Shown here in pieces: positions 1-64,000 of a DNA stretch of 64,000 bases. The notes beneath the pieces were generated by a model. It was not told the DNA's origin and ran no database searches. It worked only from the letters and a program-made list of their open reading frames with translations. Positions within the stretch are counted from its first letter, which is position 1, and each line of letters starts with the position of its first letter. The translations under genes and the position numbers were made by a program. Where the stretch lies: positions 2,170,001 to 2,234,000 of the forward strand of contig NZ_OY986431.1 of the NCBI RefSeq assembly GCF_963920485.1, in the 5' to 3' direction. Source of the stretch: Cyanobium usitatum str. Tous (GTDB taxonomy: Bacteria > Cyanobacteriota > Cyanobacteriia > PCC-6307 > Cyanobiaceae).

Positions 1-134
1 CCTTGCTAAGGCAAACTTCTTAGCCCGGAACGCCGTCGCAGGGCCGTTGTGGTTCTGTAGGAGCGTTACCGGGCCCAACAGCGTTCTCACCCATCTGGAG
101 GCATCAGTTGAACCGCGTCTACCGGTCAACCTGA

Positions 135-765
135 TTGACACGGAACAGGTGGGAGCCCCATTTCAGGGGCGGTGCCCTGCCTCAGAGGTTAACGATGGGT
201 CTTGTCCAGAAAAACCAGACCACCTCACTCCGGCTGGTCACGACTGTGGATCAGGTCTGGGCCACCGACATCACCTACATCCCGCTGCAGAAAGGCTTCC
301 TCTACCTGATGGCGATCATGGATCCCTTCTCCAGGCATGTGCTCAGCTGGAAGCTCTCCAACAGCCTGGACACAGAGTTCTGTCTGGATGCCCTGAAGAT
401 GGCGCTCTCTGACGGACGCAAGCCAGAGATCTTCTACCCCAACCAATGATGCCACTTCAAGTCCTCTGACTTCGTGGCCAGTCAGCGGACTGAGGACATC
501 AGGATCAGCTGGTCAGGAAGGCAGCGCTGCTACGACAACATCCTGGTGGAGAGACTATGGCGCACCGTCAAGTATGCGGAGGTGTACCTGCATGCCTACG
601 GCAGCGGCTGGGAGGCGGAGATCAGTCTGGTGCGCTTCCTGTTGAGGTACTGCCATGTAAGGCCCCATAGCTCGCTGGGAGGCCAAACTCCCCATGAGGT
701 CTACACTGAGACCGAACCGTGTTCCACCTCTGGGGTTAACGATACCGGGGGGCACATCTGTCCAG
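135..765 (+). mobile_element. IS3-family transposase OrfB relic (nonsense-broken)
   Basis: The translation carries the IS3 OrfB integrase core: a QVWATDITYIP block near 258-290 holding the first catalytic Asp, then FLYLMAIMDPFSRHVLSWKLSN, and after the break NILVERLWRTVKYAEVYL and RPHSSLGGQTPHEVY, with the Glu of the DDE triad in VERLW. The reading frame is cut by a TGA at 447-449, where the family has Gly (DQG-type motif), and resumes in the same frame. The N-terminal part and OrfA are missing. The stretch near 186-215 resembles the tail near 731-770 (both contain a ggttaacgat and a tgtccag block), so the left part may be the end of a second, rearranged IS copy. Not functional. Confidence 0.8.
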
Positions 766-1265
766 TAAAAGGCACCCACCTCATTGTGCAACAACTGATT
801 GAAGAACTCCGGGCAACTGATCTTGAGAAGGCAGTGATTTCCTCGGAGGATTTCGAGTACTTATCGCAATACCCAAAGATCCTGAAGGGATTTGTCAGCT
901 CGTTGCGCGAAGACGGCTTCGATCCGGTTTTCATCGTCTTCTTCAGGGAGCGCCATGCATACCTCACAAGTCTTGCCGCCGCCCTAGCCAATCATGGCGC
1001 GACGCACGCGATGAAATGGTACAGGGAGTAACTGGCAGTTCACGATGCAATCCTTGTGAAAAAGGATTGGTATTTTGATTTTAACCGAGACCGATTCGTT
1101 TCACTTCTAAACGATATAACCAATGCCGAGCTAATCGAGCTTGTCTATGACGCATGTGTGAGGGGAGCAGGGTTTTTATCGATGTTCCTTGAAACGCTGG
1201 GCGCGAGCGAAGCCATGATCCTACGTGCCCGAACCTGGCCTCGAATGTATGTCCGCCAGTCTTGA
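745..1265 (+). pseudogene. sulfotransferase-like gene fragment, fused behind the IS3 relic
   Basis: The frame that ends the IS3 OrfB relic runs on without a stop into unrelated protein: ...LIEELRATDLEKAVISSEDFEYLS, then VFIVFFRERHAYLTSLAAALANHG. This matches the middle of the sulfotransferase-like proteins of this island (compare LLISSEFLSL and LVERELRSRAASHYNQAV in the copy at 7683-8456). A TAA at 1029-1031 interrupts it; beyond that the same frame continues with DWYFDFNRDRFVSLLND to 1265. The N-terminal sulfate-donor loop is absent. I read it as the decayed remainder of a sulfotransferase-type gene whose 5' end was replaced by an IS3 insertion. From 1266 to 1503 I see no gene. Confidence 0.5.
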
Positions 1266-1503
1266 GCTCGTTAGCTACGATGAATTGCCGTTTCTCCGAA
1301 GAGGCTGTTGATAGTAATTTCTGATTGATGCAACCCTTTAGAGTTTGACGTCAAGTTGGCAGAGCAATGGCTTGAATCAGCCTGGGGCTGCTTTGAGCAA
1401 GCGGTTTTCTCGCAATGGTTGCCTGGCCGCACTAAGCCCCCCAAGCTGAGAGCTCTGAACTAAATGTTGCCCAGAGAATGCTCATTGGAATAACGTATCA
1501 AGG

Positions 1504-2037
1504 TCAACCCATAAGCTCAAGCAAATCGGGGCCAGAAGGCATAAATGCTGGCCGAATGGTTTTAACGAGCTCGTTACGCCGATCAATCCGCTCCTGCGGA
1601 TCCAGCACCGTTCGATTCACCTCCAACATGGCCATCAGCAACGCTGCGCTCATCGACGTATTAGTCCACGGGATCTGATCAGGTAGTTCTCCGTCTATCG
1701 CGCCGGCTACCTTGAGCAGTCTCTGCACCAAGCTTTCTGCAGGCTCATAGGCCAACACCTCCACCCGGGCACCAACAGCTTTCAGATCCTCAATCATGGG
1801 CTCGATCCTGAGTTTGGCCTCTTCCTCCTTCAGCCACTGCTGCGGGCTGCGGGTTTCACCCACATAGGGGTCCTTCACCGCCTGGTTGTAGAGCGAGGCT
1901 GCCATGCTGCGCAGCTCCCGCTCCACCAGCCAGGGCCCCACTACCTCCATCTCAGAGAGAAACTTCTCAAGCTTGGTCTGCTTATTGACGGTGGTGAGCT
2001 CGTAATCCGGAAAGCCGGGCTGCTTGCCGCCCACCAA
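1504..2037 (-). pseudogene. sulfotransferase C-terminal half fused to an IS5 transposase start
   Basis: The last ~140 residues (from LVERELRS on) closely match the C-terminal half of the intact protein at 7683-8456: shared blocks include NQAVKDPYVGETRSPQQWLK, EVLAYEPAESLV and DGELPDQIPWTNTSMS. The first ~36 residues are different and look like the N-terminus of an IS5-type transposase (PDYELTTVNKQTKLEKFLSEME). The join is in frame, so an open frame of 177 codons exists, but it lacks the N-terminal phosphosulfate-binding loop (GPHKTGTS in the intact copy). Best read as a pseudogene made by an insertion or deletion event. A translated chimera cannot be excluded. Confidence 0.7.
1550..1937 (-). 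repeat. direct repeat copy A (sulfotransferase 3' half)
   Basis: This segment repeats 7735-8105 in the same orientation. By hand alignment about four fifths of the encoded residues are identical, and long nucleotide blocks are shared, for example around 1825-1895 and 8000-8070. Homology ends abruptly near 1937 at the IS5-like remnant. The two copies bracket the sulfotransferase / aminotransferase / acyltransferase / glycosyltransferase cassette. Confidence 0.8.
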
Positions 2038-2045
2038 CCCAGTCT
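1938..2045 (-). mobile_element. IS5-family transposase N-terminal remnant
   Basis: The minus-strand translation GGKQPGFPDYELTTVNKQ followed by TKLEKFLSEMEVVGPW resembles the conserved opening of IS5-family transposases, which usually reads like TKREKFLAEMEQVVPW and continues into the DDE domain. Here it stops after PW and joins sulfotransferase sequence. The remainder of the element and its terminal repeats are not recognisable. The identification rests on memory of the family and one short block. Confidence 0.5.
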
Positions 2046-2108
2046 TGGAGTGTGATCACAATGCCATTGGCCCGGAGATAGCCTGGGCTTTACAGAGCTT
2101 CAATAGCG

Positions 2109-2759
2109 TCAGGAGCCGCGATTTTCCCAGGGAAAAAAGGGGCGTAGCGGTGTTTTCCCTAGAAATTTGCAGAACCGTTGATATGAAGCCTTAGTGGCCA
2201 AATCAACTGTCAGAAGATCTGCGGAGCGACCACTGAAATACTCTTGCACACTGGCAATGTGTGACTCATAGGCTCGAATCAGGCACTTTTTATTGTAAGG
2301 ATCTCCCGCCGGATAAGCATATATTGTCCGCATCGCGAAGAGCACCCATCCTCTGTAACAGTAGTCAGCACGTGCCAAGTCGTCTTCCGTAGGCATTTTC
2401 CCTCCGCCAAATAGCTTAGAGTGAAAAACCACCAGCGAGTGATACCACATCTCGGAGTTTGCGCGAATTGTCAATATAAACTTGCTGCCTGGAAACGACG
2501 CATCAAGCGTTTGGTAGGTGTAAGGAAGGCTGAAGGGAATATCCTGGAATGCATCGGCTGTTTGGCAGAAGTCGGAGATGCGAGAAAAGTCGCGACGAGC
2601 CCAGTCGGTGATAAAGAGCTCTGCCACAGGCTGGCTTGCAACCCGATACCCAAGTTCTTCGAGAGCGACACGAACTGAGGTGGTTCCAGTCTTGTTAAAA
2701 CCTATGCAAAAGACTTTACCTTCTCGTGATTGGACAGGAAGTTGCATGGGATGGGGCAT
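2109..2759 (-). CDS. sulfotransferase family protein
   Basis: A 216-residue protein with the 5'-phosphosulfate-binding loop near its start (KVFCIGFNKTGTTSV) and a FPGSKFILTIRANSEMWYHSL segment matching the 3'-phosphate-binding region of small P-loop sulfotransferases, although the usual RD of that motif is RA here. Expected to transfer sulfate from PAPS to a hydroxyl or amine of a glycan or small molecule; the acceptor is unknown. I start at the ATG at 2759 because the open frame upstream to 2876 does not look like family sequence; an ATG at 2747 is an alternative. It sits alone in the low-GC island between IS relics, next to sugar-modifying genes on the other strand. Confidence 0.75.
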   Translation of the reverse strand: MPHPMQLPVQSREGKVFCIGFNKTGTTSVRVALEELGYRVASQPVAELFITDWARRDFSRISDFCQTADAFQDIPFSLPYTYQTLDASFPGSKFILTIRANSEMWYHSLVVFHSKLFGGGKMPTEDDLARADYCYRGWVLFAMRTIYAYPAGDPYNKKCLIRAYESHIASVQEYFSGRSADLLTVDLATKASYQRFCKFLGKTPLRPFFPWENRGS

Positions 2760-2954
2760 TGTAGATTTCTCAGTGCGGCATTCACCAGGCACCGAAGGCC
2801 AGTTTCGGGGAAGTGGAACAGCGGTAAAAGCGTGCAATCCCTGAGTAGCAACAAACAAATAGGGACCCGAGATCAAGCACCACGATCAGGTGAAACCTCT
2901 CGTCAGCAACTGCTCCTTGCATCTACGAGGGGCAGCCGAGTGGGCCGGAGGCCA

Positions 2955-3090
2955 AAGTGCGCTGCCACAAAACTATAAAGTTCTTCTCCCCCCTGAGCTC
3001 GCGGTTTTCATTGCGGTGCTGGGCCAGCTCGGCTCTTTGATCGCTGTTGAGATGACCCAGTTGTTCATGGGAGTCAAAGACCGCAGCCGA
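2955..3090 (-). mobile_element. probable IS3-family OrfA relic
   Basis: Minus-strand translation of about 2955-3090 reads LGHLNSDQRAELAQHRNENR then ELRGEKNF, which resembles the leucine-zipper part of IS3 OrfA proteins (typically ...ERAELAQLRRENRELREERD...). No start, helix-turn-helix or OrfB is attached. The rest of the gap from 2760 to 3383 shows no supportable gene. Confidence 0.45.
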
Positions 3091-3383
3091 TGCGGACCTG
3101 ACTCAGTTACCAAACCACGCTACCATTGTCCATTCCCAGCTGTAAAGACAAATCAGTGCGGCCGAGGTCTAGTGCGAGGAAGATCTCAACAGAATCCTGC
3201 CTTTGCGCGCTGTGAACCGGCACCGTATCTTTGACGGGTTAGTCATCAATGGAAAGTCTAAAGGTAATGACATAACTCCTATCGACCTTTCCACGAAGCC
3301 GGTGTATCAACATGCAATATACATGTATTGGCGAATTAGTTTCAATCTACGGTTTAAAGTGAACAAGCCTGCGGGTATCCCCG

Positions 3384-4490
3384 ATGAAATTCCCGATCAT
3401 TCGGCCAAATATTCCCCCCGTCAAAGCCTGGGCTGGTTATCTTGAAGAAGCATATGATTCGCGGCGGTTTTCCAACTACGGACCACTTTCCCGTCGCCTT
3501 GAGTCCTGGCTCGCCATGGAATGGGGCCAGGATTGTACAACTTGCGTTCTTACATCAAGCGGCACCGCAGCGGTTGCTGCTCCGCTCATTGCCAGCGGGA
3601 TATCTGGCAGAGTCTTGCTGCCAGCCTTCACGTTCCCCGCTACTTACTCCGCCATCAAAATGGCAGGCGCTAAGCCGGTTCTCATAGACGTGTGCCCAGC
3701 CGATTGGCGAGTCTCCGCAGATGCCCTGGATGATGCCTTTGCAGCCACAGGTGCACAAGCGGCTATCGTCGTAAGCCCGTTCGGGCTACGGTCTGATTTT
3801 TCCACACACGCGAGAATTGCTTCTAGGCACGGAGCCATCCTGATCATCGATAATGCCGCAGGTCTCGGCGTTACACGCGTTCCCCTGGAGTCGTCAGATA
3901 ATGTGTTCGAGGCATATTCGCTGCACGCTACGAAACCATTTGGGATCGGCGAAGGTGGTGCAATTTTTGCCAACCATTCATCTGAAACGGCACTTCGGAG
4001 GGCGCTTAACTTTGGCCTACCTGCCTCTGTGGCCGAGGAGTCGCCGGCGTGGGGAATCAACGGCAAGATTTCCGAGTTCCATGCTGCAGTCGGCTTGGCG
4101 GTGGCATCCGTTTTCATAGACCATCTCAGAGCCCGTCGTGCCATGGCAGCCCTCTACGCCGTTGCACTCGCAGACTTTCCGGAGGTGCGCTGCTGTATTG
4201 AATTGGACGATAGCGCCTGGCAGGTTTTTCCCCTGCTGCTCCCCACCCGTGAAGCGGCAGATTCATTTGAAGAGCACACTCGCCATCATGGGGTGGAAAT
4301 TCGACGCTATTACAGCCCTTCGTTGTCTTCATACGCCTCAATTGAAAGAATGGCAAAATGCCATGTTTCGGAAGACCTGTCGCAACGCATGTGCTGCCTC
4401 CCCGTTTATTCAAATGCGAGCAAGGCTGAGGTGGCGGAGATAGTCGCCCATATAGCCTCATCACTTCGCCGGGCACTCCGGCGGATTTGA
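3384..4490 (+). CDS. DegT/DnrJ/EryC1-family PLP sugar aminotransferase
   Basis: A 368-residue type I fold PLP enzyme. Visible features are the N-terminal IRPNIPPVKAW block, TSSGTAAV (residues 57-64, phosphate binding), PAFTFPAT (80-87), Asp156 in IIDNAAGLG (ring-nitrogen contact) and Lys184 in SLHATKPFGIGEGGA (Schiff-base lysine). Length and motifs agree with enzymes that convert nucleotide-activated keto-sugars into amino sugars (VioA/FdtB-like), using glutamate as the usual amino donor. The acyltransferase at 5404 could then acylate the new amine. Lower GC than the core genes points to transfer. The ATG at 3384 fits the family N-terminus. The exact sugar cannot be read from sequence. Confidence 0.85.
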   Translation: MKFPIIRPNIPPVKAWAGYLEEAYDSRRFSNYGPLSRRLESWLAMEWGQDCTTCVLTSSGTAAVAAPLIASGISGRVLLPAFTFPATYSAIKMAGAKPVLIDVCPADWRVSADALDDAFAATGAQAAIVVSPFGLRSDFSTHARIASRHGAILIIDNAAGLGVTRVPLESSDNVFEAYSLHATKPFGIGEGGAIFANHSSETALRRALNFGLPASVAEESPAWGINGKISEFHAAVGLAVASVFIDHLRARRAMAALYAVALADFPEVRCCIELDDSAWQVFPLLLPTREAADSFEEHTRHHGVEIRRYYSPSLSSYASIERMAKCHVSEDLSQRMCCLPVYSNASKAEVAEIVAHIASSLRRALRRI

Positions 4491-4739
4491 GTCATAAACA
4501 TAAAGGCCGACATGATGCTTGCAGTAGTAGAGTCTTTGACGCAAAGACTTTGCAATCAAAAAGCTTCTACGCCGGATCAGGTTGAACAATTGCTACCTTA
4601 AGACTAAACACAGCAGTTGACAATTCTTCGCATTCTACTGTTGGGCTGTGCATGGGCTTTGCGGGTCTTTCAGCTTTAGCCTGGAGAAGGATTAATCAGT
4701 CACTACTATAACGAGAGTCCCAACGCCATGCAGGCGCAA

Positions 4740-5268
4740 CACGATCTTGCGACGTCACCCCGAACACGACTGCCGTGATGGTGGCCATCTTAATTGCCAC
4801 TAGGGATTCGGCATCGCCGACTACTATCCCAAAATATCGCAGTTCATAGCAACCCTACGCGATCCGTTCAAGCGGACTATCTCCCTCTATTTTTATGTGC
4901 GCCAAGGATCTCAACAAGGAGCAAACTGGTGGAAGTCGAGCAAGCCAACTCCGATGACGGGAACTGAATTGTTACCCCAGAAGGAAGAGGGGCTGCTGCC
5001 AACGTTTATCCCGATTTCGCTGACGACAGCCAACTTTAAGGAGGTTATAGAATTCTATTTCGTGCAGGTGGGCATCATAGAAAGCCTGACGAATTGCCGC
5101 GTATAATCCCATAGGCGCACCACTTGCACTACAATTGGCAATGGTATCCTTTGAAGCTGCACCGAAAGTAATCGGGAGGTGCCCAATGAATTGCGTCAGG
5201 ACTTCCCGCGACTCCCCCCGCTCAACCATGCTACCTACAACTACATGGCACAGAAGTTCGACTGTTAA
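4740..5268 (+). pseudogene. sulfotransferase (Sulfotransfer_2-like) pseudogene
   Basis: From about 4780 one frame reads GHLNCH, a TAG at 4801-4803, then GFGIADYYPKISQFIATLRD and PFKRTISLYFYVRQ. This is the ATLRDP..R..S..Y pattern typical of carbohydrate sulfotransferases. It runs on to FVQVGIIESL near 5070-5095 (compare the family's VGI.ErfdeSL) and stops at 5104-5106. In a shifted frame, about 5187-5268, the end of such a protein seems to follow (PRLPPLNHATYNYMAQKF). At least one stop and one frameshift make it a pseudogene. The true 5' end is not found; 4491-4739 shows nothing I can name. Confidence 0.5.
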
Positions 5269-5403
5269 GTGCTTAGTTCGGAGAATGGGCAGTTCGCTGG
5301 ATATCAGTACATAAAACATAAGCGAGGAGCAGCTAGTGAGCCATGTGTCCCTGCAGTCAGGTATTTATTTGCCGTAATCAGGCGCGTCGAGTATTGTCAT
5401 ACA

Positions 5404-6003
5404 ATGAATAGCCAATTTCTTTCTCGAGATCAACTGGAAGAACAGGGGTTCGCCAGCCTCGGCGAGGATGTTCTCCTCCACAGTTCATGCGTGATTGCCG
5501 GTGCGGGTCGGATATCGATTGGATCCCACGTCCGTATCGATCCGTTTTGCATCATCACCATGAGCGGTCACCTGCAGATCGGCTCTAGAGTTCACATTTC
5601 AGGGCACGTAGCAATCCTTGGCCGCGGGCGCATAGAGATCGGGGACTTCTCCGCCATTTCGCACGGGGTAAAAATTCTTTCATCCTCCGACTCCTTCACA
5701 TCGGCAGGTATTGCGGGGCCGATGGTTCCCGAGGAATGTCGGAAAGTGATTTCCGAGCCTGTCATGATTGGGCGCCATGTTGTGCTCGGCGTAAACACGG
5801 TACTTCTGCCGGGTGCAATCATCGGAGAAGGAGCAACCGTCGGTGCACTATCACTGGTGAAAACAAGCATCGAGCCATGGACCGTAAATGCAGGTGTCCC
5901 ATGCCGAGTTATTCAGAAACGCGAGCGTAGCGGCACGCTGGAGTGTGAACGCTTGCTCGTCGAGATAGAAAAGCGAAAAAACGTACCTAATTATTTTCCG
6001 TAG
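5404..6003 (+). CDS. hexapeptide-repeat acyltransferase (amino-sugar N-acyltransferase-like)
   Basis: A 199-residue left-handed beta-helix protein with many [LIV]G-x4 hexapeptide repeats from about residue 30 (RISIGSHVRIDPFCIITMSG, RIEIGDFSAIS, VMIGRHVVLGVNTVLLPGAI) and the closing VGALSLVKTSIEPWTVNAGV segment. The layout resembles acyltransferases that acetylate dTDP-4-amino-4,6-dideoxyglucose (VioB-like), which suits the DegT aminotransferase upstream. I start at the ATG at 5404, which gives the family's N-terminus (MNSQFLSRDQLEEQGFASLG). The open frame reaches back to 5269 but that part is not family-like. The acetyl-CoA donor is inferred from the family. Confidence 0.8.
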   Translation: MNSQFLSRDQLEEQGFASLGEDVLLHSSCVIAGAGRISIGSHVRIDPFCIITMSGHLQIGSRVHISGHVAILGRGRIEIGDFSAISHGVKILSSSDSFTSAGIAGPMVPEECRKVISEPVMIGRHVVLGVNTVLLPGAIIGEGATVGALSLVKTSIEPWTVNAGVPCRVIQKRERSGTLECERLLVEIEKRKNVPNYFP

Positions 6004-6243
6004 CAACGCGAGCTATGGGCGATTGGGCGAGTCGCGTCTTTTCTGCATTGGATAGTTAAAGGCCAAACGGTTGGTGCTTACAACCCACAGAAAGGCATTC
6101 ACTGGACTTAGCGAAAAATGGATGGGGCGAACATCGCGGCTCGGGGCAAACTCCTCACGTTTGTAGGTACGACCGATTGATCTGGGGGAGGCTCGCAGCT
6201 TCAATCGATTCGTGAGCGGTAGTGCGATCTGGCAATACTAGCC

Positions 6244-7218
6244 ATGTTAGCAAAAAGACTCACGAGCTTCAGTTCCAAGCCTCGAGGTTATGATATCCGT
6301 TATCCGGGAGCAAGGAAGGTGAAAGTTGCCGCCATCGTAGGAGTGAAGGACGAAGTGGAACTCATTCAGCCTTGCTTAGAGAGACTTTGGGCCGTAGGTG
6401 TCGGACCTATCCTCGTGCTGGACAATAATTCCTCCGACGGGACCATTGATATCGTGGACCGTCTAAGCAGACATAGTGCTGCTCCGCTCACTCGCACCTC
6501 ATTCAGCCCAGATTTCGATCAGAACTTGCAGGTTGGTGGAGAGGTAATCGACCCTTTCGTTCGTCAACACTCGCCAGACTGGCTGCTGTTCATCGATGCC
6601 GACGAATTTATGGTTTGTGTCAACGATGATCTGCCGGGCGCACTTGCGAACGTTACGGGGCCAGTCCTTTCGATCGAGCGCTACAACGTCCCCTTATCCA
6701 GCGATCCGTTCGTTCCGACGGCCGGTACCGAGGCAAGCGACTTTCTTGGGATTCGCCTCATCACGGGCCGGGAAGATTTAAGCCGTTCGCTTCTCGACGA
6801 GCCCCTCGGCAAGCGCTGGATCATGAATCGGATCATGCCCAAGCTTATTTGCCGGCCCGATCGGGTCTCACGCTACGGCTTAGGATGGCACTCCATTGCA
6901 GATTCAAGGGGCCAACCCATTCCATCAATCGCTGCGAAAGGGTTGTTACTAGTGCACCTGCCGTTAACCACAAATGAACGTTTCGTTCGAAAGGTTAACA
7001 ATGCTCGCGAATTTTTTCGTCACTGCGGGGAACATTATCCCGGTGATGCCGCGTGGCATTGGAAGCGCTGGGTTGATCTCGCGGATCGTGGGCTGCTGGG
7101 TGCCGAATTCGCGGCCCAACGAATGGGCGAGGCTGAGATGGCTCACCTCGCTGATGTGGGGGCAATAGAGCGGGCGGATGCTGTACTGCAGAAGAGTATG
7201 CGAACCCAATCTGGATGA
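6244..7218 (+). CDS. glycosyltransferase family 2-like protein
   Basis: A 324-residue protein with a GT-A type start (VAAIVGVKDEVELIQPCLER), a nucleotide-sugar-binding LDNNSSDGT motif near residues 60-68 and a DADEF metal-binding motif near residue 120. It has no transmembrane segment, so it is likely a cytoplasmic or membrane-associated transferase for a surface glycan. The last few residues and the stop lie inside sequence that, read on the other strand, belongs to the helicase relic. The native C-terminus may therefore have been replaced. Positions 6004-6243 before it hold no gene I can support. Confidence 0.8.
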   Translation: MLAKRLTSFSSKPRGYDIRYPGARKVKVAAIVGVKDEVELIQPCLERLWAVGVGPILVLDNNSSDGTIDIVDRLSRHSAAPLTRTSFSPDFDQNLQVGGEVIDPFVRQHSPDWLLFIDADEFMVCVNDDLPGALANVTGPVLSIERYNVPLSSDPFVPTAGTEASDFLGIRLITGREDLSRSLLDEPLGKRWIMNRIMPKLICRPDRVSRYGLGWHSIADSRGQPIPSIAAKGLLLVHLPLTTNERFVRKVNNAREFFRHCGEHYPGDAAWHWKRWVDLADRGLLGAEFAAQRMGEAEMAHLADVGAIERADAVLQKSMRTQSG

Positions 7219-7567
7219 CGAGGGTGGCCTGGGAAATCGAAGTGGAGGCCTTGGCCTGAATCGGTAGCTTTCCAACCAACTGCTCAAACACGCCGATCCG
7301 ACCCTTGACCGCCATGTGAACGTCGGTCTCCACCGTCCCGTCATGGTGGAGGCTGATGATCTGCATTTGGTCGTGTGTCTGACCGATGCGGTCGATACGA
7401 CCAATGCGCTGCTCCACCCGTATCGGGTTCTAAGGCATGTCGTAGTTGACCAGGGCACTGAGGAACTTGAAGTTCAGACCCTCCGCTGTCGCATCGATGC
7501 AAAGCAGAATCTCAGCATTGTCTGCCTTGAAGTCACGCTTTGCGTCTGGGCTGAAAACCGACTCTGA
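7205..7567 (-). pseudogene. SNF2/superfamily 2 helicase C-terminal relic
   Basis: Minus-strand translation gives AEILLCIDATAEGLNFKFLS, ALVNYDMP, a TAG (7433-7435) where a Trp codon is expected, NPIRVEQRIGRIDRIGQTHD, then a TVETDVHM...GRIGVFEQLVGKL tail. These are helicase motifs V and VI of an SNF2-type ATPase; the arginine-rich QRIGRIDRIGQ block is diagnostic. Only about 120 codons survive, with no ATPase motif I or II. Such helicases occur in DNA repair, chromatin-like remodelling and some phage-defence systems, but this remnant does not say which. Confidence 0.8.
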
Positions 7568-7682
7568 ATTATTTAAACGCGTAATCGCATACATGTTGCA
7601 AGCGTTCCAGAATGGCAGTCTTTAATGCACCCTCGGAACGTGCCTCCAAAGTTGATCAAGCCCAAGGTGACTGCCGCATGCC

Positions 7683-8456
7683 TTAATGACCAGAGAATAA
7701 ATCTGGAGACGACGCTAAAAAAGCAGGTGAAATAGTCGCAAACAACGCATTGCGGCGTATCTGTCGCTCCTGCGGATCACGCACCGTTCGATTCACCTCC
7801 AGCAGCGCCATCAGCACCGCTTCGCTCATCGACGTATTGGTCCACGGAATCTGATCCGGCAATTCCCCATCTATGGCACCAGCTACCTTGAGCGCCCTGT
7901 GCACCAAGCTTTCTGCTGGCTCATAGGCCAACACCTCTACCCCCAACCCTGCAGCTTCCAGATCCTCAATCATGGGCTCAAACCTGAGTTTGGCCTCTTC
8001 CTCCTTCAGCCACTGCTGCGGGCTGCGGGTTTCACCCACATAGGGGTCCTTCACCGCCTGGTTGTAGTGCGAGGCTGCCCTGCTGCGCAGCTCCCGCTCC
8101 ACCAGCAACGCCCTGATCCCGTCTGGCTGGGCAATGCCCTGCTCCACCAGCCAGGCCACCACCCGGGCCGCACAGCCCAGGCTGAGGAATTCGCTGCTGA
8201 TCAGCAGCGTGTCGTGCTGCACCTCAGCCAGTTCCGCTTGGAGCTGCTCGAGCAGCAGCTCGGGCTCCAGCGCCTCGGCATCCGGGCGCCGCAGCTCCGG
8301 GATCAGGCTGAACACCAGATTGTGATGAGCACCATCAGGCCACTGCCCCGTGCGGGGGTAATAAAACGCTGAAAACGACTGCTGCCGCAGCACCGCCTGA
8401 AGCGCGCTGGTGCCCGTCTTGTGGGGGCCGGCATGCAGGATCAGGCGGCGGGGCAT
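7683..8456 (-). CDS. sulfotransferase family protein (intact paralogue)
   Basis: A 257-residue protein that opens with a P-loop-like phosphosulfate-binding motif (LILHAGPHKTGTSALQ, residues 5-20), followed by LLISSEFLSL near residue 85 and LVERELRSRAASHYNQAV near 120. Its C-terminal half (from about 8105 downward) is duplicated at 1504-1937, and its middle resembles the relic at 745-1265. The ATG at 8456 lies just before the loop, as is usual. It should use PAPS; the acceptor is unknown. Proteins of this type are common in marine picocyanobacterial surface-polysaccharide islands. Confidence 0.75.
   Translation of the reverse strand: MPRRLILHAGPHKTGTSALQAVLRQQSFSAFYYPRTGQWPDGAHHNLVFSLIPELRRPDAEALEPELLLEQLQAELAEVQHDTLLISSEFLSLGCAARVVAWLVEQGIAQPDGIRALLVERELRSRAASHYNQAVKDPYVGETRSPQQWLKEEEAKLRFEPMIEDLEAAGLGVEVLAYEPAESLVHRALKVAGAIDGELPDQIPWTNTSMSEAVLMALLEVNRTVRDPQERQIRRNALFATISPAFLASSPDLFSGH
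7735..8105 (-). repeat. direct repeat copy B (sulfotransferase 3' half)
   Basis: Partner of 1550-1937, in the same orientation and about 6.2 kb away. This copy is part of the intact gene, so it is the likely source or the better-preserved sister of copy A. Confidence 0.8.
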
Positions 8457-8774
8457 CGGTTAGGGCTTGGGTTCCCCAGTTTGGCTGAGCTGGGAGGCAC
8501 CTGCTCTCAGCTGGGTAGCGCCGGCAGTCGCATCGCCTCCAGTGTCGGCATTAGCTCAGTGGGCTTTTCCACCAGCGCTCACTCAGGCCGGGCCAGCAGC
8601 AGCCCCGATCGGCTGCCAGCCGCCAGGGGTAGCCCGTCGGTGATTGCTGCATATCCAGCGTGAACTGCCTCTGCTGCTTGAGCTGCTCCCAGGTTGCGCA
8701 GCTGGAGGCGCCAGAGGGTTGGCGAGGGGGGTCTGGGTCGTGCTGGGTGGCTGTTTTGTGTGGGTTGGTGGGCC
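8457..8774. other. intergenic stretch without a recognisable gene
   Basis: Between the divergent sulfotransferase and DUF2887 genes. The longest open frames here look like shadows with no recognisable family sequence. No clear hairpin terminator or tRNA is seen. Confidence 0.4.
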
Positions 8775-9236
8775 TTGAAAACCGATCACTGGTTCTACGG
8801 GCTGTTCCAGAGCGCGCCGGATCTGATCGCCTTGCTGTTGCCGCAGGGTGCCTCTGCGGTGCCTGAGCTCGGGCCTGATTCTCCTGGGGATGCGCTCTAT
8901 CGCTTTGAGGCGCCTGAACTCAAAGCCGCAAGCCACCGGCTTGATGGGGCGTTTTGGCCCAGAAGCGGGGAGGCCGGCACGCTGGAGCAACCGGTGGTGC
9001 TGCTGGAGGTGCAGATGCGCAGCAAGCCAGGTTTCAAGCACCGCCTTGGCACCCAGAGCTTTCGCTTTCTCCAGATCCAGCCTCGGGTACACCGCCTGGC
9101 CGTGGTCTTGGTGGTGCCCCAGCGGCGTGATGGTGCTCGAGCACATGGGCTGACAAGAGGCCGACGCCGTGATCCGCCACTGCGGGGGGTGAAGGAGACT
9201 GGGGGCGCAGTCAGCACGTCTACACGCATCAACTGA
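8775..9236 (+). pseudogene. DUF2887 / Rpn-like nuclease-family protein, truncated
   Basis: From the TTG at 8775 the translation KTDHWFYGLFQSAPDLIALL and then YRFEAPELKAASHRLDGAFWP and VVLLEVQMRSKPGFKHRLG match the N-terminus of cyanobacterial DUF2887 proteins, thought to be PD-(D/E)XK-type proteins related to recombination-promoting Rpn. The E-x-Q (EVQ) with upstream Asp fits a nuclease core. After VVPQRR the sequence stops resembling the family and ends at 9236 after about 153 codons, whereas full proteins run to about 250 or more. I read this as a frameshifted or truncated relic; a start at the ATG at 8694 is less likely. Confidence 0.65.
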
Positions 9237-9271
9237 TGACTAGGCTGATGCAGGCTTGGTTCTTCTGATCG

Positions 9272-9466
9272 ATGCGCACCACCGTGACCCTGGACGCGCA
9301 GCTACTGGCCCAGGCCCAACAGCTGTGCGGCGACCTGGAGCGCAGCGCGCTGCTCAAGGAAGCGTTGCAGGCCCTGGTGCAGCGGGAAAGCGCGCGCAGG
9401 CTGGCCGCCCTGGGCGGCAGCCAACCGGATCTCGCCCCCATCCCGCGTCGCCGGAGCACGGCTTGA
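9272..9466 (+). CDS. vapB: VapB-type antitoxin
   Basis: A 64-residue protein with a ribbon-helix-helix-like N-terminus (MRTTVTLDAQLLAQAQQLCG, then ERSALLKEALQALVQRE) and a basic, Pro-rich tail, as in VapB antitoxins of the RHH type. It lies directly upstream of, and overlaps by 4 nt, a PIN-domain toxin. The usual role is to bind and inhibit the toxin and to repress the operon promoter, which would lie in the short space before 9272. Confidence 0.8.
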   Translation: MRTTVTLDAQLLAQAQQLCGDLERSALLKEALQALVQRESARRLAALGGSQPDLAPIPRRRSTA

Positions 9467-9834
9467 TTCTCGTTGACACCTCCGTGTGGGTGGACCACCT
9501 GCGCACCGGCTTACCGCAGCTCGAGGCCGCGCTCCAAGAGAATGATGTGGTGATGCATCCCTGGGTGATCGGCGAACTCGCGTGCGGCAACCCCCGCCAT
9601 CGCGCGCAGGTGCTGCAGCTGCTGCAGGGCCTGCCGAAGGCAACCGTGGCGAGCGATGGGGAGGTGTTGCTCCTGATCGAGCAGGAGCAGCTGATGGGGC
9701 GTGGGATCGGCTTCATCGACGCCCACCTGCTGGCCTCCGCACGACTGTCGGGCTGCTGGCTCTGGACCGGTGATCGTCGGCTGGGCGTCCTAGCCAAGGA
9801 TCTGGGTGTGGCGGCGCCAGACTGCCCGCCATGA
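9463..9834 (+). CDS. vapC: VapC-type PIN-domain toxin (ribonuclease)
   Basis: A 123-residue protein if started at the TTG at 9463, which overlaps the antitoxin stop (TTGA). PIN-domain acidic residues are visible: Asp5 in VDTSVWVDHL, Glu in VIGELACG, Asp in GIGFIDAHLLASA and the closing WTGDRRLG. VapC proteins are Mg-dependent RNases that cut initiator tRNA or rRNA when released from VapB. The gene end overlaps the glcF start by ATGA, so a toxin-antitoxin module is translationally joined to a metabolic gene. The open frame extends upstream to 9256, but that part is the antitoxin in another frame. Confidence 0.85.
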   Translation: MILVDTSVWVDHLRTGLPQLEAALQENDVVMHPWVIGELACGNPRHRAQVLQLLQGLPKATVASDGEVLLLIEQEQLMGRGIGFIDAHLLASARLSGCWLWTGDRRLGVLAKDLGVAAPDCPP

Positions 9835-11168
9835 GCGGTTTCGGTTCCCCCAGCCCCACTACCCCTGCAGGCGCCACCGACCCCTGCGTGCACTGCGGCT
9901 TCTGCCTGCCCACCTGCGCCAGCTACCGGGTGCTGGGAACGGAGATGGATTCACCCCGGGGCCGCATCTACACCCTCAAGGCGATCGCCAACGGTGAACT
10001 GAGCCTCGACGCCACCGTGGCGAAACACTTCGACAGTTGCCTGGGCTGTCTCGCCTGCGTGACCGCCTGTCCGTCAGGGGTGCGCTACGACCAAATGATC
10101 GAGGCGACGCGCCCCCAGCTCAACGCCCCGGAACTGCGCAGCTCCGCCCAGCAGGCATTTCGCAAGCTGCTGTTTGCCCTGCTTCCCTACCCTGCGCGGC
10201 TTCGGGCCCTGCTCACGCCGCTGCGCCTTTACGCCGGCACCCCCCTGCAGGCCCTGGCCCGCCGCAGTGGGCTCACCCGCCTGTTCGGCCCCCAACTGGA
10301 GGCCCTCGATCAGCTGCTACCTCCCTTGGTGCCGGCTGGCTTCCGCGACGACTTCCCCCTGGTAGTGCCCGCCCAGGGTCCTCGCCGCGCCCGGGTAGGG
10401 CTGATGCTGGGTTGTGTGCAGCGTTTATTTGATCCAGCCGTGAATCAGGCCGCCGTGCAGGTGCTGAGCGCCAACGGCATCGAGGTGGTGATCCCGCCAG
10501 CCCAAGGTTGCTGCGGCGCCGTGACCCACCACCAAGGGGAACTGGACCAAACCCACCAACTGGCCCAGGCCCTGATCCAAAGCTTCGAGGCCGTAGTGGG
10601 CCCAGGCAAGCCCGCCGGGGCCGAGCCTCTCGACGCCGTATTGGTGGCAGCTTCCGGTTGCGGCCACACCATGAAGTCCTACGGGCGGCTCACCGGCAGC
10701 AGCTTCTCCGCCCCGGTCGCGGACATACAGGAGTTCCTCGCCGAGCTCGGCCTGAGCCAGCCATTCCTCGCCGCCCTCAAGCCCCTGAGCCACGCTGACG
10801 GCGAACCAGCCAGCGCCAAACGCCCGCTCCAACTGGCTTATCACGACGCCTGCCACATGCTGCATGGCCAGGGCATCAGCAGCCAGCCCCGGGCCCTACT
10901 CAATGCCATCCCCCACATCCAGCTGCGCGAAGCGACGGAAGCGGGAGTGTGCTGCGGCAGCGCCGGCATCTACAACTTGGTGCAGCCTGAGGAGGCCGCC
11001 GCCCTCGGGCAGCTCAAGGCCAAAGACCTAGCTGGCACCGGTGCCGAGCTGGCTGTTAGCGCCAACATCGGCTGCAGCCTGCAGATCCGCCGCCACCTGC
11101 AGGAACTGCCCCAGCCGATCCCGGTGCTGCATCCGATGCAGTTGCTGGAGCAGAGCTATAGCGGTTGA
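9831..11168 (+). CDS. glcF: glycolate dehydrogenase iron-sulfur subunit GlcF
   Basis: A 445-residue protein with two N-terminal 4Fe-4S motifs (Cys19/22/25/29 and Cys70/73/76/80) followed by two cysteine-rich CCG-type domains (GCVQRLFDP, GCCGAVTHHQG; DACHMLHGQ, GVCCGSAGIYN). This is the GlcF layout. With GlcD and GlcE it oxidises glycolate from photorespiration to glyoxylate and passes electrons to the membrane. glcE is 1.4 kb downstream beyond a gene of opposite orientation; glcD is not in the window. The ATG overlaps the vapC stop. Confidence 0.9.
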   Translation: MSGFGSPSPTTPAGATDPCVHCGFCLPTCASYRVLGTEMDSPRGRIYTLKAIANGELSLDATVAKHFDSCLGCLACVTACPSGVRYDQMIEATRPQLNAPELRSSAQQAFRKLLFALLPYPARLRALLTPLRLYAGTPLQALARRSGLTRLFGPQLEALDQLLPPLVPAGFRDDFPLVVPAQGPRRARVGLMLGCVQRLFDPAVNQAAVQVLSANGIEVVIPPAQGCCGAVTHHQGELDQTHQLAQALIQSFEAVVGPGKPAGAEPLDAVLVAASGCGHTMKSYGRLTGSSFSAPVADIQEFLAELGLSQPFLAALKPLSHADGEPASAKRPLQLAYHDACHMLHGQGISSQPRALLNAIPHIQLREATEAGVCCGSAGIYNLVQPEEAAALGQLKAKDLAGTGAELAVSANIGCSLQIRRHLQELPQPIPVLHPMQLLEQSYSG

Positions 11169-11261
11169 GCCAACCCATCCCCGAGAACATTCTGGGAGTG
11201 GGTTTTGGCTTGGCCGGTGCCGTGGGGGTAATACGGCGGTGGCCATTGGCGAGGAGACGAG

Positions 11262-12599
11262 TTAATCCGCGCCTTCCAAACCCTCCATCCAGCGCCAGGC
11301 CAGCCGCAGCGTGTCCCCATCACCGAGATTGCCGGGGAAAGTGAGCACCGGCAGTGGCTCTGGCAGATCAGCCAGCACCAAGGAAAGCCCCGGCAGCAGC
11401 TGGCCTTGCAACTCGACCGCCGCCAGAGCCAAACCATCGGCCAGCAGGGTGTGGGTGGTGATGCCCCCCTTGCTGATCAGGTAACCCAGCTGGGGCGCCA
11501 GGGCAGCAGCCAGCCGGGCCATTAGCGCCGCTAGAGCGTCCCCTAAGCGGCGGCGCTGCGCCACTGATGAGCACTGGAGCTCACCCCGGCTGGTGTACAG
11601 CACCGGCGTTTGCCCCTGGGCCAGCACCCGCCGCAACTGAACCAGCCAGTCGGCCTCCAGGGAAGCCAGCAGGAGCTCCGGCAGGGGGCCTTCCAGCAGC
11701 CGCGCCAGCTTGGCGACGGGCAGCTCCAGCCCCACGCAGCGGGGCTCCGTCAGCAGCTGGGTGAGCTGGGCATCAGCCAAGGGCACGTGGGAGCCCACCA
11801 GCACCAGCCCTGGCTTGGGGCGGCGCAACCGGGCCAAGCCAGCTCCAGCCAGGGGCTGGGGCGGCAAAGCCGCTAAGGCCTGAATCCAACTGGCCGCCGA
11901 CTGGGAAAGCACCGCCCGCGGCCAGGCCTGGCGCACCACCTGGGCCAGGGCGGCCAGTTGCTCAGGTCGCTCCCCGTCAACGGCCACCACGGGCCCGCCA
12001 TCTAGGGCCGCCAATCGCTCCGCCAGGGCCTGGCCGCCATCGCTTACGGCGTAATCCAACTCGGCGCCCGTCAGACGCTGCACCTGGTGAGCGGCGATAC
12101 GGCCCCCACTTTTTTCCTCCACCCAAACCGGTAGATCGCTGCTGGCGTAGCCAAACAGGCGGTCGCGGGCGAAGGCGGTTTCGTGCACGGGCTGGCCGTG
12201 TAGGCGATGCACCCCCTCCACGGTGGTGCGGCCCCCCTCAAAAAAGGCCGGGACCAACAAGGTGGCCGCAAAGGGGCCAAGCTCGGCCGCTATCACCTCC
12301 ACCTCCAACGGAAAGTGGCCCCGCAAGGTGGAGTCGCCGCGACTCACCAGCCACCAACGCTCAATGCCTGCCAGGGGAAGGGCCGCGGCCAGGGCCCGGC
12401 AGATCTGGCGCACCCGATCCGCGGCCGCTTCCGGCGCCAGGGCCCGGGTGTTAGCCAGCAGAAACAGCAGTGGCGAAGGGTGCCGCAGCCCCGCCGCCAG
12501 GGTGGCGGCATCCCAGCGCAGCAGCAGCGGGCAGCTGTGCACCGTCTGGGAGCCGGTGGGGTCATCGTCGATGACGATGATTTTGGAGGAGGCGGCCAT
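11262..12599 (-). CDS. four-carbon acid sugar kinase family protein (DUF1537)
   Basis: A 445-residue protein with the N-terminal domain signature IIVIDDDPTGSQTVH (residues 7-21) and RGDSTLRGHFPLE, and the C-terminal nucleotide-binding domain motifs LISKGGITTHTLLADGL and LTFPGNLGDGDTL. Known members phosphorylate C4 sugar acids such as erythronate, threonate or their 2-oxo derivatives. The position between glcF and glcE, on the opposite strand, is suggestive of acid-sugar salvage linked to glycolate metabolism, but the substrate is not proven. Start at the ATG at 12599; only 17 nt separate it from glcE, so the two share a divergent promoter region. Confidence 0.85.
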   Translation of the reverse strand: MAASSKIIVIDDDPTGSQTVHSCPLLLRWDAATLAAGLRHPSPLLFLLANTRALAPEAAADRVRQICRALAAALPLAGIERWWLVSRGDSTLRGHFPLEVEVIAAELGPFAATLLVPAFFEGGRTTVEGVHRLHGQPVHETAFARDRLFGYASSDLPVWVEEKSGGRIAAHQVQRLTGAELDYAVSDGGQALAERLAALDGGPVVAVDGERPEQLAALAQVVRQAWPRAVLSQSAASWIQALAALPPQPLAGAGLARLRRPKPGLVLVGSHVPLADAQLTQLLTEPRCVGLELPVAKLARLLEGPLPELLLASLEADWLVQLRRVLAQGQTPVLYTSRGELQCSSVAQRRRLGDALAALMARLAAALAPQLGYLISKGGITTHTLLADGLALAAVELQGQLLPGLSLVLADLPEPLPVLTFPGNLGDGDTLRLAWRWMEGLEGAD

Positions 12600-12616
12600 G
12601 GCACCATCGTGCCGTG

Positions 12617-13807
12617 ATGACTCCAGAGCCCAGGGAGCTGCAGGAGCTGGTGCGCGAGCTGCACCAGCAAGCTGCGCCCTGGCAACCCGCCGGCCTGGGC
12701 AGCCGACTCAACTGGGGGCCGCCAGTTATGGGCGCCAGCGCCACCGTGAGCTGTAGGCGGCTGAGCGGCATCGTTGAGCACAGCCCTGGCGATTTCACTG
12801 TGACGGCCCTAGCCGGCACGCCCCTGGTCGAATTGCAAGCCGAACTGGCCCGCCACAGGCAGTGGCTAGCCGTTGACTGGCCCTGGGGCAGCGGCATGGG
12901 CGGCCAAGCCAGCGGCAGCCTGGGCGGCCTGGTGGCCAGGGGCCTGGCCGGCGGTCTGCGCCAGCGCTATCTGGGCGTGCGCGACCAGATCATTGGCCTG
13001 GAATTGATCCGCAGCGACGGCACCCGCGCCCGGGCCGGGGGCAAGGTGGTGAAAAACGTGGCCGGCTACGACCTGATGCGCTTGATGGCGGGCAGCTGGG
13101 GGTCCTTAGGACTGATCAGCAGCCTCACGCTGCGCACCATGCCGGAGCCACCCCAGCGGCGCGGCCTGAAGCTGGCGGGGCCGCTCGAAGCCCTCGGCCC
13201 ACTGGCTTCCTGGCTGCTGGGCTCAAGCCTCAGCCCGGAGCGGATCGACTGGTGGCGACCCCCTGCCCGCCAAGAAGAAGACACCGGACTGCTGATCAGC
13301 CTGGCCAGCATCAACGCCCACACCCTCAATGAGCAGATCGGCTGCATCGCCGCCAAGGCTGCTCCAATGGGAATAACGGCCCAAACTCTTGAACCTGCCG
13401 AACTCGCAAGCCTGGTAGGCCAAAGCCAAGGGTCTGAAACTGGGTCCAGCGACTGGTTGCTGCGGCTGGCGGTGCGCCCCAACCAGGCGACTGCCCTGCT
13501 CGCCGATCCAGCCCTGGCCGGCTTGCCGCTGGTCCTGGGGGCTGGCAGTGGCCTAGGTATCGCCTGGGCAACTGCCTCAGCCCTGCCGACCTACAAGGTG
13601 GAGGCGCTCAGGCGCCATTGCCAGCAGGCTGGCGGCTACCTGACGGTGTTGCGCCAGCCCGCCAGCAGCCAACTGCCGGCCTGGCTAGACGCCCCATCGC
13701 GGCCCCTGATCGAGGCGATCAAGCGGCAGTTTGACCCGAAGCAGCAACTGTCGCGCGGTCGCCTCCCTGGAGTGAATCTGCCGGGAGTGGAGCCGCCCCG
13801 GAGCTGA
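12617..13807 (+). CDS. glcE: glycolate dehydrogenase FAD-binding subunit GlcE
   Basis: A 396-residue FAD-binding oxidase subunit. The FAD-binding (PCMH-type) fold is seen in GSGMGGQASGSLGGLVARG (about residues 92-110) and VVKNVAGYDLMRLMAGSWGS LGLI (about 145-168), both hallmarks of GlcE. It partners GlcD and GlcF in glycolate oxidation. The GTG at 12614 directly precedes the ATG at 12617; I take the ATG. Its last 89 nt overlap the opposing hydrolase gene. Confidence 0.88.
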   Translation: MTPEPRELQELVRELHQQAAPWQPAGLGSRLNWGPPVMGASATVSCRRLSGIVEHSPGDFTVTALAGTPLVELQAELARHRQWLAVDWPWGSGMGGQASGSLGGLVARGLAGGLRQRYLGVRDQIIGLELIRSDGTRARAGGKVVKNVAGYDLMRLMAGSWGSLGLISSLTLRTMPEPPQRRGLKLAGPLEALGPLASWLLGSSLSPERIDWWRPPARQEEDTGLLISLASINAHTLNEQIGCIAAKAAPMGITAQTLEPAELASLVGQSQGSETGSSDWLLRLAVRPNQATALLADPALAGLPLVLGAGSGLGIAWATASALPTYKVEALRRHCQQAGGYLTVLRQPASSQLPAWLDAPSRPLIEAIKRQFDPKQQLSRGRLPGVNLPGVEPPRS

Positions 13808-14678
13808 GGCCGGCGATCCAGTCGAGCAGGGCAGCATTTACCTGATCTGGCACTTCATCGTGGGGACAGTGACCGGCTTCGAGCACCACTTCGCTGGTGC
13901 CTACCGGAGCATGACGCTGGAAAGCAGCCCGCCGGCCCACGGCGTTAATCCAGGGGTCGCGGATACCCCAGAGCAACAGCAACGGGCATGTCAGCTGGAC
14001 AAACAACTCATCGAGGGGCTGGCCGCGGGGGATATCAAACACGGTGCGAAAAACACCGAAGGCACCCGGATCCAGCGATGGCCGCCGGATCGCCTCCACC
14101 AAGGCTTCATCGACGTTGCTCTTGTCGACATACACCTGGTTGAGGGTGCGGCGAATCGTGGCCGGCCGGCGCAAATTTTCAAACAACAACCTCTGCAGCA
14201 CCGGACTTTTGAGCAGGGCTCCCGCAATGGTTTGGCGGGTGATCGCTCCCCAGCCCTTAGGCGGCGCCTGCTCATCGCTGAACGGCCCTGCCGCATTCAG
14301 CAGCACCACCCCGGCCGCCTGGTCCCCTAGGGCAGCGCCAGCCGCTAGGGCTGAGAAACCGCCAAGGGAATTGCCCGCAAGCACCGTCGGCCGGCCGATG
14401 CGCTCGTGCACATAGGCGGCCAGCTGGTCGCGCCAGAGGGGGCCGCCGTAGGCAAGCTCGGCCGGCTTGGCGCTGCGACCAAAGCCCAGCAGGTCGATGG
14501 CGTGCACCTCATGGCGCTGGGCCAGCACGGGAATGTTGTGGCGCCAGTGGTCCGTGGAAGCACCAAAGCCATGCACCAGCAGGATCGCCGGGCCCTCGGG
14601 CTCAGCTGGCGCCGCTGCGATGGCGTGCACTGGATGGCCGGCGTAGCTCCAGGGCTGGGGTACAGACAAGGAAGCCAC
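13719..14678 (-). CDS. alpha/beta-fold hydrolase
   Basis: A 319-residue protein with the hydrolase fold: HGFGASTDHWRHN oxyanion-hole region near residue 36, nucleophile elbow AGNSLGGFSA (Ser in GNSLGG near residue 103), acid in LWGIRDPW and catalytic His in EAGHCPHDE. The substrate is unknown; chloroplast and cyanobacterial relatives include pheophytinase-like and lipid esterases. About 30 residues after the fold's natural end (LLDWIAGL) lie antisense to the 3' end of glcE. The start is the GTG at 14678, as no ATG fits. Confidence 0.8.
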   Translation of the reverse strand: MASLSVPQPWSYAGHPVHAIAAAPAEPEGPAILLVHGFGASTDHWRHNIPVLAQRHEVHAIDLLGFGRSAKPAELAYGGPLWRDQLAAYVHERIGRPTVLAGNSLGGFSALAAGAALGDQAAGVVLLNAAGPFSDEQAPPKGWGAITRQTIAGALLKSPVLQRLLFENLRRPATIRRTLNQVYVDKSNVDEALVEAIRRPSLDPGAFGVFRTVFDIPRGQPLDELFVQLTCPLLLLWGIRDPWINAVGRRAAFQRHAPVGTSEVVLEAGHCPHDEVPDQVNAALLDWIAGLSSGAAPLPADSLQGGDRATVAASGQTAA

Positions 14679-14726
14679 CTTGATGTGTCCAGGGTGGTTG
14701 ATGCTAGGTAGATCTGCGGCGCGCCA

Positions 14727-15041
14727 TTGCCCCTCACCAGCCCTGACTGGAGCCCCTTCCTGCCGGGGATCGCCCTGTGGGCCCTAGCCCTTTACCTCCC
14801 CTTGAGCGGCCCCTTGGGGCGCCTGGAGGAAGCACTTGCCTCAGGCTCCCTGCCGAGCACTTTCCAGCAGGTGGTGTTGGTGATTAGCAGCCTGCTGCTG
14901 GCCCTGGCCATCGGGGTGCTGGCCGACCTGGGCCTGAGCTGGGCCCTGGGCCCGGACTGGGCCAGCAGCCTCGGCCTGATCGCCGCAGGCTGGGGGCTGT
15001 TCACAGCGCTCGCCAGTCGAGCCAGGGAAGACGGGGAATGA
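14727..15041 (+). CDS. small hydrophobic membrane protein, conserved hypothetical
   Basis: A 104-residue protein with about three hydrophobic stretches (FLPGIALWALALYLPL, QVVLVISSLLLALAIGVLA, LGLIAAGWGLFTALA). It starts at a TTG at 14727 in the short gap divergent from the hydrolase. I do not recognise a family. Its last 41 nt overlap the opposing methyltransferase-like gene. The high content of hydrophobic segments and clean frame support a real gene, but no function can be given. Confidence 0.55.
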   Translation: MPLTSPDWSPFLPGIALWALALYLPLSGPLGRLEEALASGSLPSTFQQVVLVISSLLLALAIGVLADLGLSWALGPDWASSLGLIAAGWGLFTALASRAREDGE

Positions 15042-15567
15042 TTGCCGGTGTGCGGGCCCGGTAGGTGGCGTAATCGGGATGGGCAAGCTCAAGGGCCCGC
15101 TCCTCGCGGCGCGCCTTACCGCCGAGCACGGCCACCAGGGCCAGCAGCAAGGCCAGATGCAGCAGGCTGCCCAGGGCCAAGCTCACCCCCAGCGAACAAA
15201 GCAGCACCGCTTGATAGAGGGGGTGACGGCAACGGCCGTAGGCCCCGCTTGTCACCAATGGGGCGCCAGGGATCGGATCAGGCAGGGGCGTAAGGCTGGA
15301 GCCCAGCCCCCAGAACGCCTGAGCCGCCAAGATCAAGCCCAGCAGCAGCAAAACGGCACCGGCCAGGGCTATCGGCAGGGGCCAGGCATAACCCCAGGCG
15401 CCGGGGGCAGGCCAGGGCGGCAGCAGGTGGGCGGCAATCAGGGCCAACTGGGCGAGCAGCCACCACTCACCGTGGCGGTTGTCTAGCCAGCCCCCCCAAC
15501 TCAGGCCCCAGCGCTCAGGTTGGAATTTCGGCAAGTGGATCAAGATCCGGACCTCCAGCGCTGCCAC
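15001..15567 (-). CDS. isoprenylcysteine carboxyl methyltransferase-like membrane protein
   Basis: A 188-residue integral membrane protein with four to five hydrophobic helices and the ICMT/phospholipid N-methyltransferase signature near the C-terminus: LVTSGAYGRCRHPLYQAVLL (SAM-binding RHPxY), then EERALELAHPDYATYRARTP. Probably methylates a lipid or small molecule with SAM; bacterial members are rarely characterised. The 5' end overlaps the antiporter gene by 53 nt in the same direction; a GTG at 15552 is an alternative start. Confidence 0.75.
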   Translation of the reverse strand: MAALEVRILIHLPKFQPERWGLSWGGWLDNRHGEWWLLAQLALIAAHLLPPWPAPGAWGYAWPLPIALAGAVLLLLGLILAAQAFWGLGSSLTPLPDPIPGAPLVTSGAYGRCRHPLYQAVLLCSLGVSLALGSLLHLALLLALVAVLGGKARREERALELAHPDYATYRARTPAIIPRLPWLDWRAL

Positions 15568-16870
15568 CCAACACCAGTCTGAGCAGGATCGGCGCCAGGA
15601 AGGTGGTGCCGATCACCATCAGCAAGATTGCGGCCTCCAGCGGCTTGGTCAGCAGGCCAGCCTGGGTACCCAGGCCAAGAAAGATCAAGCCCACCTCGCC
15701 GCGGGGCATCATCCCCAAACCGACCACCAAGCGGTTGGTTTTCTCCTTGCTGAAGTAGCTCCAGCCGGTTGCCACCTTGCCGGCAATCGCCACGGTGAGC
15801 AGGAAGGCCGCCACGATCAATCCCTCCCGGTTTTCAGGGTTAAACGGATTGAGCACCGACAGATCCATGCCCGTACCAATCAGCACGAAGAAAATCGTGG
15901 CAAACAGGGCGACTAGGGGCTTAACGGTGTCCTGGATCGCATGGGTGTGCTTAGAAGAGCTAAGAATCAAGCCCGCAGCGAAAGCGCCAAGAGCCGCTTC
16001 CAGGCCGATCGCCTGGGCCACAAAGCAGCAGAGCGACAACACCACGAAGGCCGCCACCACCACTTCGCCAGGGGCCTTGAGCTGGTCGAGCAGCCAGTCG
16101 AACCCAGGAGCAGCAGTGCGGCTTAGGAACAGGGCCGCCGCCACAAACACTCCTGCCGCCGCAACCAACTTCAGGATCGGGCCCACGCTGAAGCCCTCTC
16201 CACCAGCCAGGCTCACCACCACAGCAAGGATCACGATGCCGAGAATGTCGTCGAGTACGGCCGCGCCGATCACCGTCTGACCCTCGCGGGTGCGCAGAAA
16301 CTTCAACTCACCAAACACGCTGGCGGTGATGCCGATGCTGGTGGCAGTCATCGCCGCACCGGCGAAGATCGCTGGAATCAGGGGCACATGGAAGATGTAA
16401 TAAAGGCCCGCAGTGCCTAGGGCAAAAGGAAGCACCACCCCAGTTACGGCAACGGTGGTGGCCTGGGCACCCACCGCTACCAGCTCATCGAGCTCGCTCT
16501 CCAGTCCGGTGAGAAACAACAGGGCAAACAGGCCGATCTGGGAGACCGCCTGCAGATTCGGGAAGGTCTCGGCGTAGATCTCCTGCACCTTTTCCGGTGA
16601 GAGATCGGCCAGAGAACTGAGCAAGCCCAAGCCCCAACTGCTGAGTTGGACCTGGGTTTCGGGCGGCACGATCAAATGCAGGCCGGAAACGCCAATCAGA
16701 ACGCCAGCTACCAGCTCACCCAAAATTGTGGGCAGCTGCACCCGCACCATCAGCTCCGCCAGCAGCCTGGCCGCCACGAAGATCACCAGAAACTCGCCCA
16801 CCGAAATCAGGGTTTCAGCAACTTCGGCTTGGTGACTGCCGATTTCAAGCAAAAGCGCAGGCAGAACCAT
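15515..16870 (-). CDS. nhaS3: cation:proton antiporter (NhaS3-like, CPA2)
   Basis: A 451-residue protein with about 12 membrane segments. Motifs are the N-terminal [14 protein letters not shown], the ion-binding [15 protein letters not shown] and [14 protein letters not shown] (paired Asp typical of Na/H antiporters), and [13 protein letters not shown] near the end. It resembles cyanobacterial NhaS3, which exchanges Na+ (or K+) for H+ at the thylakoid or plasma membrane. I start at the ATG at 16870, which gives a normal N-terminus ([14 protein letters not shown]); the open frame runs 18 codons further upstream. Confidence 0.85.
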
Positions 16871-17001
16871 GGAGAGGTGGGTGCGCGGTAGTGGGAGGCG
16901 CGACCTTAAAGCCGCCCGCGCCAAGGTGTTTGGACCCTGCTCTCTATTCGGGCGTGGGGAAGAGGTTTGGCAACCATCGCTACGGTCTGAATATTGATTT
17001 G

Positions 17002-19397
17002 ATGACGCGGGCGATGGCAGAGCAACTGCAGCGTCTTGATGCCTGGTGGCGGGCCGCCAACTACTTAGCGGTGGGGATGATCTACCTGCAGGACAATCCC
17101 CTGCTGGCCGAACCGCTGCAGCCCGCTCACTTCAAAAGTCGGCTACTGGGGCACTGGGGCTCGAGCCCGGGTCAATCCTTCATCTGGGCCCATGCCAACC
17201 GGATGATCCGGTCCCACGACCTCGACATGATTTATCTGTCGGGCCCGGGCCATGGCGCCCCTGGGGTACTGGCACCCACCTACCTCGATGGCTCCTACAG
17301 CGAGATCTATCCCGAAAAGTCGACGGATGCTGCCGGCATGCAGCGCTTCCTTAAGCAGTTTTCCTTCCCCGGCCACATCGGTAGCCACTGCACCCCCGAA
17401 ACCCCTGGCTCGATCCACGAGGGCGGCGAGCTCGGCTACGTGCTCTCCCACGCCTGCGGGGCGGTGTTCGACAACCCCAGCCTGATCGCCCTGGCCTGCG
17501 TCGGCGATGGCGAGGCGGAAACCGGGCCCTTGGCCACCAGCTGGCACATCAACAAGTTCCTCAACCCGCATCCGACGGCGCCGTGCTGCCGGTGCTGCAC
17601 CTCAACGGCTACAAAATCGCCAACCCCACCCTGCTGGCCCGCATCCCCAGAGAGGAGCTCGCCAGCTTGATGCGGGGCTACGGCTGGGAGCCCCTGTTTG
17701 TGGAAGGCAGCGAGCCGATGGCGATGCACCAAGCCATAAACCGCATTCAAGAGGTGCAGGCGGAGGCCCGCCGCAGCGGCGATCCCAGCAACGTCAACCG
17801 GCCCCGTTGGCCCATGATCGTGTTGCGATCTCCAAAGGGCTGGACAGGGCCGGCGGAGCTAAATGGCAAAAAGCTGGAAGGCTTCTGGCGCAGCCACCAG
17901 GTGCCCCTGCCCGATCCCAAGCGAGACCCGGCCCAGCTAAAGCAACTAGAAGCCTGGCTGCATAGCTACCGCCCCGGCGAACTCTTCGATGGGCAGGGCA
18001 GCCTGATCGCCGAGCTGCGGGCCCTCTCGCCGAGTGGCCAGCGCCGCATGGGCTCCAATCCCCATTCCAATGGTGGGCTGCTACGCCGCCGCCTGCACCT
18101 GCCGCCGGTGAATACCTATGCCGTGCCCGTTGAGCAACCGGGCCAACACGAGGCCGAAAACACCGCTCCCCTAGGGGAGCTGCTGCGCGATGCCATTGCC
18201 CTAAACCCCGATTCCGTGCGGGTGTTCGGACCGGATGAAACCGCCTCCAACCGGCTGCAAGCCATCTACGAGGTCAGCAAAAAAGTGTGGATGGAGGAAT
18301 TTCTACCGGAAGACCTCAACGGCAGCGAGCTCTCCCGCAGCGGCCGCGTTGTCGAGATGTTGAGCGAACACACCTTGGTGGGAATGATGGAGGGCTACCT
18401 ACTCACCGGCCGCCATGGTTTTTTCCACACCTATGAGGCCTTCGCCCATGTGATTGCCTAGATGTTCAACCAGCACGCCAAGTGGCTGGAATCCTGCATT
18501 CACCACTCCCCCTGGCGCGCGCCGATTTCCCCCTGGAACTGTCTGATCTCCAGCACCGTGTGGCGCCAAGACCACAACGGCTTCACCCACCAGGATCCTG
18601 GCTTCATCGATCTCGCCGGCAACAAAAGTGGCGAGGTGGTGCGCGTCTATCTGCCGGCCGATGCCAACAGCCTGCTGGCGGTAGCTGAACAGGCGCTACA
18701 GGAAACGAACGTGTGCAACATCATTGTTTCTGACAAACAGAAACACCTGCAATATCTAACTCTGGAGCAGGCCCGGGCCCACGTGGCCAAGGGCATAGGC
18801 CTATGGAGCTGGGCTAGCAACGACGAGTGCGGCACCGAACCAGATGAGCCTGATGTGGTGATGGCCTGCGCGGGCGACATCCCTACTAAGGAAACCCTGG
18901 CCGCAGTTGAAATTCTGCGGCGTGAAATCCCGAACCTAAAAATCCGAGGGCTCAATGTGGTGAAGCTATTTGCTCTCACCACTCCGGGCGAACACCCCCA
19001 CGGCCTCAGCGATCGGGACTTCGACAGCCTGTTGACCACGAATCGACCGGTGATCTTCAATTTTCACGGCTACCCGTGGCTAATCCACCGACTCACCTAC
19101 CACCGCACCAACCACGTCAACTTTCACGTGCGCGGATATAAGAAGAAAGGCAATATCAACACCCCTCTGGAGCTGGCGATGAACAATCAGATCGACCGTT
19201 TCAACTTGGTTATTGATGTGATTGACCGGGTTGCGGGCCTGGGCTCCCGCGCCGCCCACGTCAAAGAGCGCATGAAGGAGGCGATCTTGGCCAACCGGGC
19301 CCACGCCCATGAGCACGGCATGGATGCGGAGGATGTCACCAACTGGCGATGGAACCCACTGCCTGCCGCGGCCCATGCGGGAGAATTACACCAATGA
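17002..19397 (+). pseudogene. xfp: phosphoketolase, interrupted by a frameshift and an in-frame stop
   Basis: Three adjoining frames together make one full phosphoketolase of about 798 codons: residues [20 protein letters not shown] and GPGHGAPG, the TPP motif [15 protein letters not shown], then in a second frame [21 protein letters not shown] through [20 protein letters not shown], then MFNQHAKWLES to the normal end. A single missing G near 17568 (family reads NPASDGAV) shifts the frame, and a TAG at 18459-18461 replaces the Ser of the HVIDSMFNQ motif. The enzyme would split xylulose-5-P or fructose-6-P to acetyl-P. As read, no full-length protein is made unless these are base-call errors. 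The end overlaps glgP by ATGA. Confidence 0.85.
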
Positions 19398-21916
19398 GCG
19401 ACCTCCAACCCAGCAACCTGCGTCTGCCCACCCCGGGCTGCTACGCCGACCCAGATCGCAGTGGCCTGACCGCGGAAAACGTGTTCGACGGCATGACTGA
19501 GCACCTTTTTTACACGCTCGGCAAGCTCGCCCCCACGGCCAGCCGCCACGACCTCTACATGGCCCTCAGCTACGCGGTGCGCGACCGGCTGATGACCCGA
19601 TACCTGGCTGGCATTGAGGCGCTCAGTGCCAGCCCGACTCGAGTGGTGGCCTATCTATCCGCTGAATTTCTGATCGGGCCCCAACTGGGCAACAACCTGT
19701 TGATGCTGGGCATCCAGCAGGAAGCGGCAGAAGCCCTGCGCCGTTTCGGCATCAACGACATCAACGAAATCCTCGATGTTGAGGAGGAGCCTGGCCTGGG
19801 CAACGGAGGCCTGGGTCGACTGGCGGCCTGCTTCCTGGAATCACTGGCCTCGCTGGAAATACCAGCCACCGGCTACGGCATCCGCTACGAATTCGGCATT
19901 TTTGACCAGCTGATCCGCGATGGCTGGCAGGTGGAGATCACCGATAAGTGGCTCAAGAGCGGCTGGCCCTGGGAGCTGCCCCATCCCGATCAAGCCTGCT
20001 TCGTGGGTTTCGGCGGCCACACTGAGAGCTACCGCGATGAGCACGGCACCTACCGGGTTCGCTGGATTCCGGCCGAGCACGCCATTGGCGTTCCCCACGA
20101 CGTACCAGTGCTGGGCTACCGGGTCAACACCTGCGACCGGCTGCGGTTATGGCGAGCCGATGCCGCCGAATCCTTTGACTTCTACGCCTTCAACAGCGGC
20201 GACTATTACGGCGCCGTGGAAGAGAAGGTGGGCTCCGAGACCCTCTCCAAGGTGCTCTATCCCAACGACGGCACGGATGAGGGTCGGCGCCTGCGCCTGA
20301 AGCAGCAGCACTTCTTCGTGAGCTGCTCCCTCCAGGACATGATCCGCAACCTCGATGCCCGCGGCATCCCGATCACGGATTTCCCCGATAACTGGGCGGT
20401 GCAGCTAAATGACACCCACCCGGCCATCGCCGTGGCAGAGCTGATGCGCCTGCTACTCGATGACAAGCACCTGGAATGGGAGGTCGCCTGGAACATCACC
20501 AGTCGCTCCCTTTCTTACACCAATCACACCCTGCTGCCGGAAGCCCTCGAGAAGTGGGGCTTGGGGTTATTTGGCTCCCTGCTACCCCGCCACCTGGAGC
20601 TGATCTACGAGATCAACCGCCGCTTCTTGCAACAGGTGCGCCTCAAATATCCGGGCAACGAGCAGATCCTGCGCAAGGTCTCGATCATCGATGAGGAGGG
20701 CGATAAGGCAGTCCGCATGGCCAATCTGGCCACCGTTGCTTCCCACCACGTCAACGGCGTAGCAGCCCTGCACAGCGAACTGGTCAAAACCGAGCTGTTT
20801 CCTGAATTCGCGGCCCTATGGCCCGAGAAATTCACCAATGTCACCAACGGCGTCACCCCGAGGCGCTGGGTGGCCCTGGCCAATCCCCAGCTGGCGGCCC
20901 TACTGAATGAATCGATTGGCACCGGCTGGATTAACCATCTCGATGAGCTGCGCCGCCTGGAGCAGTTCGTCGATGACAGCAGCTTCCTCGAGCGCTGGGA
21001 AGCCACCAAGCTGGGCGTTAAGGGCCAGCTGAGTAATTACATCCATCGCCACACGGGTGTGCTGGTCGATCCCACCTCCCTATTCGATGTGCAGGTGAAA
21101 CGGATCCACGAATACAAACGCCAGCACCTCAATGCCCTGCAGGTGGTGGCCCAGTACCTGCGCATCAAGAATGGTCAGGCTGAGGGTATGGCCCCGCGCA
21201 CGGTGATCTTCGGCGGCAAGGCAGCACCGGGCTATTACATGGCCAAGCTAATTATTCGTTTCATCAACGGCATCGCCGAAACGATCAACGCCGACCCCGA
21301 CATGGAGGGCCGGCTGCGAGTGATCTTCCTGGCCGACTACAACGTCAAGCTGGGTGAGCGGGTTTACCCCGCCTCCGACCTCTCAGAGCAGATCTCAACT
21401 GCCGGCAAGGAAGCCTCCGGCACCGGCAACATGAAGTTCGCCATGAATGGGGCGCTGACCATCGGCACTCTCGATGGCGCCAACGTGGAAATCCGCGAAC
21501 AGGTGGGTGCCGAGAACTTCTTCCTGTTTGGCAAGACAGCTGAGGAGATCTCCGAGCTGTCCCAGTCGGGTTATCGCCCCTGGGAGCTGATCGGGGGAAT
21601 GCCCGAGTTGGCCGAGATCCTGCGACTGGTGGAGCAGGGCCACTTCAGCAATGGGGATGGCGACCTATTTAGGCCGCTGCTGCAAAACCTCACCGGCCGG
21701 GATCCCTTCTTTGTGCTGGCCGATTTCAACGACTATCTGCGGGCCCAGTCCGAGGTCGACCTGGCCTGGGCCGACAGGGGTCGCTGGAACCGCATGTCGT
21801 TGCTGAATTCAGCCCGCAGTGGCTTCTTCTCTTCAGATCGCTCAATCCGCGACTACGCAGAGCGGATATGGAAAGCCGAGAGCTTCCCGGTCACGATCAC
21901 CTGCGAATTGGACTGA
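19394..21916 (+). CDS. glgP: glycogen phosphorylase
   Basis: An 840-residue GT35 phosphorylase that releases glucose-1-phosphate from glycogen. Visible are NGGLGRLAACFLES, the glucan-site region, KRIHEYKRQHLNALQVV, and the PLP site EASGTGNMKFAMNGALTIGTLDGAN with the Schiff-base Lys in NMKF. The start ATG at 19394 overlaps the phosphoketolase stop, implying coupled expression of glycogen breakdown and the phosphoketolase route. The open frame upstream to 19349 is the phosphoketolase tail in another frame. Confidence 0.95.
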   Translation: MSDLQPSNLRLPTPGCYADPDRSGLTAENVFDGMTEHLFYTLGKLAPTASRHDLYMALSYAVRDRLMTRYLAGIEALSASPTRVVAYLSAEFLIGPQLGNNLLMLGIQQEAAEALRRFGINDINEILDVEEEPGLGNGGLGRLAACFLESLASLEIPATGYGIRYEFGIFDQLIRDGWQVEITDKWLKSGWPWELPHPDQACFVGFGGHTESYRDEHGTYRVRWIPAEHAIGVPHDVPVLGYRVNTCDRLRLWRADAAESFDFYAFNSGDYYGAVEEKVGSETLSKVLYPNDGTDEGRRLRLKQQHFFVSCSLQDMIRNLDARGIPITDFPDNWAVQLNDTHPAIAVAELMRLLLDDKHLEWEVAWNITSRSLSYTNHTLLPEALEKWGLGLFGSLLPRHLELIYEINRRFLQQVRLKYPGNEQILRKVSIIDEEGDKAVRMANLATVASHHVNGVAALHSELVKTELFPEFAALWPEKFTNVTNGVTPRRWVALANPQLAALLNESIGTGWINHLDELRRLEQFVDDSSFLERWEATKLGVKGQLSNYIHRHTGVLVDPTSLFDVQVKRIHEYKRQHLNALQVVAQYLRIKNGQAEGMAPRTVIFGGKAAPGYYMAKLIIRFINGIAETINADPDMEGRLRVIFLADYNVKLGERVYPASDLSEQISTAGKEASGTGNMKFAMNGALTIGTLDGANVEIREQVGAENFFLFGKTAEEISELSQSGYRPWELIGGMPELAEILRLVEQGHFSNGDGDLFRPLLQNLTGRDPFFVLADFNDYLRAQSEVDLAWADRGRWNRMSLLNSARSGFFSSDRSIRDYAERIWKAESFPVTITCELD

Positions 21917-21929
21917 CCGGGGAGATGGC

Positions 21930-22409
21930 TTAACCGGGCAGGTCTGGAGTTTGGTGGAGCAGCCGATTCAGCCTTAGGCGATCGGCATTAAGCGGATCAG
22001 GGGCCAGCTCACCGGCCACTTCCCTAAATTTTTGCTCCACCTCGTCGGGCACCCGCACGTCAAAGATGCGCTCCATCAGCGCCTCAATGGAGAAGAGGTG
22101 GGCATTGATGTTTTCCAGGTCCGCCATGGCCTGCTGGAAGGCATCGGGCTCAGCGCTCTGATCCTCAACAGCTCCTGTACCTGCCCCTTGGCCGCCAGGA
22201 GCAGCATTGGCCTGACTGGCGGCAGCTTCAGTTGCCTCCTGCTGCTTCTGCAACTCCTCCATCACCCGGCCTGCCAGGGTGCGAAATGATTGCAACGCAG
22301 CCCAATTGAGCTCCTGCTGCTGGCGCAGGGTGGGATTTTCACGGATCAATCGGTCATGTTCCCGATAGAACCGCTGGCAATCAGGGCACTGGCAGGGCTC
22401 TTCTGGCAC
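21930..22409 (-). CDS. conserved hypothetical protein with CxCxxC motif
   Basis: A 159-residue acidic, soluble protein. It begins with a possible zinc site (EEPCQCPDCQRFY), has a Gln/Ala-rich low-complexity middle and a helical C-terminal half (FQQAMADLENINAHLFSIEA). No known domain recognised. The start is a GTG at 22409. It converges on glgP, whose stop is only 13 nt away. Confidence 0.6.
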   Translation of the reverse strand: MPEEPCQCPDCQRFYREHDRLIRENPTLRQQQELNWAALQSFRTLAGRVMEELQKQQEATEAAASQANAAPGGQGAGTGAVEDQSAEPDAFQQAMADLENINAHLFSIEALMERIFDVRVPDEVEQKFREVAGELAPDPLNADRLRLNRLLHQTPDLPG

Positions 22410-22445
22410 CGCACTCCCTTTGGATCTCAGTCCCCATCATGGCAC

Positions 22446-22718
22446 TCACGCCGCCAAGGGGATCTCGATCGAGGTCACCACGTTGATCACGTCGCGCAAC
22501 CGCATCGAATCAGCAAACCAGCCCATGGCTTGCTCGGTGTCCCCACTCCGCTCAGCGTCGGTGGCCTGCTCCTCGTGAGCCTCAGCTAGCAGGGCCAGCC
22601 AGCAAAGGCAGCGGGCTTGAACCACCGAAAGGTCGAGCTCATCGGGCTGGCTATCGGCGATGCGTTCGCTCTCCTGCTGCACCAGCAGACGCAGACGAAG
22701 ATCGTGAAGCTGGGTCAT
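22446..22718 (-). CDS. small conserved hypothetical protein
   Basis: A 90-residue helical protein (TQLHDLRLRLLVQQESERIA, then AMGWFADSMRLRDVINVVTS). No function recognised. Start at the ATG at 22718 rather than the TTG three codons earlier. Same strand as the CxCxxC protein, 36 nt upstream of it, so the two probably form an operon. Confidence 0.55.
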   Translation of the reverse strand: MTQLHDLRLRLLVQQESERIADSQPDELDLSVVQARCLCWLALLAEAHEEQATDAERSGDTEQAMGWFADSMRLRDVINVVTSIEIPLAA

Positions 22719-22822
22719 CGCGGTCAAACGACTGGGGCCACGCTAGCCCCGGTGCTGCGAATGGGTAGGCCACCACCTGTAGCGCTCGCTACCCCTAGCC
22801 ATGAAGGGGTGGCGTGAAGAAC

Positions 22823-22895
<73 letters not shown>

Positions 22896-22922
22896 ATCCC
22901 GGCATTATGGAATGCGAAAGCA

Positions 22923-23272
22923 GGCGAGGTGATCGCGATCAGGGCTGCGGCACCTCCGCGGAGGTAGCTGGAGCGCTTGGTTGAGGAAAGTCCGGGCTCC
23001 CCAATGGCCAGGCTTGCTGGGTAACGCCCAGTGCGGGTGACCGTGAGGACAGTGCCACAGAAACACACCGCCGATGGCAGGGGGCTCGCCCCCCGCACAG
23101 GTAAGGGTGCAAGGGTGCGGTAAGAGCGCACCAGCAGCATCGAGAGGTGCTGGCTAGGTAAACCCCAGCTAGGAGCAAGGCCCAGGGACAACGGTTGGCC
23201 ATGACACCCGTCCCGCTTCAAGTGCGCCGCTCGAGGCCGCCGGCAACGGCGGTCCCAGACAGATGATCACCC
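22923..23272 (+). ncRNA. rnpB: RNase P RNA
   Basis: Universally conserved P4-region sequences are present: GAGGAAAGTCCGGGCTCC at about 22984, ACAGAAACACACCGCCGATG at about 23058, GGTAAGGGTGCAAGGGTGCG, GGTAAGAGCGCACCAGCA, then TAGGTAAACCCC and the closing GTCCCAGACAGATGATCACC. The 5' GGTGATC at about 22928 pairs with GATCACC at about 23265 as helix P1. It forms the catalytic part of the tRNA 5'-processing enzyme. A G/C hairpin (23271-23293) follows but lacks a T run. The ends are accurate to about 10 nt. Confidence 0.95.
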
Positions 23273-23343
23273 CCCACCGGCTCGCTGGTGGGAGAACAGA
23301 ACCCGGCTTACGTCCTGCTTTCACCCCTTTTCCTCGCCAGCCC

Positions 23344-24063
23344 ATGCGGCCCGAACGCCACCATCAGCTGGTTGCCTTCCTGCGCTCCTTGGGCCTGGAG
23401 GTTGGCGACCGCGACCTTGCCCCTATAGAGGAGGCCCTCAGCCACACCTCAGCGGGCCTGGCCCGCAACCATGAGCGCCTGGAATTCTTGGGCGACGCCG
23501 TGCTGCGCCTAGCCGCAGCCGAATTCCTGCAACGGCACTTTCCAAACCTGAGCGTGGGGCGCTGCTCTGCCCTGCGAGCCCAACTAGTTAGCGACCGCTG
23601 GCTGGCCGAACTGGGCGAGCACTGCAAGATCGAATCCGTGCTGCACCTCGGCCCAATGGCCAGCGGCGACCAAGCCGGACGGGCCACGGTGCGGGCGGAA
23701 TGCTGTGAAGCCCTGCTTGGTGGCCTCTATGAAGCCTGGGGCGCCGGCCAGGGCGGACTGGAGCCCGTGCACCGCTGGCTCAATCCCCACTGGCAGCGCA
23801 GCAGCAGCGAATTACTGGCCGATCCAGACCTCCACAACTGGAAATCGGCCCTGCAGGAGTGGACCCAGGCAGCCGGGCTGGGCCTGCCGCACTACGACTG
23901 CCAGGAGCGCAGCCAAGTCCACGCTGACCCGCGCCGCTTTCATTGCAGCGTGACGATTGCGGGCCAGGCAAGCCACACGGGCTGGGGGCCTTCAAGGCGC
24001 GGCGCCGAACAGGAAGCCGCCAGGGCCGCCCTCGCTGTGATCAAGCCTGCTCGAGAAGCTTGA
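23344..24063 (+). CDS. rnc: ribonuclease III
   Basis: A 239-residue protein with the RNase III signature NHERLEFLGDAVLRL, a second conserved block RAECCEALLGGLYEAWG, and a C-terminal double-stranded RNA-binding domain (SALQEWTQAAGLGLPHYDCQ ... RRGAEQEAARAAL). It cuts dsRNA in rRNA and mRNA processing. At residue 119 the usual metal-binding Asp (AD..EAL) is Glu. I start at the ATG at 23344; the open frame upstream overlaps rnpB. The 3' end overlaps ndhS. Confidence 0.9.
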   Translation: MRPERHHQLVAFLRSLGLEVGDRDLAPIEEALSHTSAGLARNHERLEFLGDAVLRLAAAEFLQRHFPNLSVGRCSALRAQLVSDRWLAELGEHCKIESVLHLGPMASGDQAGRATVRAECCEALLGGLYEAWGAGQGGLEPVHRWLNPHWQRSSSELLADPDLHNWKSALQEWTQAAGLGLPHYDCQERSQVHADPRRFHCSVTIAGQASHTGWGPSRRGAEQEAARAALAVIKPAREA

Positions 24064-24220
24064 GCGGCATGGTGACGAGCTTGTCCCAGTTGCCGCCCTC
24101 AAACAGCACGGCGGCCTGCTGGCCACTGATCCGCTGCACAAAGCCCCGGTAGCCATTGTAAATCGAGCGGCCGTCACGCACCACCACGGTGGAGCCCGGC
24201 AGGATCGGCAGGTCGGCCAT
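24041..24220 (-). CDS. ndhS: NAD(P)H dehydrogenase-like complex subunit S
   Basis: A 59-residue SH3-like protein whose middle and end (YNGYRGFVQRISGQQAAVLF, EGGNWDKLVTMPL) match cyanobacterial NdhS. NdhS sits on the NDH-1 complex near the ferredoxin-binding site and supports cyclic electron flow around photosystem I. ATG at 24220, stop at 24041-24043; the last 23 nt overlap the rnc 3' end on the other strand. Relatives end with a longer acidic tail; here LKLLEQA closes the protein. Confidence 0.75.
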   Translation of the reverse strand: MADLPILPGSTVVVRDGRSIYNGYRGFVQRISGQQAAVLFEGGNWDKLVTMPLKLLEQA

Positions 24221-24272
24221 GATTTAGGCGAGGCGTAGGGCCATTATCGGGGGACGCGGGAAGTAGCTGGCC

Positions 24273-24845
24273 ATGGCCGATCAAACCAGCAGCAGCGAGA
24301 TCGCCACTCCTGCCCCCGAAGATCTACTTGTGGTCGGCAAAGTGGTGTCAGCCCAAGGGCTGCAGGGCGAGCTGAGGGTGCTGCCCATGAGCGATTTCCC
24401 GGAGCGCTTCACCCGGGCCGGCCGGCGCTGGTTGCAGCGGCGGGAGGAGGCGCCACGCCAGGTGGAGCTGCTGAGCGGCAGGCAACTGCCAGGCAAGGAG
24501 CTGTTTGTGGTGCGGCTCGCCGCCATCGACAGCCGGGAAGCTGCCGAAGCCCTGGTCGGTGACCAGTTGCTGGTGCCCCTAGCCGACCGCCCCAAGCTGG
24601 CCAAAGGCGAATTTCACCTGCTCGACCTGGTGGGCACCGAAGTGCGGCTGCTGGCGGATCAGCGGCCCATTGGCCGGGTTCGCGACCTGATCCACGCTGG
24701 CAACGACCTGCTGGAGGTGGAACAGGAAACCCCCGATGGCCCGCGGCGACTGCTGATCCCCTTCGTGACAGCGATCGTGCCGGAAGTCCATCTCGAGGAA
24801 GGCTGGATCGGCATCACCCCGCCCCCCGGGCTGCTGGAGCTCTAG
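24273..24845 (+). CDS. rimM: 16S rRNA-processing protein RimM
   Basis: A 190-residue protein with the RimM N-terminal domain ([27 protein letters not shown]) and the PRC-barrel C-terminal domain ([17 protein letters not shown] ... [20 protein letters not shown]). It assists maturation of the 30S head. Start at the ATG at 24273. The divergent ndhS gene begins 53 nt upstream. Confidence 0.92.
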
Positions 24846-24917
24846 GCGACTCTCAGAAGGCAGCCGTTGGCTGGTTAGCCAAAGGTGACCTTGAATGGGC
24901 GCAACCCAGTCCGGTCC

Positions 24918-26400
24918 ATGGCAAATAGCCCTAGCTCCCCAAGCAGTGCCCTCGTGCCGGTGATCCTTTGCGGCGGCACCGGCACGCGGCTGTGGCCCCT
25001 GTCGAGAGCTAGTTACCCCAAGCAGTATTGGCCCCTGGCCGGTACGGGAGAAGACACCCTGCTGCAGCAGACCCAGCAGCGCCTGAAGGGCTTGCCGGGT
25101 CTCGGCGCACCCCTGCTGATCTGCAATGAAGACCACCGCTTCATCGTGGCCGAGCAATTGCGGCAGATCGGCGTGGAGCCCCAAGCGATCCTGCTGGAGC
25201 CGATCGGCCGCAATACCGCCCCGGCGGTGGCGGTAGCAGCGCTGCAAGCCACCGCCCATGGGGAAGATCCCCTGCTGCTGGTGCTGGCGGCAGACCACGT
25301 GATCCGCGATGCCGCCACCTTCCGCGCCACGGTGGCTGCCGGGATGGCAGCAGCTGAGGCGGGCCAGCTGGTCACCTTTGGAATCGTGCCCACGGCGCCG
25401 GAAACCGGCTACGGCTACATCGAAGCCGCCCAGTCGCTGCTCGGTGCCAACGCACCGGTACCAATCGCCCGGTTTGTGGAGAAGCCGGATCGGGCCACCG
25501 CCGAGCAATTTCTTGCCACGGGGCGCTTCACCTGGAACAGCGGCATGTTCCTGTTCAAAGCCAGCGCCATCCTGGCGGAATTGGAGCGGCTGGCACCTGA
25601 GGTTGTGAGCGCCTGCCGTTCCTCGCTGGAGCACGACAGCGCCGATCTCGACTTTCTGCGGCTAGAGCGGGAGGCCTTTGCCAGCTGCCCCAGCGTGGCG
25701 CTGGATGTGGCGGTAATGGAGCGCACCGACCGCGGCGCCGTTTTGCCCCTAGAGGCAGGTTGGAGTGATGTGGGCAGCTGGAGCGCCCTGTGGGAAACGG
25801 CAGATCAAGACAGCAACGGCAACGTGCTGCGGGGGCGGGTGATTAGCGAGGGGAGCCGCAATTGCTATCTACGCAGCGAGCATCGGCTGGTGGTGGGGCT
25901 CGGTGTGGAGGATCTGGTGGTGGTGGAAACCGATGACGTCGTGCTGGTAGCCCATCGCGACCGGGCCCAGGAGGTCAAAGCAATAGTGGGGCTGCTGGAG
26001 AGGGAGGGGGCACCAGAGAGCAAGGCCCACCGCAAGATCTACCGCCCCTGGGGCTCCTATGACGGCGTCACCGAGGGTGAGCGCTGGCAGGTGAAGCGGA
26101 TTGTGGTCAACCCAGGGGCCAGCCTTTCGCTGCAGATGCACCACCACCGCGCCGAGCACTGGATCGTGGTACAGGGAACGGCGGTGGTCGAAAAAGACGG
26201 CGGCACGGAGCTGGTAGGCGAAAACCAAAGCACCTACATCCCGCTCGGTTGCCGCCACCGGCTCTCAAACCCGGGCAAGATTCCGGTGGAGCTGATCGAG
26301 GTGCAAAGCGGCCCCTACCTGGGCGAAGACGACATCGTCCGCTTTGAAGATCGCTACGGACGCAGCGACGCCAGCCCCACTCCAGCCCTCACTCCGACCC

Positions 26401-26414
<14 letters not shown>
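24918..26414 (+). CDS. manC: mannose-1-phosphate guanylyltransferase / mannose-6-phosphate isomerase
   Basis: A 498-residue two-domain enzyme. The nucleotidyltransferase domain has the pyrophosphorylase motif ILCGGTGTRLWPLSRASYPK (residues 16-35), FVEKPDRATAEQF and the WSDVGSWSALWE block. The C-terminal cupin domain (RPWGSYDGVTEGERWQVKRI, then LQMHHHRAEHW) is the type II isomerase. It makes GDP-mannose for surface polysaccharide and fucose. I start at the ATG at 24918; a GTG at 24885 extends the frame. The 3' end overlaps glmS by 14 nt. Confidence 0.9.
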
Positions 26415-28320
<1,906 letters not shown>

Positions 28321-28346
28321 AGGCCTGGGCCAGCGAGGAGCGCAAC

Positions 28347-28373
28347 AAAAAAGCCCGGCTAAAGGCCGGGCTT
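28347..28373 (-). terminator. intrinsic terminator downstream of psaC
   Basis: On the minus strand AAGCCCGGCC-TTTA-GCCGGGCTT forms a 9-bp GC-rich hairpin, followed at once by a T run (TTTTTTG). It lies 30 nt after the psaC stop and before glmS, so it separates the highly expressed psaC transcript from glmS. Confidence 0.85.
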
Positions 28374-28402
28374 GAGCTTATTGGCAACAGGGCCAATGAT
28401 CT

Positions 28403-28738
<336 letters not shown>

Positions 28739-28799
28739 TCATACGCCGGGGGGCGCCCAGCGGGGCGACCCGTAGAGTGCATCGACTCTCACAGCGGCC

Positions 28800-29042
28800 A
28801 TGTCCCAGGAAGCGATCTACGAGAAAGTGCGCTCGATCGTTGCCGAGCAGCTCAGCGTTGACGCTGGGGAAGTGAAGCCCGAATCAAACTTTCAGAATGA
28901 TCTGGGTGCCGATTCCCTCGACACCGTCGAGTTGGTAATGGCTCTGGAAGAAGCATTTGACATCGAAATTCCTGACGAAGCTGCCGAAGGCATTACCACC
29001 GTTGGCGATGCCGTCAAGTTCATTCAGGACAAGCAGGCCTGA
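28800..29042 (+). CDS. acpP: acyl carrier protein
   Basis: An 80-residue acidic protein; Ser39 in [17 protein letters not shown] takes the phosphopantetheine arm. It carries growing acyl chains in fatty-acid synthesis. fabF follows after 8 nt and tkt soon after, an order typical of picocyanobacteria. Confidence 0.97.
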
Positions 29043-29050
29043 GCCACCCC

Positions 29051-30298
29051 ATGGTGCAGGGTCTCCAGCGCGTCGTCGTCACCGGTCTCGGCGCGATCAC
29101 ACCGATCGGTAACGACGTCTCCAGCTACTGGGAGGGTCTGAGCACGGCGCGCAATGGCGTGGCGGGCATCACTCTTTTTGATGCCAGTCGTCACGCCTGT
29201 CGCTTCGCAGCTGAAGTTAAAGATTTTGACCCCTCCGGCTGGCTCGAGCTGAAGGAATCCAAGCGCTGGGATCGCTTTTGTCAGTTTGGGGTAATCGCCG
29301 CCAAGCAAGCAGTTGCCCATGCGGGACTCACCATTGATGAGTCCAACCAACATCGGGTTGGCACGGCCATCGGCTCCGGCGTTGGCGGCCTGCTGATGAT
29401 GGAAACCCAGGCCCACGTGCTCAAGGATCGGGGCCCGGATCGGGTGAGTCCGTTCTGCGTGCCGATGATGATCCCCAACATGGCCACTGGCCTCACGGCG
29501 ATTGCCCTTGGTGCCAAGGGTCCCAGCAGTGCGGTAGCCACCGCCTGCGCCGCCGGCTCCAATGCCATCGGTGATGCCTACCGGTTGATCCAGATGGGCC
29601 TAGCCGACGTGATGGTCGCTGGTGGTGCCGAATCGGCCATTACCCCTTTGGGAGTAGCGGGATTTGCCAGCGCTAAGGCGTTGTCCTTCCGCAACGACGA
29701 CCCCAGCACGGCCAGTCGCCCCTTCGACGCCGAGCGCAACGGCTTCGTGATCGGCGAAGGCGCCGGCGTAATTGTGCTCGAGAGCCTGGAGCACGCCCGG
29801 GCCCGCGGTGCCCAGATCCTGGCCGAGGTGGTGGGCTACGGCATGACCTGCGACGCCCACCACATCACCTCACCCACCCCTGGAGGGGTCGGCGGTGCCG
29901 AAGCCATGCGTCTTGCCCTCAAAGATGCCCGGCTTGAGCCAGAAGCCGTCGACTACGTCAACGCCCACGGCACCAGCACCCAGGCCAACGACAGCAACGA
30001 AACCTCCGCCATCAAGAGTGCCCTCGGGGATCGGGCATACCGCATACCCGTGAGCTCCACCAAGTCGATGACCGGCCACCTCCTAGGTGGCAGCGGCGGC
30101 ATTGAGGCGGTGGCAGCGGTGCTGGCTATTGAGCACAACCTGGTGCCACCTACCATCAATTACCAAAATCCGGATCCGGCCTGCGATCTGGATGTGGTTC
30201 CCAACCAGGCCAGGGAACACACCCTCAACGTGGTGCTCTCCAATTCCTTCGGGTTTGGCGGTCACAACGTCTGCCTGGCGTTCCGCCGCATGGCGTGA
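29051..30298 (+). CDS. fabF: beta-ketoacyl-ACP synthase II
   Basis: A 415-residue condensing enzyme. The catalytic triad is visible: Cys in [17 protein letters not shown], His in [14 protein letters not shown] and His in [15 protein letters not shown]; the C-terminus [15 protein letters not shown] is typical. It elongates malonyl-ACP with acyl-ACP. In operon with acpP upstream. Confidence 0.97.
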
Positions 30299-30332
30299 GC
30301 CTCCTCCTCCCACTCCCCCACCTGCCTTAGCC

Positions 30333-32339
30333 ATGGTCGCCGCTCCCTCCACATCCGTCGAATCGCTCTGCGTCAACAGCATCCGCTTCTTAGCGATTGA
30401 CGCGATCAATAAGAGCAATTCGGGCCACCCCGGCCTGCCCATGGGCTGCGCCCCCATGGCCTTCGCCCTGTGGGACAAGCTGCTCAAGCACAACCCCAAG
30501 AACCCCAAGTGGTTTAACCGGGACCGCTTCGTGCTTTCAGCTGGCCACGGCTGCATGTTGCTTTACGCGCTGCTGCACCTCACCGGCTACGACTCGGTGA
30601 CCATCGAAGACATCAAGCAGTTCCGCCAGTGGGGCAGCCGCACCCCTGGTCACCCTGAAACCTTCGAAACCCCAGGAGTTGAGGTCACCACTGGACCTTT
30701 GGGTCAGGGCATCTCCAACGCCGTGGGCTTGGCGATCGCCGAAGCGCACCTGGCTGCCAAGTTCAACAAGCCCGGCTGCGACCTGGTTGATCACTACACC
30801 TACGTGATCATGGGCGACGGCTGCAACCAAGAAGGAGTGAGCGGTGAAGCCGCCTCCCTGGCCGGCCACCTGGGCTTGGGCAAGCTGATTGCCCTCTACG
30901 ACGACAACCACATCACCATCGACGGCAACACCTCGGTTTCCTTCACCGAGGACGTGCTGAAGCGCTACGAGGCCTATGGCTGGCACGTCCAGCACGTGGC
31001 TGATGGCAACACCGATGTGGCCGCCATTGCCCAAGCCATCGAGGCCGCCAAGGCCGTCACCGACAAGCCCAGCTTGATCAAGGTGACGACCACAATCGGC
31101 TACGGCTCGCCAAACAAAGCCAATACCGCTGGAGTGCACGGCGCGGCCCTAGGCGCCGACGAGGCAGAGCTGACCCGCAAAGCCCTCGACTGGAGCTACG
31201 GCGAATTTGAGGTTCCCCAGGATGCCTACGACCACTGGCGCCAAGCGATTACCCGCGGTGAAGCACTAGAAGCCGCCTGGAACGCCAGCCTGGCCACCTA
31301 TCGCAGCCAGTACCCAGCTGAAGCGGCTGAATTTGAGCGCCAGCTGCGCGGCGAGCTGCCCCAGGGTTGGGACGCTTCCCTGCCGAGCTTCAGCCCCGAA
31401 GACAAGGGTTTGGCCACCCGCATGCACTCCTACAACGCCCTTAACGCCTTCGGCCCCAACCTGCCCGAGCTGATTGGCGGCTCCGCCGACCTCACCCACT
31501 CCAACCTCACCGATATCAAGGGCGAAGCCAGCTTCCAGAAGGGTGGTGAGGCCAACCGCTATCTGCACTTCGGTGTGCGCGAGCACGCCATGGCAGCGAT
31601 CATGAATGGCATCGCTTACCACGGCAGCGGCCTAATCCCCTACGGCGGCACCTTCCTGGTGTTCGCTGGCTACATGATCGGCGCCATGCGCCTTTCGGCC
31701 CTGAGCGAGCTGGGCGTGATCTACGTGCTCACCCACGACTCGATCGGCCTGGGCGAAGACGGCCCCACCCACCAGCCGGTGGAAACCCTCGCCAACCTGC
31801 GCGCCATCCCCAACCTGCTGGTGATGCGCCCCGGCGATGGCAACGAGACCATGGGTGCTTATCAGGTGGCTGTCACCAACCGCAAGCGCCCCACCGTGCT
31901 GGCCCTCAGCCGCCAGGCCATGGCCAACCAGCCCGGTTCGGCTGCAGCCCATGTGGCCAAAGGTGGCTACATCCTGGAGGACAGCAATGGCACCCCAGAA
32001 CTGATCCTGATCGGCACCGGCACCGAGCTGGAGCTCTGCACCAAAGCCGCAGCCCAGCTGCGCGCCGAGGGCAAAAACGTGCGAGTGGTTTCGATGCCCT
32101 GCGTCGAGCTGTTCGAAGATCAGGATGCCGCCTACCGCGAGAGCGTGCTGCCCGCCGCCGTGCGCAAGCGGGTTGTGGTGGAAGCCTCGAGCTCCTTCGG
32201 CTGGCACAAGTACACCGGCTTCGATGGCGCCTGCATCTCGATCGACCGCTTCGGCGCATCCGCTCCCGGCCCGGTCTGCCTCGAGAAGTTTGGCTTCACC
32301 GTGGAGAACGTGGTGGCCACTGCCAAGGGGCTGGGCTGA
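30333..32339 (+). CDS. tkt: transketolase
   Basis: A 668-residue TPP enzyme of the Calvin cycle and pentose phosphate pathway. It has [11 protein letters not shown], the TPP/Mg motif [13 protein letters not shown] with the later DDNHITIDG, and the pyrimidine-domain [19 protein letters not shown]. Start at the ATG at 30333, preceded by a CTTAGCC spacer after fabF (34 nt gap). A strong terminator follows. Confidence 0.96.
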
Positions 32340-32369
32340 TTCCCAACGGCTGAGCCCTACTTAGCCAGG

Positions 32370-32397
32370 AGCCCCGCCAATCTGGCGGGGCTTTTTT
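32370..32397 (+). terminator. intrinsic terminator after tkt
   Basis: AGCCCCGCCA-ATC-TGGCGGGGCT forms a perfect 10-bp GC-rich stem with a 3-nt loop, followed by TTTTTT. It ends the acpP-fabF-tkt operon ahead of the convergent katG. Confidence 0.92.
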
Positions 32398-32439
32398 AAT
32401 GGAAGCTCAGGAAGGGTGCATCAGGGGTGCAGCCACCGA

Positions 32440-34668
<2,229 letters not shown>

Positions 34669-34733
34669 TTAGAGAGGGCGATCAGGGGCAACCTGCGAGG
34701 GTCACAGTACTTAGCCGCGGCAGCCCGCCTGGC

Positions 34734-36270
<1,537 letters not shown>

Positions 36271-36281
36271 ACCTATCCAAC

Positions 36282-36872
36282 CTAGCTCTGCAGACCATTA
36301 AGTGCCGCGGCCACCACCCGGTGGTCGGGGTCGGCCTGGAGCTGCTGCAACAGGACCCTGGCCTCAGCAGCGCCCTGCTCCCGCACCAGGCGAGCCAGGA
36401 TTTCGGCCCCACCCACCCGCACCGTGCCATCGGCATCTGTAATCGCCATCGACGCCAGCTCCAGCAACCAAGCCGGATCAATGGCCGGCTGCTCAGCCAG
36501 AGCCGAAAGGATGCTGCAGCGCACCAGCCACTGCTGATCGGCTGCAAACACATCCCGCAGCAGGGGCCAGGCCCGCTCAAGGGAATGGCTCACCAGAGCA
36601 TTGGCCGCTTCGGCCCGCACATTGGCGTCCTCATCGCCCTGCATCGCGGCCACCAGCGCCTGCCAGCCGGCCTCGTTTTGCTTCACCCCAAGGCCGGCGC
36701 AGCTGAGCGAGCGCACCATGAACATGCTCTGCTCCAGCCCGAGCAGCAGTAAGGGCACGGCCTGCTCCAGCGGCACCTCCCGCAAACCCACCAGGGCGGG
36801 CATGGCCCGACTGGGGTCTCCGCAAAGGATGGCCTCACGCAGGGCCGCAAGATCGGGGGAGGGATTGGTCAT
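36282..36872 (-). CDS. HEAT-repeat protein
   Basis: A 196-residue protein built of about five alpha-helical HEAT repeats (AVPLLLLGLEQSMFMVRSLS, DEDANVRAEAANALVSH, QQWLVRCSILSALAEQPA, DGTVRVGGAEILARLV, DPDHRVVAAALNGLQ). In cyanobacteria such proteins include phycobilin lyases and scaffold proteins; no lyase signature is evident here. Start at the ATG at 36872, which overlaps the stop of the upstream DUF3188 gene (ATGA). It sits at the end of a four-gene coupled run. Confidence 0.75.
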   Translation of the reverse strand: MTNPSPDLAALREAILCGDPSRAMPALVGLREVPLEQAVPLLLLGLEQSMFMVRSLSCAGLGVKQNEAGWQALVAAMQGDEDANVRAEAANALVSHSLERAWPLLRDVFAADQQWLVRCSILSALAEQPAIDPAWLLELASMAITDADGTVRVGGAEILARLVREQGAAEARVLLQQLQADPDHRVVAAALNGLQS

Positions 36873-37087
36873 ACATCCCCATCGTGGCGCAGGGCCGCCA
36901 GCAGCTCGCGCCTTCGCCGCCGCCACCCCACGGCACTGGTTACCAGCAAGCCCGTGCCGATCAGCAGGGCTGGCAGAGCTGGAATCCGATCGACGCCGCG
37001 GCGCTGCAGCAGCACCAGCAGCGCCAGCAGGATCAACAGGGGCGAGGAGAGGGCCAGCAACCCCCGCAGCCAGGGCCTTTGCTTCAC
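36869..37087 (-). CDS. DUF3188-like small membrane protein
   Basis: A 72-residue protein with two hydrophobic helices (GLLALSSPLLILLALLVLL and ALPALLIGTGLLVTSAVGW) and a basic tail. It resembles the small cyanobacterial DUF3188 family of unknown role. The GTG at 37087 overlaps the stop of the M20 gene (GTGA), and its stop overlaps the HEAT gene start, so all three are translationally coupled. Confidence 0.7.
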   Translation of the reverse strand: MKQRPWLRGLLALSSPLLILLALLVLLQRRGVDRIPALPALLIGTGLLVTSAVGWRRRRRELLAALRHDGDV

Positions 37088-38316
37088 GGGCGCCGCTCCA
37101 TCCAGCGCAGCAGGCTCAAGGTGAGCACGCCAATGCCCACCGGCAGGGACGCTTCGTCGGGAGCAAAGCTGTTGCTGTGCAAAGGCGTGCAGCCCTGAGG
37201 CCCCGCCACCCCCAAGCGAAACATGGTGCCGCGGGTGCCAGCGAGCAATTCGGCGAAATCCTCTGCTCCCAAAGACGGCTGCTCGAGCCACTGCACCTGG
37301 GGGCGACCAAGCAACTCGACCCCAGCTTCAGCCACCAGCTCGGTGAGGGCAGGGTCGTTGTGTACAGGCGGTGAAATCACCCGATAGCGCACCCGGGCCT
37401 CGCCGCCATGGCCGCGGCAGAGGGCCTGCACCGTGTCTTCGATCCAGCCCGGCAGCTGGGCGTGCACGTCGGTGTCGAGGCAGCGCACCGTGCCCAGCAG
37501 ACGCACATGGTCAGCGATCACATTGAAAGCCTTACCGCCCTCGATCCGCCCAAAACTCACCACCACCGGGTGCAGGGCATCAAGGCGGCGGCTGATCGCC
37601 TCCTGCAGACCACTCACCACCCGCGCCGCAATCCAAATGGCGTCGGTGCTCTGGTGGGGCCGGGCGCCGTGGCCGCCCTCGCCCAGCACCTCCACCTCCA
37701 GCTCCCCGGCCGCCGCCGTGAGGCTGCCGCTGCGCACGCCGATCGTGCCCGCCGCCAGGCTGGGAAACACGTGCACACCAAACAGGGCTGCCACGCCGTC
37801 CATGGCGCCATCGGCCTTCATCCAGGCCGCCCCCTGGGCCGTTTCCTCAGCGGGCTGAAACAACAGCCGCACCCGGGCCGTGAGCAACTCGGGGTGGCGC
37901 TCGGCAAGCTCCGCCAGCAGGTAGGCCACCCCCAGTCCCACGGCGGTGTGCAGGTCGTGGCCGCAGGCATGCATCAAGCCCTGCTGGGTGGAGGCGTAGT
38001 CGAGGCCGGTGCGCTCCTCCACCGGCAGGGCATCCATATCCACCCGCAGGGCCACCAGGGGGGCGGGCAAGCCATCAGGCCCCTGCTCTGGCCCCAGCTC
38101 CGCCAGTACGCCGGTGCGACCGACCCCCTCGCGCACCTGCCAACCCCAGCGCCGCAGCTCACCTGCCACCAGGGCAGCGGTCTGCTGCTCATGGCCACTG
38201 AGCTCGGGGTGGCGATGGATATGACGCCGCAACTGGATCAGCTCCGGCAGCACCTCGGCCAGGGCCTGCTCAAGTCCCAAGGCCTGCCAATTCAAGCTGC
38301 AGGGTGTTGCCGTCAT
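37084..38316 (-). CDS. M20-family amidohydrolase
   Basis: A 410-residue metallopeptidase-like enzyme: RRHIHRHPELSGHEQ, the metal ligands LMHACGHDLHTAVGLG, the catalytic Glu pair in LFQPAEETAQGAAWM and the late His in GCTPLHSNSF. It groups with N-acyl amino acid / hippurate / IAA-conjugate hydrolases that split amide bonds of acylated amino acids. I start at the ATG at 38316; upstream the open frame overlaps the TPR gene. Confidence 0.88.
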   Translation of the reverse strand: MTATPCSLNWQALGLEQALAEVLPELIQLRRHIHRHPELSGHEQQTAALVAGELRRWGWQVREGVGRTGVLAELGPEQGPDGLPAPLVALRVDMDALPVEERTGLDYASTQQGLMHACGHDLHTAVGLGVAYLLAELAERHPELLTARVRLLFQPAEETAQGAAWMKADGAMDGVAALFGVHVFPSLAAGTIGVRSGSLTAAAGELEVEVLGEGGHGARPHQSTDAIWIAARVVSGLQEAISRRLDALHPVVVSFGRIEGGKAFNVIADHVRLLGTVRCLDTDVHAQLPGWIEDTVQALCRGHGGEARVRYRVISPPVHNDPALTELVAEAGVELLGRPQVQWLEQPSLGAEDFAELLAGTRGTMFRLGVAGPQGCTPLHSNSFAPDEASLPVGIGVLTLSLLRWMERRP

Positions 38317-38330
38317 TCGAGGGCCATCGT

Positions 38331-39107
38331 TCAGGGGGCCAAAGCGAGGAATTGCGCCAAAGCTTCCACCGGCTCGGGGGGCCAGCGCCGCGTCGAAAGC
38401 AACCATTCTTGCTGCCGGTAGCGGGGATCGAGGCCAGAGGCGGCCGCCCAGTTGCTTTCGGCCTCACCGCGAGCCCCCTTCTGCCAGAGCAGCGCCGTGA
38501 GGCCAGCTCGGGCATCCGCAAACAGGGGATAGCGGCGGATCAGGTTGCGCAGCTGCCGCTCGGCCTCGGCGCGATCGCCCAGCTGGAAGGCCGCCAGGGC
38601 AGCGCTGGAGCGGGCCATGGCGAAGCCTGGCCTAGCCAGGGAAGCGGCCTCAAAGCAACTTCGCGCCTCCTGCCAGTCGCCCAGGGAGCCCTGCACGTTG
38701 CCGAGGTTGTAGAGGGCCGAGGCGCGCGGTTCACCCGCTTCCTGCGGGGCGCGCTCCAGGATCCAGCGGTAGTCGGCTTCGGCGGCAGCCCACTGGCCCA
38801 AGGCCTCCTCGGCTGTGCCGCGATTGAGGTGGGGATCGGGGCTATCGCCGTCGAGCTGCATCGCCTTGGTCTGGTCAGCGATGGCGGCGCGGGGATCGCC
38901 CAGGGCCAGCTGCACATTGCCCCGATTGCTCCAGGCCGCCGCATCGCCTGGGGCCACCTCCAGCACCTGGTTCCAGAGGGGTAGGGCCTCATCAAAGCGC
39001 CCCTGCCGGCTGGCGCTGAGGGCCTGATCAAACAGCTGGGGCAGCAGCAGCTGCAGGCCCAGCAGCAAGGAAAACAACGTAGGAATCATGGTTGGCATGC
39101 TGGTCAT
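38331..39107 (-). CDS. TPR-repeat protein with N-terminal signal or anchor
   Basis: A 258-residue protein. An N-terminal hydrophobic stretch ([17 protein letters not shown]) suggests a signal peptide or anchor. At least four tetratricopeptide repeats follow ([60 protein letters not shown]). It is probably a periplasmic or thylakoid-lumen scaffold. The ATG at 39107 overlaps the ruvB stop (ATGA). Confidence 0.8.
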
Positions 39108-40186
39108 GCGGCCGCATTAGCCGGCCAGCCCAGGTGGTTGCGGCCCGCCGGGGTAACCAGCCGTCCCCGGGGGGTGCGCTGCAGAAAACCCAACTGCAAC
39201 AGGTAGGGCTCCACCACCGCTTCAAGGGTGGCGGAATCTTCGCCGAGACCAGCGGCCAGGGTGTCGAGGCCCACGGGGCCGCCGCCGTAGCCCTCGAGCA
39301 TCAGGGTCAGCAAGCGCCGGTCACTGGCATCGAGGCCGCGGTCGTCGACGCGATGCAGGCTGAGGGCCTCGGCCACCAGGGGGGCGCCGATGCGGCCATG
39401 GCCCCGCACCGAAGCCACATCGCGCACCCGACGCAGCAGGCGATTGGCGATGCGGGGGGTGCCGCGACAGCGGCGGGCAACTTCCAGGGCAGCCCCACCA
39501 TCCAGCTTGATCTTCAGCAGGCCAGCGGCCCGCTCCACAATTTGCTGAAGTTCATCGAGCCCGTAAAACTCAAGCCGCTGAATCAGGCCAAAGCGATCCC
39601 GCAGCGGTGAACTCAGCGATCCGGCCCGGGTGGTGGCGCCAACAAGCGTGAAAGGTGGCAGATCCAGGCTGCGGGTGCGGGCTGTCGTGCCCTTACCCAC
39701 GGTGAGATCGAGGCGGTAATCCTCCATCGCTGGATAAAGAATTTCCTCGGCCACCCGGTTGAGCCGATGAATCTCGTCGATGAACAGCAGCTCATGGGGC
39801 TGCAGGTTGACCAGCAGGCCAACGATGTCGCGGGGGCGCTCCAGGGCCGGGGCGCTGGTGATGCGGCAGCGCACCCCCAACTCCTCGGCCAGCACCAAAG
39901 CCATGGTGGTTTTGCCCAGGCCCGGTGGGCCGTAGAGCAGCACGTGGTCGAGGGCCTCCTGGCGGGCGCGGGTGGCCTCCACCGCAATGGCCAGCACCTG
40001 CTTGAGCTCGCTCTGGCCGATGTAATCGGCCAGGCGCTTGGGGCGGAGACTGTCTTCCCGGTGCAGGCCACTGGCCGCGGCGGGGACCTCCTCGAGCACG
40101 GGAGCGGGGTCCACAAAGCGCGCTGGTGGCTCGTCGCGGCTGGGGCGGCCGCGGGGCGCCGTGGATCCCGAGGAGACGATGGCCAT
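39104..40186 (-). CDS. ruvB: Holliday junction branch migration helicase RuvB
   Basis: A 360-residue AAA+ ATPase: Walker [16 protein letters not shown], Walker [12 protein letters not shown], sensor [10 protein letters not shown] and arginine finger SPLRDRFGL, then a winged-helix C-terminal domain ([30 protein letters not shown]). It drives branch migration with RuvA. Divergent from smpB. Confidence 0.96.
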
Positions 40187-40248
40187 GCAGCGAGGGTACC
40201 GGGGGCTCCCTAGGGTCGGTAGATCAAGGGGACGGTTGCGGAGCAGCG

Positions 40249-40746
40249 ATGGCCAAGGGCGGGGGCAAGAAGAGCGCTAAGGCCCAGCGCGATGCCGCCA
40301 ACAAGCTGCTGGCCGACAACCGCTTTGCCAGGCATCAATACGAAATCCTGGAAACCCTGGAGTGCGGCCTGGAGCTATTTGGCACCGAGGTGAAGTCGAT
40401 CCGGGCCGGGCAATCAAACCTGCGCGATGGCTTCTGCCTGATTCGCAAAGGCGAACTGCAACTGCACAACGTGCACATTTCGCCCCACAGCCATGCCAGC
40501 GCCTTTTTCAACCACGAGCCGTTGCGGGTACGCAAATTGCTGGCCCACCGCCGCGAAATTGACAAAATGCGGATTGCCTTAGATCAAAAAGGCCTCACCC
40601 TGATCCCCCTGAACCTGCACCTCAAGGGCTCCTGGATCAAGCTGACCATCGGTCTGGCCAAGGGCCGCAAGCTGCACGACAAGCGTCACGAGGAGCGGCG
40701 CAAGCAGGACATCAAGGACGCCAAGGCCGCAATCGCCCGGCTCTAA
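40249..40746 (+). CDS. smpB: SsrA-binding protein SmpB
   Basis: A 165-residue protein with the OB-fold core [29 protein letters not shown] and the C-terminal tail [20 protein letters not shown]. It delivers tmRNA to stalled ribosomes. Start at the ATG at 40249 (MAKGGGKK). The stop is directly followed by a palindrome. Confidence 0.95.
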
Positions 40747-40767
40747 TTCCGTACAGGTTGTACGGAA
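40747..40767. repeat. 9-bp perfect inverted repeat, family copy 1
   Basis: TTCCGTACA-GGT-TGTACGGAA lies directly after the smpB stop and 4 nt before the end of the kinase gene. A variant with the same core (CCGTACAGG..TGTAC) lies at 46700-46726, also between convergent genes. No T run follows on either strand, so it is not a standard terminator. Confidence 0.8.
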
Positions 40768-40771
40768 CCAG

Positions 40772-42745
40772 TCAGTTCACTGGCGGTGGCACGGGCGGCA
40801 GGGGATCGGCGTCTGGCTGGGGAGGCTCTAGCGGGGCCGCCGGCGCCGGCGGTGAGGGTTCGGGGACGGCCACCGGCGCCATCTCGACAGGGGGCGGATC
40901 GGCCCGCAACGACAGGGTGATCAGGGCCGGCGCCACGCCCTCGTTGGTCACCAGCAGCTGCACTGGGGAGTTCTTCTGCACCCCCAGACTGACAACCCGC
41001 AGGGGCCCCTTGGCTTCCAGCAGCTCGCCATCGGCACTAAACACACTCATCTGCATCAAGGGCGAGCCGTTCACGCCCAGCACCAGGCGATAGCCCGGCG
41101 GCAACCGCACCGGGAACAGCCGGGCACCACCAGCCTCCACCTGGGCTGAAATCACCTGGGTTGCCTGGGCCTGGGCCTGAATCGCCTCGATCTGCACGTT
41201 GGCCAGGCCCTGCTCCGCCGCGGCAAACCAAAGCTGGCGAAAGGGCTCGGCCGGGATGTCAGCGCCGGAGCGGCCGGGCAGCAGGCTCTGGGCACTACCC
41301 GACACCAGCTGGCGCAACACCGCTGAACTGAGTCCCTGGCTAACCAGGGCCTGCTGACGCCTCTCCCAGTCGCCGTTTGTGTAGGAACCCAAGCGGCGCC
41401 GAATCTCGAGGGGAAGTTGCTCCACCCGAGCTAGCCACTCCTCTGCAAGCTCATTCCAAACCTTGCGCAGAGGGGAGTCGTCGAGGGAATCGCTGGGCAG
41501 GCGGCCGCCCCGCTCCGGAAACTGGGCCAGCAGGCTGGCATCCACCAACTTCAAGAACCAGCCCCGATCCACCTGCATGGCCCGCAGCCGGTTGAGCAGC
41601 TGCTGGCGCTGATCCACCTCCGCCGGCGGCAGACTGTTGGGCAACTGCAGGGCCGCATCGGGGGTGGGCAGGGTCAGGCGGCCGCGGCTCAGCCACCACC
41701 AGCCCAGGGCGGTGCCCACAACGGCCGACAGCACCAGGGCAATCACCACCGGCCAGACGCCTCCTTCAGCGACCTCCTCGCGCTCCTCCAAGCGGCTACG
41801 CAGGGCGGCGGGCGAAGGCGGCTGGGGTGAAGGCGGCTGGGGCGGCTCCGGAGCGGGTTCAGCAGGAGCTGCAGGTGCAGGTGCTGGTGCTGGTGCTGGA
41901 GGTGGTGGGTGCACCAGGGCGACGGTGCGGTCGGCGCGGGGCACCGGACCGGTGCTCTCTGGCATGGGTATAGCCTGAAAGGCGGCCAGGGCCTGGGAAG
42001 CGGAAGCAAAGCGCTCGCCAGGCTGGCGCTCCAGCAGGCGGCTGATTTGGGCCTGCAAGGCCGGTTCAGCAGTGAGGGCCGCCGGCCAACGCCAGGCCAT
42101 GGTGACCGGATCCAGTAGCCGGGCGGGCTCCTCGCCGCTAAGCAGCACTAGGGCCACCACGCCGAGGGCATGCAGATCCATCCAGGGCTCTGGCTCGGCG
42201 ACCCGAACCCGCTCGGGAGGGGCGTAGCCCGGGGTGGCGGCGGCCGTGCCTGCCACCAAGCCGAAATCGAGCAACACCGGCAGCCCGTCGCTGTCGCGGC
42301 GCAGCAGGTTGGCGGGGCTGAGGTCGCCGTGCACCAGCTGCTGGCTATGCAATACGGCCAGCACCGGCAGCAGCTGGCGCAGCAGCAGCAGCACCTCGCC
42401 GGCACCAAACACCAATTGGCGCTCGGCACGGGCCTGCAGCAGCAGTTGGTAGGTGCGGCCGGCCTGCCACTCGCGCACCAGCCACAAACCCTCCTGAGCC
42501 TCAATGGCCGCCCCGAGCCGGGGCACCTGGGGATGGAGCAGCCCTTGCAGCCGGCCCCAGAGCAGGCGCGCCCGAGCCGGGTCGATGGCTGGGCCCAGCA
42601 GCCGCAGAGCCATCGGCGCCTCGGTGGCTAGCTGATCGCTAGCGCGCCAGAGTTCCCCCTGGGGTGCCTCCCCCGGCGGAGCCGAGCTAAGGCGTTGCTC
42701 AAGCCGGTAGCGCTCGCCGATCAACTGACCCGCCTGCACCGCCAT
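40772..42745 (-). CDS. serine/threonine kinase-like membrane protein
   Basis: A 657-residue protein. An N-terminal protein-kinase fold (about residues 10-260) has LVHGDLSPANLL as catalytic loop, LLDFGLV as metal site and YAPPERV as APE-like segment. The VAIK lysine is replaced by Arg48 (MALRLL) and no glycine loop is clear. A Pro/Ala-rich linker, one membrane helix (VWPVVIALVLSAVVGTALGW) and a ~300-residue extracytoplasmic part ending in a Pro-rich tail follow. It may be a weak kinase or a pseudokinase sensor. The ATG at 42745 overlaps the cysteine synthase stop. Confidence 0.8.
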   Translation of the reverse strand: MAVQAGQLIGERYRLEQRLSSAPPGEAPQGELWRASDQLATEAPMALRLLGPAIDPARARLLWGRLQGLLHPQVPRLGAAIEAQEGLWLVREWQAGRTYQLLLQARAERQLVFGAGEVLLLLRQLLPVLAVLHSQQLVHGDLSPANLLRRDSDGLPVLLDFGLVAGTAAATPGYAPPERVRVAEPEPWMDLHALGVVALVLLSGEEPARLLDPVTMAWRWPAALTAEPALQAQISRLLERQPGERFASASQALAAFQAIPMPESTGPVPRADRTVALVHPPPPAPAPAPAPAAPAEPAPEPPQPPSPQPPSPAALRSRLEEREEVAEGGVWPVVIALVLSAVVGTALGWWWLSRGRLTLPTPDAALQLPNSLPPAEVDQRQQLLNRLRAMQVDRGWFLKLVDASLLAQFPERGGRLPSDSLDDSPLRKVWNELAEEWLARVEQLPLEIRRRLGSYTNGDWERRQQALVSQGLSSAVLRQLVSGSAQSLLPGRSGADIPAEPFRQLWFAAAEQGLANVQIEAIQAQAQATQVISAQVEAGGARLFPVRLPPGYRLVLGVNGSPLMQMSVFSADGELLEAKGPLRVVSLGVQKNSPVQLLVTNEGVAPALITLSLRADPPPVEMAPVAVPEPSPPAPAAPLEPPQPDADPLPPVPPPVN

Positions 42746-43746
42746 CAGCCCACCTCCAGCGAGGGCCGCAGGGGTTGATGTAAGCCCTTGCCCGCCAGCC
42801 ACTCGGCGTCATAGAGCCGCGATCGGTAGCGATCACCGCTGTCGCACAACACGGTCACGATCGTGTGGCCAGGACCAAGCCGCCGGGCCGTTTCCACCGC
42901 CGCGGCCACGTTGATGCCCACCGAGCCGCCCAAAAACAGGCCCTCCTGCCACAGCAGCTGGTAGATCGTCTCGAGCGCGGTCTGGTCGTCGATGCGCACG
43001 GCATCATCGATGGGAGCACCTTCCAGGTTGGCGGTAACGCGGCTGTTGCCAATCCCCTCGGTAATCGAACTTCCCTCACTGACCAGCTCACCCCGGCTGG
43101 CCCAGGCGTGCAAGGCGCTGCCGTGGGGGTCGGCCAGCACACAGCGCACGGCGGGGTTTTGCTGCTTCAAAAACAGGGCAACCCCGGCATAGGTGCCGCC
43201 GGTGCCAGTGGCCGCCACCCAGGCATCCACCGCCCCAGCGGTTTGCTGCCAGATCTCCGGACCGGTGGAGTTGAAATGGGCGCGGCGGTTGGCCAGGTTG
43301 TCGAACTGGTTGGCCCACACGGCCCCGGGCGTTTCGGCGGCGATACGACCCGAAAGCCGCACGTAGTTGTTGGGGTCGCGGTAAGGCACCGCCGGCACCG
43401 TGCGCACCTCGGCGCCGAGGCTGCGCAGCAGGCCGATCTTCTCGGCCGACTGGGTGTCGGGGATCACGATCAGGGCCCGGTAGCCGCGGGCGTTGCAGAG
43501 GTGGGTGAGGCCAATGCCGGTGTTGCCAGCGGTGCCTTCCACCACCGTGCCTCCAGGCTGCAGCAGCCCCTGCTCCTCCGCCTCCAGCAGGATGCCTAGG
43601 GCCGCCCGGTCCTTGACAGACCCCCCAGGATTCATGAACTCGGCCTTGCCGAGGATCTCGCAGCCCGTTTGCTCGCTCAGGGCGTTGAGCCGGATCAGGG
43701 GCGTGTTGCCAACGGCGCCCACGAACCCTGAAGTGATGCCGGCCAT
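42745..43746 (-). CDS. cysK: cysteine synthase
   Basis: A 333-residue fold-type II PLP enzyme: PLP Lys in NPGGSVKDRAALGIL, substrate loop EGTAGNTGIGL, phosphate-binding GTGGTYAGV and the C-terminal LCDSGDRYRSRL. It makes cysteine from O-acetylserine and sulfide. The fold also covers cystathionine beta-synthase-like enzymes, so specificity is inferred. Start at the ATG at 43746 (a GTG at 43752 is possible). It diverges from egtB, which uses a sulfur donor such as cysteine, and is coupled to the kinase-like gene. Confidence 0.88.
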   Translation of the reverse strand: MAGITSGFVGAVGNTPLIRLNALSEQTGCEILGKAEFMNPGGSVKDRAALGILLEAEEQGLLQPGGTVVEGTAGNTGIGLTHLCNARGYRALIVIPDTQSAEKIGLLRSLGAEVRTVPAVPYRDPNNYVRLSGRIAAETPGAVWANQFDNLANRRAHFNSTGPEIWQQTAGAVDAWVAATGTGGTYAGVALFLKQQNPAVRCVLADPHGSALHAWASRGELVSEGSSITEGIGNSRVTANLEGAPIDDAVRIDDQTALETIYQLLWQEGLFLGGSVGINVAAAVETARRLGPGHTIVTVLCDSGDRYRSRLYDAEWLAGKGLHQPLRPSLEVG

Positions 43747-43827
43747 ATCCACGTGCGTTGCGTGGCGGGATCGTAGGCAAGGTCCCTAAGGTCAGGCCTG
43801 AATTAGCCCCAGATTGGCGGCAGCGGC

Positions 43828-44979
43828 ATGGGGCAAGAGCTGAAGGCGCGCTACGCGCAGGTGCGCCAACGCAGCCTCGAGCTGGTGGCACCCCTGCAGC
43901 CTGAAGACGTCTGTCTGCAGGGCATGGCCGATGCCAGCCCGCCCAAGTGGCACCTAGGCCACACCACCTGGTTTTTTGAGCAGTTTGTGCTGCGTAGCCC
44001 AGTGTCACCAGACGCCTGGGGCTTTCTTTTTAACAGCTATTACGACTCAGTAGGAGCCCGCCACCCCCGGCCCCAGCGGGGCCTGCTCAGCCGGCCGGCC
44101 CTGGCCGAGGTAAGGGCCTGGCGGCAGCGGCTGGATGGGGCCCTGTTCAGCCTGTTGGAGCAGCTGGAGCCCGGCGATCCCCGGCTGGAGCTGGTGGAAC
44201 TGGGGCTGCAGCACGAGCAGCAGCACCAGGAGCTGCTGCTAATGGACCTGCTGGATGGCTTCAGCCGCAACCCGCTCGAGCCGGCATATGGCCCAGAGCC
44301 GGAGGCTGCCTATCAGGCGAGCGTTGCCCAAGAGCCCACCTGGCTGCAGCACGAGGGGGGGCTCGTGGAGATCGGCCATCCAGGTGGCAGCTTTCATTTC
44401 GACAACGAGGCGCCCAGGCACCGCCAGTGGCTCGAACCCTTTGCGCTCAGCTCCCGTTTGGTGAGCAACGGCGAATATGCAGCCTTCATTGCCGATGGCG
44501 GCTACAAGCGGCCGGAGCTGTGGATGAGCGAGGGCTGGGCAGTGGCGCAAGCCCGGGGCTGGCTGGGGCCGCGCTATTGGCGCGACGGCGAGGAATTTTC
44601 GCTGGCGGGGCGTCAGCCGCGGCGCTCCGAGCTGCCGGTGCGGCACCTGAGCTGGTTTGAAGCCGATGCCTACTCCCGCTGGGCCGGTGCCCGACTGCCG
44701 GGCGAAGCCGAATGGGAGCTGCTGGCACCAGAACTTGAACAGGCCTTCGGGGTGCTCTGGCAGTGGAGCGCCAGCCCCTACCGGCCCTATCCGGGCTTCG
44801 CGCCGGCAGCCGGGGCGGTGGGGGAATACAACGGCAAGTTCATGAGTTCCCAGATGGTGTTGCGCGGCAGCTGCTTCCTCACCCCGCCAGGCCACGAACG
44901 GCTCACCTACCGCAACTTCTATCCGCCGGCGAGCCGCTGGCTAGCCGCCGGCCTACGCCTAGCCCGCGATGGCGGCTGA
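43828..44979 (+). CDS. egtB: ergothioneine biosynthesis sulfoxide synthase EgtB-like
   Basis: A 383-residue protein with a DinB-like N-terminal domain and a C-terminal FGE-sulfatase domain. The probable iron ligands are His45 in WHLGHTTWFF and His129/His133 in LQHEQQHQELLLMD, spaced as in known EgtB. The second domain has HLSWFEADAYSRWAGARLPG EAEWE and RNFYPPASRW. It would join hercynine to a thiol donor with O2. No EgtA or EgtC is nearby, which would suit a cysteine-using type, but the donor cannot be read directly. Confidence 0.88.
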   Translation: MGQELKARYAQVRQRSLELVAPLQPEDVCLQGMADASPPKWHLGHTTWFFEQFVLRSPVSPDAWGFLFNSYYDSVGARHPRPQRGLLSRPALAEVRAWRQRLDGALFSLLEQLEPGDPRLELVELGLQHEQQHQELLLMDLLDGFSRNPLEPAYGPEPEAAYQASVAQEPTWLQHEGGLVEIGHPGGSFHFDNEAPRHRQWLEPFALSSRLVSNGEYAAFIADGGYKRPELWMSEGWAVAQARGWLGPRYWRDGEEFSLAGRQPRRSELPVRHLSWFEADAYSRWAGARLPGEAEWELLAPELEQAFGVLWQWSASPYRPYPGFAPAAGAVGEYNGKFMSSQMVLRGSCFLTPPGHERLTYRNFYPPASRWLAAGLRLARDGG

Positions 44980-45934
44980 CATGCAACTGATCGACCTCCA
45001 CCCCGAACCGGCCGACATGCGGCGGCTGGTGATCGAAGGCATGGCCCGGCAACCGCGTCAGCTGCCGGCCTGGCTGCTGTATGACGCCGAGGGCTCACGG
45101 CTGTTTGAAGCGATCTGCGAGCAGCCGGAATACGGGCTCACCCGCACCGAAACCGCCCTGCTGGAAGCGCGGGCGCCTGAGCTGGCAGCAGCGCTGGGGC
45201 CAGGGGTGCTGGTGGAGTTTGGCGCCGGCAATGCCCGCAAGGTGGGGCCCCTGCTGGAGGCGCTGCAGCCACCGGCCTACGTGGCCCTCGACATCAGCGC
45301 CGACCATCTCCAGCAAAGCTGCGTGGACCTGCAGGCACGCCACCCGGCGGTGCCCGTGCTGGGCATCTGCTGCGACTACAGCCAGCTGACGGATCTGCCG
45401 GGGCACCCGCTGTTGGCGGGGCAGCGGCGACTCGGCTTCTACCCCGGCAGTTCAATCGGCAACTTCAGCCCCAAGGAGGCCGAGGCGCTGCTGCTGCAGC
45501 TAGGCCAGCTGCTGGGCCCCGGCGCCAGGCTGCTGATCGGCACCGACCAGCCCAAAGCCATGGAGCGCCTGGAGGCCGCCTACAACGATGCCGCCGGAGT
45601 TTCAGCCGCCTTCGCCCGCAACCTGCTGGTGCGCCTCAACCGCGACCTAGAGGGCAACTTCGAACCCGAGGCCTTCGCCTACAGCGCCCGCTGGCAGCCG
45701 GAGCACAGCCGCATTGCCATGGCCCTGGTGAGCCGCCAGGCCCAGTCGGTGCAGCTGGGGGGCGAGATCTGGAATTTCGCGGCTGGAGAGCCGCTGATCA
45801 CCGAGTACAGCGTCAAATACGGCCCGGAGGAATTCACCGCCCTGGCGGAACGCGCCGGCTGGCAAAGCGTCGGCCGCTGGAGCGATCCCGCCGGCGACCT
45901 ATCCCTACATCTGCTGGTGACGGCAGACTCCTAA
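44969..45934 (+). CDS. egtD: L-histidine N(alpha)-methyltransferase EgtD
   Basis: A 321-residue SAM-dependent methyltransferase that trimethylates histidine to hercynine. It has LLYDAEGSRLFEAICEQPEY, the SAM-binding LVEFGAGNARKVGPLL, FYPGSSIGNFSPKEA and TDQPKAMERLEAAYND, all typical of EgtD. The ATG at 44969 overlaps the egtB end; an ATG at 44981, two bases past the egtB stop, is an equally good start. It is the second gene of a four-gene operon. Confidence 0.93.
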   Translation: MAADMQLIDLHPEPADMRRLVIEGMARQPRQLPAWLLYDAEGSRLFEAICEQPEYGLTRTETALLEARAPELAAALGPGVLVEFGAGNARKVGPLLEALQPPAYVALDISADHLQQSCVDLQARHPAVPVLGICCDYSQLTDLPGHPLLAGQRRLGFYPGSSIGNFSPKEAEALLLQLGQLLGPGARLLIGTDQPKAMERLEAAYNDAAGVSAAFARNLLVRLNRDLEGNFEPEAFAYSARWQPEHSRIAMALVSRQAQSVQLGGEIWNFAAGEPLITEYSVKYGPEEFTALAERAGWQSVGRWSDPAGDLSLHLLVTADS

Positions 45935-45951
45935 GTAGAGGCAACAAAGTC

Positions 45952-46188
45952 ATGGGTCGAGAGGAGCAACGGACTGCCATGCGTCAGGTGCGCGAGGGCC
46001 TGATCGCCGAGCTTGAGGAGCTGTATCGAGGCGCCTTTGATCGCATCGGCAGCCAGGACCTAGGCGAGGGGGCAATCGCCCGACTCACCCAGCTGCTGCT
46101 GCGCTCCCGCGAAGCGGCGATCACGCCGCTGCAGCAGGAGATCGAGGCGCCGGTGATCACCACGCCCGCCGGCCAGCCCACCCCATGA
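45952..46188 (+). CDS. small conserved protein of the hercynine cluster
   Basis: A 78-residue helical protein (MRQVREGLIAELEELYRGAF, then ARLTQLLLRSREAAITPLQQ). I recall small proteins of this kind annotated only as hercynine-metabolism small proteins next to egtBD in marine Synechococcus; that link is from memory. It starts 18 nt after egtD and its stop overlaps the next gene (ATGA), so the four genes look like one operon. Biochemical role unknown. Confidence 0.7.
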   Translation: MGREEQRTAMRQVREGLIAELEELYRGAFDRIGSQDLGEGAIARLTQLLLRSREAAITPLQQEIEAPVITTPAGQPTP

Positions 46189-46649
46189 GCTGGCTCGACG
46201 AACTGGAGGCGCGGCTGGAGCAGCAGCTGGCGGCCTTTCTCGCCGCCAACCCCAGCCAGGAAGCCCTACTTGGCGAGCAGGAAGCCCGGGATCGCCAGGC
46301 CCAACTGGTAGGGCAGCGGCGCCAATTGCAAAGACAGGCGGAACAGGAGCGCCAGGCCCTGCTGCAATTGGCCGCTGAAATCCGCTGCTGGCAGGAGCGT
46401 GTGGTGAAATCCCGCGCCGCCGGCGCCACAGCCCTGGCCGAGCGGGCTGAAGCCCACCAACAGGCCCTGATGGAACAGGGCCGGCAACGCTGGCAACGCC
46501 TCGGTGAACTGGGGGTGAGCTTCGCGGCCGTGGAGCGCGAACTGGGCGAACTGGAGAGCCGTCCCCGCCAGCCACGGGCCTCCAGCCTCGAGCAGGACTG
46601 GGCCAGCTTCGAGGCCGAACAGGCCCTAGAGGAGCTGCGGCGGCGCTAG
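46185..46649 (+). CDS. coiled-coil protein of the hercynine cluster
   Basis: A 154-residue, Gln/Glu/Arg/Ala-rich protein, mostly predicted coiled coil (LEARLEQQLAAFLAANPSQE, then QRRQLQRQAEQERQALLQL), without signal or membrane segment. It resembles the phage-shock PspA style of long helices, but no family is certain; relatives by position are annotated as hercynine-metabolism proteins in picocyanobacteria. ATG at 46185 overlaps the upstream stop. It is the last gene of the egt operon; a palindrome follows 50 nt later. Confidence 0.7.
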   Translation: MSWLDELEARLEQQLAAFLAANPSQEALLGEQEARDRQAQLVGQRRQLQRQAEQERQALLQLAAEIRCWQERVVKSRAAGATALAERAEAHQQALMEQGRQRWQRLGELGVSFAAVERELGELESRPRQPRASSLEQDWASFEAEQALEELRRR

Positions 46650-46699
46650 GGATACTTCTCGGTGGGGCTCCTGGGCTGGGCCCTAATTCAGGGTGTGCT

Positions 46700-46726
46700 G
46701 AATTCCGTACAGGCTGTACAGAATTC
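46700..46726. repeat. 12-bp inverted repeat (one mismatch), family copy 2
   Basis: GAATTCCGTACA-GGC-TGTACAGAATTC, between the convergent ends of the egt operon and the next minus-strand gene. The core is shared with the palindrome at 40747-40767, and the arms are extended by GAATTC. No T run follows. Confidence 0.8.
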
Positions 46727-46811
46727 GGAAGAGCCCGCAATCACATCAGCTGCCCCTAGGCCGGCGGGGCTGGGGCTGGTCAGGTTTGATGAAAACCAGT
46801 CCGGACAACAA

Positions 46812-47075
46812 TCAAGCCTTGGGAGCAGGCGGCACCAGGCTGACGCCTTCGGGCGGAGGGGTGGGGTCGGGATCGGCGATCAGCATGTGCTGCAGCACGA
46901 TCTCGGGACGTTCACTGTCCCGCCAACGGATTCGGTAAGCGGGCATCTTGGTGCCGCGGCTGGTGGTCTGCTCCACCGGCTCCATTACCCAGCCCCGGCG
47001 CGAGCGGCCCTGGGGGTTGCGCTTCACCACAGCATCCGCGTGTTTGAAGCGAAAACCAACGCGCTCGCCACTCAT
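46812..47075 (-). CDS. small conserved hypothetical protein
   Basis: An 87-residue basic protein (MSGERVGFRFKHADAVVKRN, RRGWVMEPVEQTTSRGTKMP, AYRIRWRDSERPEIVLQHML) with a beta-rich, SH3-like look and a Pro-rich tail. No function recognised. ATG at 47075 chosen; the frame is open to 47093. It lies 43 nt downstream of lysS on the same strand. Confidence 0.55.
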   Translation of the reverse strand: MSGERVGFRFKHADAVVKRNPQGRSRRGWVMEPVEQTTSRGTKMPAYRIRWRDSERPEIVLQHMLIADPDPTPPPEGVSLVPPAPKA

Positions 47076-47118
47076 GGAATCGCTGGCCCCCAATGGGGGA
47101 GATTGCCTACTGAAACAA

Positions 47119-48627
47119 TTATCCCATTGTGCTCGGCCGGCCCTCGGGACGCAGGAGCGGGAAGGCGATCACATCACGGATCGAGGGGCTGTCGGTGAGC
47201 AGCATCACCAGCCGATCAATGCCAATGCCCAGTCCACCAGTGGGAGGCATACCTACCTCTAGGGCTTGGATGAAGTCCTCGTCAACGCCCTGGGCCTCGT
47301 CGTCGCCGGCAGCACGGCGCTCCTGCTGGGCCTCAAGCCGCTGGCGCTGGTCCACCGGATCAATCAACTCGCTGAAGGCGTTGGCGGTTTCACGGCCAAC
47401 GATGAACAACTCGAAGCGCTCCACCATGCCGGGCTTGCTGCGATGGGCCCGAGCCAGGGGTGAGTTCTCCACCGGGTAATCGACCACGAAAGTGGGCTGG
47501 ATCAGCTCAGCCTCCACCCGCTGCTCGAAGGCCTCCACCAACAACCGGCCGACGGAATCGGCCAGAGCTGGCACCTCCAGCCCCTGGGCTGCCATGGCTG
47601 CTGCAGCTGCCTCGCGGCTATCAAAACAATTGAAATCAAGGCCGGTGGCGGCTTGCACCAATTCGTGCATGGTGGCCCGCCGCCAAGGGGGCGCTAGGTC
47701 GATGTCGGTGCCCTGATAGCTGATCTGGGTACTGCCACACACCTGCTGGCACACGTGAGCAATCAACTGCTCGGTGAGCTCCATCATGTCGGTGTAGTCG
47801 GCGTAGGCCTGGTAGATCTCCACCGAGGTGAACTCGGGGTTGTGGCGGGTGCTGATGCCCTCGTTGCGAAAGATGCGCCCCAGCTCGTAGACCCGCTCGA
47901 AGCCGCCCACCACCAGCCGCTTGAGGTGCAGCTCGGTGGCAATGCGCAGGGTGAGGGGCAGATCGAGGGCGTTGTGGTGGGTTTCAAACGGCCGGGCATC
48001 AGCGCCGCCGGGCACACTCTGAAGCACCGGCGTTTCGATCTCCAGAAACTCGCGCTCATCGAGCCAGCGGCGCATGGAGCTCACCGCCACGGCCCGGCGC
48101 CGGAAGGTTTCGCGAGTGTGGGGCGACACGATCAAATCGAGATAGCGCTGGCGGTAGCGCTTCTCCACATCCGCGAGGCCGTGCCACTTGTCGGGCAGGG
48201 GCTGCAGGCTCTTGCAGAGCATGGTCCAGCCCTTCACCTTCACCGAAAGCTCACCGCGATCGGTGCGGCGCAGGCTGCCCTGCACGCCGATCAGGTCGCC
48301 CGCATCCACCAAGGAGGTGAGGTGGGCAAAGACCTCGGGATCCTCCGGCACGGAGGCCTCGAGGGTGGCCTTCTCAATAAACAGCTGAATCAGACCGGTT
48401 TCATCCGCCAGGGTGAAGAAGGCGAGCTTGCCCATCACGCGGCGAGTCATTACCCGGCCTGCCACGGCCACTTCCAGTTGCCGCTCCTCACCGTTGGCCA
48501 GGTCGGCATGGTCCTGCTGCAAAGCCGCCGTGCGGTGGCTGGGCTCAAAGCGCAGGCCGTAGGGACCCTGGCCGAGGGCGGCTAGGGCGGCGGCTTTCTC
48601 CAGACGGGTCTCGCGCAGATCCGACAA
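47119..48627 (-). CDS. lysS: lysyl-tRNA synthetase (class II)
   Basis: A 502-residue class II enzyme: OB-fold anticodon-binding domain ([20 protein letters not shown]), motif 1 ([21 protein letters not shown]), motif 2 ([20 protein letters not shown]) and motif 3 ([13 protein letters not shown]). It charges tRNA-Lys. Start at the ATG at 48627. Confidence 0.96.
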
Positions 48628-48666
48628 GGCAGACAGGGGGCTGAATCGGCCTATCCTGCAGGAGCG

Positions 48667-49509
48667 CTAGCCGTTGGCAGCCAGGCTTGCTTCCGCCATC
48701 CGCTGAGAGGCGTAGCCAGTGCCGCGCACCGTGAGGATCAGCTCCGGATTGCGAGGGTCGGGCTCGAGTTTGCCGCGCAGGCGAGCCACGTACACGTCCA
48801 CCACCCGCAAGTCGGCGGCCCGGCGGGGGGGGTAGCCCCAAAGCTGCTCAAGGATTTCGGCCCGGGGCACCACCCGACCCGGTTCCCGGAACAGCAGCTC
48901 CAGCAGGCTGAATTCGGTGTAAGTAAGACCGATGCGCTCGCTATCGCGGGTCACCTGGCGGCGGTTGGTGTCCACCACCAGATCTCCCACCCGCAACACG
49001 CCGCTGCCACTGGGCACCTCGCGCGGCTCAGTGGCAGCTGAACCGCGGCCAACCCGGCGCAGGATTGTGGCGATGCGGGCTTCGAGCTCCTTAGGGCTGA
49101 AGGGCTTGGGCAGGTAGTCGTCAGCGCCGAGATCTAGGCCCGACACCCGCTCGGCGATCGCATCAAGGGCAGAAAGGAAAATGATCGGCACGCAGGATTC
49201 AGCCCGCAGCCGACGGCAAACCGCAAAGCCGTCCAACTTGGGCAGCATCACGTCGAGCACGACGAGATCGGGCTGCTCTTGGTGAAACAGGCTGAGGGCT
49301 TCCTCGCCGTCTTCAGCGCAGATCACCCGGTAGCCAGCCAGCTGCAAGCGCATTACCAGCACCCGGCGCACGGCGGCTTCGTCGTCCACCACCATCACGG
49401 TGGCTTTGGGCTCAACCGGGGCAGGCCCCAGGGAATCGGAGAAGGCGTCTGAAATGGGCCTGTCCTCCGAAGGCATGGGCGGTGCGCCGGGATGAAGAAT
49501 CGCAACCAT
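48667..49509 (-). CDS. OmpR/PhoB-family response regulator (RpaB-like)
   Basis: A 280-residue regulator. The receiver domain has the acidic DD pair (VMVVDDEAAVRR), the phospho-Asp in LVVLDVMLPKLDG and the Lys in LPKPFSPKELEAR. The winged-helix domain ends RRAADLRVVDVYVARLRGKL. It resembles cyanobacterial RpaB/Ycf27-type regulators but differs from true RpaB in the recognition-helix region, so I give no symbol. No kinase gene is adjacent. A start at the ATG at 49476 is possible. Confidence 0.88.
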   Translation of the reverse strand: MVAILHPGAPPMPSEDRPISDAFSDSLGPAPVEPKATVMVVDDEAAVRRVLVMRLQLAGYRVICAEDGEEALSLFHQEQPDLVVLDVMLPKLDGFAVCRRLRAESCVPIIFLSALDAIAERVSGLDLGADDYLPKPFSPKELEARIATILRRVGRGSAATEPREVPSGSGVLRVGDLVVDTNRRQVTRDSERIGLTYTEFSLLELLFREPGRVVPRAEILEQLWGYPPRRAADLRVVDVYVARLRGKLEPDPRNPELILTVRGTGYASQRMAEASLAANG

Positions 49510-49530
49510 AACGCTCGATGCTCCCTTGGG

Positions 49531-50868
49531 TCACCCCCAACGGGCCCGGGAGTAGCGGTTCCACTCGTCAGCCGCAGCAGCCAGGGCCGCATCACTGCCC
49601 ACCTGGCCAAGCATGGCGCGCTGCAGCTGGGTGTACACAATCGCCTGCAGTCGTTTCACCCCCGGGCTCGCCGGCACCAGCACCCTGGCCTGGCGAAGGG
49701 TCTGGGCCGACAGCAACCGGGCCCGCTGCACCAGAGCCTCTTGCGCCCCAGCCCCAGGGGCAGGAGCAGCCGCCAAGCTGGCCTCCAGCTGCTGCAGGGC
49801 CTGCCGGTTGGAGGGCAGCACCCGCGCCTGCTCGGCGAAGGCCAGCTGGTTGGGACCATTGGTGAGGAATAGGGCGAAGCGGGCCGCCTCGGCCGCCAGG
49901 GCGCTCTGCTTGGGCACCACCAGATTCATCACAGCCACGTTGGCTTCAGCGCTGGCGCCCGTGAGCGGCGCAAAGGGCGCCGTAACCGCTGCAACGCCAG
50001 GAGCATTGGTCTGCAGGTTGCGCAGGAAGTCGGGGCCCGTTGCCACCTGGGCCAGGTCCCCCGACTGGTAGAGCTCGATGGCTCTGCGATAGCCCTGGCT
50101 TACCACCTCCCGTGGCAGCAGGCCGCGGCGGTAGAGGTCACTCCAGAAGGCAAAGGCCCGGCGCCCAGCGGGGCTATTGAAGGCCGCCCGTTGCTCCCCA
50201 TCCAGCAACTTCACCCCCATCTGAACCAGGGTCTCCAGCAGCTCGGCGGAGTCGTCGGGCACCACGGTGACAAACAAGGCGTGGCGGCCCGTGCGGCGGC
50301 GCACCGCCTCAGCAAAGGCCGGCACCTGATCCCAGGAACCCGGGGGGGCGCTGTAGCCGGCCCGCTCCAGCAGCCGGCGGTTGGCCATGGTGATCCGGGC
50401 CGTCAGATACCAAGGAATGGCGAACTGCTCCGCGCCTTGGCGGCCCGCCTCCCAGATCGCCGGCAGATAGGCCTCAGCAGCCCCGGCCGGCAGCACATCG
50501 CTTAAATCAAGCAGCCCCCCCTTGCTGGCCAGGTTGGCCGCGAAGGGGGGGTTGAGATTCACCAGGTCTGGGGCGGTGCGGGCAAACACCGCCGCCAGCA
50601 ACTTGCGCTCCACCGAGCTCCAGGGCACGTCGGTCCAGCGCACTTGCAGGCCGGGGTTCTGGCCCTCCCAGGCTGCGATCAGCTCCCGCAGATAGCCGTT
50701 GAACTTGGGGGCCAGGTCCAGGGTCCAGAAATTCAGCACCTTGGCCGCCGCGGAACCAGCCCCCGGACCAGCCCTGCCACAACTGCCCAGGCCTGCTGCC
50801 AGCAGGGCAGCAGCAGAGCCGCCGCCAAGAAGTTCAAGGAAACGCCGCCGGCTCTGGATCAATGCCAT
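49531..50868 (-). CDS. sugar ABC transporter substrate-binding lipoprotein
   Basis: A 445-residue family 1 solute-binding protein. The N-terminus SRRRFLELLGG resembles a Tat signal and the LGSC at about residues 27-30 is a lipobox. The mature part has FWTLDLAPKFNGYLRELIAA WE and YLTARITMANRRLLERAGY, as in sugar binders of the MalE/UgpB type. No permease or ATPase gene is nearby. I start at the ATG at 50868, 4 nt after mreD; the longer open frame overlaps mreD. Confidence 0.85.
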   Translation of the reverse strand: MALIQSRRRFLELLGGGSAAALLAAGLGSCGRAGPGAGSAAAKVLNFWTLDLAPKFNGYLRELIAAWEGQNPGLQVRWTDVPWSSVERKLLAAVFARTAPDLVNLNPPFAANLASKGGLLDLSDVLPAGAAEAYLPAIWEAGRQGAEQFAIPWYLTARITMANRRLLERAGYSAPPGSWDQVPAFAEAVRRRTGRHALFVTVVPDDSAELLETLVQMGVKLLDGEQRAAFNSPAGRRAFAFWSDLYRRGLLPREVVSQGYRRAIELYQSGDLAQVATGPDFLRNLQTNAPGVAAVTAPFAPLTGASAEANVAVMNLVVPKQSALAAEAARFALFLTNGPNQLAFAEQARVLPSNRQALQQLEASLAAAPAPGAGAQEALVQRARLLSAQTLRQARVLVPASPGVKRLQAIVYTQLQRAMLGQVGSDAALAAAADEWNRYSRARWG

Positions 50869-50872
50869 CGAC

Positions 50873-51376
50873 TCAGCCTCGCCCGCCCTGAATCTGCTGG
50901 CGCCAGAACAGCAGCTGCAGGGAGCAGAGCAGCGGTGCCAGCAGGGCCGTGAGCAGGGTTTGGGCCAGCCAGGTGTGCAATGCGGGCTCAAGGGGCCAGG
51001 GGCCCAGCAGCCGGCTCTGCAAAATCAGGCTGCCGCCCAGCAGGGCCGCACCCAACAGGGCCAGCAGACCAAGACTGAAGCTGCGCTCGATCGCAGGCCC
51101 CTGGCGGCCCAGCCGACCCCACCACCAGCCCAGCAGGGCCAGGGCAGGGATCTGCGTAATCGACCCGGGATGCAAAGCATCGAGCAACAAGCCCAGCCCT
51201 GCCCCCGCCAGGGCGCCGGAGAGGGGTCCATCGGCCAGGGCCCAGGGCAGCAGCCAAAGCACGGACCAAGCCGGGGGAATGCCCGCCAACTTCAGGGGCC
51301 CTGGCGCAGCCAGCACCAGCCAGGGCACAACTAAGGCCGTAGCCACACACCAACCGTGCCGGGCCAGCCGACTCAT
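50873..51376 (-). CDS. mreD: rod shape-determining protein MreD
   Basis: A 167-residue integral membrane protein with five or six hydrophobic helices and the MreD-like DGPLSGALAGAGLGLLLDAL motif. It is the third gene of mreBCD; its ATG overlaps the mreC stop (ATGA). It anchors the cell-wall elongation complex. Confidence 0.85.
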   Translation of the reverse strand: MSRLARHGWCVATALVVPWLVLAAPGPLKLAGIPPAWSVLWLLPWALADGPLSGALAGAGLGLLLDALHPGSITQIPALALLGWWWGRLGRQGPAIERSFSLGLLALLGAALLGGSLILQSRLLGPWPLEPALHTWLAQTLLTALLAPLLCSLQLLFWRQQIQGGRG

Positions 51377-52113
51377 GGCAGCCGCACCTGCACCCAGTCG
51401 ACCGCCTCAACCGGGGCACTCAGCTGCACCACGGCCTCGGTGGCCGGTATGGCCAGGTCGTCGACCGACTGGATCACACCCACCGTGAGGTTGGGAGCCA
51501 CCAGGGTGCTGGCGGGCGAGGTGACGACCATATCCCCCGGGCGCACGCCTGGATCCTTCTCCAGAAAGCGCAGCAAGGGGCGGCTGGTGCCGATGCCCGT
51601 GAGCAAGCCATGGCGCCGAACCCGTCCCACCCAGACGCCAACCCGGCTGCCGGGATCGGTGAGCAAGGTGACGCTGGCGGTGGTGGGAGTAACGCTGGAA
51701 ATCCTGCCAATCAGCCCCCCCGGCGCCGTCACCGCCATGCCGGGCCGCAGGCCCTGCAACTCGCCGCGGCCAATTACCAGCTGCTGCCACCAGCCCCCTT
51801 CCTGACGCGAAATCACCGCTGCCGCCAATTCGCGGCCACCGCGCCCCTGCAGCTCCAGCAAGCTGCGCAGCCGGAGGTTGTCGACATCTAGCTGGCGCAA
51901 GCGGGTCTGATCGTTGAGAGCCTGGCCGCTGCGCACCCACTCACCCTGGGCACTACCGGGCCAGAAAGGCCGGCTCAACAGGGCGTAGGCATCGGTGAAA
52001 CCCGCTCCTTTGCTCAGCCGCACGGCCAACAGGGCCAGCACCAGCAAGGCCCAGGGCCAGGCCTGGACTACAGCGCCCAGGGCGGGAAGGCGAAGCCTGC
52101 GGCCGGCCGGCAT
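51373..52113 (-). CDS. mreC: rod shape-determining protein MreC
   Basis: A 246-residue protein with one N-terminal membrane helix (WPWALLVLALLAVRLSKG), a short coiled coil (RLRQLDVDNLRLRSLLELQG) and the beta-rich MreC core (GMAVTAPGGLIGRISSVTPT, GDMVVTSPASTLVAPNLTVG). It lies 5 nt after mreB and scaffolds the elongasome in the periplasm. Confidence 0.92.
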   Translation of the reverse strand: MPAGRRLRLPALGAVVQAWPWALLVLALLAVRLSKGAGFTDAYALLSRPFWPGSAQGEWVRSGQALNDQTRLRQLDVDNLRLRSLLELQGRGGRELAAAVISRQEGGWWQQLVIGRGELQGLRPGMAVTAPGGLIGRISSVTPTTASVTLLTDPGSRVGVWVGRVRRHGLLTGIGTSRPLLRFLEKDPGVRPGDMVVTSPASTLVAPNLTVGVIQSVDDLAIPATEAVVQLSAPVEAVDWVQVRLP

Positions 52114-52118
52114 CAGGA

Positions 52119-53165
52119 TTAGGAGTGGTGACGCACGAAGTCAGGGGTGTCGAGCACGCGCTGCAGCCGCTTGTAATCCTCAAGCACCATGCCGCAGCCG
52201 TTCACCACGCACAGCAGCGGGTCTTCTGCCACATGGGTAAGGATGCCGGTCTCGTGGCTGATCAGGTCGGTGATGCCCCGCACCTGGGCACCGCCGCCGG
52301 CCAGCATGATGCCGCGATCGACGATGTCGGCGGCCAGCTCAGGCGGCGTGCGCTCCAATGTGCGCTTTACGGCTTCCACGATCACGTTGAGGGGTTCGGC
52401 CATCGCCTCGCGAATATCACCGGCGCGAACGTTGATGGTGCGGGGCAGGCCGGAGAGCAGGTGCAGGCCACGCACGTCCATGGAGGTGTTGTCGTGGGCG
52501 TCGTCTGGGAAGGCCGAACCGATGCGGATTTTGATGTCTTCGGCGGTGCGCTCACCCACCACCAGGTTGTGCACCTTTTTGAGGTAAAGGCCGATGGCGT
52601 CGCTTAGTTCGTCGCCAGCCACGCGCACCGACTCACTAATGACTGTTCCGCCCAGGCTGAGCACCGCCACTTCAGTGGTGCCGCCGCCAATATCCACAAT
52701 CATGGTGCCCACCGCCTCGGTGACGGGCAGGCCCGCGCCGATGGCGGCCGCCACAGGCTCATCAATTAGGTGCACCTCGCGGGCGCCAGCCAGGCCGGCT
52801 TCCCGCACGGCACGGCGCTCCACACCTGTAACTCCACTGGGTATGCCGATCACCAGCCGGGGCGCCACGATGCCGCGGCCTTCATTGGCCTTGCGAATGA
52901 AGGTTTTGATCATCTGCTCGGCGGCGTCGAAGTCGGCGATCACGCCGTCACGCAGGGGCCGCACGGCGCGAATGTTGCCGGGGGTGCGGCCCAGCATCAT
53001 CTTGGCCTCATCGCCCACGGCCAAGGGCACACCCCGCTCCAGATCCATGGCCACCACAGAGGGCTCCTGGAGCACGATGCCTTTGCCAGACACGAAGATC
53101 AGCGTGTTGGCGGTGCCCAGATCAATACCGATATCGCGCGAAAACTGGAAACGACGGAAAAACAC
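52119..53165 (-). CDS. mreB: rod shape-determining protein MreB
   Basis: A 348-residue actin homologue: phosphate-1 loop IGIDLGTANTLIFVSGKGIV, phosphate-2 MIVDIGGGTTEVAVLSLGG and adenosine motif IMLAGGGAQVRGI. It polymerises under the inner membrane and guides lateral wall synthesis. First gene of mreBCD; the ssb gene diverges upstream. Confidence 0.97.
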   Translation of the reverse strand: MFFRRFQFSRDIGIDLGTANTLIFVSGKGIVLQEPSVVAMDLERGVPLAVGDEAKMMLGRTPGNIRAVRPLRDGVIADFDAAEQMIKTFIRKANEGRGIVAPRLVIGIPSGVTGVERRAVREAGLAGAREVHLIDEPVAAAIGAGLPVTEAVGTMIVDIGGGTTEVAVLSLGGTVISESVRVAGDELSDAIGLYLKKVHNLVVGERTAEDIKIRIGSAFPDDAHDNTSMDVRGLHLLSGLPRTINVRAGDIREAMAEPLNVIVEAVKRTLERTPPELAADIVDRGIMLAGGGAQVRGITDLISHETGILTHVAEDPLLCVVNGCGMVLEDYKRLQRVLDTPDFVRHHS

Positions 53166-53294
53166 GGACGCCCGGCCTGCAAGGGCCGAATCATACGAGG
53201 GTGTTACAGACGGCTCTAACGGTGGAACTAATGAAAGGTGGCAGCCGAACCGGGTGCCGCATCATTGATCCAACAGCAACAGGAGACATCAACC

Positions 53295-53696
53295 ATGGGC
53301 GTGAATTCCATCACCCTTGTCGGCCGGGCCGGCCGCGACCCCGAAGTCCGCTATTTCGAATCAGGCAGTGTGGTCGCCAACCTCACCCTCGCCGTCAACC
53401 GCCGCAGCCGTGACGACGAGCCCGACTGGTTCAACCTCGAAATCTGGGGCAAACAAGCCCAGGTTGCCGCTGACTACATCCGCAAAGGAGCCCTGGTGGG
53501 CATCATCGGCAGCTTCAAGCTCGACCGCTGGACCGACCGGGCCAGCGGTGAGGAGCGCACCAAGCCCGTGATCCGGGTAGACCGTCTAGAGCTCCTCGGC
53601 TCCAAGCGCGACGGCGAAGGGGGCGGTGGCATGGGAGCAGGCATGGGAGGAGGCTTCGGTGGTGGCTCCCCAAGCGAGGAGGAAGTGCCCTTCTGA
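53295..53696 (+). CDS. ssb: single-stranded DNA-binding protein
   Basis: A 133-residue OB-fold protein (NSITLVGRAGRDPEVRYFES, WFNLEIWGKQAQVAADYIRK) with a Gly-rich linker and the acidic tip EEEVPF that recruits partner proteins. Start at the ATG at 53295, preceded by AGGAG at 53281-53285; the open frame upstream is not conserved. Confidence 0.93.
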   Translation: MGVNSITLVGRAGRDPEVRYFESGSVVANLTLAVNRRSRDDEPDWFNLEIWGKQAQVAADYIRKGALVGIIGSFKLDRWTDRASGEERTKPVIRVDRLELLGSKRDGEGGGGMGAGMGGGFGGGSPSEEEVPF

Positions 53697-53724
53697 AGCC
53701 AGATGGCGGCCGGCCTGATCTGGC

Positions 53725-54384
53725 TCAGTGGGAATCGCTGTGCTTCTTCCAGATGCGCAGCCCCAGCCAGACGGCGCCGGCGGAGAGGGCCAGCGCCAGC
53801 ACCAACTTCACAGCCATGGCCACCGGCTCGATCCAGTGCTCCACATTTGTGTAGCCCTCACCCAGTGCTAGGCCCGCCAAGGTGAGTAGCAGGGTCCAGA
53901 TAAGGCTGCCAGCCGTGGTCCAGAGCAGGAACGGCGCGATGGGCATCATCTCGATGCCCGCAGGCACGGATATCAAGGTGCGGATGCCAGGCACCAGCCG
54001 GCCCCAAAACACCAAAGCGGTGCCGTATTTGGCAAACCAATCGCGGCTGCGGTGCAGCTCCTTAGGGCTGATGCCAATCCAGCGGCCGTGGCGCGCCAGC
54101 CATTGCTCCAGGCGCTGCTCGTTGATCAGCCGGCCGATGCCATACCAAGGCAAAGCCCCCAGCACCGTGCCGAGCAGCCCCGCCACAACTACTGGCAGCA
54201 GGGCCAATTGGCCCTGCTGCACATAAAAGCCCCCGAGGGGCATGATCAATTCGGAGGGGATGGGCGGGAAGAGGTTCTCAAGGAACATCGCCGCAAAGAT
54301 CGCTCCATAACCGAGCCAGGGATTGGCCTCCACTGCCGCACCGATCAGCTGAGGAAGCTGTTGCACCAGTTCGCCAATCCCCAT
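53725..54384 (-). CDS. DedA-family membrane protein
   Basis: A 219-residue membrane protein with the DedA/VTT signature: FLENLFPPIPSELIMPLGGF near residue 35 and FWGRLVPGIRTLISVPAGIE near 128. DedA proteins are linked to lipid flipping and envelope homeostasis. It ends near the ssb stop in convergent orientation. Confidence 0.9.
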   Translation of the reverse strand: MGIGELVQQLPQLIGAAVEANPWLGYGAIFAAMFLENLFPPIPSELIMPLGGFYVQQGQLALLPVVVAGLLGTVLGALPWYGIGRLINEQRLEQWLARHGRWIGISPKELHRSRDWFAKYGTALVFWGRLVPGIRTLISVPAGIEMMPIAPFLLWTTAGSLIWTLLLTLAGLALGEGYTNVEHWIEPVAMAVKLVLALALSAGAVWLGLRIWKKHSDSH

Positions 54385-54394
54385 CAGGCTCGCC

Positions 54395-55834
54395 TCAGTA
54401 GCGGTAGTGGTCGAGCTTGTAGGGCCCGGCTACCGGCACGTTGATGTAATCAGCCTGCTCCTGGGAGAGCTCGGTGAGCTTGGCGCCGATCTTGTCGAGG
54501 TGGAAGCGAGCCACCATCTCATCGAGGTGCTTAGGAAGCACATACACCTGCTTGGCGTACTCGTCGCCCTTGGTGAAAAGCTCAATTTGAGCCAGCACCT
54601 GGTTGGTAAAGGAGGCGCTCATCACAAAACTGGGATGGCCTGTAGCACAACCCAAATTCACCAAACGGCCCTCAGCCAGCAGGATGATTTTGTTGCCGCT
54701 AGGCAGCACGATGTGATCAACCTGGGGCTTGATGTTGTCCCAGGTGTACTGCTTGAGGGATGCCACATCGATCTCATTGTCGAAGTGACCGATGTTGCAA
54801 ACGATCGCCTGATTCTTCATCCGAATCAGGTGCTCGTGGCGGATCACCTTGAAGTTGCCAGTGGCAGTCACGAAGATGTCTACATCGCCCACCACGTCGT
54901 CAAGACGCACGACGCGATAGCCCTCCATCGCAGCCTGCAGGGCGCAGATGGGGTCAACTTCGGCGATCATCACCGTGGCGCCAAGTCCGCGCAGCGACTG
55001 GGCTGAGCCCTTGCCCACATCGCCGTAGCCAAGCACCAGGGCAACCTTGCCGGCCACCATCACATCAGTAGCACGCTTGATGCTGTCCACCAGGGATTCG
55101 CGGCAACCGTAAAGGTTGTCAAACTTGCTCTTGGTGACTGAATCGTTGACGTTGATCGCGGGGAAGGGCAGCTCACCGCTCTTCTGCATTTGATAGAGCC
55201 GGGCCACACCGGTGGTGGTCTCCTCGGTAACGCCCTGGATGTTGGCGTAGATGCGGGAGTAGAAGCCAGGCTGGGCAGCCAGCTTTTGGCGAATACTGTT
55301 AAAGAGGGCGGTTTCCTCTTCGTTGGAGGGGTTATCTAGAACTGAAGAATCGCTCTCAGCCTTGGTACCCAGCACCACGAGTCCAGTGGCATCGCCACCG
55401 TCGTCGAGAATCATGTTGGGGGTGCCGCCATCGCCCCACTCAAGGATGCGGTGGGTGAAAGCCCAATACTCATCAAGGGTTTCACCCTTGTAAGCAAACA
55501 CCGGCACGTTGGCCGCTGCAATCGCGGCAGCGGCGTGATCCTGGGTTGAGAAGATGTTGCAGCTGGCCCAGCGCACTTCCGCGCCGAGAGCGACCAAAGT
55601 TTCAATCAGAACCGCAGTCTGAATAGTCATGTGCAGGGAACCCGCAATGCGGGCGCCCTTGAGGGGCTGCTCAGCGCCAAACTTGGAGCGCAGGGCCATC
55701 AGGCCAGGCATCTCCGTTTCGGCAATTGCAATCTCCTTGCGGCCAAAATCGGCCAGGCCGAGATCGGCAATCACATAGGTATTAGTGCTTTGCAGCACGG
55801 GCGCGGAAGCCGTTGAGGCCGGTGAAGCCACCAT
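54395..55834 (-). CDS. ahcY: adenosylhomocysteinase
   Basis: A 479-residue NAD-dependent enzyme that splits S-adenosylhomocysteine. Seen are [20 protein letters not shown], the NAD loop [30 protein letters not shown] and the C-terminal KLDHYRY. I start at the ATG at 55834; the upstream open frame to 55930 is not conserved. It supports SAM-dependent methylation such as EgtD and thus cellular methyl cycling. Confidence 0.96.
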
Positions 55835-55954
55835 GGGTTTTGTTTGGGGTACTGCTCGCTCCCGGCTGGGAGGGCGTGGTTTGGAAATATCTGCGGAGAC
55901 TCCGAGGCTTCGGGCTCGCTGAAAATGCAATCTACAAGGAGCCCCTCATTCCTT

Positions 55955-55996
55955 GTGACGCAATCCTCGTGATGCAAGCCCTGTGATGCAAGCCCT
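55955..55996 (+). repeat. three tandem 14-bp repeats over the tsaE start
   Basis: GTGACGCAATCCTC (55955-55968), GTGATGCAAGCCCT (55969-55982) and GTGATGCAAGCCCT (55983-55996) lie end to end; the last two are identical. The third covers the tsaE initiation codon, and the second contains another GTG/ATG pair in a different frame. Confidence 0.85.
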
Positions 55997-56423
55997 GAGA
56001 GATGCCGCCGCCACCCAGGCCTTCGGTCGGCAACTGGCGCTGCGTCTACCCGCTGGCAGCATCCTGTTGCTGGCAGGTGACCTGGGGGCCGGCAAAACCT
56101 GCCTGGTGCAGGGCCTGGCCGCCGGTCTCGGCATTGAGGAGCCAATCACCAGCCCCACCTTCGCCCTCGCCCAGCACTACCCGCTGCAGCCTGCCGGCGG
56201 CCTGGTGCACCTCGACCTCTACCGGCTGGAGCTGGCCGCCGCCGCCGATGAACTGTTTGCCCAGGAGGAGGAGGAAGCCAGAGCCCTAGGCGCCCTGCTG
56301 GCGGTGGAGTGGCCCGAGCGACTCAGCCGCCCGCCGGCCGGCTGCTGGCAAATCCAGCTCAGCTTGAGCGACCCCTCTAACCCAGAAGCTGGACGCCTAA
56401 TTGAGGTGCGCTCGCCGAGCTGA
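55986..56423 (+). CDS. tsaE: tRNA threonylcarbamoyladenosine biosynthesis ATPase TsaE
   Basis: A 145-residue P-loop ATPase: Walker A LAGDLGAGKTCLVQG, switch I-like ITSPTFALAQHYP, LVHLDLYRLE and the C-terminal AVEWPERLSR. It acts with TsaB and TsaD in making t6A37. The start is the ATG at 55986 or the GTG at 55983, inside a tandem repeat. The gap to ahcY is a divergent promoter region. Confidence 0.9.
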   Translation: MQALRDAAATQAFGRQLALRLPAGSILLLAGDLGAGKTCLVQGLAAGLGIEEPITSPTFALAQHYPLQPAGGLVHLDLYRLELAAAADELFAQEEEEARALGALLAVEWPERLSRPPAGCWQIQLSLSDPSNPEAGRLIEVRSPS

Positions 56424-56454
56424 TCGACCGGCCGGGGCAGCTTGTTGTTTTATT

Positions 56455-56484
56455 TAGCTAGCTAAGTCTTGGCTTAGCTAGCTA
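56455..56484. repeat. 12-bp perfect inverted repeat between convergent genes
   Basis: TAGCTAGCTAAG-TCTTGG-CTTAGCTAGCTA. It spans the stop codon of the Nudix gene (56474-56476) and lies 31 nt past the tsaE stop. No T run follows on either strand, so a role as bidirectional terminator is uncertain. Arms are AT-rich and unlike the surrounding sequence. Confidence 0.8.
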
Positions 56485-56905
56485 CCGCGAATGAAGTGCC
56501 TGCCCCCAGCAGTGCCGCAATGATCTGGGCATTGGCGACCGGGAAGGGATATTCGCCCAGCTGCTCAGGCCGCACCCAGCGCACCTGCTGGGAGGCCAGC
56601 GGCTGGGGCTCGCCGCTCAACCAGGTGCAGAGATGCACAACAAAGCACAACCTCTTATGGCTGTAGGCGTGCTCCACCACGATCAGCTCCGCGCCCACCT
56701 CAACCTCAATCGCCAGCTCCTCCTCCAGCTCACGGCGGATCGTTTCAACGATCAGCTCACCGGGCTCCTGCTTGCCGCCGGGGAATTCCCACAACCCCCC
56801 CAGCAAACCCTCATTGAGCCGCTGATCGATCAACACCTCACCGGCGCCGTTGCGCACCACCCCCACGCCGATCACCTGGAATGGCAACTCGCTGGGGGCA
56901 TCCAT
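56474..56905 (-). CDS. Nudix hydrolase, MutT-like
   Basis: A 143-residue protein with a complete Nudix box, GGKQEPGELIVETIRRELEE EL, and the MutT-like start VIGVGVVRNGAGEVLIDQR. Probably cleans up 8-oxo-dGTP or similar nucleotides. ATG at 56905; in-frame TTG and GTG codons upstream are weaker. The palindrome covers its stop. Confidence 0.88.
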   Translation of the reverse strand: MDAPSELPFQVIGVGVVRNGAGEVLIDQRLNEGLLGGLWEFPGGKQEPGELIVETIRRELEEELAIEVEVGAELIVVEHAYSHKRLCFVVHLCTWLSGEPQPLASQQVRWVRPEQLGEYPFPVANAQIIAALLGAGTSFAVAS

Positions 56906-56994
56906 CACCAAGTAGGAGCGGCATCGACGGCAGCGTAGACAGCGCCCCGTAAACGTTTATGGCTCGGCCAATTGAGCCCGAATATTTTGGAGCC

Positions 56995-58647
56995 ATGAGC
57001 TATCTGCCGACAGAACCCAACGACTTCGCCAGCAAAGCCATCGACGGCTTTGTAGCTGCCCATCCCCGCCACGTTCGGCGCACCGATGGCGGCGTGATCC
57101 GACTAGCACCGATCCCCGCAGGCCAGGTGGGTGTCGTCGTAGGCGGCGGCTCCGGCCACTATCCAGCCTTTGCCGGCCTGGTGGGCCGGGGTCTGGCCGC
57201 CGGCGCCGTTTGCGGCAACATTTTTGCTTCGCCCTCGGCAGGTCAGGTGCTGCGGGTGGGATCGGCCGTGGAACGCGGAGCAGGCCTGCTGCTGAGCTTC
57301 GGCAACTACGCCGGCGACGTGTTGCACTTCACGCTCGGAGCCGAAAGGCTGCGCCGCCAGGGAATCGACGTGCGCATCGTGACGGTCACCGACGACATCG
57401 CCAGCGCCCCCATCGACCAACCGGAATTGAGGCGTGGTATCGCCGGTGGCTTGGTTGTCTACAAGGTGGCAGGTGCCGCCGCCGAAGCCGGACTGCCCCT
57501 CGACGAGGTGGAGCGGCTGGCCCGCAAAGCCAATGGGCGCACCCGCACCCTTGGGGTGGCCTTCAGTGGCTGCACCCTGCCGGGAGCCAGCCAGCCGTTA
57601 TTTGAAGTGCCCAGCGGCCGCATGGCCATAGGCATGGGGCTGCACGGCGAACCGGGTCTGTCGGAAGGGCCCCTCACCGATGCCGACAACCTGGCGGCAC
57701 TGCTAGTGGAAAGGCTGCTGGCCGAGCGGCCGGCGGATGTGCCCGAGGACCAGCAACGGCTGGTGGTGCTGCTGAACGGGCTGGGCAGCTTCAAATACGA
57801 GGAAATGTTCGTGCTCTTCGGGGCCGTGAACCAGGAGCTCCTGGCCAGGGGCGTGGTGCTGGCCGACTGTGAGTGCGGCGAGCTGGTCACCAGCCTGGAT
57901 ATGGCCGGGGTGTCCCTCAGCCTCTGCTGGTTGGATGCGGAGCTGGAAGGCTTCTGGAACGCCCCCGCCGACAGTGCTGCCTACCGCCGCGGCGCCCTTA
58001 CCCCACCCCCCCAGGCCCAACACGACCTGCTGGACCGCTTCGAGGCTGTGGAAAAGGCCTTAGAGCAGCGGGTTGAGGAACTCGGGGCTCTAGATGCCGT
58101 GGCCGGCGATGGTGACCATGGCCTAGGAATGCTGCGGGGCATTCGGGGAGCCCGGCAGAGCGCCATACAGGCCTGCACCCGAGGCTGCAGCACCGGGGAA
58201 GTGCTCATGGAGGCTGGAGAAGCCTGGTCTGACCACGGCGGGGGCACTTCCGGAGCCCTGTGGGGTGGCGCCCTGCTGGCAGCCGGCAACTCGATAGCTC
58301 AGGCCAGCGAGGTAGGAGCTACAGAGATTGCAGCAGCTTTCGACGCCGCCCTGCAGGCCGTGATCAGCCTCGGCCAGGCGGCTCCCGGCGACAAAACCAT
58401 GGTGGATGCCCTCCAGCCCTACTGCCTAAGACTGCGCTCGGAGCTGCAGGCCGGAGTAGCCCTCGATCAAGCCCTACAGAACGCTGCGGAAACCTGCCTA
58501 CTGGCGGCAAAAGCCACAACAGAAATGCTGCCAAAAATTGGGCGTGCTCGCCCCCATGGCAGCCGCAGCCTGGGACATCCAGACCCGGGTGCCATGTCGC
58601 TGGCCTACTGCTTGATAGCAGCAACCCAGGATCAACCGGCTACGTAA
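56995..58647 (+). CDS. dihydroxyacetone kinase, fused DhaK-DhaL
   Basis: A 550-residue protein. The DhaK part has GGGSGHYPAFAG (the usual GSGHEP is GHYP here), NYAGDVLHF with the conserved Asp and the substrate-binding His in MGLHGEPG. The DhaL part has AGDGDHGLGM, GTSGALWGGALLAAG and GDKTMVDAL for ATP and metal binding. It phosphorylates dihydroxyacetone or a related ketose such as erythrulose with ATP. I start at the ATG at 56995 (MSYLPTEPNDF); an ATG at 56959 is possible. The 3' end overlaps the sigma factor gene by 16 nt. Confidence 0.9.
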   Translation: MSYLPTEPNDFASKAIDGFVAAHPRHVRRTDGGVIRLAPIPAGQVGVVVGGGSGHYPAFAGLVGRGLAAGAVCGNIFASPSAGQVLRVGSAVERGAGLLLSFGNYAGDVLHFTLGAERLRRQGIDVRIVTVTDDIASAPIDQPELRRGIAGGLVVYKVAGAAAEAGLPLDEVERLARKANGRTRTLGVAFSGCTLPGASQPLFEVPSGRMAIGMGLHGEPGLSEGPLTDADNLAALLVERLLAERPADVPEDQQRLVVLLNGLGSFKYEEMFVLFGAVNQELLARGVVLADCECGELVTSLDMAGVSLSLCWLDAELEGFWNAPADSAAYRRGALTPPPQAQHDLLDRFEAVEKALEQRVEELGALDAVAGDGDHGLGMLRGIRGARQSAIQACTRGCSTGEVLMEAGEAWSDHGGGTSGALWGGALLAAGNSIAQASEVGATEIAAAFDAALQAVISLGQAAPGDKTMVDALQPYCLRLRSELQAGVALDQALQNAAETCLLAAKATTEMLPKIGRARPHGSRSLGHPDPGAMSLAYCLIAATQDQPAT

Positions 58648-59660
58648 GCCTCAACCGCATCACTGATGCGGCGCAAGCCGGCCAACCCGTCACGCTCCAG
58701 GTTGCGCACCCGATCGCGGCTGATCCCCAGGATGCGGCCGATACCGGTGAGGCTCATCGGTTCGCCGCCCTCGGGGTTGTCGGAGCAAGGAATGCCATAA
58801 CGCATCTTCAGCACCCGCCCCTGCAGCTCCGGCAGTTGCTCCAGCAGCGCTCGCAGGTCGCCCTTCAGGCACTCGCCATCCACCCGGTCTTCAGGCAGCT
58901 CCGCGTCTCCTGCCAGTAGGTCCAGCAGTTCGGTGTCATCGCCGTCGCCCACCTTCGTCTCCAGGCTCACCGGTTGGCGAGCACGGCACAGCAGATCCTT
59001 CACCTCTTCTTCCGGCAGTTCCACCGCTTCTGCCAGCTCCGTCACCGTCGGCGTGCGCCCCAGCAGCTGGCTCAGTTCACGCTGGCCCTTCTTGAGCTTG
59101 TTCAGCGTTTCGGTGATGTGGATTGGCAGACGGATCGTCCGGCTCTTCTCAGCGATTGCCCGCGTAATCCCCTGGCGAATCCACCAATAGGCATAGGTTG
59201 AAAACTTGTAGCCACGGGTTGGGTCGAACTTCTCCACGCCGCGCACCAAGCCAATCGTGCCCTCCTGGATCAGGTCCAGCAGCTCCATATTCCGCCGCGT
59301 GTACTTCTTAGCCACGCTCACCACCAGCCGCAGATTCGCAGCCACCATCCGCTCCTTGGCCCGACGGCCCGCCTGCAAGCGCTTCTTAAGCAGGGGCGCA
59401 CTAAGCCCAGCAGCCTGGGCCAACTCCGCCTGGCTTGGCTTGTTGCCCAGCTGCACCTCCAACTCCTGCTCCAGCTCCTCCAAGCCCACCAGCTCCTGCA
59501 CCTGGCGGCCCAGCGTGATCTCCTGCTCATGGGATAGCAGCGGCACTCGGCCGATGTCCCGCAGGTAGCTGCGCACTAGGTCGCCGTCGGCCGCGGGCAT
59601 GGAGCGGGCAGCCTTGTCGGGAGCAGCTGCGCTGGGTGCAGTAGCGATGGCGACGACCAC
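58632..59660 (-). CDS. RNA polymerase sigma factor, group 2 (RpoD-related)
   Basis: A 342-residue sigma-70 protein with region 1.2 ([20 protein letters not shown]), region 2 ([45 protein letters not shown]), region 3 and region 4.2 ([20 protein letters not shown]). It lacks region 1.1, as do the cyanobacterial SigB-SigE type factors. Non-essential, stress or light-adaptive role is expected. Start at the GTG at 59660 or ATG at 59600. Confidence 0.92.
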
Positions 59661-59742
59661 GGCGTTAGGGCTTTGAAGATGTGTAAAGCCTAACCTGAAG
59701 AAGTGTTAACTCCTCTCAGAAACCCCAAAAAGGCTGCTGCGG

Positions 59743-61125
59743 CTAGCCAGGCGCCGCGCGTTGCAGCAGCCAGGAGGCGGTTTGCAGGTAGATGAACACC
59801 CCAGCGACGTCTGTAGCGGTGGCAATAAAGGGCGCTGACATCAAGGCCGGATCCAGGCCCAGGCGGTCAAACAGCAGTGGCAGCGCCGCGCCAGCCGTTG
59901 CAGCGAGGGTGGTAATCGCCACCAGGCTCAGGCCGGCGGCCATGGCCACTACCCAGCTGCCCGCCACGTAGGCGGCCCACGGCACCACCGCCAGCACCAT
60001 CAACAAGCCCAACAGGGCGCCGGCCACAGCCTCGCGCCAGATCGCCCGCCAGGCGCCCATCGCCTGAATGCGCTGGGTGCTCAGGCCCCGAATCACCACG
60101 GTGGAGCTCTGGGCTCCCACATTGCCGCCAGTGCCGATCAGCAGCGGAATAAAGGCGGCGAGCACCACCACCTGCTTGAGCACCAGCTCCTGGGAGGCGA
60201 TCACCGCCGAGGTGCCGCTGTTGGCCACCAGCAGCACCAGCAGCCACACCACCCGGCGCCGCGCCACGGTGAACAGGTTGCTCTGGAAGTAGTCGTCTTC
60301 ATCGCCAGCCTGCACGGCGCCGGCGGCGTAGAGGTCGCGGGTGGCCTCCTGCTCGATCACGTCGATGACGTCGTCCACGGTGACGATCCCCACCAGGCGC
60401 TGCTCCCGGTCCACCACAGGCACGGCCAGGAAGTCGTAGCGCTGGATAGCCCGGGCCACCTCCTCCTGGTCGGTGTCGGTGCCGACGCTCACCACATCGC
60501 GGGTCATCACATCGCCAATGCGCGCCTCGGGGTCGGCCGTGACCAGATCCCGCAGCGACAGGATGCCGGTGAGGTGGCGGGAGCCATCAGTGACATAAAG
60601 GGAATAGATGGTTTCGGTGTCGCGGGCGCGGCGACGCACGATCGCCAGGGCCTGGGCGGCGCTGTGAAACTCCTTGAGGTCGACGAATTCGGTGGTCATC
60701 AGCCGGCCCGCCGTCTCCGCCTCATAGCCCAGTAGTTGGGCGGTAACCCGCCGCTCCGCCGGGCTGAGTTCGGCCAGCAGGCGCCGCACCACCTTGGCGG
60801 GCAACTCATCAAAAAGCCGCACCCGATCATCGGGCGACATCTGCTCTACCAGCTCCAGCACCTCGCCGGAGCGCAGCCGCTCCAACAGGGTCTGCTGCAC
60901 GGCCGCATCGAGGTATTCGTAAACCTCAATGGCCTCATCTTTAGGCAGCAACCGAAAGGCCAGGGCCTGCAAGGTGCGCGGCAGGCTGCCGATCGCTTCG
61001 GCCGCGTCCACCTCCTGCACGGGGCCGAGCAGCAACTTGGCGCCGTCGTAGTTACCGGCCTCCAGCAGGCTTTCCAGCTGTTGGGCGACCACCTCGGCCA
61101 CCTGGATCCCATTGGCTTCGCTCAT
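59743..61125 (-). CDS. mgtE: magnesium transporter MgtE
   Basis: A 460-residue protein: cytosolic N domain (LPAKVVRRLLAELSPAERRV), two CBS domains (LTGILSLRDLVTADPEARIG, VGIVTVDDVIDVIEQEATRD) and five membrane helices with the ion-pathway motif IGTGGNVGAQSS. It is a Mg2+ channel gated by cytosolic Mg2+. ATG at 61125 chosen over the GTG at 61131. Confidence 0.95.
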   Translation of the reverse strand: MSEANGIQVAEVVAQQLESLLEAGNYDGAKLLLGPVQEVDAAEAIGSLPRTLQALAFRLLPKDEAIEVYEYLDAAVQQTLLERLRSGEVLELVEQMSPDDRVRLFDELPAKVVRRLLAELSPAERRVTAQLLGYEAETAGRLMTTEFVDLKEFHSAAQALAIVRRRARDTETIYSLYVTDGSRHLTGILSLRDLVTADPEARIGDVMTRDVVSVGTDTDQEEVARAIQRYDFLAVPVVDREQRLVGIVTVDDVIDVIEQEATRDLYAAGAVQAGDEDDYFQSNLFTVARRRVVWLLVLLVANSGTSAVIASQELVLKQVVVLAAFIPLLIGTGGNVGAQSSTVVIRGLSTQRIQAMGAWRAIWREAVAGALLGLLMVLAVVPWAAYVAGSWVVAMAAGLSLVAITTLAATAGAALPLLFDRLGLDPALMSAPFIATATDVAGVFIYLQTASWLLQRAAPG

Positions 61126-61212
61126 GGGCACCGCGACGCCGCAATTCTGAGTTTATGGGTCGCGGCTGCCTGCGGCTCGCTAAGGTCCGGCCACTTGATG
61201 ACACCCGCACCA

Positions 61213-61683
61213 ATGGCTATCTCCGTGAGCAATGTGGCCGTGCGCGACGCCAAAGGCGACGAGCGCAATTTGGGCGAATGGGCCGGCAAGGTGCTGCTGA
61301 TTGTGAACGTGGCCAGCCGCTGCGGCTTCACCCGCCAATACGCAGGCCTGCAGGCGCTTCAGGAGAGCTACGGCACCCAGGGCCTAGCCGTGCTCGGCTT
61401 CCCCTGCAACGATTTCGGCGCCCAAGAGCCCGGAACGCTGCCAGAGATCCAGCAGTTCTGCTCCAGCACCTATGGCGCCAATTTTGAGTTGCTCGACAAA
61501 GTGGTGATGGCAGAAGAGCCCTACACCACCCTCAGCCAAAGCGAGCCCGCTGGCCCCGTGGCCTGGAACTTCGAGAAGTTTCTAGTGGGCAAAGACGGCA
61601 CCGTGTTGGGCCGCTACAAGAGCAATGTGGAGCCCGATTCCGCTGAGCTGAAGGGCGCCATCGAAGCTGCCCTGGCCGCCTGA
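61213..61683 (+). CDS. glutathione peroxidase (thiol type)
   Basis: A 156-residue protein with the peroxidatic Cys37 in VNVASRCGFTRQY, the Gln in FPCNDFGAQEPG and the Trp in PVAWNFEKFLV. It has Cys, not Sec, as in cyanobacterial GPX-like enzymes that use NADPH or thioredoxin. An ATG at 61198 is an alternative start. It diverges from mgtE. Confidence 0.93.
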   Translation: MAISVSNVAVRDAKGDERNLGEWAGKVLLIVNVASRCGFTRQYAGLQALQESYGTQGLAVLGFPCNDFGAQEPGTLPEIQQFCSSTYGANFELLDKVVMAEEPYTTLSQSEPAGPVAWNFEKFLVGKDGTVLGRYKSNVEPDSAELKGAIEAALAA

Positions 61684-61692
61684 GCGGCGGAC

Positions 61693-62015
61693 TCAACCAG
61701 CCGGCACCCAGCCGCGGCGGTCAGCGGCCTGCACTTGCAGCCAGCGCTGGCCGGAGCTGCCCCGCCAGCTGCGCAACACCCGCAGGGGCTCGCCGGGCCC
61801 TAGTTGCTGCAAGGCAGGCGCCCGTTGTTCAGGGGCGGCCCGCAAGGCCACAGCGCGAGTGGAAATCAAGGGATCGCAGGCGCTGCGCCGCCGCACCTCA
61901 AGGGGCCTGCGATCAGCCCCGCCAGCCGGCAAGCCCACGGGGGTGATCAGGGCGAAACCAAGCAGGGCCGCCCAGCGCCAAGCTGCAGCAGGCTGCATCA
62001 TGCGGGTGCATGCCA

Positions 62016-62016
<1 letters not shown>
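61693..62016 (-). CDS. small secreted SH3-domain protein
   Basis: A 107-residue protein with an N-terminal signal-like stretch (AAAWRWAALLGFALITPVGL PAGG) and a bacterial SH3 domain (AVALRAAPEQRAPALQQLGP, LRVLRSWRGSSGQRWLQVQA, GWVPAG). The ATG at 62016 overlaps the gyrB stop (ATGA). Probably a periplasmic or wall-associated protein; function unknown. Confidence 0.7.
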
Positions 62017-63998
<1,982 letters not shown>

Positions 63999-64000
63999 CC

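Follow-up and report, generated by a model that had tools for sequence, protein, structure and literature searches.

The phosphoketolase gene (xpk) of Cyanobium usitatum str. Tous is very probably a genuine and fairly recent pseudogene, and its decay one event in a recurrent erosion of the xpk-ackA module in the family Cyanobiaceae. It is the only xpk locus found in this genome, since a whole-genome DNA search and an XFP search both returned this locus and no other. The genome is a single closed contig of 2,656,680 bases (about 2.66 Mb), 99.86% complete, and the stretch of 64,000 nucleotides analysed here (the window) covers its bases 2,170,001-2,234,000. In the window, xpk lacks a continuous frame of about 790-806 codons and carries three independent disabling changes: a frameshift around 17565, a 24-nt deletion and an in-frame TAG at 18459. 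Like other bacterial pseudogenes that derive from recent gene loss, it combines a frameshift, a nonsense codon and a short deletion in a gene that is still recognisable and whose close relatives are intact. Nothing sets it apart from them in kind, and its notable aspect is that such decay recurs at a single locus within one family. We therefore file xpk as an ordinary pseudogene, of interest as an early intermediate stage in a loss that has occurred repeatedly.

The phosphoketolase locus and its lesions

The three domains XFP_N, XFP and XFP_C are all detected above the Pfam cut-off in the window, but they are distributed among three ORFs; a single 802-aa protein of the relative L003 contains all of them. 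The Pfam E-values of the three long ORF pieces range from 1e-29 to 1e-96 and, together with the DNA identity of about 95% to intact genes, place the match beyond chance. The intact genes belong to three close relatives of the same genus (G007, G009 and G015), in which xpk has open frames of 861, 806 and 806 aa with no stops and also adjoins glgP, itself intact and free of stops. The start codon common to the three relatives is the ATG at 17014, and in the alignment they lack the ATG at 17002 with which the first-pass annotation had begun the gene (Table 1).

The first lesion is the absence of one base in a run of C (CCC in the window, CCCC in the three relatives), after which the frame is lost from about codon 185. 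The first-pass annotation had placed a missing G near 17568: one base is indeed absent, and it is a C and not a G. The second lesion, an in-frame deletion of 24 nt flanked by GCCAT direct repeats, removes residues 241-248 of the relative. Conservation was judged on 101 distinct orthologs, each less than 94% identical to the reference, and for the six deleted columns that were fully tallied a residue is present in 101/101 of them. The third lesion is a TAG in the place of TCG, the codon of Ser491 in the relatives. The first-pass annotation had recognised this substitution of a serine, which is kept in all 101 of the more distant orthologs; the peptide it expected at the site, HVIDSMFNQ, is read HVIASMFNQ in the relatives. 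The frameshift and the TAG, each of which rests on the deposited consensus sequence, are both missing from the three nearest relatives.

The same annotation had described the coding sequence as otherwise fully conserved, including both ends, and as carrying only two lesions. Neither description stands: the 5' end differs, no fewer than three changes are disruptive, and two further replacements, F682L and E719K, affect residues that are invariant among the orthologs. It was right that a phosphoketolase frame with a one-base frameshift and an in-frame TAG is present, and right that xpk is coupled to a whole glgP.

Table 1. Coordinates of the xpk locus, its neighbours and its lesions in the window
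Feature	Position	Strand	Evidence or remark
xpk pseudogene (phosphoketolase)	17014..19397	+	relatives' common start codon to stop; Pfam pieces, about 95% DNA identity to three orthologs
5' end proposed by the first-pass annotation	17002..17013	+	ATG in none of the three close relatives (alignment)
xpk middle fragment ORF	17583..18461	+	GTG start, 292 aa
xpk C-terminal fragment ORF	18462..19397	+	311 aa; ATG abuts TAG (TAGATG)
glgP, glycogen phosphorylase, intact	19394..21916	+	PF00343; overlaps xpk stop as ATGA at 19394
Divergent sodium/hydrogen exchanger, conserved upstream neighbour of xpk	15515..16924	-	PF00999
Lesion 1: CCC, CCCC in three relatives	17565..17567	+	alignment; tblastn frame change 17565-17568
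Lesion 2: junction of 24-nt in-frame deletion, after 17732	17732..17733	+	alignment; GCCAT direct repeats flank
Lesion 3: TAG, TCG (Ser) in three relatives	18459..18461	+	alignment; Ser491 of relative
F682L	19032..19034	+	F in 101/101 orthologs
E719K	19143..19145	+	E in 101/101 orthologs

Replacements on the window branch were counted codon by codon: 793 codons were compared, and those were scored in which the remaining three close sequences are in agreement. The window branch shows 21 synonymous changes, 8 replacements and 1 stop, and the relatives together 83 synonymous changes and 15 replacements. The ratio of nonsynonymous to synonymous changes is raised on the window branch, but not significantly (8:21 versus 15:83, Fisher p 0.17). 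The replacements of the window fall, in fact, at more conserved sites, with a mean entropy of 0.89 versus 2.09 bits (one-sided p 0.003, two-sided 0.007) when its 8 sites are compared with 13 of the relatives, two tail sites of L005 having been dropped that are gaps in 95/101 orthologs. Fully invariant sites were hit by 2/8 replacements in the window (F682L and E719K) and by 0/15 in the relatives. Since relaxed selection predicts replacements at conserved sites, this shift counts as a sign of it, and the pattern fits an xpk that escaped selection along part of its branch.

Error, recoding or decay

The first-pass annotation had left three options for the broken gene: a very recent inactivation, a base-call problem or an unusual decoding. 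An intact xpk in the organism, with a consensus that contains one or more errors, is very unlikely. The frameshift does sit in a C homopolymer, a typical spot for indel errors, and that indel alone could be an error; a deletion of 24 nt between direct repeats hardly could, and neither this deletion nor the clean change of TCG to TAG is typical of sequencing or assembly errors. A base-call problem could account for the homopolymer frameshift, but not for the deletion nor for replacements shifted to conserved sites, two of which, at invariant residues, accompany the disruptive lesions. The rest of the window also speaks against it. Of 46 ORFs matched between the window and the relatives, two are pieces of xpk, and for 39 of the other 44 a single ORF of a relative aligns with 97% or more of the length. 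Five fall below this coverage; for three ORFs at 45181-47198 the match is no better than 72-83%. For the ORFs 14712-15041 and 38331-39116, the open frames extend further upstream in all three relatives than in the window. Other hits with several frames or in-frame stops, among them those around 24772-24870, 39100-39300 and 55786-55983 and many antisense frames, look on visual inspection like 5' extensions or shadow ORFs. As no well-conserved gene body among the 44 other ORFs is frame-broken in the part of the window common to the relatives, widespread base-calling errors explain the broken gene poorly; a consensus full of errors would not have them gathered in a single gene. An error as the main cause was therefore retained only as a very unlikely rival.

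Even less probable is a working enzyme assembled from fragments that are produced by frameshifting, read-through or re-initiation at GTG 17583 and at the TAGATG of 18459-18464. The three fragment ORFs do adjoin or overlap one another, and glgP is coupled to the final fragment. However, the middle ORF begins past Asp188, which is invariant, and residues 241-248 are missing from it; fragments without these residues are unlikely to make a working split enzyme, and two more invariant residues are replaced. No recoding is needed in the relatives, and TAG is an ordinary stop here, since it ends 5/39 of the conserved window ORFs counted (TGA 28, TAA 6) and also the intact ackA of the same genome. At most, the chain of re-initiation sites (GTG 17583, TAGATG at 18459 and ATGA at 19394) might keep ribosomes flowing into glgP.

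Genuine inactivation, the remaining option, is supported by the further lesions and by the intact relatives. In the ancestor shared with the three nearest species xpk was intact, as their whole frames show, and the window lineage then gained the frameshift, the 24-nt deletion and the stop, plus the replacements at conserved sites. It is unlikely, though less so than a sequencing error or a split enzyme, that this happened in a culture collection under constant light and not in nature. In favour of an origin in culture, deletion of xpk in S. elongatus has no growth effect in constant light or in 12-h cycles, although it carries a growth cost in very rapid light-dark cycles (PMC10365998). Several separate changes, including the replacements at invariant residues, nevertheless suggest a longer relaxed period, and the same loss of xpk is seen in other lineages.

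Recurrent loss of xpk and ackA in Cyanobiaceae

The family was surveyed in 271 Cyanobiaceae genomes at least 90% complete, and a match includes fragments and broken copies. By this measure xpk is present in 116/271 genomes and ackA in 114/271; both genes match in 113, neither in 154, xpk only in 3 and ackA only in 1. All four odd genomes are decayed: the xpk-only genomes (G006, G030 and G239) hold short relics, and the ackA of the ackA-only genome (G094) carries two stops. The near coincidence of the two genes agrees with module 272 (PLoS Genet 2018, PMC5862535), described there as the co-occurrence of phosphoketolase and acetate kinase in cyanobacteria; unlike that module, the genome of the window is intermediate, with xpk broken while ackA is intact.

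A broken or relic xpk adjoins glgP in six lineages: the genome of the window (G000), G005, G006, G010, G239 and G265. They are five without G005, the weakest of the six (an internal deletion, a contig end and a draft 83% complete). The antiporter lies on the other side of the broken gene in G000, G010, G239 and G265, and it is also a neighbour in G014 and G013. G013 is doubtful, having a TAG at a contig end in a genome 82% complete, and G014, at first listed as broken on account of a TGA, has an unbroken tblastn alignment and was counted as intact. Copies that look damaged or partial in G230, G232, G234, G029 and G030 and the second copy of G056 were left out of the count, glgP not being seen to adjoin them in the stretches checked, which cover all of these but G029.

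On a glgP tree of 1440 bases, built from 28 of 36 hand-picked genomes, the broken lineages each stand separate, and a minimum of 7 changes is required for the seven tips that lost xpk, the doubtful G013 among them. The kind of damage to xpk varies among the tips, which makes the losses appear independent. In G094 (L207) the matches of the antiporter and glgP are about 230 bases apart with no xpk match left between them, and the ackA with two stops lies downstream of glgP; this genome is a later stage of the same xpk-ackA loss. Across the family, xpk is broken or deleted while its neighbour glgP stays intact, and ackA is lost with it or afterwards. In the open-licence literature examined, repeated loss of xpk within Cyanobiaceae was not found to have been described.

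In G085 (L188) the order is xpk-glgP-ackA next to the antiporter. This order suggests that an older operon may have joined glycogen breakdown to the acetyl-phosphate route. According to a figure legend in PMC10161378, xfp and ackA share a neighbourhood in freshwater picocyanobacteria.

The acetyl-phosphate route and other features of the window

The intact relatives match the solved phosphoketolase 8io8 (796 aa) with E = 0 over query residues 7-788. We take 8io8 to be SeXPK, which fits the residue numbering. SeXPK is the ATP-sensitive phosphoketolase of Synechococcus elongatus PCC 7942 and, according to PMC10365998, is held off by ATP; when ATP falls, it diverts Calvin-cycle intermediates and so works as a brake. 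PMC10365998 also attributes to the S. elongatus deletion an increased carbon fixation in dense cultures. Of the eight ATP-site residues published there, seven are present in the C-terminal piece of the window; the copy as a whole carries three or more disruptions. The Arg711 of the ATP-binding motif given there is His both in the window (region 19101-19103) and in the intact reference relative, and among the 101 orthologs the position holds 88 Arg and 7 His. This change is not part of the decay, because the same His occurs in the intact relative.

The ackA of the genome lies at 683297-684190, away from xpk, and is intact: it has 370 aa and no stops, ends in TAG and is 96% identical to the acetate kinase of G009. 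The changes unique to it are few and mild; its being intact, with such mild changes, was counted against the pseudogene reading of xpk. Phosphotransacetylase (PF01515) was not found in 16/16 genomes of the genus, and the control search matched in 10/14 reference genomes. With ackA intact, no phosphotransacetylase found and xpk broken, the acetyl-phosphate route would be cut at its first step. The first-pass claim that the lesions abolish the acetyl-phosphate shunt is, given the single xpk locus and these searches, a fair inference. The cell would no longer split xylulose-5-phosphate or fructose-6-phosphate to acetyl phosphate; the Calvin cycle would lose its brake at low ATP, the ATP route through acetyl phosphate and acetate kinase would be off, and acetate kinase would be left without its phosphoketolase-derived substrate.

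A closed-genome strain fresh from the loss of xpk, together with relatives about 95% identical that keep the gene, offers a natural comparison. More tentatively, and with the balance rather against it, loss of the low-ATP brake could be favoured in many picocyanobacteria and not merely tolerated, with the xpk-ackA module repeatedly discarded in a fixed sequence, first xpk and later ackA, and glgP retained. If so, the strain would correspond in nature to the xpk deletion made in the laboratory, fixing more carbon and releasing sugar as overflow.

Elsewhere in the window, positions 1-9700 have a GC content of about 0.53, compared with 0.62-0.68, and no match to the contigs examined of G007, G009 and G015. 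This part contains an integrase-core fragment, a sulfotransferase, a DegT-type aminotransferase, a hexapeptide transferase and a glycosyltransferase, and it looks like an acquired surface-polysaccharide island. A 731-aa protein with a peroxidase domain (PF00141), likely a catalase-peroxidase by prediction, is encoded at 32440-34635 on the minus strand, and the stretch 32342-34750 that holds it has no counterpart in the contigs aligned from the three relatives.
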